Assembly (NCBI RefSeq): GCF_032854445.1
Contig: NC_088305.1
Span: forward strand, 17,347,717 to 17,411,716
From: Liolophura sinensis
Taxonomy: Eukaryota; Mollusca; Polyplacophora; Chitonida; Chitonidae
Direction of reading: 5' to 3'
Length of the DNA: 64,000 nt
In this document: piece after piece, positions 1 to 64,000 of the stretch
Position numbering within the stretch: position 1 is the stretch's first letter
Layout: every line of letters starts with the position of its first letter
The notes under the pieces: generated by a model
Told to the model about the DNA's origin: nothing
Database searches by the model: none
What the model saw: the letters and a program-made list of their open reading frames with translations, nothing else
Position numbers and translations under genes: made by a program

Positions 1-2850
1 ATAAATTAGCGGAGACAATTTCCAAAAAATCTTCTCCTGAGAATTATACTTCAGAATTTCAGCATATTAAAAACCAGAAGGAGAAAATTAAATTGCCCTT
101 TTCTTCTAAAAATTTGGAAGAATATAATCGTCCTTTTAATATCGAAGATCTCAAAAATGCATTTAAAAAGGCACACGATATTGCTTGTGGTCCTGATAAC
201 GTATACTATAAGTTTCTGAACCATTTACCATCTGAGCCACTTGAGACTCTCTTGGGCTTGCTTAATGATATTTGGATAACTGGTAATTTTCCACCGTCAT
301 GGAGGGAGGCGTGTATTATCCCGGTTCCCAAACCGGGTAAGGATCATACTGATCCAAATAATTACCGTCTCATAGCTCTTACCTTGTTCGATTCGGAAAC
401 TTTATTCGCGATAACTTCATCAATAATGAACATGTGGTGTCCATATTTTTGGGCCTTGAAAAGGGCTACGACGCCACATGGAAATATAGTATTTTAAAAG
501 ACCTCGCGGATATGGGCCCTAAAGCACGATTACCAATATTTATATCCAAATTTTTATCTGATTGTCAGTTTAAGGTACGGGTTGGGTACACTCTTTCCGA
601 CTCTTGCGAGCGGGAAATGGGTGTACCCCAGGGCAGCACTCTATCACCAACTGTGGTCAGCATAAAAATAAATAGCCTAGCAAAAACATTAACATCCGGC
701 AAAGAGGGTTCTTTATACGTGGATGATGTCCTTATATGCTAGCGAGGTAAAAATGTGAATAATATCGAACGTCAGTTACAGTTTTGTGTCATTTAAGATC
801 GAGAAATGGGCAACTGAAAACGGTTTTACATTTTCAACGTCTAAAACCGTCGGTATGGGGAAACTACATCTTGACCCCGAGCTTAATTTTTGCAGTGAAC
901 AGGTTGAAATTGTTGGATGTATAATTTTTTATATATAATATTTGATAGTAATCTATCTTTTTTACCTCACATAAATATGCTTAAAGCTAAGTGTACAAAG
1001 GCTCTCGAGGAGGAGGGGTGGTGGGGGGGTGCTCAGTTTGTTATCACGCGACCCAAGAGTCTCTCACCAGTGCGGTTTCTGTGAGTTCAACTTCAGCTCA
1101 TGCTGCCTTCCTCTCCGGCAGTACGTGGGAAGGTCTGTCATCAACCTGCGGATGGTCGTGTTTTCTTCCCGGGCTCTGCCGGGTTTTCACCCACCATAAT
1201 GCTGGCCGCCATCGTATAATTAAAATATTCTTGAGTACGGCGTAAAACACCAGTCAAATAAATAATCAAAGGCTCTCGATATAATTAAGGTCGTGTCTAG
1301 CACGGATTGGGGTGCTGAGCGATGCGTTTCGCTTAATTTACATCGTTCTCTGGTGAGGTCTAAATTGGACTATGGATCCATCATTTACAGTTCCACTAGG
1401 CAGTCTTATATTAAAATGTTGAATCCTGTTTATCACCAAGGTTTGGGCCTCAGACTTGGTGCTTTTAGAACCTCGCCAGCAGAAAGTTTATACGGGAAGG
1501 CTAATGAGCCTTCTTTATATAACCAACGTGTAAAACTGAGCCTTCAATATGCTACAAAGCTTAAAGCTCATCCAACAAACCCTGCCTACGACTGTGTTTT
1601 TAATCCATCATATGTAGACAAATTTAATAAATGTCCCAATAAGATCCCACCGTTTAGTCTTCGTATATTGTGGAAGCTAACATCAAGCTAGAGGACATAG
1701 CTCCGGTGTCTTGTCCGGAGTCTCCTCCCTGGATCCTTCCAGAACCTAAACTAATATTTGATCGAAAACATAAAAAATCAAATCCTCTTATAATTAAGCT
1801 TTAGATTTTGCTGAAATAAAGGCTAATTATCCGGATTACAAATTTATGCATAGCGATAGGTCAAAGGTTTGGCGACAGAGTTGCGGCCGCGGCTGTCTTA
1901 GAACAGCGGTTCACTTCTCTTCGTCTGCCACTTTCATCTTCTTCATTTCTGGAGAGGCCATAGCTATGCTCCTGGCCTTCTCATATGTTTCCTCTGGGCG
2001 TACCCAGAAGGCAATGATATGCAGTGAGTCGCTGTCTTGCCTTTTGGCAATACAGTATAATTTTAAAAATCTATTAATTCTCCAGATAATAGCCAACCAC
2101 AGAAGACTAATTAAACCAAGTCATACTGGTATGCATGGAAACACAGTCGTGGAGGGGGAAGCGAAAGCTGCCCTATATAAACCTGTATCTCGGGTTAAAA
2201 TCCCATATACTAACGTGAAGTCTAATATTCTTAAATATATTCGTCGCCTTTGGCAGGGTGAATGGGACTTGTAGGGTTATAATAAACTGCATGCTATTCA
2301 TCCTATCATTGGCTACAATGCCTATACTTGTCAAATGTCTCGTAGAGACCAAGTAGTTTTAACGAGGTGTGGTATTGGGCATTCTCATCTGACACACAAT
2401 TTCATACTAGGTGGGAACAGTGCTCCCGAGTGTGTTGGATGTGATGCTGAATATGGCATCAAACATATCCTGGTTGACTGTGTAGACTTTGCGCATGTTG
2501 GGCAGAGATTTTACACGGTCAACTGTATATATGATTTATTTGTGAGCATCGGTGGTGATGTTGTCATAAATTATTTGAAGACTATTTGCCTTTATCGTAA
2601 GATATAGATTTTAATTGTCATAAATATTTTTCTTTCTTGATGTACTAGTTTTTAAAATATGCTGGTTTTCGAGTTTTAACTGTTTTTTTTTGTTGTTGTT
2701 CTTCTCTGATTTTAAACATGTTCGAACATTTATGCTTTGTTTTTTTGATGTTTTCACCACCATATCGAAAACCTCAAGCCGCCCGTTTTTTCACTCTGTT
2801 CTGTGAAATGTTGCTGATGAGGCGTTAAACCATAAACATTCATTCATTCT
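1..2850 (+). pseudogene. I/Nimb-like LINE ORF2 relic (reverse transcriptase, RNase H)
   Basis: Runs in from the left edge. Frames in order: RT start with DPNNYRLIALT (93-400), a deletion of roughly 100 bp, RT motif A region FLGLEKGYDATW (catalytic Asp replaced by Gly), MGVPQGSTLSP, then YVDD (434-742). After a SINE insertion the frame resumes at VVSSTDWGAERC (1280-1691). An RNase H-like stretch follows (1840-2130; HSDRSK, GEA, SES) and a Cys/His end motif CVGC..H.L.DC (2335-2607). Frameshifts, stops and lost catalytic residues show it is dead. The 3' end is (CATT)n at about 2838-2850. The RT-RNase H order points to the I superclade. Confidence 0.85.
1009..1266 (+). mobile_element. SINE-A copy inserted in the LINE, 13-bp target duplication
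   Basis: Family description for all SINE-A entries: about 260 bp; tRNA-like head with box A (TGGCTCAGTTGG) and box B (GAGTTCAAGTCC); a central part with GCGGATGGTCGTGGG and ATAATGCTGGCCGCC; end CGGCGTAAAACACCAATC followed by AAATAAATAAAT. The central part resembles animal MetaSINEs (inference). This copy is flanked by CAAAGGCTCTCGA at 996-1008 and 1267-1279. Confidence 0.9.
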
Positions 2851-3116
2851 GTATATGATTTGTCAGCGATGTTGCTATAAATTATTTGACGGCCATTGGC
2901 TTTTATCATAAGATGTAAATTTTAATGTTAATATATATAGATAAAGATACATGTACAGTAACTTTTTAAACGTGTCCAAATATTTTTGTTTAATGTTTGA
3001 TGTTTTCATTATCATATCGAAAATCTGAACGGCCTCGTGTTTTCAACTTGCTCTCGCCACGATATGGCTGAGATATTGCCGATGTGGCGTTAAGCTATAA
3101 TCATTCATTCATTCTC
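2851..3116 (+). mobile_element. Second, 5'-truncated copy of the I/Nimb-like LINE 3' end
   Basis: Repeats the last ~260 bp of the preceding LINE (TATATGATTT ... GATATGGCTGAGATATTGCC) and ends in (CATT)n. Sits directly after the first LINE tail. Confidence 0.75.
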
Positions 3117-3211
3117 AAACATCATTATGATATGATGGTAGAATTTCATTGCATGTAATATCTGATGTTTCAAACCCAATACGTAGTCCAATCCAAGCAC
3201 TAAATATGACA

Positions 3212-3229
3212 TTAGTATTTATATATATA

Positions 3230-3260
<31 letters not shown>

Positions 3261-3266
3261 GATATG

Positions 3267-3310
<44 letters not shown>
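3212..3310. repeat. (AT)n microsatellite
   Basis: Nearly pure TA dinucleotide repeat of about 95 bp with one short interruption near 3261. Confidence 0.95.
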
Positions 3311-3313
<3 letters not shown>

Positions 3314-5194
3314 TTTATTCATGTTTTCAGAATTTACTAAGTAACATAAAAGACTACTTAGGAAAGCAAGTTTTTTTCACTTGAAAACGACAAATGCTTT
3401 ATTGAATGCCACAAATCCACATCGACTTTGCACTGGATGTCGTTCATTAATACTTTCTTGCTTCAGAAGCGTTGAAATATCGTGTTTTTTTGTACCTATT
3501 TCTAAAGTCAGTAATGCACGTCATATCTCTCGTGTTGCAGTTAACCTTGCACATTATAGCGCGTGTATGTTTTTTTCTATATTTGTAAAAGACGTGCGAG
3601 AGGACAGCGCGCATGATACTGAACATATTTTAAAAGACATTGTGACAGAACGACAATAGTTGAATTAGTGAAGAAGGTTTCACGCTGTCTTGTCCATTCA
3701 TTAGGCTTTGAGTCCCGTCGTTTGGCATTGATCCTCCCTGACTTTCAAGAATTCGTACACATCAAACCATCATCCATCATTTTTCACATTATGATCAAAA
3801 ACCAGTTAGTGGGCCGAAAATAGAATCAACAGGGGGCATGGTATATAGAATGTGAAATGTATGAAATTAGGGGTTAACCTTTCCCATTAAGCAGTATTTC
3901 AACCATATCGTTGCGTGACATATTTTAACATGGGAAGAGTTGTCATTCGCTTTTTAAACGTTAAAGAGCTAGAATACTAAAAGCACATTGACTTCTTTAG
4001 CTCTAGTCGTTAAATGTATTTTATCATCAAGTATGTAACTAAATAACACAAACGATCAATTGTTACACTGCACATTCCAAGACATAGGCCCCAGGCATGA
4101 CAAAATTACGTTTCAAATTATATGGACCAGTTATGTTTACCGGGCCCACACGGGAAAACTTAGGTTAGAAGGGTGCTTCGACATGCTCGATTGAAGAGTT
4201 AAAACGACTTGATACTGTTAAAAATTACTTGCCCCAAGCTGATTTTGCGTTGTCTGCACTTCGTATGACTCCCAAGCGATCCTATTTTGTATCAGATGGT
4301 TTTCTAATATTTATTGTTCATATGATAAGGCAAAGTATAGTGTTTAGAAATTCATCCAAAAAAAAAAAAAATTTCTGACGTCAGTGTATCTTTTATCGTG
4401 GATTTTTTAACATTTAGTACTATTTCCATGACCACACCATTAGTGTTTCATCCTATCATAAAGAATAATAAATCATGACATCTGTAAATGAGTTTTGGGT
4501 ACAGGTCATATGGGCATTAGCCATTGTATTACCGCAAACACGCTTCACTCACGCGGTAAAAACATTGCCTAAATAACATGGGAGTTAATAAAAACTCTGC
4601 TCCACGGCCAGATTTTGTTATCTTTCACAATTTACATACGATGTGTAAATGGTTAGCTTATGCACAGTATAATTTCGGCCCCCACTCACCTTGGCCCATG
4701 ATGGGCCTCAGAGTGACTCGTGGGCCTCGGGATGTGAACACCCATTCCGATATAGTTGTCTGTGCTCCAGACAACCTGTGTGTCAAATTTGACGCTTTAT
4801 ACCACTCGCTAACGATAATATTCATTTTTTGGTCACTGGACTATTCTCTCGAGATGACATTTCAAACAATGTCGAGTGTGTCACGCAACATACCGACTAG
4901 TACCTCCCAGAATAATATCCTGTCCTGTTGTCTATTTCTGCAAAATAATGACTGCTTCTGTCTTAAATCTTATAATTTATGTTCCACTTACAGAGTTATT
5001 TCTTACATAACTCCCCTTCATGGCCTATAAATGGCGTGCGAATGTAGGAATTGACGCTTTAATTCTCTTGCATAGCCGCCCAGTGTGATATACAAAAAAT
5101 TGATACGATTAAAGAATGTTTGAACAAATGATTTCATTTCCGTTGCTAACCAACCGTAACACAGTACGTAGAATGTGAGACACCAGGATTGTTT
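3311..5194. other. Intergenic, no gene seen
   Basis: Open frames here (3381-3659, 4578-5030) have no recognisable domain, splice pattern or codon signature. I see no transposon in it either. Confidence 0.6.
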
Positions 5195-5260
5195 CGGCTC
5201 GTGTGATTATTTGCCAGATATCTCACTGTTGCCGCCGATCTAGTCTGCATTCAATGTTGA
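5195..5260 (+). repeat. Dispersed repeat family C, fragment
   Basis: TTATTTGCCAGATATCTCAC and CTGTTGCCGCCGATCTAGT match the family C core (see 10840-11280). Confidence 0.5.
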
Positions 5261-5841
5261 TGTCATTTTAATTCATTTAACTTACTTTGAAACAAAGACT
5301 GACACAATACATCGGAATTTTGTTCTAAATTTTGTAGGCCCTGAACATGCATAAAAATAAAAATCTCCACATATCACGCTGACGTGAACTCGGGTAATGA
5401 ATTGACCGAAGTACCTAGGGTGTGTTTCTGGACACTTCTCATCTTTACGGCGTTTGAATGGCATCAGAGTTCATTAGGTCATCAGAGTTGGCACACGTCC
5501 TTATTTTTAGAAAGTATTGAGAACCCCACACAAAAGAAACCAAGTGCTTTGAGTCTTAAATCCGTGTCGAGCTTTGGATAGAAACCGTGACTCTTTATGC
5601 TGTTCGCACAATACAGACGTGTTATTGATGTACATTTTATCTTGAATTATATAGGTCATGTCCGTTTTTTCAAAGCCGTGTTCAGTACTATAGCTGATTT
5701 TCTATTCTGCGTGTTAAGCGTTAGAAAGCCGACAATCAGGCCCACCATGTCATGACTCGTGTAAGAGAGCATGAAACAAAGTTATTTCACGAAGCCTTAT
5801 ACTTTTGCGTCCATGGTTGGTTCATGCTGTATTCACACTGG

Positions 5842-6112
5842 CGGGGCCTCCGTGGCTCAGTTGGTAAGCGCTCTAGCGCAGCGTACTCACCCAGGAGTCT
5901 CCCACCAATGCTGTCGTGGTGAGTTCAAGTCCAGCTCATGCTGGCTTCCTTCCCCGCCGTACGTGGGAAGGTCTGGCATCAATTTACGGGTGGTCGTGGG
6001 TATCCCCCGGGCTCTGCCCGGTTTCCATCCACCACAATGCTGGCCGCCGTCGTATAAGTGAAATATCCTTGAATACGGCGTAAAACACCAATCAAATAAA
6101 TAAGTAAATAAA
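5842..6112 (+). mobile_element. SINE-A, full length, 12-bp target duplication
   Basis: Complete copy with TATTCACACTGG at 5830-5841 and 6113-6124. Confidence 0.93.
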
Positions 6113-6554
6113 TATTCACACTGGTCACCTGTGTCCCTGAAGACCAGGCTAAAAAATTAAGCCCTCAGTGGCCCCTATTACGGGAAAGGCTGGAAATTAT
6201 GCACAGGTCTCTGGTTTTCTTAGTGTGAGAAATGAAATAATACCACGATTGGCTGATGGTTTGGTGGTACTAGTACCCCCAAAACTTCAGTCCCCGGGAT
6301 GACGAAGCGATGTCAAACTTAAGTGAAAGTATTAAATTTGGTATGTTCCTTTCCATTATTTTAGCTGAAGTTTGTTGCGGAATAACGTATCCAGAATTCA
6401 CATTGTTAAGCAATATTTTAATCTTCTTATATCAGAGATAGCAATTTTAACGCGATCTGAAATCCTGACAGAAAACTAAGATCGCTTCGCTATTCCGGGG
6501 CCTGACCTTAGCACTTTACGCCTGAGGCTGAAATAAGTTAAGGCGATTATTTCT

Positions 6555-6655
6555 ACTTGCAGTGCGAAACAGACATTCGTATACCAGCTCTTATCCTGCG
6601 CTCCAGGTCAATAATCGCAAGGCTAATTTCCAAAACGACGTAAAACACAAACCAC
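6555..6655 (+). repeat. Dispersed repeat family D, 5' part
   Basis: GAAACAGACATTCGTATACC, then CCAGGTCAATAATCGCAAGG and AAAACGACGTAAAACACAAA (family D, see 43236-43440). Confidence 0.65.
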
Positions 6656-6814
6656 ATGCATATAAAGCACAATGCCACATTCGGGATATTACATCACTGA
6701 TGCTCTATGTGCATATTAATTACCAAATTCACGATTGCAGTATGTATTCAGCCGAAGTTTTCCATTCAAGAGCCTCCTAAGGCGAGCTCTTTGGTAGACA
6801 TGCTACCAAATCTA

Positions 6815-6905
6815 AGTTTAGTTGGTATTTTACGCAGTACTCAAGAATATTTCAGTGATACAAAGGTGGCCAGCATCATGGTGTGAGGAAACCGGAAAGC
6901 GGTAA
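6815..6905 (-). mobile_element. SINE-A 3' fragment, degraded
   Basis: Minus-strand tail (TTTTACGCAGTACTCAAGAA on plus) and GGCCAGCATCATGGTG; tRNA-like head missing. Confidence 0.65.
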
Positions 6906-7240
6906 CATAGATATTGAACATAAAAAACAAACCGTTTTTAATGACTTTTATTTGAGTTATAAATTGCCGATTAACTATTGTATTGAATGGGCATGGTTTA
7001 ATACAAGTACATTCATTATTTCACTTTATTTTATTGCGCGATAGAAAAAAAAAACAATTAATCCGCATAACACTGGAATATTGATTACTCAACATTACGC
7101 CCACTTGTCAGCTTCGTTGTGATGAAAAACTGAGTGCTAAGCGGAGTCGGTAAGTTCATCATGGATGCCCCTACCGATACTGTCCCACCAATGACTGAAA
7201 ATATCCATAAAAGAAAAATGTAATCATATTATAAAATGTG

Positions 7241-7465
7241 GCAGGGGTGGGTAGCGTACCAGCGCTGCACAGTGATCCAGGAGCCTCTGACCAAGGCAGT
7301 CGCAATGAGTTAAAGTCCAGCTGATGCTGAGTTTCTCTCTGGCCGTTCGTGGGAAGGTCTGTCAGCAACCTGCAGATGGTCGTGGTTTTCCCCCACGCTT
7401 TGCCCAGATTTCTCCAACCATAATGTAAAAGTACGTAGTAAAACAACAATAAACAACAACAAGAA
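7241..7465 (+). mobile_element. SINE-A, degraded
   Basis: Recognisable from CCAGGAGCCTCTGACC and GTGGGAAGGTCTGTC; the 3' end is shortened to GTAAAAGTACGTAGTAAAAC. Lies just downstream of LPMO-1. Confidence 0.75.
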
Positions 7466-7783
7466 AAAACAAATGTACAAATATGCCTTAAAACCCAAAT
7501 TAAGAAAGAAACAATTAGCTCATAAATTCCGTTGAAACCGTGATCTTTGTCTTAGAATTCCTTTTCATGTATACTTTAAATATACTCGTCCAACCAACAT
7601 GTCAATGTCCAAAAATTACACTGTTTTCATACTTAATGAGGGAATTGTCGGTTCGGCTGTTCACCATGGTGTGAAATGTGGTCTTTTTTATACAACCTCT
7701 CATAAATATGATTTCATGACATCGGATGATATAATACAAATTGTGCTCTGGACTAGTCGTCTAATACACAAGACGACTTGTTA

Positions 7784-7855
7784 TAACGTTACACGGTCGT
7801 GATCTGTACCTTCCTGCTATCACATTACACCGTCGTGATCTATAGGTTCCTGCAT
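7784..7855. repeat. Two 36-bp direct copies at the LPMO-1 stop codon
   Basis: The string GTCGTGATCT recurs 36 bp apart (starting at 7796 and 7832) inside imperfect copies that span the stop codon and the first bases of the 3'UTR. This is a local tandem duplication; only one copy is coding. Confidence 0.7.
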
Positions 7856-8162
7856 GCGTCATTGCAGAACAAAGGTGAACAGAACGGGCAGTTATCTCGG
7901 CACCATTGATGCATGCCATTTACGTTAGCCCATAAACCCACAGCCAAGCAGTTACCACCGGGGACAGGACGCATTGTTGTCGTTGTTGTGGTGGGGGTAG
8001 TATTTCTATGTGGTCTGGTACGGACTTTTCCTCCGGGCTTAGATGATGATACATGTACGTTGCCATCCGCCAAAATCTGGACATCAGCGCATGCGTAGTA
8101 TTCTTCCTGCGGTCCACATCCGATACAGCAGTCATGTGCGTCGTCACATCCCCAGTCGTTTC
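7840..8162 (-). CDS. LPMO-1 exon 4 (last)
   Basis: Acceptor AATCAG before 8162; completes a GGA glycine codon. Encodes NDWGCD, the QEEYYACADV strand, a short Thr-rich linker and one Cys-rich module, then TAG. The end of the exon is part of a 36-bp tandem duplication that continues past the stop codon. Confidence 0.88.
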
Positions 8163-9946
8163 CTGATTTCAGAATTAGACGATAAGGGATGATAACATGG
8201 TATAAAAATAATTTCATGCTTATGGATAGTTACCTTACGACTAACATACTTGAAATTAATTGTATAAGTAGTTAAAAGCCTTGCTCAGTCGGTTAGCGCG
8301 CTAGCGCATCGTAGTGACCCAGAAGCCTCTCACCAATGCGGTCGCTGTGAGTTCAAATCCAGTTCATACTGGCTTCCTCTCCGGCCGTACGTGGGAAGGT
8401 CTTCAAGCAGCCTACGGATGGTCGTGGGTTTCTCCCGGGCTCTGCCCGGTTTCCACCCACCATAATACTGACCGCCGTCGTATAAGTGAAATATTCTTGA
8501 GTACGGCGTAAAACACCAATCAAATAAATCAAGTCAAAGCCTTGTCTTAAATATGGATACCCTGTCTTTTCTGTGAATTTGGCGACTAGGAGTGTCTTTT
8601 TATCCCCGGATAAAAAGGAATCAAACAGTATGAAACAGTTTAGAATATGGAGGTACCTGCGTGGTATTTCCACTGTACGACGCACTGGGAGCAAGTCAGC
8701 CCTTTAGGCAAGACAAGGTCTATGTAAAATTGTCGTTGATCTGTTGGCACTATGGTTTTTGTTCCAGTGCCGTCCGCCTTTTGCAGAACATACTGATCCA
8801 GACAAGCTTGAGTAGCGATTTTGTTCACATCGTTGTTCGGGCAAATTTTAAACTCCATCCAACCTTTGTGATTTGCAGTCAGCTCAGCATGAACGCTGAT
8901 TGTCTCCCCTTGTGAATAGGTCCGCACTAGGATACCCCTGCCGTAACGACCACCCGCCTCGTTCGCCCGAGGTTGAGGATCTTGAAAGTTGTCCCCACAT
9001 ATTCCACACTGTCCTCGACTAACAGTTTGATGGATCTGAAAAGTGTGTGTATTCTGTTGTTCAGTAGGAGAATACGCTCAACTTATAAGACAAACTTGGC
9101 TGTATAGTATAGTTTGGATACCCAGAGGAATTTATCAACCTAGAACAACTGTCCGATAGACAAGGCCTGGATTCAAATAACTGCCCTCGAACTATTTGAT
9201 CTCTTGACTTGTTAGCGCGGTAGAGCAGCACAATAACTCAGGGGCCTGACACGAAACGTTGCTTTCAACTCATGCTGGCTTTCTCTATGGCCATACGTGG
9301 ACAAGTTTTCTCGGAAGATGCGCATGCATGTGGATTTTCCTTGGATTATGTCCGGTTTCCTCCCATCATAATTCTGTCCGTTTTAGTGAAATATTCTTAT
9401 GTGAGACGTAAAACGCCAGTCAATTAAATAAATGATATCTGCGAGGTCAAATTGTTCTCAGCATTTTACTTTGATACATTGTGCTAGAATATAAGCCTTG
9501 GGCTATTCATTGCTTTGTTCATCCACCACCCGTATATTCCCACATTTAGTAACACCCCTGGTGCTTTCTTCCATGCATTAATCTGACTTCACGCATGTGT
9601 CAACTATTTTTCAGCAAAGCGTAGGCCAGCAAAGAAAAATAGATAAATAAATCAAAGATGGAAAAGACAATAAAACACTAGTGCCCTTGATACGTACACA
9701 AGACGCAGAACGTCATCAATCTTTTGGCTTTGTAGCCTAAAAAAAACATACATCTGAAATGGATAAATTACTTACATAACGACCTCCACAGCCGAGCGAA
9801 TTGTCATTGTAATTTCGGGGTGTGCTGAACCCTACCCTCCACATGGTAGAGCGACCGGGGGGATCCCACATCCGACCATGCGCAGAACACCCACCAGACC
9901 AAATCACTACCAACATGACAACAACGATCTGGCTTGACATCGTGAT
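7840..9946 (-). CDS. AA15-type lytic polysaccharide monooxygenase (LPMO-1)
   Basis: Secreted copper enzyme that oxidatively cleaves chitin or a similar polysaccharide (family knowledge for AA15 and the chitin-binding type-4 fold). Coding exons are 9940-9776, 9035-8657 and 8162-7840 with phases 0 and 1; the product is 288 aa. Seen: signal peptide 1-20 ending CSA, then His21 (HGRMWDPPGRSTMW), the copper-binding N-terminus after cleavage. The second copper His is probably H111 in TANHKGWMEF (mature position 91). The QEEYYACADV segment probably carries the axial Tyr. Cys-rich pairs (CGICGDN, CSQC, CCIGCG) are typical of AA15. A Thr-rich linker leads to a C-terminal module (about 252-288) with WC..NCP and FCNDACR. 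The ATG at 9940 is chosen because a splice acceptor sits 6 nt before it, making the longer upstream reading intronic. Both introns carry SINEs. A paralogue lies on the plus strand at 43.0-50.1 kb. The substrate is inferred. Confidence 0.9.
8284..8535 (+). mobile_element. SINE-A in LPMO-1 intron, 9-bp target duplication
   Basis: AAAGCCTTG at 8275-8283 and 8536-8544. Antisense to LPMO-1, in the intron before its last exon. Confidence 0.9.
8657..9035 (-). CDS. LPMO-1 exon 3
   Basis: Acceptor TTTTCAG before 9035, donor GTACCT after 8657; 379 nt, entering in phase 0 and leaving in phase 1. Encodes IHQTVSRGQCGICGDN through QWKYHA, the core of the AA15 domain. It is exactly as long as the matching exon of LPMO-2 and very similar base by base. 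Confidence 0.9.
9205..9435 (+). mobile_element. SINE-A, degraded, in LPMO-1 intron
   Basis: TTAGCGCGGTAGAGCAGC head and GTAAAACGCCAGTCAATTAA tail, with many substitutions between; an old copy. Confidence 0.75.
9776..9946 (-). CDS. LPMO-1 exon 2 (first coding exon)
   Basis: Acceptor (ACAG) ends at 9947; ATG at 9940; donor GTAAGT follows 9776. Encodes the signal peptide, His1 and the GCGG Cys. Ends in phase 0 after 55 codons. Confidence 0.88.
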
Positions 9947-10139
9947 CTGTGGAATAAACAAGGTTTTGATCAAAGACGACGGATACCCGGGATTGTTGGT
10001 ATTTGTTGCTATATATGCATGTAGCTTTGCGATAATCCTCTGGGTCTTGGACTATTTTCGGTTGAAAACATTATTGGGTATTTCATGCATGAATTTTAAA
10101 GGCTAATTATGACTACAGACATAAAAGACTACTTCTTAC

Positions 10140-10215
10140 CCGACTGAAAGTTCTACTCTTGCTCTGTCTATGCTTCTAAGACTGGTACAGCTCCTTGCGT
10201 CCTACCGTATTTATA
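10140..10215 (-). promoter_or_regulatory. Probable LPMO-1 promoter TATA box and 5'UTR exon 1
   Basis: On the minus strand TATAAATA lies at 10215-10208. Transcription would start about 25-30 bp downstream, near 10180, giving a short untranslated exon that ends at 10140 with a good donor (GTAAGA). The matching acceptor is the one just before the ATG-bearing exon at 9946. The parts are seen; their use as promoter and exon is inferred. Confidence 0.55.
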
Positions 10216-10839
10216 GACAAGCACTCCTTTGGAACACAAGGAAATTCTCGGTTTACTTGGAATTACAATATGGTATTGCAATGTAATACGTTTTTCCCCC
10301 AAAACGGAACCATTCGTTGATGGATAAAATTGACAAGTGCTTTATTGCGGATTCATCGAACCGTTTAGCGCTATTATTTAGTTCCTTGTGCCTCAAAGCT
10401 GTAATGGTCCGCATTAATATTCATTTGATTATGTATTGCTACATCGATACATGTGTTGAAATCCATCTTTTTGTGTTAAACTATGTGGTGTTAAGCTTTA
10501 GTCATTCATTCTTTATGTTATATGTCACGATCTCCTTCCCATAACTTCTTTCACCAACGCGAAATCACGGAAGTCTACGAACTGTGTGAGAAGTTCATAT
10601 GAGATCATCTCACGAAATGATGATATGACCCTCTTCAAGCCTCTTGCCAAATGTTTTCGTTTCGTATCTACTCACACAGACTTAGTTGGCGGAGACCCTG
10701 AACATCCGAGTGAACATTTTGTCAAATTCTAAAAACCTGCGGATGGTCCAAAACATTCGTTTTGTGTAAAATGTAGAAGTTTTATAAATTCTATTGGGTC
10801 AAAAGGACATTTTACAGTGAGAATAACACTCTTGTTAAC

Positions 10840-11280
10840 AAGTACGGGCAGTGCGTTTCGGGTCTCTGCCGGGCTATATCCTATTCCTGCGTAAACCAGG
10901 GTTCCGTGGGTGGACTTCTCATCCCCGATGCATGGTCCCTTTGCAGTGTTTTAATGTTTTTGTATGTTAAATGGAATGGAAAAAACAACGTATTGAGTAA
11001 TTCTAGACCAGTAACATCTAATAAATTACGTTTCAACATCACTGCATATATCTTCTTACCTAATTCTGCTTAAGCCACGGTGTTAGGGGGCATGTGAATT
11101 ATTACTATTTATGCATTTACATGAACAGTTAGGATAAACGTGAGGTAAATTGACACGAGGGCGTATTTCAGCCGTCACCTGCAACTATTTGCCAGCTATC
11201 ACACTGTCGTCGCTGCTCTGGCCTTGCTCCCTGTGCTGTACATCTTTAATTATATTACGTGTATTGAATTCCGGTAAGTT
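10840..11280 (+). repeat. Dispersed repeat family C, longest copy
   Basis: About 440 bp. Landmarks: CATTTACTGC-like left part, TTACCTAATTCTGCTTAAGC, GTTAGGGGGCATGTGAATT, TACTATTTATGCATTTACA, then the most conserved core TATCACACTGTCGTCGCTG and TCTTTAATTATATTACGTG. No ORF, no tRNA-like head and no terminal inverted repeat seen. The 32870-33310 copy is alignable over its whole length. Confidence 0.75.
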
Positions 11281-12009
11281 TGAAAATCCCAGTATGCATG
11301 CATTGTAGATTTTCATGTAGCATACTTACCGCAGTATGTAGAATATCACGTGTAAAGTCCATAGGCTACATAATTCTCTTATTAGACGATAAATCGACTG
11401 ATGATTTCAGCACAAACTTTGAATGTTGTCAACATGTATTGCCTTTTAACATGTGTAAGATCCATTGTGATGTGTAACTGTTTTAGTCAGTTTTATATGT
11501 TATTCTTACATGTCTTACATTTCACAATGTCTTTAATTCTCGTGTAAGTAAATATGCAAGAATGGTTCAGAATGCCATGCCGTTCTTATTAATTCTAATT
11601 CCACTTCACCATGGGCTAGGTATATGCAACATGCTGAAATAAATTGTTAACCTCTATCTATCACTGAGTGACTCTCTTTCGAGAGTTTCTTACATTTTGT
11701 GGTAACTCATTGAAGTTTATTTAAACATCGATCATTGGATAATTGACCTCGATTGTCTACTATATACACTGTCAAAATTTTGGGGTTAGCTCGACCCAAT
11801 TTTTCAGGGTCGCAGGCAAACTGATCCTGAAATATAGGATTGGAAAATAAGGGTCGAATTGTTTCACGCTAACAACAACAAGGGTCATTGTTCTAAACAA
11901 GACAAATTTATAGCGTTGAAACACTGACCCTATGTATTTGGAACCCTCATTTTTAGGGTTGCAAACACAGGCAAGTTTTTCCATTTGACTCTAAAATTTA
12001 CATAAGTGG

Positions 12010-12135
12010 ATGAGAGACCCCGACAGCAAAACTGGTGGAGCGTCCGCTTCGGAAGCCGTAGATCCGGGGTCAGTCTTGGGTCTAGTCACACCTAAGACAC
12101 CTGCAGTTGGTCATGTCTATACCCTGAATATCAAG
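12010..12135 (+). mobile_element. SINE-B head fragment
   Basis: AACTGGTGGAGCGTCCGCTT then GTAGATCCGGGGTCA match the tRNA-like head of SINE-B (see 43559-43897). The rest is unrelated or decayed. Confidence 0.6.
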
Positions 12136-12209
12136 GTCACCTCTGACCCTAGTTTTTCTGTTAGTTCTGACCTTTTTCTCTTAACAGTGATAGTTAACAC
12201 TTGATTTAC

Positions 12210-14040
12210 AACTGCTTGGTACGACGCCAGGATTCCCCAGTAAATATGACAACCTATCTTACATAAAATATCTGATGCTAATTCTTGAATCATGAGGACA
12301 TTTTTAAATTCAATTCATTTAAACCTGTCAGGAAGATTTAATCGTTCAGTGTAATGTTGTGAAATACTCTCACGGATATAATTCAGGTTTCTTTATTCTG
12401 AGAACTCAAGCACGACATACTTGTGGTTTTCATGATTTCTGATCTATCTACTACACAGTCAGTGCTTTCAACTGATGGTGGCAGTGACCTGGAACATATA
12501 AATATTTTTACTAAAGGTAATCTCGTATGCTTTAGTTACGGGGATTACCAACTACAATGCCACTTTTTTCACCATATTATATCTGTGTTGTGATCATTGA
12601 TGATTCACAACAATATATGGAAGCAGTGTCGTACAAGCATGCTTGGTATCAAAATGACGAAATTGTCTAAACTTTATATACGTATGAGTTTTGATGAGGA
12701 AAGTTTGAAATTCTGGGCAAGAGGACTCAAGGAGACAAGGGGTGATGAGGTTGTGAGTGACGTACCCTTGACGTTGAGAGACACCCTTCCCAGCTGATTA
12801 CTGCTTGCCTGTGTAGAAATTTGATGGTCTCCCAGTTGGGGGTAAATTGCTACTATTGAAGCACTGACATGAAGTGAGAATTAAACCCTAACCTACTCTA
12901 ACCCTAACTAGTTATTTATGACCCTTTGGTAACTGTCGTCGCTGTTCTGATTTTACTCTGCATGGTGTAGTGTTTTTATGTTTTCAAATGGATGTCTACG
13001 TGTTAATATTGGAAAATCCTGTTGTACGATTTCTTCAGATTCCCATGGCCTACCTTTATGGATTAACTGGCATCTGATACATTAAGAACTGTTTTATTTG
13101 ATACATATTTCTGCATGAAGAGAACGAATTAGAAATGCGGTCAATTGTGGTAAGAAGTACCTAGTAATAATAATACCCTGAAGTAGTGCTGCCGTATATG
13201 TAGGATACTAATTTATGATAAAGAATGCTAAAGATTCCATTGCAGAGGGAATATCCAGTGTGCATTCCTTGTAACATTTCATACGTGCATATAGTGTGTA
13301 TGGGTCATCAGAGGAAAAGGAGAAAATCCGCATTTAAGGGAATCGGTTGCGTGATTAGCTACACCAATTTTCTAGCCAAGATGACACAGCAAAAGCAGCT
13401 AACCGTTGTGGAGAAATCTAATTATTTACCTTATTTACGTGATATTTGTGACAATGCTTCAAAATTAGTAACTGCTGTTATTTATAGTGCGATCAAACAT
13501 CCTGGTTCACTGTAGACTGCACTCAAATTCGCCAAGGTTCGACAGGGTTGACTATACCTACATTATTTGACAGACTCGATGGCGATGCCGCCGTTTAATA
13601 ATTACATCCTGTTGTGTCGTATCATAACATGTAAACCGCGTGATGACAAGGTTATATGGGGATTTAAAACTTGAGTGTGAAGTTTTAAAATTCCAGGGTT
13701 TAAATCCCCATAAACTTCAATAATGATTTTGTCTACAATATTTATCAAACAGAAAGCCACTCTTGCGCATATGTAAAGCTCAACTAAGAAATGTTAGCCA
13801 TTTCGACTACAGACAACGTTTGTATAGTAGAGTGGCAATGTAGCGGAACGGAATGCAGCGTCACAAAGAAAAATGTCCTCAACCTATGCAGTAATTTATC
13901 TTCACAGGGATTAAATTTCATACATCAAGTGTGGGCATGGCCTGCAGTTCTGACAAGTGTATGTTGCTATTTTAACCCGCCTGATCAGCTAATGAGTTTT
14001 GTAAAGCATATATTTTGAAAACAAGAATCACAAGAAAAAC
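12210..14040. other. Intergenic, mostly unassigned
   Basis: Apart from a family C core at 12890-12985 I see no gene or repeat. Frames at 12597-12797 and 13225-13515 lack recognisable domains. Confidence 0.55.
12890..12985 (+). repeat. Dispersed repeat family C, core
   Basis: TTTGGTAACTGTCGTCGCTG then TTCTGATTTTACTCTGCATG. Confidence 0.6.
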
Positions 14041-14049
14041 AAGTTTGCT

Positions 14050-14217
14050 TTTTGAATTTTATCTGAGGTTTATGTTTAAAAGTGTTCAGTTATTTATATT
14101 CAGTTTTGGATGTCCTGCCTACCTTATCGAAAACAGTTTACTGTGTCTTCATTTAAACTTCTGCAATTATGCCGAAGTGACTTAAGGCCATACTCATTCA
14201 TTCATTCATTAATTCAT
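14050..14217 (+). mobile_element. LINE 3' end with (CATT)n tail, degraded
   Basis: AAGTGACTTAAGGCCATACT then CATTCATTCATTCATT; resembles the tail of the 1-2850 LINE. Confidence 0.5.
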
Positions 14218-14239
14218 GATACGCGGTATACTAGAATCT

Positions 14240-14305
14240 ATGTTTCGAAACAGGGAAAATGTACGAAGTACGAAAAGTAGAACGGAATCATGCGAAGAGG
14301 CCGTC
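14240..14305 (+). repeat. Dispersed repeat family D, 3' part
   Basis: ATGTACGAAGTACGAAAAG and AGAACGGAATCATGCGAAGA. Confidence 0.5.
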
Positions 14306-14609
14306 AGATTGAGTAGAGTTACCTGTTACAATATTAAGGCAACATCGTTACACTAAATTTCACATATCGCTCAGTGTGCAGAACGAAGATCTCGGACCGT
14401 TTCACGGGTCATTTGGTTTCAGCTATTAGCACGGACTTGGAGTATTCTGATCGCACATAATGATTGGTCCAGTCGCACAGTTAATTTGGTGTGACTTAAT
14501 GTAAAATATCGCCAAGATGACATGATTTTCTTTTAGAATATTCTGATTTTAAGGTAAAGATTGAAAATGTAAGTTCTGAAAATTCGACTTCACTCCGCTT
14601 AAAGAACAC

Positions 14610-15070
14610 TCTAAAATGAAATATGTATCAAACGGGAGACCATTAAAACTGTCCAGGAAAACAGCTGGATTTCTTTTTATACACTTTAACCAGGTGAAGG
14701 CCATTTAAGTATTTGGTTCTATGGTAGACTTTCCTCACCACAATAGAACCAGTGACGTCACGTATGATTTTTGTTACTGCAGCACACATTACACCGCTAT
14801 AGTTCATCATTCAAAATTTATATACACATAGATCTATGAATGTATTCACTGATTTGACCTTGATACGAATTATAAAAGGCAAAATGATAGATATGACGTA
14901 ACTGATACCTTCGGGATCACAACAGAATACCGTAGAATCTGATGTTTTCAACAAAATTTACTCGATTAGAAAAATTTTAAAACAGATAAATCCAAATATT
15001 TTCCTGGGCAGTTTTTAAAGGCCTTTCAAAATGACATATGTATGGAGAAGACGACCAAACTTATCAACAG
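14610..15070. mobile_element. MITE-like element with inverted ends
   Basis: CATTAAAACTGTCCAGGAAA (14641-14660) with the following GCTGGATTTC is the imperfect inverse of 14983-15023 (CCTTTAAAAACTGCCCAGGA on minus). About 460 bp, no ORF of note. Confidence 0.55.
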
Positions 15071-15167
15071 AAATCGGATAATAGTGAGTAAAAATATAAG
15101 GTGTCCTAGAAGAGAAGTTTGGACTAAGTGTGATTTGTTTCAAACGGAAAGACCGAGGCATGGCTGG

Positions 15168-15325
15168 TAGGTGAAGACGATCCATAAATTATGACAACAA
15201 TAACGGTCAGTCGATGCGTTTTTCCAAAATCACTGAAAACTGTTGACTGCTTCTCTTTACATGATTCCGTCCTATTTTCGTACTTTATATACTGTCTTAG
15301 TTCTTTGATGGTTGGTTTGAAGAAC
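15168..15325 (-). repeat. Dispersed repeat family D, 3' part, inverted
   Basis: On the minus strand: AAAGTACGAAAATAGGACGG, AATCATGTAAAGAGAAGCAG and TCAACAGTTTTCAGTG. Confidence 0.6.
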
Positions 15326-15752
15326 ATTGCTAAGTATCTTAAATGCTTTTTCTAAAATATGTGCTTGAATAATCATTGGGACATATTGCATTTCCAGATA
15401 TTGTCCATTCCAGTAGCACTGGAACCACAACCCTGAAAGAAAAAAGTGACTACAGAACGAATAATGTTAAACACTCTCAAAACTATGTTAATGATGATGA
15501 CATTCTCTTTGGTCAGCAAATTGGAATAGAACTAAATTTAGTGTTACAAGTCTGTAAAAAAGACAAGAACTTAAACTTAAGATTCATCAGTTACCTTTGG
15601 ACTATCTATTTGATAATGAAAAGTAAACCTAACCACTTCTCTTTGAACAAATATGATAATAAGTGTGTAAATGTCTTTGAGTTCTTATCATTTAAAATCA
15701 GTATTACAATCCTAAAGCTTTTGTATTCATAGAAGTCCACCTGGAAGCATTA

Positions 15753-17211
15753 TACACTCTTCAAAAAAAAGAAACGCAAAACCCAAATATCAATGTAAAT
15801 TTGATGTTATTCAAGGACGTGTAGATCAGCGGAAAACATAGATACATGAATGAAATTTTGTTGAGCAATGCATTGCTATGTTGTCCATATTTCATGAGAA
15901 TAACAGTCACCACAGTCATTACTGCTGTCCACCAGGTGGTGTTGAGGTCAGTACCTCGGATGACCACCTCCAGCTGCTACCACTGCCAGTCACCTCCTGG
16001 GTACAGATCGAATCAGTCGTTGGATGTTTTGTTATGGAATCCTTCTCTATTCCTCCTGCAGCATGTGGAACAACTGTTGAAGATTTTGTGGTGAAATACG
16101 ACGTCGACGCACCCGTCTATCGATCTGATCCCAAAGGTGTTCGATTGGGTTTAGATCCGGGGATTTGGAGGGCCAGGGAAGAGTATTGATGTTGTTATTG
16201 GCCAGGTAGTCCACGGTGGCACGTGCTGTGTGGGGCCTGGCGTTGTTCTGTTGGAAGAGCTGCCGTTGAAGGTCAACAAGGTGAAGGACGTGCGGGTGGA
16301 GAATCTGGTCGATGTATCGATTGGCCGTCAGATTGCCTTGGACAAGCACAAGCTCCGATCTGCCGGTGTATGAGGAGCAAAACGTCCATGACGTCGTCTG
16401 TAGACACGGTTTCTACCATCACATCGCCTGAGGAGATAACGGGATTCATCGCTAAACCATATGCGCCTCCAGTTTGCCAGGTTCCATGGCAGCACCGTCG
16501 CACGCCATCTCACTCGTCGACGTCGATGTAGTTGTGTCAAGGAGGGGGCAACTTTTGGACGTTTGGCACGTATTCCTACTTCTCGGAGACGGTTCCTGAT
16601 TGCCTGGTCGGACACTCTTCGGGCTCCAAACTGTCCTTGTGCTGTGTCCCGGGCGGTAAGATGGCGGTTACGTAGGTGGGTTACCCGGATGTACCGATCT
16701 TGGGCAGGTGTGGTGACTCTAGGTCTTCCTGATCTTGGACGGTCATTTGTCAAATTTGTTTGACGAAATCGATCCCACAACCGAGTTATTGTGCTGGGAT
16801 GAACGTTAAAGAACCTCACTCTTTGATTCGCCAGCTTGCAATCGTCCAATTGCCTGATTTCGGTCGGCAGCGTTGAGACGTCCCATTTTCGTGTACATTA
16901 CTTGCAAAGATATTGGATAAAATTGTGAGATTCGTTTGGGTCTTTTATAGTCACATGCTGTACTTATGTTTTGCACGTGACAAACAATCATTGTGCCTGA
17001 ACTTCGTTCTGCACGACATCAACGCACATCATAATAATCTTAATTGATAAAACCGTTCAAAATCATTTTTGGTTGCGTTTGGTCAAGGATGATCTGAAAC
17101 ATTCCAGTAACAATGTGCAACCCTACAAAACTGCTTGAGTTAGCATATGTGTACAAAATTGTAAGTATCATTTTTGAATTTCATTTTGCGTTTCTTTTTT
17201 TGAAGGGTGCA
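15753..17211 (-). pseudogene. Tc1-like transposon with dead transposase
   Basis: Terminal inverted repeats share CTTCAAAAAAA and GAAACGCAAAA at 15757-15781 and 17187-17206, next to TA at 15751-15752 and 17212-17213. Minus-strand frames in order: MGRLNAADRNQAIGRLQAGE (HTH start), WDRFRQTNLTNDRPRSGRPR, WFSDESRY (first catalytic Asp), QQNNARPHTAR, SPDLNPIEHLWD (Glu). The second catalytic Asp reads Asn, and at least two frameshifts break the frame. About 1.46 kb, normal for Tc1 elements. Confidence 0.9.
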
Positions 17212-17389
17212 TATGAACGATTAACACTACGAACGATGAACGATCATCAACCAGAGCAAAGAGGATGATGCTAGGTATTTCACATTGTTAAAGAATTCTG
17301 ATCCGCTATGCGCTGGCACTTTAATACTGATATTCGGTATTTCATTTAAGTTTTAAGTTTTAGTTCGTGGCAACAGTTAGTGGCAACAT

Positions 17390-18420
17390 GCATATACACC
17401 TTATTTCTTAATTAATTTCATACATGCATGTACATCTTGTTTCTTGATTAATTTTAAACATGAACATCTTGTATCTTGATTAATTTGTACATCTTGTTTC
17501 TTAATTAATTTCAAACATGCATGTACATCTTGCATCTTGATTAATTTGTACATCTTGTTTCTTAATTAACTTCAAGCATACATGTACATCTTGTTTCTTG
17601 ATTAATTTCAAACATGCATGAACATCTTGTTTCTTGATTAATTTCAAGCATGCATGTACATCTTGTTTCTTGATTAATTTCAAACATGTATGAACATCTT
17701 GTTTCTTGATTAATTTCAAACATGTATGTACATTTTGTATCTTGATTAATTTGTGCATCTTGTTTCTTAATTAATTTCAAACATGCATGTACATCTTGTT
17801 TCTTGATTAATTTCAAACATGTATGTACATTTTGTATCTTGATTAATTTGTGCATCTTGTTTCTTAATTAATTTCAAACATGCATGTACATCTTGTTTCT
17901 TAATTTCATACATGCATGTACATCTTGTTTCTTATTTAATTCCAAACATGCATGTACATCTTGCATCTTGATTAGTTTGTACATCTTGTTTCTTGATTAA
18001 TTTCAAACATGCATGTACATCTTGTTTCTTAATTAATTCCAAACATGCATGTACATCTTGTTTCTAAATTAATTTCAAACATGCATGTATATCTTGTTTC
18101 TTGATTAATTTCAAACATGCATGTACATCTTGTATCTTAATTAATTTGTACATCTTGTTTCTTAATTAACTTCAAGCATACATGTACGTCTTGTTTCTTG
18201 ATTAATTTCAAACATGTATGTACATCTTGTATCTTGATTGATTTGTACATCTTGTTTCTTAACTAATTTCAAACATGCATGTACATCTTGTTTCTTAATT
18301 AATTTCATACATGCATGTACATCTTGTTTCTTAATTAATTTCAAACATGTATGTACATCTTGTTTCTTAATTAATTTCAAACATGCATGTACATCTTGTT
18401 TCTTGATTAATTTCAATAAG
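17390..18420. repeat. 36-bp minisatellite array
   Basis: About 28 units; the main unit contains AATTTCAAACATGCATGTAC and ATCTTGTTTCTTGATT (36 bp). A 25-bp variant (AATTTGTACATCTTGTTTCT plus TAATT) is interspersed. Because 36 is a multiple of three, long frames stay open (CLKLIKKQDVHA on minus, CFLINFKHACTS on plus). I treat these as by-products. Confidence 0.93.
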
Positions 18421-18484
18421 TCTTCGTCGCTCGAAGAACTTACCATGACATGTTCCCACAACAATGTTGTGAGAAGAGGCTGTT

Positions 18485-18590
18485 GGCTGTCTAAGGGTCC
18501 GTAGGTTTCGCAGACGAAGCCAGCATGAGCTGTTGAGCTCAGACTAATGAGGGACTCCTGAGAGATTGTGCTGCGCTATTGTCTAATTCT
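18485..18590 (-). mobile_element. SINE-A head fragment, degraded
   Basis: GAAGCCAGCATGAGCTGTTG and GGGACTCCTGAGAGATTG on the plus strand match the reversed head, next to the end of the 36-bp array. Confidence 0.55.
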
Positions 18591-18769
18591 TTGAGAGAGT
18601 CGCCTATTTTCAGCTGCCTGTAAAATCAGTCATACTCGCTACCAAAATTGCCTTTACTCAGTGACACGTAACAACATAAGCTCTACATATTGATATGTTT
18701 GAAGTTCACATTATTGCACGGAAAATAAAGTTAGAACATTTTTTCTAATTCATAATGTTAAAGCCCATT

Positions 18770-19212
18770 CCGACGGCAAGAACTCATTGCCTCAAATGAC
18801 GTCATAATTATTCAAAATCCACTGGCATGCTGGACATGCAGTTCAACATGTTTTGACGGAGGGCGACACCAGTTTACTAAATTGCTATCGATCTTACTGT
18901 AAACACTGTTTCTGCCATATTTTAATTTTGTACACGTTTTAGTATAATACAACCTTAATTAATGAATATAATTTTACCTCTTGTAGTATATGATCTCACG
19001 CCAGTATGGTTTAAACCATACAGGCGTGTATGGATGTTAGGAAATTTTGTTGCTAAAAAACAACGTAGTCTAGTCGCTGAGTTTAATGTAGCTGCGTGGA
19101 ATTAGTTGTTGCACCTACTGTAAAACAAATTACTCTCCTCGCCCATTCCCCCATCATGCCACTTACTTTTGAATTATTATGACGTCACCCAAGGCAATGA
19201 GTTCTTGGCGTC
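18770..19212. mobile_element. MITE-like element with ~60-bp terminal inverted repeats
   Basis: Left end has CAAGAACTCATTGCC, TGACGTCATAAT and ATTCAAAA (18776-18825); the right end (19146-19212) carries the same string inverted, including TGACGTCATAATAATTCAAA on the minus strand. About 440 bp; no ORF inside. Confidence 0.75.
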
Positions 19213-19682
19213 GAAACTGAACTTACAGAGCGCTGACATAGGGTCACCCTGTGGCGGTACTAGTGCATTAAGCCTGACCGCTAGCCTTATCACTCAAACT
19301 TGGCTAGTGGACTAGAATATTTGTGCAAGTCGTTTCCAAACAAGGAATATACTTGGCTATCGGCTGAAGTTTTGTGTGTTAGATTTTGAGTTAGTCCAAA
19401 ATCGTTTTTTACGTCCCGCTGTATCTACACGTGTCTAGTTTGTATGTTCACAAACTTGTGTTCTTCTCAACAAAAGTCTTGTGTCATATTTGAACTTCTA
19501 TCCTGTGTTGAAATAATTAAACATAAGATATGTTGGATATCATACACAAGTGCAAATTACACAAGTTTTCACGGTAGCAACACAAATTAGGTTGATATGC
19601 ATAAATTATCTCTTTTTTTTTTCAAGACAACTTTGTGTTTTATCATATTGTAATATAAACGAGTCCTTCATTTTTATTTAAC

Positions 19683-19885
19683 AGATGTTTATTTATTTAT
19701 TTGATTGGTGTTTTACGCTGTACTCAAGAATATTTTACTTCAGAGCCCGGGGGAAAGCCACGACCAGCCGCAGGTTGCTGTCAGACCTTCCATGGTACGG
19801 CCGAAGAGGAAGTCACCATGAGCCGGACTTGAACTCACAACGACCGCATTGGTGGGAAGCTCCTGGGTAATTGCTGACCTCCTCG
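19683..19885 (-). mobile_element. SINE-A, internally deleted
   Basis: Tail (ATTTATTTATTTGATTGGTG), then a deletion of the ATAATGCTGGCC region, then the reversed head ending near GACCTCCTCGACCACGG. Confidence 0.85.
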
Positions 19886-21283
19886 ACCACGGATAACACA
19901 TGTTTGTGTTGGGGTAACACATTCATGCGTTGAATGAAAAGAGCACAAGATGTTGTTTTTCGATTTCAACAGAACTTTTTTGTGTGTAGGAGAAAGCCCA
20001 TTAACATTTTACAGTGTTATGTGTAAATAAATATGAATAAATCAGGTCAGAGAACGAAAGTCTTTTTAAAGACCGTCAAATTGTTTTCCGTGCTGTTTTG
20101 CTTCCACTTTCTGTTATCTCAGTTTGTTTACAGCCTGTGTCAGAATAGAAACTAAAGACGAATTCAACGTCTTTTACAGTTATTTCTACATAGCAATTTA
20201 ATTGATTTCTGTCTTGAAGCCAATTTAGAAATTATTGTCACTGATAATGGTATAAACCATATAAATAGAACCGGCATAGGGTACGCATTAGACAGTTTTA
20301 GTTCTGTGAAATGGTTTCATCCCATTTTGTCGTAGTCTTCGTATGCTTGTCAGCTAAATGATCGTTAGCCGACTAACCGACCTTGACTCTCGTTAAAGTA
20401 AAACAGGGCTAAAATATGAAGTAAGGTTCATCACACAGACAACGGAAAACTATCAGTAAAAATATATTCATTAATTTTTTTCAGATTTTTGTAAGAGTGT
20501 TGAAAAGCATTCAGATATTTGTATATTCATACTATGGCGAGCTTTATGAACTCTAACGTCACATCACCTTTTTTTCCTGATGTTCACCAGGAGGAAGGAG
20601 TTTTTGAGAACATTATTTCAGTAATCTTTTACTCATGGGTAAAAGAATGATCCCAACATTAAATGGCGTCAGTTGGAAAAGCTTCCTGTGACGTCAGAGT
20701 TCCTAAACCCTGACACTTTGGTTCATAAAACCCACCTTAGAATTTAAATGTTAGAACGCCTTTAACTCATTTCACAAAAATCTAAAAAAAAATAAATAAA
20801 CGAAATGAAGGTTTAAGTGGTCGGTTTAGTGATGCCTACTTTGATTTTTAGAGTTCTTTTACTTTTAACTCTCGCTGCGGACGGTCCTGGTGTAGTTTCA
20901 TATCGGGAAGTTTGTGTGCACCCTGTAATATAAGTGTTGTTTTTCGGTCAGATTACCATGAGGTTGGATATGATTGCATTTTGTGCGTGGATAATTACTT
21001 TGCTCTGTAATGGATAATAATAACACGATACAGTAAATTACCAGAATTATTTTATAACATGATTTTAAAAACACCTATATGGAATTTCATTTAAACAACT
21101 GATGAGAATTCCTGCCTGTGCTTGGCTTAATTGCCGGTCTACTCCAAATTGACATTGGAGAATAGTATCATCGTATACATCATACACATTCCATTCATTT
21201 GTAGCTTAAACCCACATTATCCTAAACCATGTGGAACAACCAATATGTTGCACCATTTGTAACCTCTCAAGCGACGTCTTGGA

Positions 21284-21318
21284 CAGACAGACAGTCACAG
21301 ACAGACACAGACAGACAT
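21284..21318. repeat. (GACA)n microsatellite
   Basis: GACAGACAGACAG and CAGACAGACACAGACAGAC, about 35 bp. Confidence 0.85.
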
Positions 21319-21429
21319 TATACGACACGTATAATGTTCTAGGCAAATGGCATGATTGCCAGGTCCTGTTTGTTGCGTTTTCGGGAGAGAAAAACGGACA
21401 TTTATAGGCGAGTGTGTAAATTTCTACTC

Positions 21430-21585
21430 TTGAAACATTCACATGAACTGTTGGAATGAAACATTAACCGAGCCAGAAAAGACCGAATGTTACCAGTTAG
21501 CGGTTACGTGTAACCATTTGCAAACTATCATACTACCGCCACTGATCTCGTTTTGTATGCTGTTTTCCTTTATATTAAAGCAATA
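21430..21585 (+). repeat. Dispersed repeat family C, 3' half
   Basis: GTAACCATTTGCAAACTATC, ACTACCGCCACTGATCTCG and a Pyr-rich end. Confidence 0.65.
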
Positions 21586-23119
21586 CTCAAACGACAGGAA
21601 TACATAAGTATGGACGTTCCATCTTTGGGCGATCTTACGATCCAAACGACGCTGCTGAGATGAGGCGAATTTTCATCTAGATGAAAGTAGTTATCACTCA
21701 GGTGAATGACGTTCGGTCAAAGTATAAACATTTTCACCCAGATGATAAATGTTTCATCATTTAAAACCGAACTCTTCCAGGCAATAGCTATTCTCACCAA
21801 GGTGGAAACCAAAGAAAAAACATACAAAAGTTTAAAAAAAATGTCGCCCGTGGGCCACTGTATGTTGTATCTCCACCATGATAACATCAGGTGAAATCCA
21901 CCGGTGAGAACGGTTTGATATGTTAACAACTCTTACTTCATCTTATACAGTATGTTGGATGATATTTTATTTTTTTCAATTAAATCTAGTCTGTTTACAT
22001 TATTTTATTCAACGGGTTGCCGACTTGAACTGTGATTTAGATACTTCGTTTATTATCTGTTTGCTAATTACCTATTATAAAATAATTTTCACTTCCATGG
22101 GGGATTAAAATTGATCAGATTTAACATGTATAGTTTCTTCCTTAAATGCAAATACAAACAAAAACTCATCAACGGCATACAACCTTACCAGCATAGTTCA
22201 GAAATCCCACCCTAGAATTCAAGCATTTGAGGGAAATTAACACCCCCACCCCCACCTGCCCAAATAAGTAATGTATTAAGAGTAGGTTTCTCGCAAATTT
22301 ACTGTATTTTTTCAGAATAAAACTGTCATATCTTGACCTCCACCCCCCCCCCCTCCCCCCGCAAAAATGTGGCTACATAACATGACAGTCGAGTGGTACA
22401 TTTGCACCATGTCCCTTCATTGTTTATATTAACGTATATTTATACGAAAGCTTCAGGGGTGTGACGCCATGTCCTATATACAGATATCTAGGAATCCATC
22501 ATTCCAGCGCATGTAAACCCGTGGTTAGTCACTAAAGAAACTGTCATCACTGACTATTGACGGAGCTAAAGCGCATGCATGTTATTCTATATAGCCACAA
22601 ACATGCTGCTGAAATCATACTGCTTCGGTGTGCCATCTGTGTTAAATAAACAACACCTATACTTGCCAAAATGTATGCATTTGAATAAATTGAGTGCATG
22701 TATGATTGCGTACACCGTGCGTCACACTACACGACCTTTAAAATGGTTCAGGATTGCTAATAAACAGTGGTTATAGCCATCAACGTGATCGCACAGAGCG
22801 GCTCTGTCTTTTGCAAAAGCATTCTTCTTGCCTCCAGTACATTTGACTAGCATTGTCAGTTCATGCCATTACTGATATTAGAGGAGTAGTAAAATATCTC
22901 AAGATGTGGTGCTGGATTTAATTGCCTGATGCTGGATTGATTATTTATAGGTGACTGAACTGAAGAGGAATGCGAAGAACGGACTAAGGTAACCTCTTCT
23001 CGTTTAGCTATCAACGTACTTAACTTTCAATTATCTACATTTGCTGAGATGATGGATAAAATATTACTCTTGATAATATTTTCTAGACTATACATCATAA
23101 AAAATATCGTGATCTTCGA

Positions 23120-23297
23120 AATTTTATTTTAATTTTTTTATTTGTTTTTTTTAAAAGTTCATTTTAACTGATTTTAAACATGCCTGTGTATTTTTCATCA
23201 TAATTAACCCTCATCATTTTCATCATGAATTGACCCCTGTTTTAAACCTATGGCGTTATGCGATACTCATTCATTCATTCATTCATTCATTCATTCT
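23120..23297 (+). mobile_element. LINE 3' end with (CATT)n tail
   Basis: TTTTAACTGATTTTAAACAT as in the LINE at 2700, TATGGCGTTATGCGATACT, then seven CATT units. Lies just before the STING-like first exon. Confidence 0.6.
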
Positions 23298-23562
23298 ATC
23301 TCAAAAGGGTATAACATTTTAAAATGTGTTTAACATGTCTTTGGAACGTATGACTGTAAGATAAGCAGACAAGTGTATTATGTAACATTATGAGACGTGT
23401 ACAGACATCATTTGTATGATATGTTGAACAGATTTATACTACGTACAATATCAGTGATGAACGTTCTGTCTGTATCATGTGTTCACCAGGTCCAAATCAC
23501 GAGATCAGCGACTAGATCCCAAATTCACAGCAGGGGAGTCTGTGCGAAGGGAAGTAAACAGA

Positions 23563-23632
23563 ATGAGTTTATCAGAGGTCATCACCCATCCCATCAGCAC
23601 GCAGAGCAGTGTGTTATCCAACCACAAATTTG
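23563..23632 (+). CDS. STING-like gene, first coding exon
   Basis: ATG at 23563 with A at -3; donor GTAAGT after 23632; 23 codons plus one base. A likely acceptor (TTCACCAG) ends at 23489, so this exon has 73 nt of leader. That leader is open in frame, so a start in an upstream exon is not excluded. A GTAACC donor at 22988 could close a 5'UTR exon. Confidence 0.7.
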
Positions 23633-26473
23633 GTAAGTAAAACGTGTCGTCTGAACTGTGAGAAGCATTGACGGGCATAATGTTACTAATAGGTGTAATG
23701 GCGTAATGTGCTCAGTGATGGTAGTGCTGGCACGTGTCAGTGTGAAGAGCAGCGGACACGGATCATCATGATCGAGGCACCAAAAAATCTGGGAAGTTTT
23801 GCTCACCTGCAGGGAAATACAAAATACTTCCCCATCGACGCTGCCCATGGGCATCATCTGAGCCCGGGGTCTGGTAATCCTGTTTTGGACAAGAAATGAT
23901 GTTCGTGTACGCTGGGATTTAAGAAAACATCTCTGTCATCGCAAATAAATTTCAATCGAATAAGATCTGAAAAACCGATTTTAAATCTAGAAGGGACTCG
24001 CTGTTCAAGTTTATATATTTTGACGCATATTTCTAGTTTGACAAAGTTTGTTTTACCTTGACGATTTTTTTTGTTTAACTTACGTACAAAACACATTATA
24101 CGTATAGTTATATTTATGTTAAGGTACAATGCCGCAAAAAAAGGTTGCTACCATGTCATTTGTTACTCATTTATGGTGGGGTTTATTTGTGTCTAACTTT
24201 TTTGGAGAAGCTTAGGCAGTTATTTAGGTGAAATTTTGTGCGCTCGTCGGCTTAAGGTTAAGTATCAATCATTAATTGTGAAGGCGATCACATTCTAGGT
24301 CAAAGAGTTTTTAAAGGATTCTTTAACAATGAATGGACGCGACAGAAATGCAGAGTATTTCTTTTGTATGTTTTGATCAAGAAAATCTGTCCAGTTTGCT
24401 GTACCTAGTGATGCACTCGGAGTGTCTTTACGTTTACTTATACGACGGCGGTCAGTTTTCTGGGTTGTAAAATCATACGGTGCGGGATAAAGCGTGGAAC
24501 TATTCGTGAGCTTTTCTAAGTGCGATGCTCAGACTTGGGCGGTATGGATGAAAAGCAAATGTTCTCTAAAACAAAACGTTAGAATCATAACGCAATAATA
24601 TATTACATATTGTTTTTATTTCTATATGTTTTTTTTTGTATTTATGTCAGAACCTGCAATCGATGAAGCAGATGCAGCAGCTCTCCTAGGACACATCGAA
24701 AAGAGGTCAGAATAACTCGGATTCATTAACATGCCTCGCACTAATTAAAAAGAACTTTTTATCCAGGTCACACCTATTCCTTCAGAAAGACTTGCTCTCT
24801 TCAGCACTGACTTCTAATTTGGAATTAACCTGCCGCTACTTCAGCTGCAGCTTTAAGTGAAAAGGATTGTAACATACTTGGCGAAGGTCGGTGATCTTCT
24901 ACAGAAACTCCTTGTTCGATGTAACTCACCAATAAAAAGTACAATGCGAAGTACACCGAAGGCGGGAGAAGGATTAACTCATCGTGTTGTTTAATGGTTC
25001 GTGTTTTTTTTGTTGGGTTTAAGGTAAAATAAATAGTCTAAGGTAGAGGCAATGTGACAAAATGCCATCATTATGCAATACAATTGTATCTTGTCCTGTT
25101 TGAACAGACCTTCTTCACAGAGCGCAAGATCCAGTTTACCTGACCTGACAGGATGGCACTGGCTTGGCTGGGACCCGAGCAACGACGAAGACACCGACAC
25201 CAATTCAGAAATCATCAGATCTCGCGATAGAATGCCTCGATGGTTCATGCGTCATGCCCGCCTGTGTGTCATCGTCACCTGTTGCCTTCTGTATCTACTA
25301 GCGATGTGTCTCTCTGTCAACTGCAACGAAACAAGCAGCCAGAGTTTCCCTGATAACGCCTCACTTAAGGCTACCAAGTCGTGTACCATGAAAGTGTGGA
25401 TACAAATCCTGCGGAGTCTAAAGTTCCCATTAATATCTATCCTCGGCGTCATTAGCATCTCTTTCGTTACCAGACTGGTGTTTTTCCTATGTGCGCTTTA
25501 CACGTGGCGGTGTCAGTTTCAACGGTCAGCCGTCGCCTCATTTGGACCTTTTACAAAACCTGCAAAACTGCTTCAAATGTTCATCATTGTCTGTCTAGTT
25601 ATCGCCATTTATACACTCTGCTCCCTAGCTTTCAACGAGGACTTGACGTTCGAATGGGCAGAAGTTTTTGCCCCTGCTGGATTAGCCACCATCATAACGG
25701 TAAGCCTAGGCATAGAAGGGGACACCGAGTTCGAGAAGAATTTCCAGCACAAGAATGAAAAAGACGGTTACGTGTATGGTCTGGCTCATGCGTACTTTCA
25801 AGATTTGCTCGAAGCCTTCCTGACACCCCGGGGTCAACGGCAGACTCTCCTGAGGGGGTGGAGCGACTACGGTCCTTCGGAAACCTTCCTCGTTCTTCTT
25901 GTAGAATGTAATCATTTTGCTGAAGAGGTATTTATGAATGAGGAGTTGGCTCAAGATGTTGAGATTGTTGACACAAAAAATGGTGTGTTTTTGCTGAGAA
26001 TTACCTTGGGGCGTAAAAATGATCGTTTTTTCTACGTTCATGTGCCCGTGTTGATCAACGAGCATCTGCTATCAGTGCACGACTGGTTCCGCTCCGATGG
26101 CCGCACCCGTCTGCCTCTAGACGAACAGAAGGCAGAGTACGAGGCTACTTTGAACAAGCTTCTACGTGACAAACGACAGGCGGTGGACGGGGCGCTGGGA
26201 AGGGTGCTTTTTTGGCGAATTCCAAATGTTTCCGTCCAGCGTATCCCTGACATTCTTCGCCGTGGCCTCTATCGTGCATTCGGAACGCCAAATTCAGATT
26301 CATTCCTAGAGAATATCTCGCAAGTTTGGGCTCAAAACACTGATAACAAGGCGATTGGGAGTCCTGAGAAGGTCCGGCGAAGAATATCTAATAGCGACAG
26401 AAGCTCAAGCAATCGTGATTCTGCTATGTCTGGGTTCAGCGGATGGTCCACGTGTTCCACTGGAACATGTTAA
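23563..26473 (+). CDS. Divergent STING homologue (stimulator of interferon genes)
   Basis: STING is an ER membrane receptor for cyclic dinucleotides that signals in innate immunity (family knowledge). Exons 23563-23632, 24651-24705 and 25108-26473 join in phases 1 and 2 to give 496 aa. Seen: an acidic cytosolic N-terminus of about 93 residues; four hydrophobic segments (about 94-112, 147-175, 196-217, 227-244), with possible N-glycosylation sites between the first two; then GYVYGLAHAYFQDLL (about 262-276), which matches the helix of human STING around GLAWSYYIGYL. Next come a hydrophobic strand FLVLLVEC, a VEIVD strand, FFYVHVPV, a helix ending EATLNKLL, and RVLFWRIPNVS, in the same order as human STING. 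The tail (about 434-496) is Ser-rich. There is no TIR domain. Several ligand-contact positions differ from human STING. Homology call is from remembered family sequence, not a search. Confidence 0.82.
24651..24705 (+). CDS. STING-like gene, 55-nt second coding exon
   Basis: Flanked by a T-rich acceptor (TTTATGTCAG) and a GTCAGA donor. It keeps the frame from the first exon into the large exon and encodes EPAIDEADAAALLGHIEK, an acidic, Ala-rich stretch. Too short to stand out as an ORF on its own. Confidence 0.7.
25108..26473 (+). CDS. STING-like gene, large third exon
   Basis: Acceptor GAACAG ends at 25107; entry in phase 2 rebuilds an AGA codon. This one exon encodes all four membrane segments, the whole ligand-binding-like domain and the tail, ending in TAA. 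Human STING spreads the same region over several exons. Confidence 0.85.
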
Positions 26474-26539
26474 GGATATAATGTAATGATCTTCATATAT
26501 GCATTCTTAATTTTTTAAGCTAATTATTTTTTGTTGGCT

Positions 26540-26735
26540 TGTAAACCTTGTGGTAAAAGATGCAATCCTTGTGGCAAGGGATATAATTCTTGTGGTAAAG
26601 AATGTAAACCTTCTGGTAAGGGATTTAAACCTTGTGATAAGGAATTTAAACCTTGTGGTAAGCGATGTAAGTCACGTGGTAAACGATGTAAGCCATGTGG
26701 TAAGCGATGTAAACCTTGTGGAAAGAGATGTAATT
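26540..26735 (+). repeat. 21-bp minisatellite just after the STING-like stop codon
   Basis: About nine copies of a 21-bp unit containing CCTTGTGGTAAG start 67 bp after the STING-like stop. Because 21 is a multiple of three, several frames stay open; one plus-strand frame reads KPCGKRC heptads. No signal peptide, splice signal or known family supports a protein. It may lie in the STING-like 3'UTR. Confidence 0.85.
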
Positions 26736-26935
26736 CAGATGGCAGCAAAACCTGTTATATTATTGTTCTGCACAACTATATAGCGCTCAACATTGATGGC
26801 TCTTTTTAAGTTGTGGAGATTTCGATATGTATCCATGTGGTGTTTTACCACCAAGTACATTCTGTTTGTTACGGACGGCTGTTTCACGAACCATTTCAAA
26901 CCGTCCATCCACCTTGGTATCTCCCCCCTCCCAAA

Positions 26936-27020
26936 TAAATGACGTATGTGGGAAGGTCTGTCGGCAACCTGCGGATGGTCGTGGGTTTTCGCCGGGCTCT
27001 GCCCGGTTTCATAAATAAAT
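26936..27020 (+). mobile_element. SINE-A central fragment
   Basis: GTGGGAAGGTCTGTCGGCAA to CTGCCCGGTTTC, fused straight to ATAAATAAAT; head and most of the tail missing. Confidence 0.8.
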
Positions 27021-27059
27021 GAAAAATTGTTTCCATTAAATGCTAGAAGGTGCATAAGT

Positions 27060-28620
27060 CTGACTCAACTTTATTCCACTTCTTTAGCAAATAGTTTGTT
27101 ACCAGAATTTTGTTAAGGATCTGAAATTGCATTTACTGGATGTTTGCTACTATGTGTATACCAAAAAGGTTGCTGTAACAGGAAGGTTTGAGGAAATTAT
27201 CTTCTCTATCTGTTAGCAAACTACTTATGAAACGCACTCCGTTATCTGCCCAATTAGCAATAGCTTTCGATTCTACAATCGGAATAAGATCGAGCAGATT
27301 TTCATCAAAATTGGAATTAACTATTTATTTCCAATCATGTCTTTAGAATTCGACTGGGAACTCGTCTGATCCTGGTGATTTTCTGTTTTTTATTCTAGAT
27401 ATAGCTTCTGGATAACTGCTGGTAAAAATCATGAAGTTCTCGTAAAAAACTTTGTTCGTCGTCTATGAACCCAGCATTTAGTAATGGTTTTTACTATGTT
27501 GTTATTCATTTCTAATGAGCAAAAAAGGTTCTGCTGTATTTGCGTTAGGCCCCATAACGGCATCTGTTTTCCATTTGCGTACCTCTTATAATTCCAACTG
27601 TAGTTCTGAAAGTCTCGATTTTAGTCCATCAACATTGTTAGCATTGGAATAACCAATATTATTTTCGACAGTAAAAAATTTACATTCAATTTCCTTTTCC
27701 TTTTTGCATTTTATTACTTTTTTTGGTACCAGAATAGGGAGTGGTTTTGCTGCGTACTTCAGCTTTTATCAGTTCAAAAAGTGATTGGCCATCTACAGTT
27801 TAACACGTTTTTTTTCAAATCTTCTATGTCTCCTGATTCATAGCACTGGTCGAGAGATCAATGGTTTTTATTACAAGTGTTACATAATCTTCGTCAGCCA
27901 ATAAAGAAGTGTTACATCTCCAATATCCACAACCTCGTTCTCGCTGTGTCAGGCAAACATTTAGTTTGGTTAAATTTTGACGAGAACGATAGGAAATACT
28001 GATATCCACCTGTGCTCCTAATGGAACTAAATCTTCAGAAATTGGAAAATAATCTAGGGGACTTTGCTTCAGTCCTGTACTGGTGTTTTGCCGCCGGGTG
28101 AACCGTCGGGTTGTGGGAGTTGTGATACCTCCAAATGTCTGTCAGACAAATCCTTAACTCGGCGTCTAGAAGTTCAAGTCTTATCTTTTTAATATTATTT
28201 CTGACAGTTAAATGTCTACTGCAAAGTTTTGAAAGCAGTTCCAGTGACCGCACGAGACAGTTTCGTCCAGAAAAAGTCATAGAGCATATTTGCCTTGGTT
28301 TTAGTCTTGAAAACACGATGGAGATACATAAACCTTTATCCTTTAAATGTCTTCATCATTCCTACATGTAGTTAAATCACCGCCCAGAAAGACCTGTGTC
28401 CGGACACAGATCAGTCCGTTTCGTACCTGCCCGTTGATCACAACATCAGTGTACGTGTTAGTCATGAAAGAGAGAAATTCGACATGGGCAAAGACCGAGT
28501 GTTGCGTGCCGACATGTCCCCTACTCAGCACTGTACCATTGTTATCGTACGTTATTCAAACCGAAATCAAAATCGCCATAATCACATTCATCACAGTATT
28601 CTGTCGTCTCATCTTCTGAG
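27060..28620 (-). pseudogene. L1-like LINE relic (endonuclease and RT start)
   Basis: Minus strand, from high to low coordinates: FLGGDLTTCRNDED (about 28390; APE-endonuclease GGDFN-like), GYWRCNTSLLADEDYV (about 27900), then AISRIKNRKSPGSDEFPVEF (about 27355-27415), the L1-type RT start NGKSPGSDG.PVEFY. Many stops and shifts. 3' RT motifs are missing, so it is truncated near the SINE fragment at 27020. Confidence 0.65.
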
Positions 28621-30004
28621 CGCGTTTCGCATGTTTAGCACTAATACTGACCTTCACTGATCTAAATCAGGTAAATACTGACAATGATGACACTGACAGA
28701 AACATATGAAAGCTCCGACGTTTAATAACTGTACGATACAGTCATTGAACAATAATATTAATAGAACGTGACATCGATTACAATCTCCAGTCGACGTCGG
28801 AAGGCTCCGAACTTCAATACTGACGCGGGTTGTAAATATTTAAAATATTTTATTTTATTACCTGCTAAAAAAAAGTCAGTCTGGCCCAGTTAGCATCAGT
28901 TTTCCGTCCCCAAAATACTCTTTATGATCATAAATTTGTTATATGACGACCTTCCGGGGGTATACGGTTAATTTTTTGCTTCGTCCGTTAATATATTCCC
29001 TCGACTTCGCCTGAAATACTTGGAACTTGTAAGTTTGAACAATATTATGGCAAATGCGTCATCAAAGCTGTCAGGAGTTTTTGCACAACATGCCATTTTT
29101 GATTTCAGACTTTTTGTCAACTCCTCACTTCGTCTAGTTTTACACTCCATGCTGTAGTTCATTGTATCAGATACACTTGTGAGTACTGTGGTATGCCCTG
29201 GAATTGACGTTGAACGCTGTTTTGAGTATGGAACTTGTGAGTATCCATGTGGAACGCACCTTCATACTTTACGAGTGGTATACGAACGTCGCACTTGACC
29301 TTTACATTAAAGAAATTTCAGGACAATCTTAACCTGGACTAAAATATGCAAAGTGACTACTGACTAATTAAAATAAGGAATCAAAGGTATCTAGACATTT
29401 ATTTTCAGCTTTTTTAGTTTTGTTTGTAAGGTGATATGTTTGATCTTTCCCCGTAAAAGATGTTCTATACCAAGCAACGCTGCTCTACATTGTGCCGACC
29501 ACAGTTGTCGAAAGGTTAAAGAAATATAGAGTGATAACCTCTTCATACATTCCCAGCAATCTTTGAAGATCCGTATCGAAGAGAGTTTGCCAAGTAAACT
29601 TATAATTTTTTAAATAAGAAAACATCAAAAATGCACATTTTACGAAGTGGAAAGGCCTAAATGGAATGTCATGAGTAACACGCCTTTGTACTCAAAATGA
29701 ATGCTCAACAACTTACTTATGCCCTAGGCTATAACAAGCTTTTTTAACTCAAATTGACACGTTTTAAAGGTGAGTGCCATTTGTGTACTTCAAAGGAACA
29801 TTTACCCTTGTACATTTGTCAACAATAAAGCCTATTTTAACACAAAATGAGTGCTGTCAGTATGCGTGACGAAGTGCTTGAAAGCATCACTAATAAACGT
29901 GGCGTCTCGGAAATATTAATAGTTAAGAAAGCATTATTTCGCAACTCAAATATAAGAATACTGTTGTAATGTGTAAGTGTAAACAAGTCCGGTTCCGGTT
30001 AATG
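28621..30004. other. Intergenic, no gene seen
   Basis: A 64-aa minus frame at 28968-29162 (KMACCAKTPDSFDDAF) is not recognised and has no splice context. Confidence 0.5.
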
Positions 30005-30012
30005 AGTCTATG

Positions 30013-30279
30013 GGGGCCTCCGTGGCTCAGTTGGTTAGCGCGATAGCGCAGCGTAATGACCCAGGAGTCTCTCACCAATGCGGTCGCTGTGAGTTCAAGT
30101 CCAGCTCATGCTGGCTTCCTCTCCGGCCGTAAGTGGGTAGGTCTGCCAACAACCTGCGGATTGTTGGGGGTTTCCCCCGGACTGTGCCCTGTTTCCGCCC
30201 ACCACAATGCTGGCCGCCGTCATATAAGTGAAATATTCCTGAGTACGGCGTAAAACACCAATCAAATAAATAAATAATT
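30013..30279 (+). mobile_element. SINE-A, full length, 8-bp target duplication
   Basis: AGTCTATG at 30005-30012 and 30280-30287; intact box A and box B. Confidence 0.92.
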
Positions 30280-30287
30280 AGTCTATG

Positions 30288-31958
30288 TCCACAGTTCATA
30301 CAATACTGACAAACCTTAACTTTGATTTTAACAATCTAATTGTTTTGTTTCGTTCATTCATTCTTGCACATGCATTCTATATTATTATATTTATATATGT
30401 TCATTGTACTCTGTGGGTCTTGTCAAAAAAGTGTGATAGACAAAGATGTACACTTATTCACTAAGTGGGTTACATCGGCTTTTAATATTATCGGCATGTC
30501 GGTGGCCTTACGTGAAAATCTGTAGTCAGTGATCCTGGGTGATAGTTGTACAGAGTGGTTGGGATTGCACGATAGTTTTACTTTGGTCTCCTTGCTTTTT
30601 CAGACAAAGTCTAGTGGACCATTTCTTACTAGATCTAAGTAACACCTGGTCACAGCCAGTTTTGTTTTTTGATTTATTTTAACAGCACCCTACATGAAGT
30701 AGACTAACGAGGCCGTTTGCAAAGTATCACACTTTTATCGCTCCTCTTCTTTACTGTCCATTCTGTTGTCTTTCGTGTTGAAATATTTAAATGGAAAAAA
30801 ACCAAGTTCACGTTTGGAAACGTCTTTGTGACTTCAGGGAAGTCTGTTTACGGGTATGTTGGTTTGTACGAGGGTTTGTGCATATTACCGGATAGTCAGA
30901 GCAGTTATACTATGTACGCTGTGTACATACATTCTACTTAGCTCAAAATACAGCATTTTCCACAAAAGCTAATGACAAGAACTTGGCATACACTTAGTTT
31001 CAACATGCGCCACAGCAAATATCTGCGTTACATCAATTATTGCGAATAAATTGCATACGTTCTCAGGCTGAAGCTGACACAAGTGTTAAGCAGCAACATC
31101 CATGTTGAGACAGCTCTAACATCCTGATATTTCATAGATGGCAGGAATATTATAATGGAAACCACTGCTAATTCGTATATTGTGTTAATACAGCTAAGCT
31201 GAATCAACAATAGCACATCTTATTCCCGTATTTCGCCCGATAATATTTTCTCACCTTGGCTCAATCCGGCTTTGACCCACCGCCTGGGTTCTGTCTCTTT
31301 CGATTTTCGTGCTTGGCTGATCATAGAAACCAATATCGCTATCTTAATGCTAAATACATGTGCACTTAATGGTGTTGATATGGCCACATCTGTTGTTCAC
31401 ACCAACTGGAGTATAAACATTCATTTGCATAAGGTAAGCCTGACTGCACAGAACTATGATTGAGGGACCGATTTCGTTAAGCAATTTACCACAAAACTCT
31501 ACGATTAAACCTTTAAGACAGTGCGTTGGTTATGGACCCAGAAAATAAGCATGTAACAGATGTACATTAACGAAACACTTAGACTGTCACGCTACGATCC
31601 ACATATATGGGTTCCAATACCCCTACGGATTTTCGACTTCATGTGTATTTGTTTGATTTCAGGCCATGAACATTGTGATTATATCTGCTATTAAGATTTG
31701 TCCTGGCAATGACATTAGAAAAAAGCTTTTAGTTGTGTAGAGGAGTCGTCTTGTATCCGTTAGAATATCCATACAGTTGAATTTAAGGGAATTTAAAGAA
31801 GATATTGATGACAATCTCTGGTTTCTCAGTAAACATCTCACGAATGGTAACATTAGACTAATTCCATTAAACAATGTCCTGTAGCCTCGCCTTTATCAAA
31901 CACCGAAGCAATCGATGAACTACAGGTAAGTACGTTTACCAGTTGAGGGCCTAAATTT
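30288..31958. other. Intergenic, no gene seen
   Basis: Short frames only; no domain, repeat or RNA gene recognised. Confidence 0.55.
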
Positions 31959-31971
31959 CTATTTGGATACT

Positions 31972-32233
31972 ACTCAGTTGGTTAGCGCGATAGCGCAGCC
32001 TAATGACCCAGGAGCCTCTCACCAATGCGGTCGCTGTGAGTTCAAGCCCATCTCATGCTGGCTTCCTCTCCGGCCGTATGTGGACGGGTCTGCCAGCAAC
32101 CTGAGGATGGTCGTGGGTTTCCCCCGCGCTAGGCCGGGTTTCCTCCCACCATAATGCTGGCCGCCATCTTATAAGTGAAATATTCCTTAGTGCGGCGTAA
32201 AGCACCAATGAAATAAATGAAAAAATAAATAAA
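31972..32233 (+). mobile_element. SINE-A, 12-bp target duplication
   Basis: TATTTGGATACT at 31960-31971 and 32234-32245. The first bases of the head (GGGGCCTCCGTGG) are missing, so it is slightly 5'-truncated. Confidence 0.92.
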
Positions 32234-32349
32234 TATTTGGATACTTTGCTAACCATTTGGTTCAAGCTCTTTAGTCAAACGATTTGAACCGAACGTTAAA
32301 GGCAATTGTGGAGCCCTCCCCCCCCCCAATAATCCCCCCCCCCAGAGAT

Positions 32350-32412
32350 CCTTCCCGGTTTCTTTCCACCAATATGCTGGCCACAGTCGTGAAAGTGAAA
32401 TATTATTGCGGG
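32350..32412 (+). mobile_element. SINE-A 3' fragment
   Basis: TTCCACCAATATGCTGGCCA then GTGAAAGTGAAATATTATTG, beside a C-rich stretch. Confidence 0.55.
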
Positions 32413-32869
32413 GCGTTTATGGTCAAGATGCTATTTTGGACTGACCCATCGACAGCGGAGAGCAAGCCACGTTTACAACAAAAAAATTGTTGTAGACCTG
32501 AAAGCTGATAACTGATATAGACATGCTCTCATACACGAATGGAAGCACAGACATAACTGAATCGCTATCCACCTCCGAAACTGGCTAAAAGATATTGAAC
32601 TAACTTTCAAAGTCTAAGAGTAAAAAGCTTTAGCCGACAGCGAAATATTTTTTTTTTGTGAAACGGGTTAGACAAGAAAGCTTAGCCTTTAAACTTTTTG
32701 TGAAAAGGACCACAGGAGATCAGCATCGTTCTCTTGGTTTCTAATTTAGAACACAATTAAACTGACACATCCTTTCTTTTGGAACGCCTAAATTTGCTAC
32801 TAAAATAACAATATTTAGGTTTTTTCCGCTCATTCACGATGTTGGTTACAGTTCAGTCGTATTTGTTTT

Positions 32870-33310
32870 ATGCTTTCCCCACCCTTCTACCGCGTTCAGT
32901 GAATGATACCCTACGGATTGAAGGTTCCGGACAGCGATTATTTGGAATAAATTCCCCAGGCCTGGACGCTTTGCATTGTTTTCCTGTGATTGTTTATTAA
33001 ATGTGATGGCAACACAAGCATTTTGAGCAATTCCAGGCCAACAATATCCAATACTTTTCAGTTAACATCACTGCATTTTTTTAATTTCATTCTGCTAAAA
33101 ACATGACACTAGGGGGCGGTTAATTTGCCAGTATTTATGCAATTAAAAGAAGTTACAAAAAAATCTTTCTCTGAGGTAAATTCACGTGATGCCGCATTTT
33201 GTTCATGCTTGACCCTTTTGTCAAATATCACACTGTCATCGATGTTCTGGTTTCGCTCTCTATGCTGTATTTTTTTTATTTATTATACGATATTTTTGAG
33301 GGACAAAGAC
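32870..33310 (+). repeat. Dispersed repeat family C, long copy
   Basis: Shares with 10840-11280 the left part (GAGCAATTCCAGGCCAACA, TTAACATCACTGCAT), CTAGGGGGCGGTTAATTTG and the core TATCACACTGTCATCGATG. Confidence 0.75.
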
Positions 33311-33859
33311 GTTATTTTTAAAAATCGTATGTTTACATAGAACATAATAAAGTATATAAGGTTTATATCAGATTTTTTAACTAAAATTCCGGTACAGCAT
33401 GAGTCTTTTTGTGGTATTTACGGAAATGCCTTTTGACTTGCCCACTGAATGCGCTTTCAAAGACTGACCCAAATATCCCTGATATACCTGGGAAAGTACT
33501 TGTTTGTACAAAGCTATTAAGGACGGTTTGCTTCATGCATTGTGAGAGTTCAGTCTGATAAAATGATTTAATTAGTGATATGCCAGAAGAAATTTGCAAA
33601 GAATTTTCCAGCCGTTATAAATTAAGCATAGTTAAAATGTATTCAGGATTTCACTGCTCCAGTCCAGTAGTCGAGTTCCCCCAATAGACAGCCACTGGTT
33701 GATCTACACAGAATAACTTGAGATTTATGAACTACACATTTTATGGAACTAGGAAGTTTCGAGAGTGATTTTTGTTCAGTTAAGGATGCAGATAATTTAT
33801 ATGCTGATAACTGAAATATGGCATTTAATCTATTGTTTGTCTTTCTGCCATTTTCCTTA

Positions 33860-33967
33860 CAATGAGCCTGGTTTAGCCATCATAATAAATGGCATAAAGC
33901 TGACCAACGCCGTGTAAGTGAAATAATGTTAAGTACTGGGTGAAGCACCCATCAGATAAATAAATTT
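33860..33967 (+). mobile_element. SINE-A 3' fragment, degraded
   Basis: CCATCATAATAAATGGC, GCCGTGTAAGTGAAATAATG and an ATAAATAAAT end. Confidence 0.6.
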
Positions 33968-34195
33968 TTATTGATGTTGCGTTATTGTGGTGCAGTGAAA
34001 GTGGCGATGAATCTTTTTCTAGGTGTTCTTGACACTATCTAATTTGAATTACCATTGACGGTCATCGTTTTAAGAGAGGCTTGGCAAGTTCCTTGCGAAC
34101 GGTGGGTGCATGCTCCGGGCAACCCATAAAACTTCCACCCATAAAACTAACCTCGTTTTAGCAGAGAAAAAACTCTCGATATTAAACGTCAATAA

Positions 34196-34312
34196 ATAAA
34201 AAACCGGGCAGAAAACCACGATTATCCGCAGGCTGCTGACAGACCTTCCTTCCCACGTACAGTCGGAGAGGAAGCCAGCATGAGCTGGACTTGAACTCAC
34301 AGCAACAGCCGT
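34196..34312 (-). mobile_element. SINE-A 5' half
   Basis: Plus strand reads AAACCGGGCAGAAAACC to GACTTGAACTCACAGC, the reverse of the head and centre; 3' tail absent. Confidence 0.8.
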
Positions 34313-35284
34313 TCACCATAAATTACAGTCATCAATTTAGTACAGTTCCACCACCAGTCAAGCCGAATGTGGTAATCTATGCCAAATTAACCACTAGACA
34401 TTAGTGCGTCTCCCGTATGCATTTAACCATGTATGCAGTATGTAGAACTAAATCCATGAAACATGAAATGCCAATATTTATGTACAGTAACTTTATAGGT
34501 TATATCCATATCCAATATTTGACCCTACAGTCACAGAATATGACAAAATGAAAACAGACTTATTACTCCTTGGCTGACAATTGGAATCACAGAAAAAGCT
34601 TTTGGGATGGTCACGCCCGGCTATCAATGATCGTCGTTTTTTTGTGGACTATTCTTTGTTATCCGTGGGATAAACAGTTATATTTGTTAAGATACTGTCT
34701 AGCAAAGAATAACGAGCAGAGACTATAAGCTCGTTTTGATGGGGAAGAAAAAAATATATCAAACTACTCAAATGAGGTTATTGTCTTTTATTAAAAAGGC
34801 TAAGAAAGCAAAAGAGGGGTTACAAGGAATCTTAATAAATACAGCCTGGATGTTCGCTGTTAGCGGGTTCGTACCTACAGAAACGAGTTTATTTGCAATA
34901 AACCTGCATATATCATGAACAAATTAACTTTTTGATACCATACTAATGTTAAGGAACCTTTCTCCACGTATATACCATCTTCTTTGTAATCCGCCTCACC
35001 CTGTAAATAGGAATTTTTCAGTTGGATAGGACCATTGCATAAATACGTGCAGTGTCCTGAGGTGAATAAACAAGATATGTCATAGTTTTTATTATAGATC
35101 CTTAATCGCTTCTTGAAGTTATTCAGATTCTAATTATAAGGAGCAGTTACAAACATAACAGGATACAAAGCAAAACACCCCCAAAATAATAGGGGACTTT
35201 CCCCAGGACAAAAGCAGAGACGACACAGAATTAAAACACTAACAAACACTACAGCTTACGAATATGTCATCAACATACTAGGAA

Positions 35285-35428
35285 ACTTAAAACCATCCGC
35301 AGGTTGCTGTCATACCTTTCCACGTGCGGCCAGAGAGGAAACCAGCATGAGCTGGACTTGAACTCACAGCCCATGGGTCATTACGCTGCGCTAGCATCGC
35401 TAACCAACTGAGCCACGGAGGCCCCTAA
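35285..35428 (-). mobile_element. SINE-A 5' half with intact head
   Basis: Ends in CTAACCAACTGAGCCACGGA, the reversed box A; 3' half missing. Confidence 0.85.
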
Positions 35429-35984
35429 CAACATAGTACTTCTATGGTACAACTATCCATGCAAACGTTCTAACTAATCGTCATCTTGTCAGCTGAAGGC
35501 TTATATTTCCTTCACTCGAACAAGTTCAAGGATGTTTTCTTGTTTGGTGAAGTTAGAGCGCCAAGGGTATACAGAGTGACCTAAAAATGCGAGCTTTTTT
35601 ATGCGGGTATTTATGTTGTAAAAACGTGCTAAGCGGGGTGATCAGATAGAATAATGTACGCGTCATGATACGCGTCACGGACTAACGCTTTGCAATAAAG
35701 CTCCTGCCAGCGTATTCACGGTGTAATAAATCCGTTCCTGTCAGCGTATTCATGGTGATATGAATCGACGGGTATTTGAAACACCAAATAGGGATAATCG
35801 AAAATACAAATGAATGCACTGGAGCATGAATCCATTTGAGTTTCAAAACATTTCAGGGTATAAAATTCGGAAGGTAAATGAAATACATTTCGGGATGAAG
35901 TGCAAGTTGGTGAAGTGCAACAGCCGAAATTCGAGGACAAGCTGCGAACGTTCTGAGCGGTAGGTATAAAAGTTAAACTTTAAG

Positions 35985-36095
35985 ACTATTAACAAAAACT
36001 TGTACGAGTGAAACTGACAAGAGGCAGAATTTCATAGGTTACTTGTGACCATTTTTGTAACTATCGCACTTTAACTAACGTGTTTATATCTTCAC
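35985..36095 (+). repeat. Dispersed repeat family C, core
   Basis: TGACAAGAGGCAGAATTTCA, GTTACTTGTGACCATTTTTG and TAACTATCGCACTTTAAC. Confidence 0.6.
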
Positions 36096-36236
36096 ATATA
36101 CACAGTAAGCCAGTAGGTATTTCTCAGTAGGCTTATAGTGTGTAACATTTGTAGAAATTTATACATCATTTTTTTTCCTGAGACACAAAATATATTTTCT
36201 CATTATTTTAAAACTATTTTGACAGAAATATAACTA

Positions 36237-36355
36237 GATAATAATTCTTCACAGAACGATAAATATATAAATATAAATATGCATATACATATGTATACAT
36301 ATACACGCAGGTATATATATCTATATTTGTATGTGCTTGTGTGTATATATACAGA
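36237..36355. repeat. AT-rich low-complexity stretch
   Basis: ATATAAATATAAATATGC and similar alternating purine-pyrimidine sequence. Confidence 0.7.
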
Positions 36356-36482
36356 CTTGTACATATTTATAGTTTAGTGGCCGTCTTGAAGTGCTACTTG
36401 GTCTCTTCAACAACTGTATTAATATAAGATAATCATGAAATGCAAATACAATAGAAATAAACAGATATAATAAATTAGTTTG

Positions 36483-36683
36483 AGGGTGCCTCCGTGGCTC
36501 AGTTGATTAACGTGATGGCGCAGCGTTATGACCCAGGAGCCTCTCACCAATGTGGTTTCTCTGAGTTTAGGTCCAGCTCATGCTGGCTGCCTCTCCGGCC
36601 GAAAGTGGGACGCTGTCGGGTAAGTGAAATATTCTTGAGTACGGCGTAAAACACCCGTCAAATAAATACATAAATAAATAAAT
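36483..36683 (+). mobile_element. SINE-A with internal deletion
   Basis: Head intact; about 70 bp of the centre deleted after GAAAGTGGGA. Probable short target duplication AGTTTGA on both sides. Confidence 0.85.
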
Positions 36684-36932
36684 AAGTTTGAAATTTAACA
36701 CTAAATAATACATTAAAATCTTATGGTGTGGCTGATGAAAAGGCAGACCTCTAAACAAATAAATACGGGTTGAATTGAATTCATACGGATTACGCTGATA
36801 TACTGGTGGTGGTAGTTTGTTATCAAATACATTGCTGGTTGCATCATTAAGATAACGTTGAAAACCTGACTCTTACAGTAGGTTATGGACAGCATTTTAG
36901 TTAAGCCAGTGATGACACGTAGTGCGTCTTTT

Positions 36933-37062
36933 TTATTTATTTATTTATTTGAGTGGTCCTTTACGCTGTACTCAAGAATATTTCACTTATACGACGGCTG
37001 CAAGCATTATGGTGGTAGTAAACCGGGCAGAGACCGGGGGAAACCCACGACTATCCGCAGGT
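36933..37062 (-). mobile_element. 5'-truncated SINE-A with 13-bp target duplication, inside a LINE
   Basis: Only the 3' half is present, yet TAGTGCGTCTTTT flanks it at 36920-36932 and 37063-37075, so it was inserted already truncated. Confidence 0.9.
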
Positions 37063-39386
37063 TAGTGCGTCTTTTGGATGTTTTCAATGGTACTTACTGA
37101 GCCTTCACTAATATTGTCCCAAGCTACGTCTGCATATACTATAGATGGTCTTGTCAAACATTTGTACATAATTTCTAAGCATTTTCCACTAAGACGATAT
37201 TTAAGTGCTCTGAATATGGTCAGTCTTAAAGGCAACTTCTACAAGATTGTCTATATGAGTCTATTAGTCTCTAGTTTATATGTCTATAAGTCCGGTTCCC
37301 AGTGTTAAAAATTAATCCTAAATGCTTGTGCGATGTAACTGAGGTTATACTTTCCCTTGAAAACTGAAATAATAACTGCGAAGGTTGCCTGCGTCTTGAA
37401 ACAGTAAGTGCTATAGCCTTTGTTGCATTAAAGGCAACAAACCAAGTTTTAGCCCAAAAATCATTTTTTTCAAGGTCGTCAGTTATGGAACTGTAAACGT
37501 TTTGCTGTGACAGTTGGTGGGCTGTAACGTAAAGGCGGGTGTCATCAGGAAATAACATGATTTTATTAGTAATTTCATTTGGAAGGTCATTAATATATAC
37601 AAGGAACAATAAAGGACCCTAGACGGAGCCCTGGGGAACTACAGCTTTTAAAGTTCTAAGATTTGATTGGGAACCGTTTAAAACAAGCCTTTGCTTTCGA
37701 TTTTTTAAATAATCCTCAAACCAATTGAGTATACCGCCTTTTCTTCCAAGTGACTTTAATTTATTCAGTATACCTTTGTCCCAAACTCGATCAAAAGCCT
37801 TAGAGATATCAAAACAATGAAAAACACTTCTTTGCCGTCATCCAGGGCTTTAACGGTGTCAAAATAGAGGTCTACGAGTTGCACGGTTGTTGACTTTAAC
37901 AGTAAAAAAAAACATACTGCTTAGGAGATATTTCGGGACGCAGGTGGTTAATACTGTCCGAAAGACAACGCGTTCGAAGATTTTGCTGATGCAGCTAAGC
38001 AAAGAAATTGGTCTGTAGTTTGCGATCTTAGATGAGTTCCCCGTCTTGAATATAGGGATAACGTTGGCAAATTTCGTACTTAGCTTCTGTAGCTTTGCTC
38101 GTGTGGACAGACTCAAGTACGTCATTCAACAGTGATACCTAGTAAATTCTGGGTTAGTCTTAGGTGCAACATCAGGGCATGCTGCACTTGTGTCATTCAA
38201 GAAAATGACTTATTTGCATTATCACATGTCATTGTCTGTTAACAGAGGGGAAAATGGACTTACATTGGAGTTACTATTCTTGTACTTAGTTAAGGTTTCA
38301 CCAAAAACTTACTCCCAACATTTCTAGATTCTATTTCTCATTTAATTTGTCTTCGTGAGACCTCTTGGCATTTCTAATAAGTGAATTAAAGAGATTTCTT
38401 TGTGTTTTGTAAGCAGTAATATGGAGTTCACATGCAAATTTGCGAGATTTTTTGAAAAGTTTATTTCCAAGTTTAATTTCTGTCTTAGTCGCTGTTGATA
38501 TCAATGGCTTGTCATCAGGATTTACTGATACCGTACGATTTGGAACATTTTTGTCTAAAAGGGCATTTGTCATCAATAGGCACATTTCGTCAACCTTGTC
38601 AACTGAGATTATTTCTTCCCAGTTTACCTGAGACAAAAAGTTACGGTACCTGTTCCAATTTGCTGCATTATATTGCCAAATTCATCTTTTATATTTTTGC
38701 ATCTTTGGGATTGTTGATCTCAAAAAGACAAAGACGGGACAGTGATCACTACAAAAGTTTGATACGGTCCCAGAATTTACTAATAATCCACGCTTGTTGC
38801 ATATATAACTGGATCTAGCAGAGTGTTAGAAACAGGCCTCGTGGCTTCATCTATTAACTGAGTCATACCAAAGGTATGTGTTTTGTAAGCATAGTATATA
38901 GTATAGTAAGGTATAATAGTCGACAAATGTTTATTAGCTGGTTTCAACAGATTTTCATCCAGGTCGCCCGTCAGTATTATGTTATGATTACGGAAAGTGT
39001 CAATGACAGATTCCAGATTATCTTTAACACGTCCCACATCCCAACTTCTGATCCTGGTGATCTATAGATCACGGCAAGTACTGTGGACGGTTTTTCGAAC
39101 AATTCTAACCAAGTCATTTCCAAGTCTTTATGCTCTAAATAGCAGATATCCTCTCCGACACATAGACACATACTCCACCCCAAGCTTGGTCACGATCACG
39201 TCTAAGAGGCTCGTGAAATCAAGGCATTAAAAGAGAACTACTTGGGATATGGGAAGTGAGATGGGTCTCGGTTAAAGCTATGACATGAAAGTCGGAGAGA
39301 TTAGCAAAAACTAAGTCTAACTTATGTTTGAGTCCGCATACATCAAGATGTACGATTGATAGAGTAGTAAAGCATGGTGTTTTGGG

Positions 39387-39413
39387 CGGGCCAGGATTTA
39401 CTTCAACATGACC
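39387..39413 (-). other. 2A-like motif GHVEVNPGP in the LINE ORF
   Basis: Matches the 2A core D-V/I-E-x-N-P-G-P except that the first Asp is His. It follows a hydrophobic stretch (FMLCYFLMKIALLL) and precedes the endonuclease, the place where 2A motifs are reported in APE-type non-LTR retrotransposons. The Asp-to-His change probably abolishes ribosome skipping (inference). Confidence 0.7.
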
Positions 39414-40605
39414 ACAAAGTAATAATGCAATTTTCATCAAGAAATAGCAAAGCATGAAACTGTATGCGGTAATTTTGTGTGGTCTTATAATGTGTACATT
39501 CGGTATTGAGAACAGTTTCATATATTTTACAAGCAAGTATACAGGCAGTGTATTAAAGAGAGGAGAGAATCTTACAGGTCTCAGAAGGACGCGCCCGAAG
39601 AGACCAATTACCGCATGGTGCTGCGTGAATTCACTACCCATTGTCATTGTGTTCCGGCAAGTTAAAAGTATATGCAGGCAGTATCAGATTTATTACGGCT
39701 AAGTCCTCACTAAAGAATATAATTAACAATATTTCAGGATTGTTCAAACATATCAACAAAACTAAACCAAGGAGGTTGACAAACTCCATAGCTGATATAA
39801 AATCAAAAAAATGAAAAATTTCTCTTAAATGTAATATGTACAAAAGTGCAAGGAACAGTTGTACAGTATGTGAGGAACATTTAGACAGCACACAAAGGTG
39901 TAGTTTTGTGATCAAAATTAATATATAATAAATACTTAAGAATGCAGTCAAATTGAAATCTATGTACGGGGACATCGTAATAGTCTTTAAAACAAATAAA
40001 TAAAATGCATAAGAAAGATGAATAAATAAGTAGTAAAAACATATGCTTTTCTTGTAAACGGGTATGTTTATAGTAAATATAAAACAGGGCGAACTTAAAG
40101 TTAAACCCAATTATGTACATTTATATATAAGATACAGTGTACATTTGAGGATTTTTCCAAAAAAAAGTAGGTTTTTTATATAAAATTATAGGTATCAGAA
40201 TATTTTGCCTGTATAAACGTATATAGCACTGACATTTTCATACTAACTGTTACCGGTTATACTTCATTACTTCAGTTCTTATGATTTGTCGACAGACTTT
40301 GGAGAATATGACTTCATGAATGGTCGAAACATTTATGCATGCAGTCCAAAGGTCCTGTATGAATAGGGTTCTGGGAGTTGCGCGTCTTGCGTTTTGGTGG
40401 TTGAGGACAGTAAAAGGTTTCTCGAGTACGAAAAGTCCATGCTGTACTTGATGTCCATGCTTTACGAACTTGACCAATACTAGCACAAAACTGCTGACTA
40501 TGGTCCCAGCCTGTATTATATAACTATTCCATGAGAGCTTTACCCCTTAGGTTGAATGCTAAGGCATAATACGTAGGCTGAGTCACCTATACTGGCATGA
40601 ATCAA

Positions 40606-40760
40606 TTTATTTATTTATTTTATTTGATTGGTGTTTTACGCCGTACTCAAGAATACTTCACTTATACGACGGCAGCCAGCATTATGGTGGGTGGAAACCG
40701 GGAAGAGGCCAGGGGAAACCCACGACCATCCGCAGATTGCTAGCAGACCTTTCCAGGCAA
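40606..40760 (-). mobile_element. SINE-A 3' half
   Basis: Tail to GCAGATTGCTAGCAGACC; then unrelated sequence. Lies 40 bp from another copy in the same orientation. Confidence 0.85.
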
Positions 40761-40799
40761 GAATCAAGGAAATATGGAATGTTAGGCAGTAGAATTGTA

Positions 40800-41049
40800 T
40801 TTATTTATTTATTTGATTGGTGTTTTACGCCGTACTCAAGAATATTTCACTTATACGACGGCGGCCAGCATTATGGTGGGCGGAAACCGGACAGAGCCCG
40901 GGAGAAACCCACGACCATCCGCAGGCTGCTAGCAGACCTTCGCACTTACGGCCGGAGAGGAAGCCAGCATGAGCTGGACTTGAACTCACAGCGACCGCAT
41001 TGGTGAGAGGCTCCTGGGTCATTAACCGACTGAGCCACGGAAGCCCGCC
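40800..41049 (-). mobile_element. SINE-A, near full length, 13-bp target duplication
   Basis: CAGTAGAATTGTA at 40787-40799 and 41050-41062. A short deletion affects the region between box A and CCAGGAG. Confidence 0.92.
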
Positions 41050-41464
41050 CAGTAGAATTGTAAGAGCAGCGAATGCCAGGCAAAGTTCACACTGTACATA
41101 TATAGGTCAAGTCGCAGTGGTCAGTCCTGACCTCACAAACATACACATTGATCAGAAGAGTAGGTCATCTTCACAACAAATTTTCAGTTTTACGAATATA
41201 GCCGTCAAATGTCATCACATCGTGGATTTTCACTAGCTTTTTCTGGGCAAGTGCTGAGTTGAATAGAGTACAGCACGTCTTTGTCAGATCTTCGTTGTCA
41301 TATATTCCGGACAAAGAATGCGTTTCTCTCAGCATTTTACGTGCAGAAAGAAATTCTCTTGGTTGTCCTTAAGTTGCAAATTTTACAGTGATTTATGTTC
41401 TCCCTCTGCCAACAAAGTGAGAACGGGCAATGGTTATCGAAGCCTTTACTTCTTTCCAAAGATT

Positions 41465-41692
41465 CTACACAGTCAACTCTATATATGATTTATCTGACAG
41501 CATCGCTGGCGATGTTGTCATAAAAAATTTGAAGGCCATTGGCCTATATCATAAAATATAAATTTTAATGGCCTGAAATACTTAAAGATAGAAAGTTGTA
41601 TACATCTCGTGTTTTCACTTTGTTCTCGCCACGATATGGCTGAAATATTGCCGATGTGGCGTTAAGCCATAATCATTCATTCATTCATTTAC
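41465..41692 (+). mobile_element. 5'-truncated I/Nimb-like LINE 3' end
   Basis: TACACAGTCAACTCTATATA, GCGATGTTGTCATAAA, CGCCACGATATGGCTGAAAT and GTGGCGTTAAGCCATAAT, then (CATT)n. Same family as 1-2850. Confidence 0.8.
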
Positions 41693-41699
41693 TTCTTTC

Positions 41700-42540
41700 G
41701 CCAGCCTACATACAACATTGTCTGTTGTTTCATTTTCCAGAGGCTTTAGGCCGGTAGTTCTTACCCTTTCACGTTGGCTATACTGTTCGGCACGATCACG
41801 CTCTTTTTTCAAGTTTGCTGTCTCTGCCTGTGATAAACGTAATTGGACTTTCAAAGAGGACGCTTCATGAGTAAGATTGTCAACTTTTGATAATTTGGAG
41901 AACAGGCATCTAGAAGTTTGTCCTTCTCATGTAACTTCTGTACAGCGGCTTTAAAATTTGATGAAAGACTAGTTATTTTAGTCACATTTCATGAAGAGCT
42001 CAGTTACATTTTAATTGCACCACCGACAGCCCGTGTCACAACTTCTTCTAGTCATTGTTGAATACTATGTTCAATCAGCGCGTACAGATTTGAAGTCATT
42101 TTGGGTGGATTAGGCTGAGACTGAGTCATGGTTGGAATCTTGGACAGAGAATTTACACGTTTGAGGTTGAGGTTCTGCAAAGGGTTTGTGGACTTTACGC
42201 TTCGTATGTGATCGACTCGTAGACATCGTGCACTTATAGGTTGATGAAGTTTTCGTGCAGCTTGAGCTTAGCTCATTGACACGAGATCCACTGGGGGTGG
42301 TTGGCTTTCCTTCGCCGCCATTTTGTCAGTGTCCTTCGGCTTGCAGTTCAATGTCCAGGAGAGTTTTTCCTCTATGTTTTTAAAGCCACACTTTAAAGAA
42401 ATGTGTAGTTAAAGAATCGTCTCCAGTCGTTAGGGTCAGTTACTCTGGTCAGGGTCAGTTACTCTGCAATAGGAATACATTCGACACCTCAAAAGAGACG
42501 GAACTCACAACGTCTTGTCTGCTGTATCCGCCATGTTGAA
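41700..42540 (-). pseudogene. Possible LINE ORF1 relic (coiled coil)
   Basis: Minus-strand fragments such as SSNFKAAVQKLHEKDKLL and LYALIEHSIQQ, broken by stops, look like a LINE ORF1 coiled coil; GCGGATACAGCAGACAAGAC upstream could be its start. No diagnostic domain is intact. Confidence 0.35.
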
Positions 42541-42599
42541 CGTTCTGTCATTGCAGATCCAGTTTTAATCTCTTTTTATGTTGTTTTCCTGCACAAAAA

Positions 42600-42850
42600 G
42601 GTATTTATTTGGTGGACTGAAAATCCCCCGTACCTGGTCCCTGTGCATATCGTACAGGTTACCTAATTCTGTTTAATCCACAGCTATATTTGGAGACTGA
42701 GTTGTTGCTTTTTAAGAATTTACGTGAGAAATTAGAATAAAACCTTGACTGGGATAATGTGACAGAAGGCTGTACTTCAGCCGTTACATGTAAACTATTA
42801 AGCTGTCTTCGCTGTTCTGGATTTACTATCACAGCGGTAGTCTTTTATGT
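42600..42850 (+). repeat. Dispersed repeat family C, upstream of LPMO-2
   Basis: TTACCTAATTCTGTTTAATC, AGAATAAAACCTTGACTGG and AAGCTGTCTTCGCTGTTCTG. Lies 180 bp before the LPMO-2 coding start. Confidence 0.65.
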
Positions 42851-43028
42851 TAGGTAAGTTGACATTGTATGTGAAAGCAGTAAAGAATGAATGCAATATG
42901 TACAGTATATCCATACGTTACGTGCACATGTCAAATGTGTCAGTATTCTATGACACATTACTAATTTGGCCACACATTATCCTGTATTGGTGTGTTCTGT
43001 TTTTTTTTTTGTTTTTTTTTGTTAACAG

Positions 43029-43195
43029 ATACAATGTCTACGGTTGTTATTGCCGCATTGGTCCTATTATATTTTGACGTGTGCAGTGCGCATGGTCGGA
43101 TGTGGGATCCTCCTGGTCGCTCTACGATGTGGAGATTAGGGTATGACACACCCAGTAATTACAATGACATGGAAAACTTCTGCGGAGGTTTCTTT
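43029..43195 (+). CDS. LPMO-2 first coding exon
   Basis: T-rich acceptor ending TTAACAG at 43028, ATG at 43034, donor GTAAGT after 43195. Encodes 54 aa: signal peptide, His1 and FCGGFF. A candidate donor GTAAGT at 42854 could close the upstream untranslated exon. Confidence 0.88.
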
Positions 43196-46100
43196 GTAAG
43201 TACACTTAACTTGATTTCTTGAGTTGGAATTTATGCGTGGAAACAGGTATTCGCGCATCAGCCGTCAGTCAATAAGTACGTTCCAAGTCAATAATCGCAA
43301 GGCCAATTCTCATAACGGCGTATCACACAAAGCACCAAGGAACTGAGAAAGTACATGAAGTACGAAAACAGGATGGAATCATGTAAAGAAAAGCAATCGA
43401 CAGTATTCAATTATGTCGGACAGACAAAGGATATATTACAGACGACTGATTGACAGCCTTTGTGATATATAGATTGTTTAATACCGGTTTCCCTCGAACT
43501 CTCCCCCGTTTCAGTCCACCATAATGCTGGCCGCCGCATGAGTGAAACACTCTTGAGTGAGTGCTTGGGGTTTAAAGTCGTACTCAACAATTTTTCAGTC
43601 ATATGACGACGAAGGAATCCTTAGGGTGCATGTACGTGTAATGTGCCTCCTTGTTGCAGGATGGATTTCCATCCGCTCTTTTATTTAGTGGTGCTTCACT
43701 GAGACGACTTACCGAAGGCCCCACCCGAGCCATTATACTGATACGGGTCAACCAGTCGTTGAACTATCCCCTTCATGCTGAAGGCCAAGCGAGGAAGTTA
43801 CAACTTCCTCTTTTAAAGTCTTGTGACTCGATCAAGGATTGATCCTGGATCTACCGGTCCCGAAGCGGACGCTCTACCAACTGTGCTATCCGGGCCGGTG
43901 AAACACTCTTGAGTATGGCGTAAAACATCAATAGAATCAAATCATCAATATACCGTTCAGTGAATGAGAAAAATCGGTCCTGCTGAAGATTACACCTTAA
44001 TAATAGTTTCTCCACGTAGTCGTATTCACATGAGAACAGGTATAAGTCGACCAAAATTCACACGTGTAAAGCCGTAACAACTCGTTCAACTGTGGTATCG
44101 TATAGCGTGTTCCCCAGCAACTCAGCTATTTCTCATCACAAGATCAATGCGCTCGACAGAGATTCCCACTATAAGAAATATTTATCTATTATCTGGTAAT
44201 TTTATCTGTTATCTGGTGGTACTTTCTGACACATTCTCTTGTAGATTTCAATAATTTTGATTTAAACTGGAACCTGCTTTCAAAGCAGTTTCTCCGATGG
44301 AATTTGCTACGGTTATTACTGTCATATTGTTATTAAGTCATCGAACTGGATGAAAACAGTTCTTCTGGACCTATAATAATAGCATTATAACGGTGTGTAT
44401 ATATCTTTGATGAAGAAAACAGGGTTTAACTAGTTTGGCTGGGGTTTCTGTAGGAAGAATTCTTAATTAATTAACGAAGGGTGGTAGTTTATTGGAAACA
44501 TAAAACTGATATCCGTCATATGGTAAGGCGCCAAATTACGAGATATTTAAAGATTCGAAATCAAGGAATTTAAGGGTTTAATGAATGAGTATGACATTTG
44601 AATCCATAATATTGAGAAATTTAAATGTATTTAATAAATGTAGTAACTAGTAATGTTTTACTTCGAAATCTAAAAAATACGCGCGTTGCCTTGACTGAAG
44701 TCGTTTTAGTGCAGAAATTAGCATAACATTAGGTGTAGAAGGATAAAAAAAATTGGATTTGAATAAAATTGTTATATTTATTTAATTAATTATGGTATGA
44801 TGAAGAAATTTTCACTCAAGCGACGGTGGCCAAATTGATGGGTGGATGGATCCCTGTGTGCTGGGAGTAAACTTATCAATCCACAATTTTTACTTTGCAA
44901 ATTACTTTTTTGTGTTACTGTGATCTCAGTTTCTCTGACAACCTGCTGTCTATGTCATTAAAATAACAAAACACTGCATTATCTCTTAACTGTTTAATAA
45001 CAGCGGTCCAGTGGAAAGAGACAAAAAGTTAAATCTTGTCCCATTTCCAACTGAGCCACTCGTAAACTACACAACGCTTAGGTATGATAGCTTACTTTTT
45101 CAAGGGGGCCTCCGTGGCTCAGTTGGTTAGCGCGCTAGCGCAGCGTAATAACCCAGGAGTCTCTCACCAATGCGGTCGCCGTGAGTTCATGTCCAGCTCA
45201 TGCTGTCTTCCTCTCCGGCCGTACGTGGGAAGGTCTGACAGCAAGCTGCGGAGGGTCGTGGGTTTCCCCCGGGCTCTGCCCGGTTTCCTCCCACCATAAT
45301 GCTGGCGCCGTCGTATAAGGGAGATATTATTGAGTACGGCGTAAAACACCAATCAAATAAAATAAATAAATAAAATACTTTTTCAAACTTACGAAAAGCG
45401 TGATGAAACTTCTCGCAGATTCCGTTGCGGGTTTATGTCAGGGGATTGACCATGTGTCTATCAAGAAGAACCCATTTTCTCCATCCATACGCCTGAACGC
45501 CGTTATTTGAGAAAAAATTAAAATGGCATACAACAGCTGACAAACGTATGAATATACAATGAGATTACATGTAAACTGAGTATATGTTTAAACGAGTGAG
45601 TACATATATTAATATTTATCCATGACAAAATAAGCAGCACGTTCTTGTTTCAGATCCATCAAACTGTTAATGGAGGCCAGTGCGGAATATGTGGGGACAA
45701 CTTCCAAGATCCTCAGCCGAGGAAGAACGAGGCTGGTGGTCTCTATGGCAACGGCATCATCGTACAAACCTATTCACAAGGGCAGACAATCACGGCTAGG
45801 ATCGAGCTAACTGCAAATCACAAAGGTTGGATGGAGTTTAGGATTTGCCCGAACAACGATGTGAACAAAATCGCTACTCAAGCTTGTCTGGATCAGTATG
45901 TTCTGCAGAGGGCGGACGGCACGGGAACAAAAACCACGGTGCCAACAGATCAACGGGACTTCTTTATAGACATTGTCTTGCCCCCTGGACTGACGTGCTC
46001 CCAGTGTGTTGTCCAGTGGAAATACCACGCAGGTATATGATATCATTTCTTTTAATGGTTTTAGCAATGTTCGTGAAACTTTTTTTTTTTACTCATACGA

Positions 46101-49100
46101 CAGTGGTTTGATGACGGGAGAAACTGGATTGTCGAGCTCTGTTCCAGCTTCGAACTGATGGCTAAAATCGGCTACGATCCTTTAGTTCAATGAGAAGAAA
46201 GCTAGCGATATGGAAAGTTAAAACCAACTGGATAATGTTTTTGCCTAATATTTGTTTGCTTTAAGACGGTATAAAAACATTAAAATGCACAAAATAGATA
46301 CGAGGGTCAAACACGAGGGCCCAATATAACATGTTTAGAATGACATACAAATACCCAGGGAGACAAAAGTTGAAGACGAAAAAGATAGGAACATAAAATT
46401 ATTGTACCTCACTTTTACCACGATGGTCAGCATTATTGTGGGGCCGAACCCGGAGGAAACCCACGACCGTCCGCAGGTTGTTGCAAGACCTTCCCACGTG
46501 TGAGCGGAGAGTTCCTTAACTGGATGCCCCGAAAGGACCAATCTGGCGAAGGAGTTCTCAGCCTTATCCGTCTTGAGCGAGATGATCAGACCACATTTTG
46601 CTAGTGGAGTAGTGTGGGCATGGGTACGAAATGGATTTCCGGCCGTACGTGAGGTCTGTCATCAGCCTGTGGATGGTCGTGGGTTTTCCCCGGGCTGTGC
46701 CCCGGTTTCCACCCACCGTAATGCTGGCCGCCGTCGTATAAGTGAAATACTCCTGAGTACTGCATAAAACACCGATCGAATAAACAAATTAATACATCAT
46801 GGATTTGAAAGTTTGTACCCTGGCAATATACTAGGGAACTACAAAGCCCACCTTCATGTATTTGAAACTTGGTAGCAAAATTTCGCATTCTTCATGTTTT
46901 CGAAATTAATTTTTTCTGCGCCATTAATTTGCTACTATGTGCAATTACAGTGAATTTTGTTTTGTCAGTCGCCTATATTCAGCTGTCTATAAAATCAGTC
47001 ATACTGGCCACCAAAAGCCTATTGCCATTGTAGTCGCTGCGAATTCATGTCAAGCTGATGCCGGCTTTCTCTCCGATCGTATGTGGGAAGGTCTGCCAGC
47101 ATCCTGCCTGTATGGTTTCCTCTGACCATCTTGCTGACGGCATTCGTATCAGTAAAGTGCACTTAAGTAGAGTTTAAAATCTAGTGAATAATAAAATCAT
47201 AAAAGCTTTAACAGCGAATCTTTGTTCAATTGTTTGACAGCTTGGCTGTTATGAATAAGATAAAACTTATAATTATATTTATTGTCTATATTTATATTCT
47301 TTTATAACTTCCATTTGTTTGGAATTGTTATGGTACCATTCTCATTTGGAAAGCCTGAACTTTTTCGTTGTAGTAATGTTTTCTGAGGCTGTTCAGGATT
47401 GTGCAATTTGTTGTTTCCTTTATCGTATTTCACGTTTTGTTCACTATCACTGTATCACATGACGTAATCGGTTGTTTCCTTTATCGTATTTCACATTCCG
47501 TTCACTATCACGGTATCACATGATGTAATCCGCTCATTCCTTTATCGTATTTCACATTCCGTTGACTATAACGGTATCGCAAGGCGTAATCCTTTCCTTT
47601 ATCGTATTTCACATTCCGTTTACTATCATGGTATCACATGGTGTTATCAGCTGTTTCCTTTATCGCATTTCACGTTCTGTTCACTGTCATGGTATCACAC
47701 GGTGCAATCCGCTGTATCCCTTATCGTATTTCACGTTCTGTTCACCATCATGGTATCGCATGGTGTAATCCGCTCTTTCCTTTATCGTATTTCACGTTCT
47801 GTTCACTATTACGGTATCACATGGTGTAATCCGCTGTTCCCTTTATCGTATTTCACATTCCGTTCACTATCACGCTATCACATGATGTAATCCGCTCATT
47901 CCTTTATCGTATTTCACATTCCGTTGACTATAACGGTATTGCATGGAGTAATCCTTTCCTTTATAGTATTTCACATTCCGTTCACTATCACGGTATCATA
48001 TGATGTAATCCGCTCATTCCTTTATCGTATTTCACATTCCGTTCACTATAACGGTATCACATGGCGTAATCCTTTCTTTTATCGTATTTCACGTTCCCTT
48101 TACTATCACGGTATCACATGGTGTAATCCGCTGTTTCCTTTATCGTATTTCACGTTCTGTTCACTATCACAGACTGTGTCCAGTATGGTATCACATGGTG
48201 TAATCCGCTTTTCCCTTATCGTATTTCACGCTCTGTTCACTATCATGATATCACAGGCCCTGCTCAGAGTTGTATCACATACTAATAATCATTCTTCCTT
48301 CAGCAGTTACTTCATATATTAAATGAACTGTTACAAGAGGCGGTAAAGGACATTTGGCCCATAGATAAAACGTTCTGTGTCAGTCAGGACGAAGTCGGCC
48401 TGTCAAAACTGTCAGTCATCGATACAGCTACTGATATGCTGTTCACTACACGAAGTATTGGTAAGGGTTGAGGTCATTGCGGTCATGCCTTCCTCACTAC
48501 TGACTAGATCCGCTGAAAATACCACATAAATACTTAAAATTTAATTTCACCAAAATACAGTAAATCAGCTGATTGTGCGTTCTGCGGCTATGTGTGCATA
48601 TGTAATGCAAGAACAAAGCAATATAATTAAGTTTTTTTTTAATTGCTAAGTTATTCATTACAAAAATTAGGAAAAAAAAACTGGCAAAACGAAAAAAAAA
48701 GTCTACAAAATACTAGTGGGAGATTATATACATCCTCAATTTGATCGCGTGCTAAATGAAGGTTTTATATACAAGAGGAATTCTTAACAAATGCTTATAA
48801 GTCATAGAATAAATTTTTACATTTCTATCCAGTCAAAATGCTATAATTTCACAATTGTGTGCAGAAATGGAATACATAGTTTTTGAGAGTAGGAAGCAGG
48901 TTATTCCACTAACCGAATGAAAAGACAAACTAGATGAGTAGAAAAGGCTGCCCTGTTGTTTATAGTATTATTTGTATGAACTTTAGAAAGCATGGTAAAG
49001 AATTTACGAAAATTAGTTGGGAGGAGAGATGAATGATGAAAGTATTTATGAAAGAAAAGTAGGATTTGGTAATTTTTTTAAATACAGGTCATGTATATTT

Positions 49101-50066
49101 GCGTCAATGTGTCCGGATTCTGTGGCTCAGTTGGTTAGCGAGCTAGTACAGCGTCCCAGGAGTCTCTCACCAATGCGGTCGCCGTGAGTTCAAGTCCAGC
49201 TCATACTGGCTTCCTCGCGGGTCGTACGTGGAAAGGTCTGGCAGCAACCTGAGGATGGTCGTGGGTTTCCCCAGGGCTCTGCCCGGTTTTCACCCTCCAT
49301 AATGCTGTCCGCCATCGTATAGGTGAAATATTCTTAAGCACGGCGTAAAACACCAATCTAATAAATAAATAAATTTGTGTTTGGGAAAGGAAATAACTGG
49401 GGATGCGACAACCCTCCGAATGATTGCTGTCTAGGGTGCGGGCCTCAGGAAGAATTCATGGCTTGTGCCGATGTGAGGATCTTATCGGGTGGTAATCCCA
49501 CAACAACCACATCAACACCCGGACCTACGACAACAACCACTTCAACACCCGGACCTACGACAACAACCACATCAACACCCGGACCTACGACAACAACCAC
49601 ATCAACACCCGGACCTACGACAACAACCACATCAACACCCGGACCTACGACAACAACCACATCAACACCCGGACCTACGACAACAACCACATCAACAACC
49701 ACAACAACATCAACACCCGGACCTACCACAACAACCAGCACAACACAAGCTACAACATCCACAACTACGACTGCAATATTACCAACAGTACCTGTGGGCG
49801 AATGCTTGGCTGTGGGAGTATGGGCCAGCGTGGCCAATATGCACACTTGGTGCAAGAATAACTGTCCTTCGGAATGTCCTGCCACCCACTGTAATGACGC
49901 TTGTCGACAGGTCGTTGCTGTTACAACAACAACACCGGCACCAAGCGCTCAGTGCTTGGCAGTGGGAGTATATAGCACCGTGATGGGCATGGACGCCTGG
50001 TGCAATGCTAACTGTCCCTCGGAATGTCCGACCACCCACTGTAATGACGCCTGTCGACAGCTGTAA
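43029..50066 (+). CDS. AA15-type LPMO with repeated linker and two Cys-rich modules (LPMO-2)
   Basis: Paralogue of LPMO-1. Coding exons 43034-43195, 45654-46032 and 49390-50066, phases 0 and 1, give 405 aa. Signal peptide 1-19 (ending CSA), then His20 as the mature N-terminus (HGRMWDPPGRSTMW); second copper His probably H110 (mature 91). The segment QEEFMACADV has Phe where LPMO-1 has Tyr. After the catalytic domain (to about 211) comes a Thr/Pro linker of about 100 residues built from TTTTTSTPGP decapeptides, then two copies of a module (about 318-354 and 368-405) sharing CLAVGV, WC, NCPSECP and HCNDACR. An acceptor 5 nt before the ATG implies a 5'UTR intron, as in LPMO-1. The modules may bind carbohydrate; that is inferred. 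Intron 1 (43196-45653) and intron 2 (46033-49389) are filled with SINEs, and intron 2 with a satellite. Confidence 0.9.
43236..43440 (+). repeat. Dispersed repeat family D, fullest copy, LPMO-2 intron 1
   Basis: Joins both halves: GTGGAAACAGGTATTCGCGC, CAAGTCAATAATCGCAAGGC, then GAACTGAGAAAGTACATGAA and GGATGGAATCATGTAAAG. No ORF or terminal repeat seen. Confidence 0.7.
43495..43945 (+). mobile_element. SINE-A fragment interrupted by SINE-B
   Basis: ACCATAATGCTGGCCGCCGC up to 43558 resumes at 43915 with ATGGCGTAAAACATCAATAG; the SINE-B lies between. In LPMO-2 intron 1. Confidence 0.85.
43559..43897 (-). mobile_element. SINE-B: second tRNA-derived family, 17-bp target duplication
   Basis: Minus strand begins GGCCCGGATAGCACAGTTGG (box A-like) with GTAGATCCAGGATCAATCC (box B-like), so the head comes from a different tRNA. 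It ends in CCAAGCACTCAC. GTGAAACACTCTTGAGT flanks it at 43542-43558 and 43898-43914. About 339 bp. Confidence 0.9.
44755..44870 (-). mobile_element. SINE-A 3' fragment, degraded
   Basis: TATTTATTTAATTAATTATG, CTCAAGCGACGGTGGCC and GGGTGGATGGATCCC recall the reversed tail. Confidence 0.45.
45104..45375 (+). mobile_element. SINE-A, full length, 11-bp target duplication, LPMO-2 intron 1
   Basis: TACTTTTTCAA at 45093-45103 and 45376-45386. Same strand as LPMO-2. Confidence 0.93.
45654..46032 (+). CDS. LPMO-2 second coding exon
   Basis: Acceptor GTTTCAG ends at 45653; donor GTATAT after 46032; 379 nt. Encodes IHQTVNGGQCGICGDN to QWKYHA. Much of it is identical in sequence to LPMO-1 exon 3. Confidence 0.9.
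46425..46515 (-). mobile_element. SINE-A central fragment, LPMO-2 intron 2
   Basis: GGTCAGCATTATTGTGGGGC to GACCTTCCCACGTGTGAGC on the plus strand. Confidence 0.7.
46625..46790 (+). mobile_element. SINE-A 3' part, LPMO-2 intron 2
   Basis: TTTCCGGCCGTACGTGAGG to CATAAAACACCGATCGAATA; head missing. Confidence 0.85.
47028..47185 (+). mobile_element. SINE-A, degraded, LPMO-2 intron 2
   Basis: GTCGCTGCGAATTCATGTCA and GTGGGAAGGTCTGCCAGC, then a decayed 3' end. Confidence 0.65.
47395..48265. repeat. 61-bp satellite array in LPMO-2 intron 2
   Basis: About 14 units of about 61 bp with TCCTTTATCGTATTTCAC, TTCACTATCACGGTATCAC and TGTAATCCGCT. Units differ by scattered substitutions and a few shorter copies. 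Confidence 0.93.
49110..49374 (+). mobile_element. SINE-A abutting the LPMO-2 exon 3 acceptor
   Basis: Head TGGCTCAGTTGGTTAGCGAG, tail CGGCGTAAAACACCAATC and ATAAATAAAT. Ends about 15 bp before the exon. Confidence 0.9.
49390..50066 (+). CDS. LPMO-2 third coding exon
   Basis: Acceptor GGGAAAG ends at 49389, only about 15 bp from the end of a SINE; it has no clear pyrimidine tract. Encodes NNWGCD, the QEEFMACADV strand, the repeated linker and both Cys-rich modules, then TAA. The acceptor is supported because it keeps phase with exon 2 and matches the LPMO-1 boundary. Confidence 0.85.
49500..49720 (+). repeat. 30-bp tandem repeat coding the LPMO-2 linker
   Basis: About six near-perfect 30-bp units (ACAACAACCACATCAACACC then CGGACCTACG), then a broken unit. 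Each encodes TTTTTSTPGP. The near identity implies recent expansion; the long antisense ORF here is only a by-product. Confidence 0.93.
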
Positions 50067-50164
50067 GACACTATGTTACTTAGATCATATTCGACAATTA
50101 CCACACCGTGGATGCAAAAACTGTTAGAAATTGCTTTAATTCCATTCTGCGAATCTCGCATTAG

Positions 50165-50400
50165 TTTTGTTTACCTAATTCTACTTAAGCGATGATGCTA
50201 GGGGGCGTGTAAATTGTTACTATTTATGCATTTACAAGAATAGCAGGAATAAAACCAGGACTAAGTTTATTTGACAAGAGGCCGTTTTTCATCGGTTAAT
50301 TGTGACCATTTGCCAATTATCACACTGTCGTCACGCTGTTCTAGTTTTACTCTCTGTCCTCTACGTCTTTAATTATATTACATATTGGATTTATCCATGT
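50165..50400 (+). repeat. Dispersed repeat family C, downstream of LPMO-2
   Basis: TTACCTAATTCTACTTAAGC, CTAGGGGGCGTGTAAATTG, ATTATCACACTGTCGTCACG and CTTTAATTATATTACATAT. Confidence 0.75.
50248..50253 (+). terminator. Possible LPMO-2 polyadenylation signal
   Basis: AATAAA 182 nt after the stop codon. It lies inside a copy of dispersed repeat family C, so it may be coincidental. Confidence 0.35.
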
Positions 50401-51885
50401 TTGAAGAGGGTCCTGTGTAGTTGTCGTGGTAAATGTTTCTTACTAAGAGAACAAAACATTGGAACATCTCGTTTCAAGCAGGCAGTGCTCCCCATTAATT
50501 CCTGATCTATGACATTCTCTTATAGCACGTTTGTCACTTATCTTTTACATTGAGTTTAGCTACTTTAAATTAATTCTTTCTCCTCTGTACAAGAATTTAG
50601 AAGTGAAGTATTGTAATGTCTCAATAACCAATATTACAAATATTGTACTTGGGAAACGTTTCCTTATTAGAAAAGTTTTGACTAATACTTTTTTTCGGTT
50701 ATCTGACATTTGTTTTGATTGCATATTGTATTATTTGCGAACTTAATCGTGTCAGTTTCTTTAATGAATGGTGTTTTGGGAATTTGACTTCCTCTCACTC
50801 ATGGAGAGAAATACGTATCGCATGATAGTTGCAAATGAGTGCATGCTTTTTTTAAAACTAATTTTGATAGAATAGAATGCTAACTTACGCTAAAACTCTC
50901 ATACTCAACAAAACGCAATGGGAAAGCAAAAAAAAGTGCATTGTAATGACATCCTCTAAACATGTTCGTTTTTTTATATACATGTTCTGCTTACGTACAT
51001 GAATTTTCGAGATTAAATTCTTGTTTTCAGTGACTGGGTAAATTTACGTGTCTGGGAGGGAATTCATTTAAACTTATCCATGGATAATTTTTATTTTCTT
51101 GTTGTTTTTTTAAATAATTTTTGTCTATCCTGTAAACATGTTCGTTTTTTCAATACATGTCTGCTTTGAAGATAGAATTTTTGTTTTTAATGACTCGGTA
51201 GATGTGCGTGTCTGGGAGGGAAATCCTTTAAACTTATCCTTGGATAATTTTTGTCTTTTGTACAATCCTAAGCATGCGTGTAAACAGCAACATGCCACTG
51301 CTCAAACATGCCACTGCTCAACCATGACAGGTCATGCCACACCTACAATGTTTTCATATGTGCAATTAACGTTGCTTTCACCATTCAAGGCATATGGAGC
51401 GTGACATGATATCTTCGTGCTGCGGTCGAGGGCTTAAGACTTAGGTGTATTCCTAGAAGCCTTGCATGGATTCGTAGAATCGTTTGATCTTGAGAACAGG
51501 AAAAGTTATGTTCGTCTGATCTGTACTTTTAGGAAAGGTTTGCCATATCCCTGACTGGATGGTGTATATTAACAGTTTATCAAGCCTGTTTCATCGGTTA
51601 CAGTGAACTAACGGAGGTGGGTGGGGTGGGTGGGGGAATAGATTTTGATTATAAGGCAGAATTTATTTCTGGCTAAGACTCACTTACTAATAATATTATA
51701 AAAGTGTGTATTGAAAGATATTGCTTTTGACGATATAAATAGTATTTCTGGTACTGTGCGTAAGTGTTGGCTTTTTATACAAGTATTAAATAAGCAGGCA
51801 AATTATCTCGTATATTCGCCAATGGTATGAATGCAAATAGCACAATTTGCACAGACAAGCATCTGCATTAATGAAACTCTGGACT
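50400..51885. other. Intergenic downstream of LPMO-2
   Basis: A ~130-bp imperfect direct repeat is visible: AACATGTTCGTTTTTT recurs at about 50958 and 51135, followed in both by a GTCTGGGAGGGAA and TTTAAACTTATCC stretch. No gene seen. Confidence 0.55.
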
Positions 51886-51889
51886 ATAT

Positions 51890-51995
51890 GCGTTGAAACA
51901 GATATCCGTATACCAACCGTCAATCAAATGGACGTTCCAGGTCAATAATCGCACGGCCAATTCTCAAAACGACGTTTGACACAAACTGCACATTT
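51890..51995 (+). repeat. Dispersed repeat family D, 5' part
   Basis: TTGAAACAGATATCCGTATA, TCCAGGTCAATAATCGCACG and AAAACGACGTTTGACACAAA. Confidence 0.65.
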
Positions 51996-52059
51996 AGTTA
52001 CATTTAGTCATCGTAAGGTGACGCCAGGATTTGACTAAAAATACATGCATGATGATTCT

Positions 52060-52240
52060 ATGCGTGGAAACAGACATTCGTATATTGGCCGTCACCCATG
52101 CCAGATGGACCGTCCTGGTCAATAATCGCAAGCGAGACTCCAAAAGCGACGTTTAACACAACCACTAAGAAACTAAGAAAGTACACAATTAGGACGGAGT
52201 CATTCAAAGAGAAGCAGTCAACACTTCATAATGATGTTCA
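52060..52240 (+). repeat. Dispersed repeat family D, near complete
   Basis: GCGTGGAAACAGACATTCGT, CTGGTCAATAATCGCAAGC, ACTAAGAAAGTACACAATT and AAAGAGAAGCAGTCAACAC. Lies 70 bp after the previous copy, in the same direction. Confidence 0.7.
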
Positions 52241-52444
52241 AAAGATGAAATTCATTTTCAAGACGAATGAGTGAAATCAGTATTCAAATCGTGAACCGTG
52301 TTAGTATGTTAGTTATATAATAAACATACATATATAATAAATAATAAAATATGTATCTCATTCAAGGTTTTTCTGATGGCATTTTCTTCGAGAAAAGATA
52401 TTATGAACAAGTATTAACGAAGGATTATGACTTAACGCCAAAAT

Positions 52445-53320
52445 ATGCCGAAGACACCAGACATGACATAACAACCCCTGGACAACAGACATGACATCAC
52501 ACCTCCCGGACACCATACATGACATCACACTTCCTGGGCCGCACACATGACATCACAACCCCTGGACACCACACATGACATCACACTTCCTGGACAACAG
52601 ACATGACATCACACCTCCCGGACACCATGCATGACATCACACCTTCTGAGCACCACACATGACATCACAACCCCTGGACACCAGACATGACATCACACCT
52701 CCTGGGCACCACACATGACCTCATACCTCCCGGACACCATACATGACATCACACCTCCTGGACACCAGACATGACATCACACCTCCTGGGCACCACACAT
52801 GACATCACACCTCCTGGACACCACATATGACATCACACCTCCTGGGCACCACACATGACATCACACCTCCTTGGCACCACACATGACATCACACTTCCTG
52901 TGAACCACACATCACACGTCCTGAACAACAGACATGACCTCACACCTCCTGGGCACCACACATGACATCACACCTCCTGGACAACAGACATGACATCACA
53001 CTTCCTGGACACCAGACATGACACCACACCTCCTGGACAACAGACATGACATCACACCTCCCGGACACCGGACATGGCATCACACCTCCTGGACAACAGA
53101 CATGACATCACACCTCCTGGGCACCACACATGACATCACACTTCCTGGGCACCACACATGATATCACACCTCCTGAACACCAGACATGACATCACACTTC
53201 CCGGACACTATACATGACATCACACCTCCTGGACACAAGACATGACGTCACACCTAATGGACAGACATGACATCACAACCCGTGGACACCAGATATGACA
53301 TTACACCCCCTGGACACCAT
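52445..53320. repeat. 28-bp minisatellite array
   Basis: About 30 units with CATGACATCACACCTCCTGG and ACACCAGA; unit length varies slightly. No coding frame kept. Confidence 0.93.
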
Positions 53321-53414
53321 ACCAAGTTACACTATACTGACTATACGAGTCATGCAGTCTTGTTTCCGCGCTGAGCGGCAAGCGAGGCAGCAACGAGTAT
53401 CATTTCTACGGTCT

Positions 53415-53652
53415 GGTGCATGTCCTGGTGGTTAGCGTGATGCATAATTATCACAACGCAATGACGCAGAAGCCTCTAACCATTGTGAGTACAACTGCAG
53501 CCTATGTTGGCTTCCAGGTTGTAAGTGGGAAGGTCTTGCAGCAACCTGCGGATTGCCGAGAATTTTCACCCAACAAATTGCTGGCTGTCGTCGCATAAGT
53601 GAAATATTCTTATATATAACACAGCGTAACACTCCAATCGGATAAATAAATG
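53415..53652 (+). mobile_element. SINE-A, degraded
   Basis: GACGCAGAAGCCTCTAACC, GTGGGAAGGTCTTGCAGC and GTAACACTCCAATCGGATAA; follows the 28-bp array. Confidence 0.75.
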
Positions 53653-53849
53653 ACCCGACCCGGCTTTCATCCCCGGCCTCCCAACAACAGTCTAAGAGTA
53701 TGCACAGTCAGTATAGACAGTCAGTATAGACATACAGTATAGACATAAGGTAGCTGGCTTCAGCCAATTCTCAGCCTTAGAATCTTTCTGAAAATGTGTA
53801 AATGCCACAATAACGAGAATACTGTGATCAGTAAGTCGCTTCCAAGTTT

Positions 53850-53980
53850 GACTGAGTGAGTGAGTGCTTGGAGTTTAACGTCGTACTTTTTTCCGTCACA
53901 TGACGACGAAGGAATCCTTAGAGTGCATGTTATTTGCCTCTTTGTTGCATGACGAATTTTAACCGCTCTTTTATCTTCAA
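53850..53980 (-). mobile_element. SINE-B 3' part
   Basis: GAGTGAGTGCTTGGAGTTTA and GACGACGAAGGAATCCTTAG match the 43559 element in the same orientation; the head is missing. Confidence 0.8.
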
Positions 53981-55252
53981 GTATGAAATACGCTCACTCC
54001 GAATAGTTCTAGAATATACCCGTATAGCCAAAGAATAAGAGATATTTCCTGCGGGTACCTATATAATAATTGCTTGTTTAATTGATGTTGAACGCCATCT
54101 ACCCATTTAAAATGCGGCAGTTAGATTTATGGATGGATGAAATCACAGTGCCCTGTGTAAACCATCGACCTTCGTCAGCTGCTAGGTAATCTGATAAATT
54201 CCTTGACTCCAAGCCGCACCAAAAGCAGTGAGGTTACATTAAATCAAACAACCTATTTGGTCATGGTCCTGGCAGTTGCATAAGTCCAATAAATGCCATT
54301 ATTTAACCCTGAGTTTTACTTTTTGTTGCTGCTGTTCAGTCAAGAAACTTCACGTCGACCGCCAGTTTAATGGGCGGTGGAGACCAGAGAGCCCGGAGTA
54401 AAGCCTTCGACGAGCCATTTCACACTGTGTTACCAAAAACTGTACTAAATTTACTTAAGACTAATCACCACTTTAACATGTTTATCTGTGAGTATGACAC
54501 TTAGTTTATTGTTGTTGTTAGTTACTGGTGACATTGCTGTTAGTAATTTATAGTTGTAACAGTAAACTCGTTAGAATATCTAATCGAGAAAGTTTTTCGT
54601 AAGTTATAAACACCTGGGATTATATATAATACGTCCCTGTGTGGCAACACAGTTTTAACAGTAAAGAGGTAACAAGGCGGTTGACAAAAACCCGTCTCGT
54701 TAGTATGCCTACAAACTAGACACAAAATTGTTAGAAATATGTTAAAACGTTGACTATTTTACATAAGCATGAAATACAGAAGATGATACCAATGCTAGCA
54801 CACTAGTTTCTTTATTATTGATTCAGCTATCTGTTCCGAACTGATCATAACAGATCATGCCAAAAACTGCACAGCTAGGGTCATCATTAAACCAGTGATT
54901 TGACATTCCCGATATTACAATGGTAGTCAACAGAGCTGCGAACAGGTAAGGATCGATTTCCACTCGCTTTGACAAAAAACAAGCGTAAACCCTCATATTA
55001 TTCGACACAGCAGTAATTCGGTTTCCAGAACAAGGCATTACGCCTAGTAAAAACCGAGATTTTTTAAAAGGTTTTTGCCGCTTGTAATTGTGTTACCTGC
55101 CCCAGTCGAAACCGCTATTTTGGAGAAAAACACGCTACAATATCTAAGTAGTCAATGGGAAATATAGCAAAAACGTTAGCACTGAGGCATATAATATATT
55201 AATTTTATATATGCATTTAAGTGACAAATATGGAATGCGATCCATGATGAGA
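53981..55252. other. Downstream flank of the gprs-like gene
   Basis: Probable 3'UTR from 55252 down to about 54800, then unassigned sequence. No other gene seen. Confidence 0.5.
54811..54816 (-). terminator. Possible gprs-like polyadenylation signal
   Basis: AATAAA on the minus strand about 440 nt past the stop codon; first clear match in that direction. Confidence 0.3.
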
Positions 55253-55714
55253 TCAGAGCAAGCGACTCTCACGAAAAGACGTGTATCCACTGTCAGTAGA
55301 ACAAGCTGTCAGAGATGTGGCAGAGGATACCGACGACTTCCGCTGTGACTCGACACTACCTGAGACGAGGTCGAGGGAAGTCAAAGAGTCCATGAATGCT
55401 GCGTCACCGACAACCGCGTGTGAAGCCATCTGTGAAGAATCACAGCACAGCGGAGTCACTTCCGTCATCAATTTGCACAACGGAATTTGCAACAGGTTAA
55501 TGCAGTGTGTGAACGACTTGAGAATGTCCCTGAGATCTGAGCCATCATCACAGCAGTGTCGTCTGCTCCACCGAAGCACTGCATCCCATTTCGTCTCCTC
55601 TGAAACCCTTAGTTTGCCTCTGGACAAAACCAACAGAACTGTGCTTTTTGGAAGATGTAAGAATTCCTCAAGCCTCAGAACGTTTTCAGCCCTTAACTCT
55701 ACGAATTCCAGCGC
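55253..55714 (-). CDS. gprs-like gene last exon (BACK region and Ser-rich tail)
   Basis: Acceptor CTGAACAG before 55714. Encodes ALEFVELRAENVL, the BACK-like helices and a tail ending DSGYTSFRESRLL, then a stop at 55253. Confidence 0.88.
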   Translation of the reverse strand, partial: ALEFVELRAENVLRLEEFLHLPKSTVLLVLSRGKLRVSEETKWDAVLRWSRRHCCDDGSDLRDILKSFTHCINLLQIPLCKLMTEVTPLCCDSSQMASHAVVGDAAFMDSLTSLDLVSGSVESQRKSSVSSATSLTACSTDSGYTSFRESRLL

Positions 55715-58700
55715 CTGTTCAGAATGAAAACAAATGTTTTTTAAGTTTTGGGAAGAGAAAATGTTATCCTTGTCACAATTCAACATCACAAGAATGATAT
55801 ACGTCAGCTGCATGGGCCGAGTTCAGCAGACATGAAGTCAGTGTTATCCGGACTGTTAGGTTGACTAGGGCGATGTACTTCACTATTGCTTTCAATCTTT
55901 TGCCATGCTATTGGCAAAGTATTAGATTAAAAAAGCGGTAAAGAGATATGAGAAATTACACATATTTTGGCTACATTTGAATTTAGCAGCTTATGAGAAA
56001 AATAAAGTGAGAAAGGCCATTGAAAGCTGTATCTGAAAATGTATATTAATGCATTATTGGCATGATCTAGGAAACCCACCACATTTCATTCGCGACATTG
56101 TGTGCACTTAATTCCGTGAGGAAAAGTAAAGATATTTTAAGACACGGTTCTCCAATCTTCTCTCTTCTTACTTCTTTTGAAATTATTTTCTCTCCTTTAG
56201 TGATTTGCGGTGGAACGTGTTTGTGATTGTTTCACTTTGGAAAAAATGTTGACTACATTTTGAGTTGCGCATACCTCATCAACAAGTCTCTGTGTGAGTT
56301 CCGATTCTGGGTGTCCTGGAGTTGACTGAAGAAGTGGCAGGACTGCTTCAACGTTGATGAAGCGACGAGCGAACTGGTAACACGCCAACCTCAGGTCTTC
56401 TAGCCCATAGACGTCAGCCGTCGCCATCATGCCTGCAAGGAGGAGTGATTTTAGACACGCATAGCATTTTTTCACATGGAAATCATGTGTTTTTTTATGT
56501 GCGTGAGATACACCAAATCATCTTTTATTTATTTATTTGACTGGTGTTTTACGCCGCACTTAAAAGTATTTCACTTATACAACATCAACCAGCATTATTA
56601 TCGAGGGGGGTGGGGGCCAACGACCATCCAAAGGTTGCTGCAAGACCTTCACAAGTACGGCCAGAGAGTAGGCCAGCATGAGCTGGACCAAGTTATCTTT
56701 CAAGAAATCTCATTAGACAGTTTTGAGTTTATGTAAAGAAGTACGGTGATGTCTTACCAATAACGTTTGAAATGTCCACGGTAATGGCCCCACTGTGAAG
56801 AAATAGAATCAGTTTCTTGAATATATCTGGCTGGCAGTTCGGTATGTCGACGGTCAAAGGTCCTAGGGTTTCCGGATGCCCGGGCCTCGGAGACTTTTTT
56901 CTAAGTGAAGCCCGGAGAAATCTGAATATACCAAGCCTTGGTTTTCTCTGTTTGCGTTTCCTGCGGAGTCGTTCTTGGGATAAGATCTGACTGCACAATA
57001 CCCTGAAGGAAAAGAAATACACATACCATTCTCTTTCAGGCTGGACAGGATACTGTTATCATAGCCAAGTGCTAGTTTGATTAGAGCCATTACCCGCCGT
57101 ACACGATAGGTCTTTCAGAAACCTGCGGGTGGTCGTGGGCTGTACCCAGTTTCCATCCACCATAATGTTGGCCGCCGTCGTTGAAGTGAAATATTATTGA
57201 GCACGGCGTAACACATCAATAAAATGAATAAATAAATAAATTGGTGCGATGAAGACAATACCATTTTGTAGCACTTTACTTTCCAGATTACAAATAAAGT
57301 TCTAATATTCCGAAAACCATTAACGTCCTTCATCTATGAATGAGGACATGATCAACGCACGTTCCCAGGTCACGGCTGCGTCACAAAACACAACAGGTCT
57401 TTTGGATGTTTTCTTGCACATTATTGTTGGTTTGATCTGTATATTTCTGACATTTTCAAGACAATACTGACATGACTGACGAATTGTCACTGAATAAGTT
57501 GCAACACCAATAACCAAACAATTCAATGTCTTCAAACATATACAAGTGAGAATAAAATTATTATTATCATTATAATTAAATAATTACATTCTAATCCCAA
57601 AAGCTGTTATTCACAACGGCATCAATACCACTGATCGGAATCAACATTGGCAATTTCTTGTTGTGACATACGCGACCACGTCCGCACCAAAGTAAAAGCT
57701 ACTTGCCTATTTATTATCAGTAATTCAAGTAATTTAGTAATTGTTTACGGTCTTGTTTAATGATATTTTGCTTACGAATACCACTAATCTAAATCAATGT
57801 TAGTGCGTACAAACAGACAAGGGTATTACTACCCGTGGTTATATATACATATATAGAGAGAGGGGAGCATAACTGTTCACGTACCTGCTTCTAGCACACA
57901 GTATGGCTTTTACTCCAAAGACGGGTACCTTGTCTTCACCGACAAGGAAACACACATCGCACATTTCCTGAAAGTCGTTGACGACACGTAGATCCTTGCT
58001 CAGGGACTCCGTGTTTCGGAATGACAAGACATGTGCGTCAGATTCCGGCATTGTGTGATCCAGATCACAAAGGCTCTCAGTCCGCATGACAAGTGACTGA
58101 ACAAATACGTCATCGTCTACATCAGAGAGCAGGGAGACACCTGTTAAAATAAAAAAAAAAATAACGTGATTGGATATATCAGTGAATTCTACAATTCTGC
58201 TGACTGTTGCGTGCCAAAGTTTGACCTCTGTCCACGGAACTCTAGTGCAAACACCGGAGCATATATGTAAAGGTACTCTGAGATATACAGTTACACGTTA
58301 CATGTGGAACAGCGATACATACTGGAGTCTTGTTAACATGGGTTGCTATAGCCACAGTACTCCTATATGGCTGCCAGAAGCAGATCATGCAAGCGCTCCA
58401 TACATGTAGTTATTCACTTCACTATAAGATGCCGGATGAGGGACGGGGAGGGGTGAGGTTGCATTTCTAAATTTACGGGAAATTAATGATACCCTCTAAT
58501 GGTTGTGTCACCAGGTTTAAAATCTATCTTAATAAATGACATCTACTGTACGAAAAACATTAGGTATTAAATGATAGTGTGGCCGCGTGTCACATATAGT
58601 TCATATATCACAACGCATACAGTTCTGAGATCAACCTGTTTTCCTCAATACAACCGTCCAAACGTATGCTTCCTTGGCCTTGAATTAATACTGTGTAACA

Positions 58701-59201
58701 GGTGTGTTCGGACAAGCATCTTCAATATAGTTTAGTCACAAAACAATTAAAAATGTGTGTCTTACAGCTGGAGCAATCTGAATAGAAAGATTCGTTGGGA
58801 TCGATGGTGGACGCGGAAGACGACAATCCGTAATCCGAGTCCATACTTAGTCTCCGGTCCGAAAGCATTGCCATGTTTGGTAATCCCGGCAATTTGATTG
58901 TCGATGTAGCCCCAATGCTCTGATATGAGTGACGGTCACAGACTTCTCTTGATGTCTTAATGGGTGTGTCAGGCGGGCCACAGCTTGTATCCCTGACTAA
59001 TTGGTAAATGCTGAGCTCCCCATGTTTTGCACTCATATTTAACATGGTCTCCCGCCCACACCCACTTCTGCACCAATCAGAAGCGTTCTTTGATGGCCAC
59101 CCTGGGCAGGCATTTACTGACAACATATCTGACAGACCCAACCACCAACTATCCTTATCTCTCACGGGATTTAATATGTCCACTGCGGGAGGTAGGGACA
59201 T
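55253..59201 (-). CDS. BTB-BACK protein, homologue of Drosophila gprs (serine-enriched protein)
   Basis: Five coding exons on the minus strand (59201-58766, 58140-57885, 57002-56758, 56432-56275, 55714-55253) join in phases 1, 2, 1, 0 to give 518 aa. Seen: a Ser-rich N-terminus (1-190); the start of a BTB domain, MCDVCFLVGEDKVPVFGVKA (about 205-224); a strongly basic insert (about 241-270, RLRRKRKQRKPR); the rest of the BTB domain ending at VYGLEDLRLACYQFARRFIN; a BACK-like region with LPKSTVLLVL and WDAVLRWSRRH; and a Ser/Thr-rich tail. Order, basic insert and spacing resemble Drosophila gprs as remembered. BTB-BACK proteins are often CUL3 ubiquitin-ligase adaptors; that role here is inferred. 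The start is uncertain: the sequence just after this ATG (CTCCCGCAG) could be an acceptor, with the real start further upstream. Confidence 0.85.
56275..56432 (-). CDS. gprs-like gene exon with BTB end
   Basis: Acceptor CCTTGCAG before 56432, donor GTATGC after 56275; 158 nt. Encodes MMATADVYGLEDLRLACYQF to LTQRLVDE. Confidence 0.88.
56522..56690 (-). mobile_element. SINE-A 3' two-thirds in a gprs-like intron
   Basis: TTTATTTATTTGACTGGTG to GGCCAGCATGAGCTGG; same strand as the host gene. Confidence 0.85.
56758..57002 (-). CDS. gprs-like gene exon with basic insert and BTB middle
   Basis: Acceptor TTCCTTCAG before 57002, donor GTAAGA after 56758. Encodes VLCSQIL, the Arg/Lys-rich insert and DIFKKLILFLHSGAI. 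Confidence 0.88.
57105..57240 (+). mobile_element. SINE-A 3' half in a gprs-like intron
   Basis: AGGTCTTTCAGAAACCTGCG to CGGCGTAACACATCAATAA plus AAATAAATAAAT; antisense to the host gene. Confidence 0.85.
57885..58140 (-). CDS. gprs-like gene exon with start of BTB domain
   Basis: Long T-rich acceptor ending AACAG before 58140; donor GTACGT after 57885. Encodes VSLLSDVDDDVF to AILCARS, with the BTB core CDVCFLVG. Confidence 0.88.
58766..59201 (-). CDS. gprs-like gene, first recognised exon
   Basis: Donor GTAAGA follows 58766. Encodes 145 codons of Ser-rich, otherwise unrecognised sequence ending ESFYSDCSS. It leaves in phase 1 and the next exon completes a Cys codon. The 5' limit is uncertain. 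Confidence 0.7.
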
Positions 59202-59204
59202 ATG

Positions 59205-62200
59205 CTGGTGGTAAAGGTGATCAGCAAGTTACTGTACTTGCTGCTCCCCGCTGATAGCGACTGTTGTTCTAACCCATGGTTAGTAAATCGTGCAAACAGG
59301 AAATTATTGACACGATGTTTGTAGAGCATATCTGCAATTAGAAACGCTGTGAAATGTTGGTAGAAGTCATACCACGGCCACTTTGCGTCACTAAACTTTG
59401 CATACCTCACTGGGCAGAAAGCAATTCCAGGTCAGCAAACATATTACATGTGGTGTACAAATCAGCTGCTTAGCCATAGCGACAGTATGCTTTACTATAC
59501 GTACCTACAACAAATCATTCGATTTGTGTATAGCACATTGGACGATGCCTTTTGTTGTCAGTATAAATACCTGTTAGATCTATGTGTGACATATGATAAA
59601 CATGTGGCCTTGTGTGTAAAATCAACGAACACATTTAATTTCTCGCATAACCAAGGAAGTGCCTTCTCCCAACGGTATGGTGTGACAGACCTAGATGTAC
59701 TGATATACATATGACTATAAAATTCACAGCACAAATTTGAGACAAAAATCTTTGTGTAAGGATTCATTTTCTATATACATGGAGTATAACACCCTCCTTA
59801 TATAAAAAAGACCAGCCGAGTCCGACGCCAATTCCTTTTAATACATATTTAACCGTATATATACTTCAGAGAAATAGTATGGCGAGTTCCTGATAATATT
59901 TGTGAAAAAAAAAAAAAAAAAAAAAATAGAACACGTGATTGTATAGGTGAATAAATAACAAATACAGGTAGGCGATAGTTGTTTACGATATATAGTGATA
60001 AAACGTTGAAACAATCCAGCCGTTTGACAAGACATCCACGTGAATCTGGGTAGGGGGTATGTCGAAGTTTGCAGTTGAAATGTATCATTACATTTTACAG
60101 ACTATTTGCACTGAAACCTGTATGTCAGAGTCATACAGGTATACGTGACTGACTAATCCACAATTAAACAATTAAAACGCGTCCCTATATCATTTCCGTT
60201 ATCAGATATCTACATCTTGTTAATAAACTGTTTTACAAACTTCTTAAATAGAATATCCTCCACATTTTAGCAGTATAGTATGGTTTGAAAACTAGACGTA
60301 GAAAGTTTTGGGGAAAAGCATAAAAACGTATACATAGGTAATTGATCCATGTAAATGAAAAGACCTTTGGCACTTGGTCTGGAATTCGGTAACTTTTGAC
60401 AGAGTTTGATTCAGTGTGTTTTTCTTTGGTATAGAACTACTGAGTCACCATTAAACAACACTGAATAACAAAATTTTTCAAAAACAATTTAAACAAATGT
60501 AAGTAACACGTGAGTTTATCATAATTCAAATAAGACATACAGGCAGTCTTGTGTACTTTTAATTTAGTGGTACTGAGCCTTGCCTTTCGTAACTGTTGTG
60601 GCTTTTTATCTCAAGATACATTTTAAAGTATAGTGCGGGTTCGTCACTTAAAAATATCCTGGGCAAATTAAGAAACATAAACAAAGAGGAACAAATACAA
60701 CAGAATCCACATTGTTTCCATTAAGCTCCTAGATCTTCAAGCATGCCGTTTGTGGCGAAGTTTAATTATCTCCGGCACTTTGATCTCTATCTATCTCACC
60801 AGGACACTTCCTTTACCTTAGATACATAACATTAGGGTGAACTGTGTTGTGACCGTAGGACATCTGTGTAGGATACATATTTTTTCAATTAATTAAAATC
60901 TCCGCCATATTTATCATGCAATTAATCAGTGTTATGTTTTCAGATTGCTTTCCACCGCAACTACATGCATGCCTCTGCAAACAATCAGTGACCGAGGATT
61001 GTGCCTATAACATTTTTGTACTTCCCTTCCTTAAGTTGATGTGTTTAGTTTTTTAATTAGTGTTTTACTCACAGAGTATTTTACCTATACGACAGCCAGC
61101 ATAATGGTGGGAAGGAACAGGGCTTTCACAGAATGTGTCAATACGAATATAGCTTTACAGTTCCTTAGATAAAAAGTTGTATGGACCTTAGTACTACAGT
61201 ATATACTACTGTAATGCAAATAACGAGCGTTAAGGGACAAAGGCTCTAGCACTTATCCAGCAATGACGTAAAGGCTACCGGCAGAAGAACTGAGGTACTC
61301 TCCTTTAGCTTAGCGAGTAAATATCCCGATGACAATGCGGGCGGCTGCTGTGTACTTATTGTATAAATAATGCTATAAAGATTAGGGTTGACGGAATGAA
61401 AGTTAGGCACTTATACTAGCCTCTACTTGCACCTTTGAAATGTTTTCGTGTGGTGTAAGCCGCAAAACCCCACGGAGAGACCTGTAAGCTCAGCCCTGGG
61501 GAATTCGGGATAGGTGTGGCAGCCCCGGGGATAGATCAGTGGGTGTGGTCGACGTTGGTGTGGGATGGGGGTCGTCAGTCTCACAGCTCTACTCTAAGTC
61601 TGACAGGTCAGGTGCCTTATTTTAAAGTGGCTGACACCATACAGTGGTTTCTTCTTACTTCATCATGTGTGGTTACAATATGGAAGTGAACATTTTCTAA
61701 AAATCAATGAAGAAAATTCCGAGAAGTGATTCCATAGGGAATTATGATTACGACAAACACGTGTTACTAGTATGCGTAGAAGAATATTACATGGGTAATG
61801 TGTATAAGAGTTATATGTACATACGTTTCAAACGCAAAGCCATCAGTCCAGGACTGTCACGTTATCATAATGCTTTCATATAAACCGATTGTCACACACT
61901 GCTTCCATCCCAGATAACGTCACTTAAAACTAACATCTAGCAGTAGGTGTAACACAGCAAAACGTCTATCTGTCACGTAACACCTGTATGACCAAATGTT
62001 AACTTTGTATACCGCCATACTTATCACAAGTGAATTCAGTAACAATCCTATGATGTTGGGGGATTTAAAAAGAAACAACTTTGGAAAAAAAAAACAAATA
62101 TGTTACATGTAGATTAGTCTAACCAAGGAGCTTTATCGCCAGGTAAACGTAACTATAGAACAGCAGAAGATCACTATGTGACACATCACCATCAGCCATT

Positions 62201-64000
62201 GTAACTACAATATGTGGAGGCAATCTTTCGTGTCACGTTTGATTTTCGAAAGAAAAATCTCGATTTAAACAAATGATTGTGTATTAATCTGCTCAAAAAT
62301 GGATTAGATGCGTTGTGCAAATTCGGGAATTGGTATGAATGTGATTTTCTTTACTTAAAACAGTAAAAAATTATTTATTTTTTTGTCATTCGGCAGCGAC
62401 AAAGTATCTGCACCTTCACTGCACCCCCCCTCCTCTCATACTCACTACCCACTTGGGATAATTTATTGATAGAATTTCATTTGTGATTTAACAATAAAAC
62501 TGATGTATGGAATACTTCTTTGTAAGTGATGTTTAGTTTTAGTAAATTAATTTGTATCCATGCTGTGTTTATTGATTGATTAATCAGTGTTTTAAATCAA
62601 CATCCTGTCATTAGCAGTTTACCTGCCCGTACAGGAACACGTGCTTCCAACCACGCTTGCCATAATGGGATCCAAGCTCACGAGATATCGTCCAATGAGG
62701 GGCCGTCGATCTGATTCGGTCTCTATTGTTAGGAAAATGTGCAATGTAGAGTACCGTAGCAAGTTTCAGTTTTACTTAAACCATTTTCCAGAAAATGTTT
62801 TCACACGGTTGAACTAAGATCGATATAATGAATCCAGTATCATCTTGCGTCATTTGATGGCAGTTGCCACAGTTCTCGATGTTAAGAAGCGTATCAGTGT
62901 ATACAAGGAAATAAAAGTTAAATGTGCAACAAAATGTTTGCACTGCCTGGCTAACTCTACACATTGTTAGTAAACTTCACTGGAAACAGGAGTTACATAT
63001 AACGCTACCAACATACCCACAGGGCTTCGAGTGCACAAAGGCTAGCAATAACATTATGGTAACAGGGTTATGGGAATGAATGAAGAACACAAATCCTCCT
63101 TTCGACTGCTTCAGCTTACCACATAACTTATCATAGATCTAGAAGTGGCTTTTCACGAGGCTTACGCAAATAATTCGCTATGGATTACACGTTGATTGAA
63201 AGCGCCTCGAGCACTTAAGACTAGCCTCTACTTGCAAGTGAGGAAATAAGGGCCTTTTCAGAAAAGCTTAATCCTCTGCTCTCCTCCCGGAGTATTGAGC
63301 AAGCCCTGCGTGCTCCACGTAATGGGTTGGATGAGCGGATACACGTGTGCGAGCGGTACAATATCACAGGTGTACTTTGTCAGTGGCAAGTCAAGTTTCT
63401 GAGACGACCAGTCATTTGACTTGCGCATAGCATTTTTTCATCGCAAGAAACAGGGTTGAATTTAATAAACCTGCGAGGAAGTCAAAATCAAAGTCTTTAG
63501 GGAAAACGTTTCTAGATGAAACTTTCCACCGTCATATGTCGGAAATACTCTTGCAAATTTTACCTGGCAGGTTTAGCAACCTTCTACTCTCACAAAAATT
63601 GATTAAATCTTTCGCCCTATTTTCTAAATAAGTTACTGCATATAGTTATACTGACAGACAGTTTTCGCACTTTTCTTGTAATTTCGGGACGAAGAATCAT
63701 GTTTTTAATGCGTACCCATTCTGAAGTTCCCCAATTTCTCTTCTTGAACGACGGATTCATTAGTTCCACATGATTATTTTTACTTATCTTTTTATAGGTA
63801 TCACTTACTGACTTATTTTCCAGTCCTTATCGCTTATTGGAAACAAGATCTAACGAAAAATGGGTAGGATGGAATGTGTAAAATGCTGTTCCATTTAACG
63901 CCAGGATAGAGCTCACAATACACTTTGTCTATACCCTTTTATATATTAAGGTGTACAGGATGCACAGGTGCTAACCTCTTGTTACGTAATGATTATGTGT
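59205..64000. other. Upstream flank of the gprs-like gene, no gene seen
   Basis: Includes a poly-A tract at about 59906-59927 and one SINE fragment at 61050. An untranslated or upstream exon of the gprs-like gene may lie here but I could not identify one. Confidence 0.5.
61050..61125 (-). mobile_element. SINE-A 3' fragment
   Basis: TAGTGTTTTACTCACAGAGT, TATACGACAGCCAGCATAAT and GGTGGGAAGG. Confidence 0.6.

Follow-up and report, generated by a model that had tools for sequence, protein, structure and literature searches.

A membrane protein of the chiton Liolophura sinensis that may be a strongly diverged STING

STING is a protein of the endoplasmic reticulum (ER) membrane with four membrane helices and both ends in the cytosol. 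Its connector and the first helix of its soluble domain form the dimer and pass on the rotation of that dimer. Animal STING (TMEM173) is described by two Pfam models, PF23417 and PF15009. According to one study, most animal genomes (88%) encode one STING and some, such as those of a coral and an oyster, encode 3-10; every known bacterial and metazoan STING is described there as having two stacking aromatic residues and a lid arginine (PMC9980059). Four-helix STINGs have been reported across eukaryotes from a search seeded with PF15009 sequences, and in that report the majority of the bacteria-like eukaryotic STINGs (blSTING, PF20300) are predicted to carry four N-terminal helices before the STING domain (PMC10732462). 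For Monosiga, 19.1% identity to human STING is given together with conservation of the putative binding residues, and the C-terminal tail of STING is said to be a vertebrate innovation, both in a single source (PMC8592570).

The nearest described relatives by host are perhaps the molluscan STINGs, namely oyster TIR-STING (PDB 6wt6 and 6wt7) and the protein of Mytilus coruscus, for which c-di-GMP binding with a KD of 42.7 uM has been reported (PMC11190208). An in-silico survey lists Aplysia as being without STING and refers to earlier work in which heterobranchs lack it (PMC9334734). Within a partial survey of the literature, which is weak evidence of absence, no account was found of a STING-like protein missed by family models.

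The window analyzed here is a stretch of 64,000 nucleotides from the chiton Liolophura sinensis (contig NC_088305.1). It contains an intact open reading frame of 471 codons at 25058-26473 on the forward strand. Simulation of 30 sequences of 64 kb with the dinucleotide make-up of the window gave stop-free frames of at most 193 codons, and the frame is therefore a coding exon. The positional composition is typical of a coding frame (GC1 0.50, GC2 0.42, GC3 0.52). Residues are numbered below according to this 471-codon frame (P0001), and the main exon corresponds to its residues 18-471 plus the stop codon. The putative coding segments are as follows.

23563..23632, forward strand: putative coding exon 1; ATG at 23563, donor gtaagt found by the site scan
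24651..24705, forward strand: putative coding exon 2; the acceptor passes the site scan, the GT donor is weak and absent from the scan list, the phase fits
25108..26473, forward strand: main exon with membrane helices and soluble domain; frame open from 25058, acceptor AG below the scan cut-off

These segments join in phase into a protein of 496 amino acids with a single terminal stop. The resulting three-exon, 496-residue gene model, drawn from sequence and phase, is tentative, as are its exon bounds. Of the four splice sites, two pass the crude site scan (donor after 23632, acceptor before 24651) and two lie under its cut-offs (donor at 24705, acceptor before 25108). Position 25108, with which the initial annotation had begun the feature, is preceded by an AG (ctgtttgaacag) and gives a phase-consistent join; this start is kept here with the reservation that its acceptor scores below the cut-off. 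The true start of the protein is not fixed, since the same frame is already open for at least 30 codons ahead of the ATG at 23563. The scan also marked a donor-like site inside the main exon, at 25700.

Several other origins of the gene were considered. A degenerating STING gene copy would account for the extreme divergence described below. It is nevertheless regarded as very improbable, as the stop-free length is far above the simulated maximum, the composition is that of a coding frame, and the putative introns are phase-consistent. A second copy in the window was rejected, as tblastn returned elsewhere only matches of E 2 or worse. Prokaryotic contamination was rejected because putative introns are present and neither six 8-residue patterns nor tblastn revealed a relative in prokaryotic contigs, and a viral gene because 8-residue patterns and tblastn revealed none in viral contigs, the reach of both scans being limited to close relatives.

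The frame shows four separate Kyte-Doolittle membrane peaks ahead of a soluble domain, and four are also found at a stricter threshold. The layout of the protein, with P0001 residues in brackets, is the following.

25262..25318, forward strand (69-87): membrane helix 1, Kyte-Doolittle peak 2.67
25439..25495, forward strand (128-146): membrane helix 2, Kyte-Doolittle peak 2.26; a listed segment, 136-154, overlaps it
25577..25633, forward strand (174-192): membrane helix 3, Kyte-Doolittle peak 2.69
25658..25714, forward strand (201-219): membrane helix 4, Kyte-Doolittle peak 1.65; lies within a 76-residue BLASTP match to human STING
25715..25777, forward strand (220-240): connector of about 20 residues, of human STING length, from the ungapped alignment between LG..G and GLA
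25778..25822, forward strand (241-255): first soluble helix (alpha1), GLAHAYFQDLLEAFL, placed by 9/9 MAFFT runs and by the motif and spacing test
25823..26332, forward strand (256-425): remaining soluble domain, from crude propensities; profile scores at chance level
26333..26470, forward strand: Ser/Arg-rich C-terminal tail, from the motif check

P0001 resembles animal STING in its four N-terminal membrane helices, in the length of its connector, and in the G-L-A-x-x-Y-[YF] helix that opens a soluble domain some 190 residues long. From LG..G to GLA, it aligns with human STING without a gap and with 10 identities in 39 positions. It differs from animal STING in its longer N-terminus and longer loop between helices 1 and 2, in the replacement of Ser162, Gly166, and Tyr167, and in the lack of measurable similarity after alpha1. 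The order of helices and strands in the soluble domain appears STING-like by eye when judged by crude propensities, which are a poor guide, as they call much of human STING alpha1 strand. Of the four N-X-S/T sites, two (90 and 100) fall in the loop between helices 1 and 2, which is lumenal in STING, and two in the soluble domain. Unlike that of vertebrate STING, the tail carries no TBK1 or IRF3 motif: P.P[LI]R and L.IS are both absent from the frame.

The initial annotation had proposed a STING homologue, a proposal to which the family models lend no support. With the whole frame, its membrane half, its soluble domain, and the membrane plus soluble part as queries, neither PF15009 (STING_LBD) nor PF23417 (STING_TM) is listed at E<=10, and neither gives a significant match, whereas the positive controls scored well: 250 bits for human, 205 for Drosophila (7mwy), and 207 for Nematostella STING with PF15009, and 140 for human and 117 for chicken STING with PF23417. 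The same queries likewise fail to bring up the prokaryotic model PF20300 (prok_STING), to which blSTING belongs, at E<=10. Weaker Pfam matches could be hidden, since HMMER filters discard most of those above E ~0.1. An ordinary STING was rejected on the silence of PF15009 and PF23417; if P0001 is a STING, it must lie much farther out than the fly and anemone proteins, which exceed 200 bits. Oyster TIR-STING is far less diverged, because a plain fly STING query matches the oyster chain (E 4.9e-06). The oyster protein is a TIR fusion, while Pfam lists no TIR domain in the P0001 frame. In phmmer searches of the PDB, chance matches only were obtained whether the query was the frame or the soluble part, PADLOC-DB listed 0 families at E<=10, NCBIfam gave no meaningful match, and Rfam and tRNA scans returned nothing.

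Direct comparison with individual STINGs gives a different picture for the region that ends with alpha1. BLASTP aligns 76 residues, P0001 180-255 with human STING 99-172, at 26% identity (single-pair E 0.002; 0.004 with composition correction), and phmmer without filters finds the same stretch against human STING at E 0.001 for one target. Chicken STING 131-177 is matched by P0001 209-255 (E 0.022). Against six STINGs given as the soluble domain only, the best E values range from 0.27 to 4.8, and some of the alignments are off register. Ungapped matches to human STING of 39 and 60 residues are rarely equalled by shuffles (fractions of 0.013 and 0/300, respectively); at 25 residues, the best ungapped match is equalled by about half of the shuffles (fraction 0.52).

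A profile was built from eight STINGs (human, chicken, mouse, 9wh7, Nematostella, 8efn, 8gjz, and 7mwy), of which only the human and chicken proteins contribute the membrane part. Scores were set against 2000 shuffles of P0001 in blocks of 15 residues and against 252 control open frames, each 200 residues or longer and truncated at 900, that were picked mechanically from eight stretches of E. coli K-12; among these controls, 59 have at least three membrane peaks. With scoring schemes that were designed after the resemblance had been noticed, several of which were tried, and with bacterial controls, the whole-length local score was 39.7 (z 4.53), a value reached in 3/2000 shuffles and in 0/252 controls. 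End-to-end alignment gave z 3.97 (0/2000 shuffles, 1/252 controls). Structure-aware gaps, which are favored outside secondary structure and for which the structure bounds and the gap costs are our own choice, gave z 4.87, with no shuffle and no control as high (0/2000 and 0/252). For the region from TM2 to alpha1 alone (human 45-186), z was 4.06; 2/2000 shuffles scored as high, as did 1/252 controls by raw score and 0/252 by z.

The soluble domain behaves differently depending on whether alpha1 is included. With alpha1 and flat gaps, z is 1.41, and controls score as high in 33/252 cases by raw score and 26/252 by z; with structure-aware gaps, z rises to 3.28 (2/252 and 5/252, respectively). 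Without alpha1, the domain falls to chance level, with z -0.94 (flat) and 0.74 (structure-aware), and its raw score is equalled by 170/252 and 42/252 controls, respectively. Earlier rounds with 133 controls gave, for the whole length, 0/133 locally, 0/133 with structure-aware gaps, and, end-to-end, 2/133 by z and 0/133 by raw score. For the soluble domain, 5 to 11/133 controls scored as high, and 1/133 by raw score and 2/133 by z in the structure-aware scheme. As the structure-aware alignment of these rounds misplaces the C-terminal half, only its total score was used and no residue pairs were taken from it.

The start of alpha1 can also be recognized by a motif. G[LMF]A..Y[YFH] is present in all eight STINGs and in P0001, and the bare motif occurs twice in 104,868 control residues. 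When a membrane helix 25-38 residues before it is demanded, the combination is found in P0001, in human and chicken STING (the sole STINGs given with their membrane part), and in 0/252 controls.

The same data must be weighed against an unrelated four-helix membrane protein, whose likeness to STING would come from chance membrane helices and one short helix motif. This is the main rival reading, judged the less likely of the two. It agrees with the failure of Pfam, PADLOC, and NCBIfam to list P0001 as a STING, with the lack of sequence signal in the soluble domain past alpha1, and with the tendency of hydrophobic stretches to inflate scores. Generic comparisons are also at or near chance. Two HMMs built from the eight STINGs, in which the membrane-part columns dropped out, gave P0001 -1.7 and -1.8 bits, values that 433/2000 and 506/2000 shuffles equalled; hhalign located the same helix, though at P 0.11 and 0.18; and pairwise alignment with the human soluble domain alone gave z from -0.9 to 1.65. 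On the other hand, shuffles that preserve the composition of each 15-residue block seldom or never reproduce the profile scores, either over the whole length or from TM2 to alpha1. Among the 59 controls with at least three membrane peaks, none attains the whole-length scores and one attains the raw TM2-alpha1 score. Chance helices would also have to bring with them the combination of motif and spacing, which is absent from every control. Weighing these comparisons, we consider STING homology reasonably likely, the evidence for it being fair and not conclusive. The original proposal is thus retained as far as the four membrane helices, the connector length, the motif with its spacing, and the TM2-alpha1 score are concerned, against the silence of both Pfam STING models.

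GLAHAYFQDLL in P0001 aligns to human GLAWSYYIGYL, and in 9/9 MAFFT runs Ser162 is paired with Ala245, Tyr163 with Tyr246, Gly166 with Asp249, and Tyr167 with Leu250. Two replacements named in the initial annotation, Ser162 by Ala and Tyr167 by Leu, are therefore upheld if P0001 is a STING, as they recur in all nine runs and lie within the region that aligns above chance. Its further pairing of the human EYATP strand with a VHVPV-like strand finds no support, because the soluble domain past alpha1 scores at chance, and changes of Glu260, Thr263, and Pro264 cannot be claimed in a region that does not align above chance. In that region, MAFFT pairs Glu260 with His328 in 9/9 runs, one residue off the pairing first suggested, Thr263 with Val331 in 8/9 and Val329 in 1/9, and Pro264 with Leu332, His336, or Pro330 in 5, 3, and 1 of 9. 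The lid residues Arg238 and Tyr240, equally within the stretch not alignable above chance, face a gap in 7/9 runs and Val304 and Thr306 in 2/9. Residue pairings past alpha1 carry no weight, since scores there match those of shuffles. Lid residues without a partner in seven of nine runs may reflect a lost or short lid, or merely a failed alignment.

Coral STINGs offer a useful comparison. Sp-STING3 has Asn at the Ser162 position, where P0001 has Ala, and Sp-STING1 and Sp-STING3 both show a changed ligand preference while keeping both aromatics and the lid arginine, whereas the first aromatic is Leu in P0001 (PMC9980059). Since this position is described there as an otherwise universal aromatic (PMC9980059), the leucine is, of all the observations, the one that hints most strongly at a loss of canonical binding. 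It could be argued instead that P0001 is a STING in which cyclic dinucleotide binding persists, the roles of Tyr167, Arg238, and Glu260 having passed to different residues, and that the apparent loss of the pocket is an alignment failure. The lid and pocket residues past alpha1 cannot be placed, so their loss is not demonstrated, and the coral proteins are reported to have shifted ligand preference through pocket substitutions (PMC9980059). This explanation is considered improbable, because the Tyr167 position is Leu in every run, within the sole region above chance, and every known STING is described as having an aromatic there (PMC9980059).

The reading favored here, with moderate confidence and on the basis of sequence comparison, is that P0001 is a strongly diverged membrane protein of the STING family that lacks the base-stacking tyrosine and for which canonical cyclic dinucleotide binding is unlikely. 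The membrane frame, the connector, and the first soluble helix would have been kept as in STING; we therefore infer that the protein probably forms a dimer in the ER membrane, as STING does. Tyr167 (replaced by Leu), Gly166, and Ser162 would have been lost, so that canonical binding of cyclic dinucleotides is most likely gone. The soluble domain would have been rebuilt, with no nucleobase stacked on Tyr167, and the protein may function in the membrane as a dimeric adaptor that senses another ligand or none. Alternatively, it could serve as a partner or a brake of an ordinary STING.

If P0001 is a STING, it would lie far beyond the range of present family models and lack an aromatic that is described for all known STINGs (PMC9980059). 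It would also indicate that the membrane frame can persist while the pocket is rebuilt. Loss claims based on sequence searches, such as those for Aplysia and other heterobranchs in the survey cited above (PMC9334734), may then be detection failures. A broader possibility, which we consider unlikely, is a cryptic STING family invisible to current models, with the same membrane frame and a rebuilt pocket for another ligand or none; if such a family exists, published losses of STING, such as those in heterobranch gastropods, could in part be failures of detection. Should P0001 prove not to be a STING, it would plainly illustrate how likeness among membrane proteins can mislead the eye.

The surroundings of the gene contain further genes and numerous repeats. 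The putative introns, two lytic polysaccharide mono-oxygenase (LPMO_10) genes, and a dispersed element, described below, point to an animal genome, probably that of a mollusc. A tandem array of a 21-bp unit (26540-26733, 9.2 copies) starts 67 bases past the stop codon; as 21 is a multiple of 3, the frame 26519-26809 stays open and would read as a repeated KPCGKRC-like peptide. Two LPMO_10 genes in opposite orientation flank the locus, at 7843-10051 on the reverse strand and 42965-50063 on the forward strand, with domain matches at 8643-9077 (E 2.3e-12) and 45600-46037 (E 2.1e-13). By eye, exons such as CSAHGRMWDPPGRSTMWR are common to both, and in the second a Thr/Pro linker may be encoded by 30-bp repeats (49500-49697, 6.6 copies, 98% match). 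Exons of a BTB-BACK gene lie at 55256-58297 on the reverse strand (BACK, E 7.1e-07; BTB, E 0.0024, below its cut-off). Three long minisatellites are present at 17385-18416, 47414-48170, and 52453-53319, with units of 36/97, 61/118, and 28 bp, respectively, the last of them lying where the GC skew is strong (-0.24 at 52001-54000).

Traces of mobile elements are also found in the window. A transposase fragment lies at 16331-16897 on the reverse strand (HTH_Tnp_Tc3_2, E 1.1e-06, below its cut-off), and the frames at 3-739 and 37274-39683 look by eye like pieces of non-LTR retrotransposon reverse transcriptase/endonuclease. A dispersed SINE-like element occurs in 15 places, for example, at 19703, 40626, 40815, 30248, 45339, and 49343; its 16-base core, GATTGGTGTTTTACGC, is found 4 times on the forward and 11 times on the reverse strand of the window with at most 2 mismatches.
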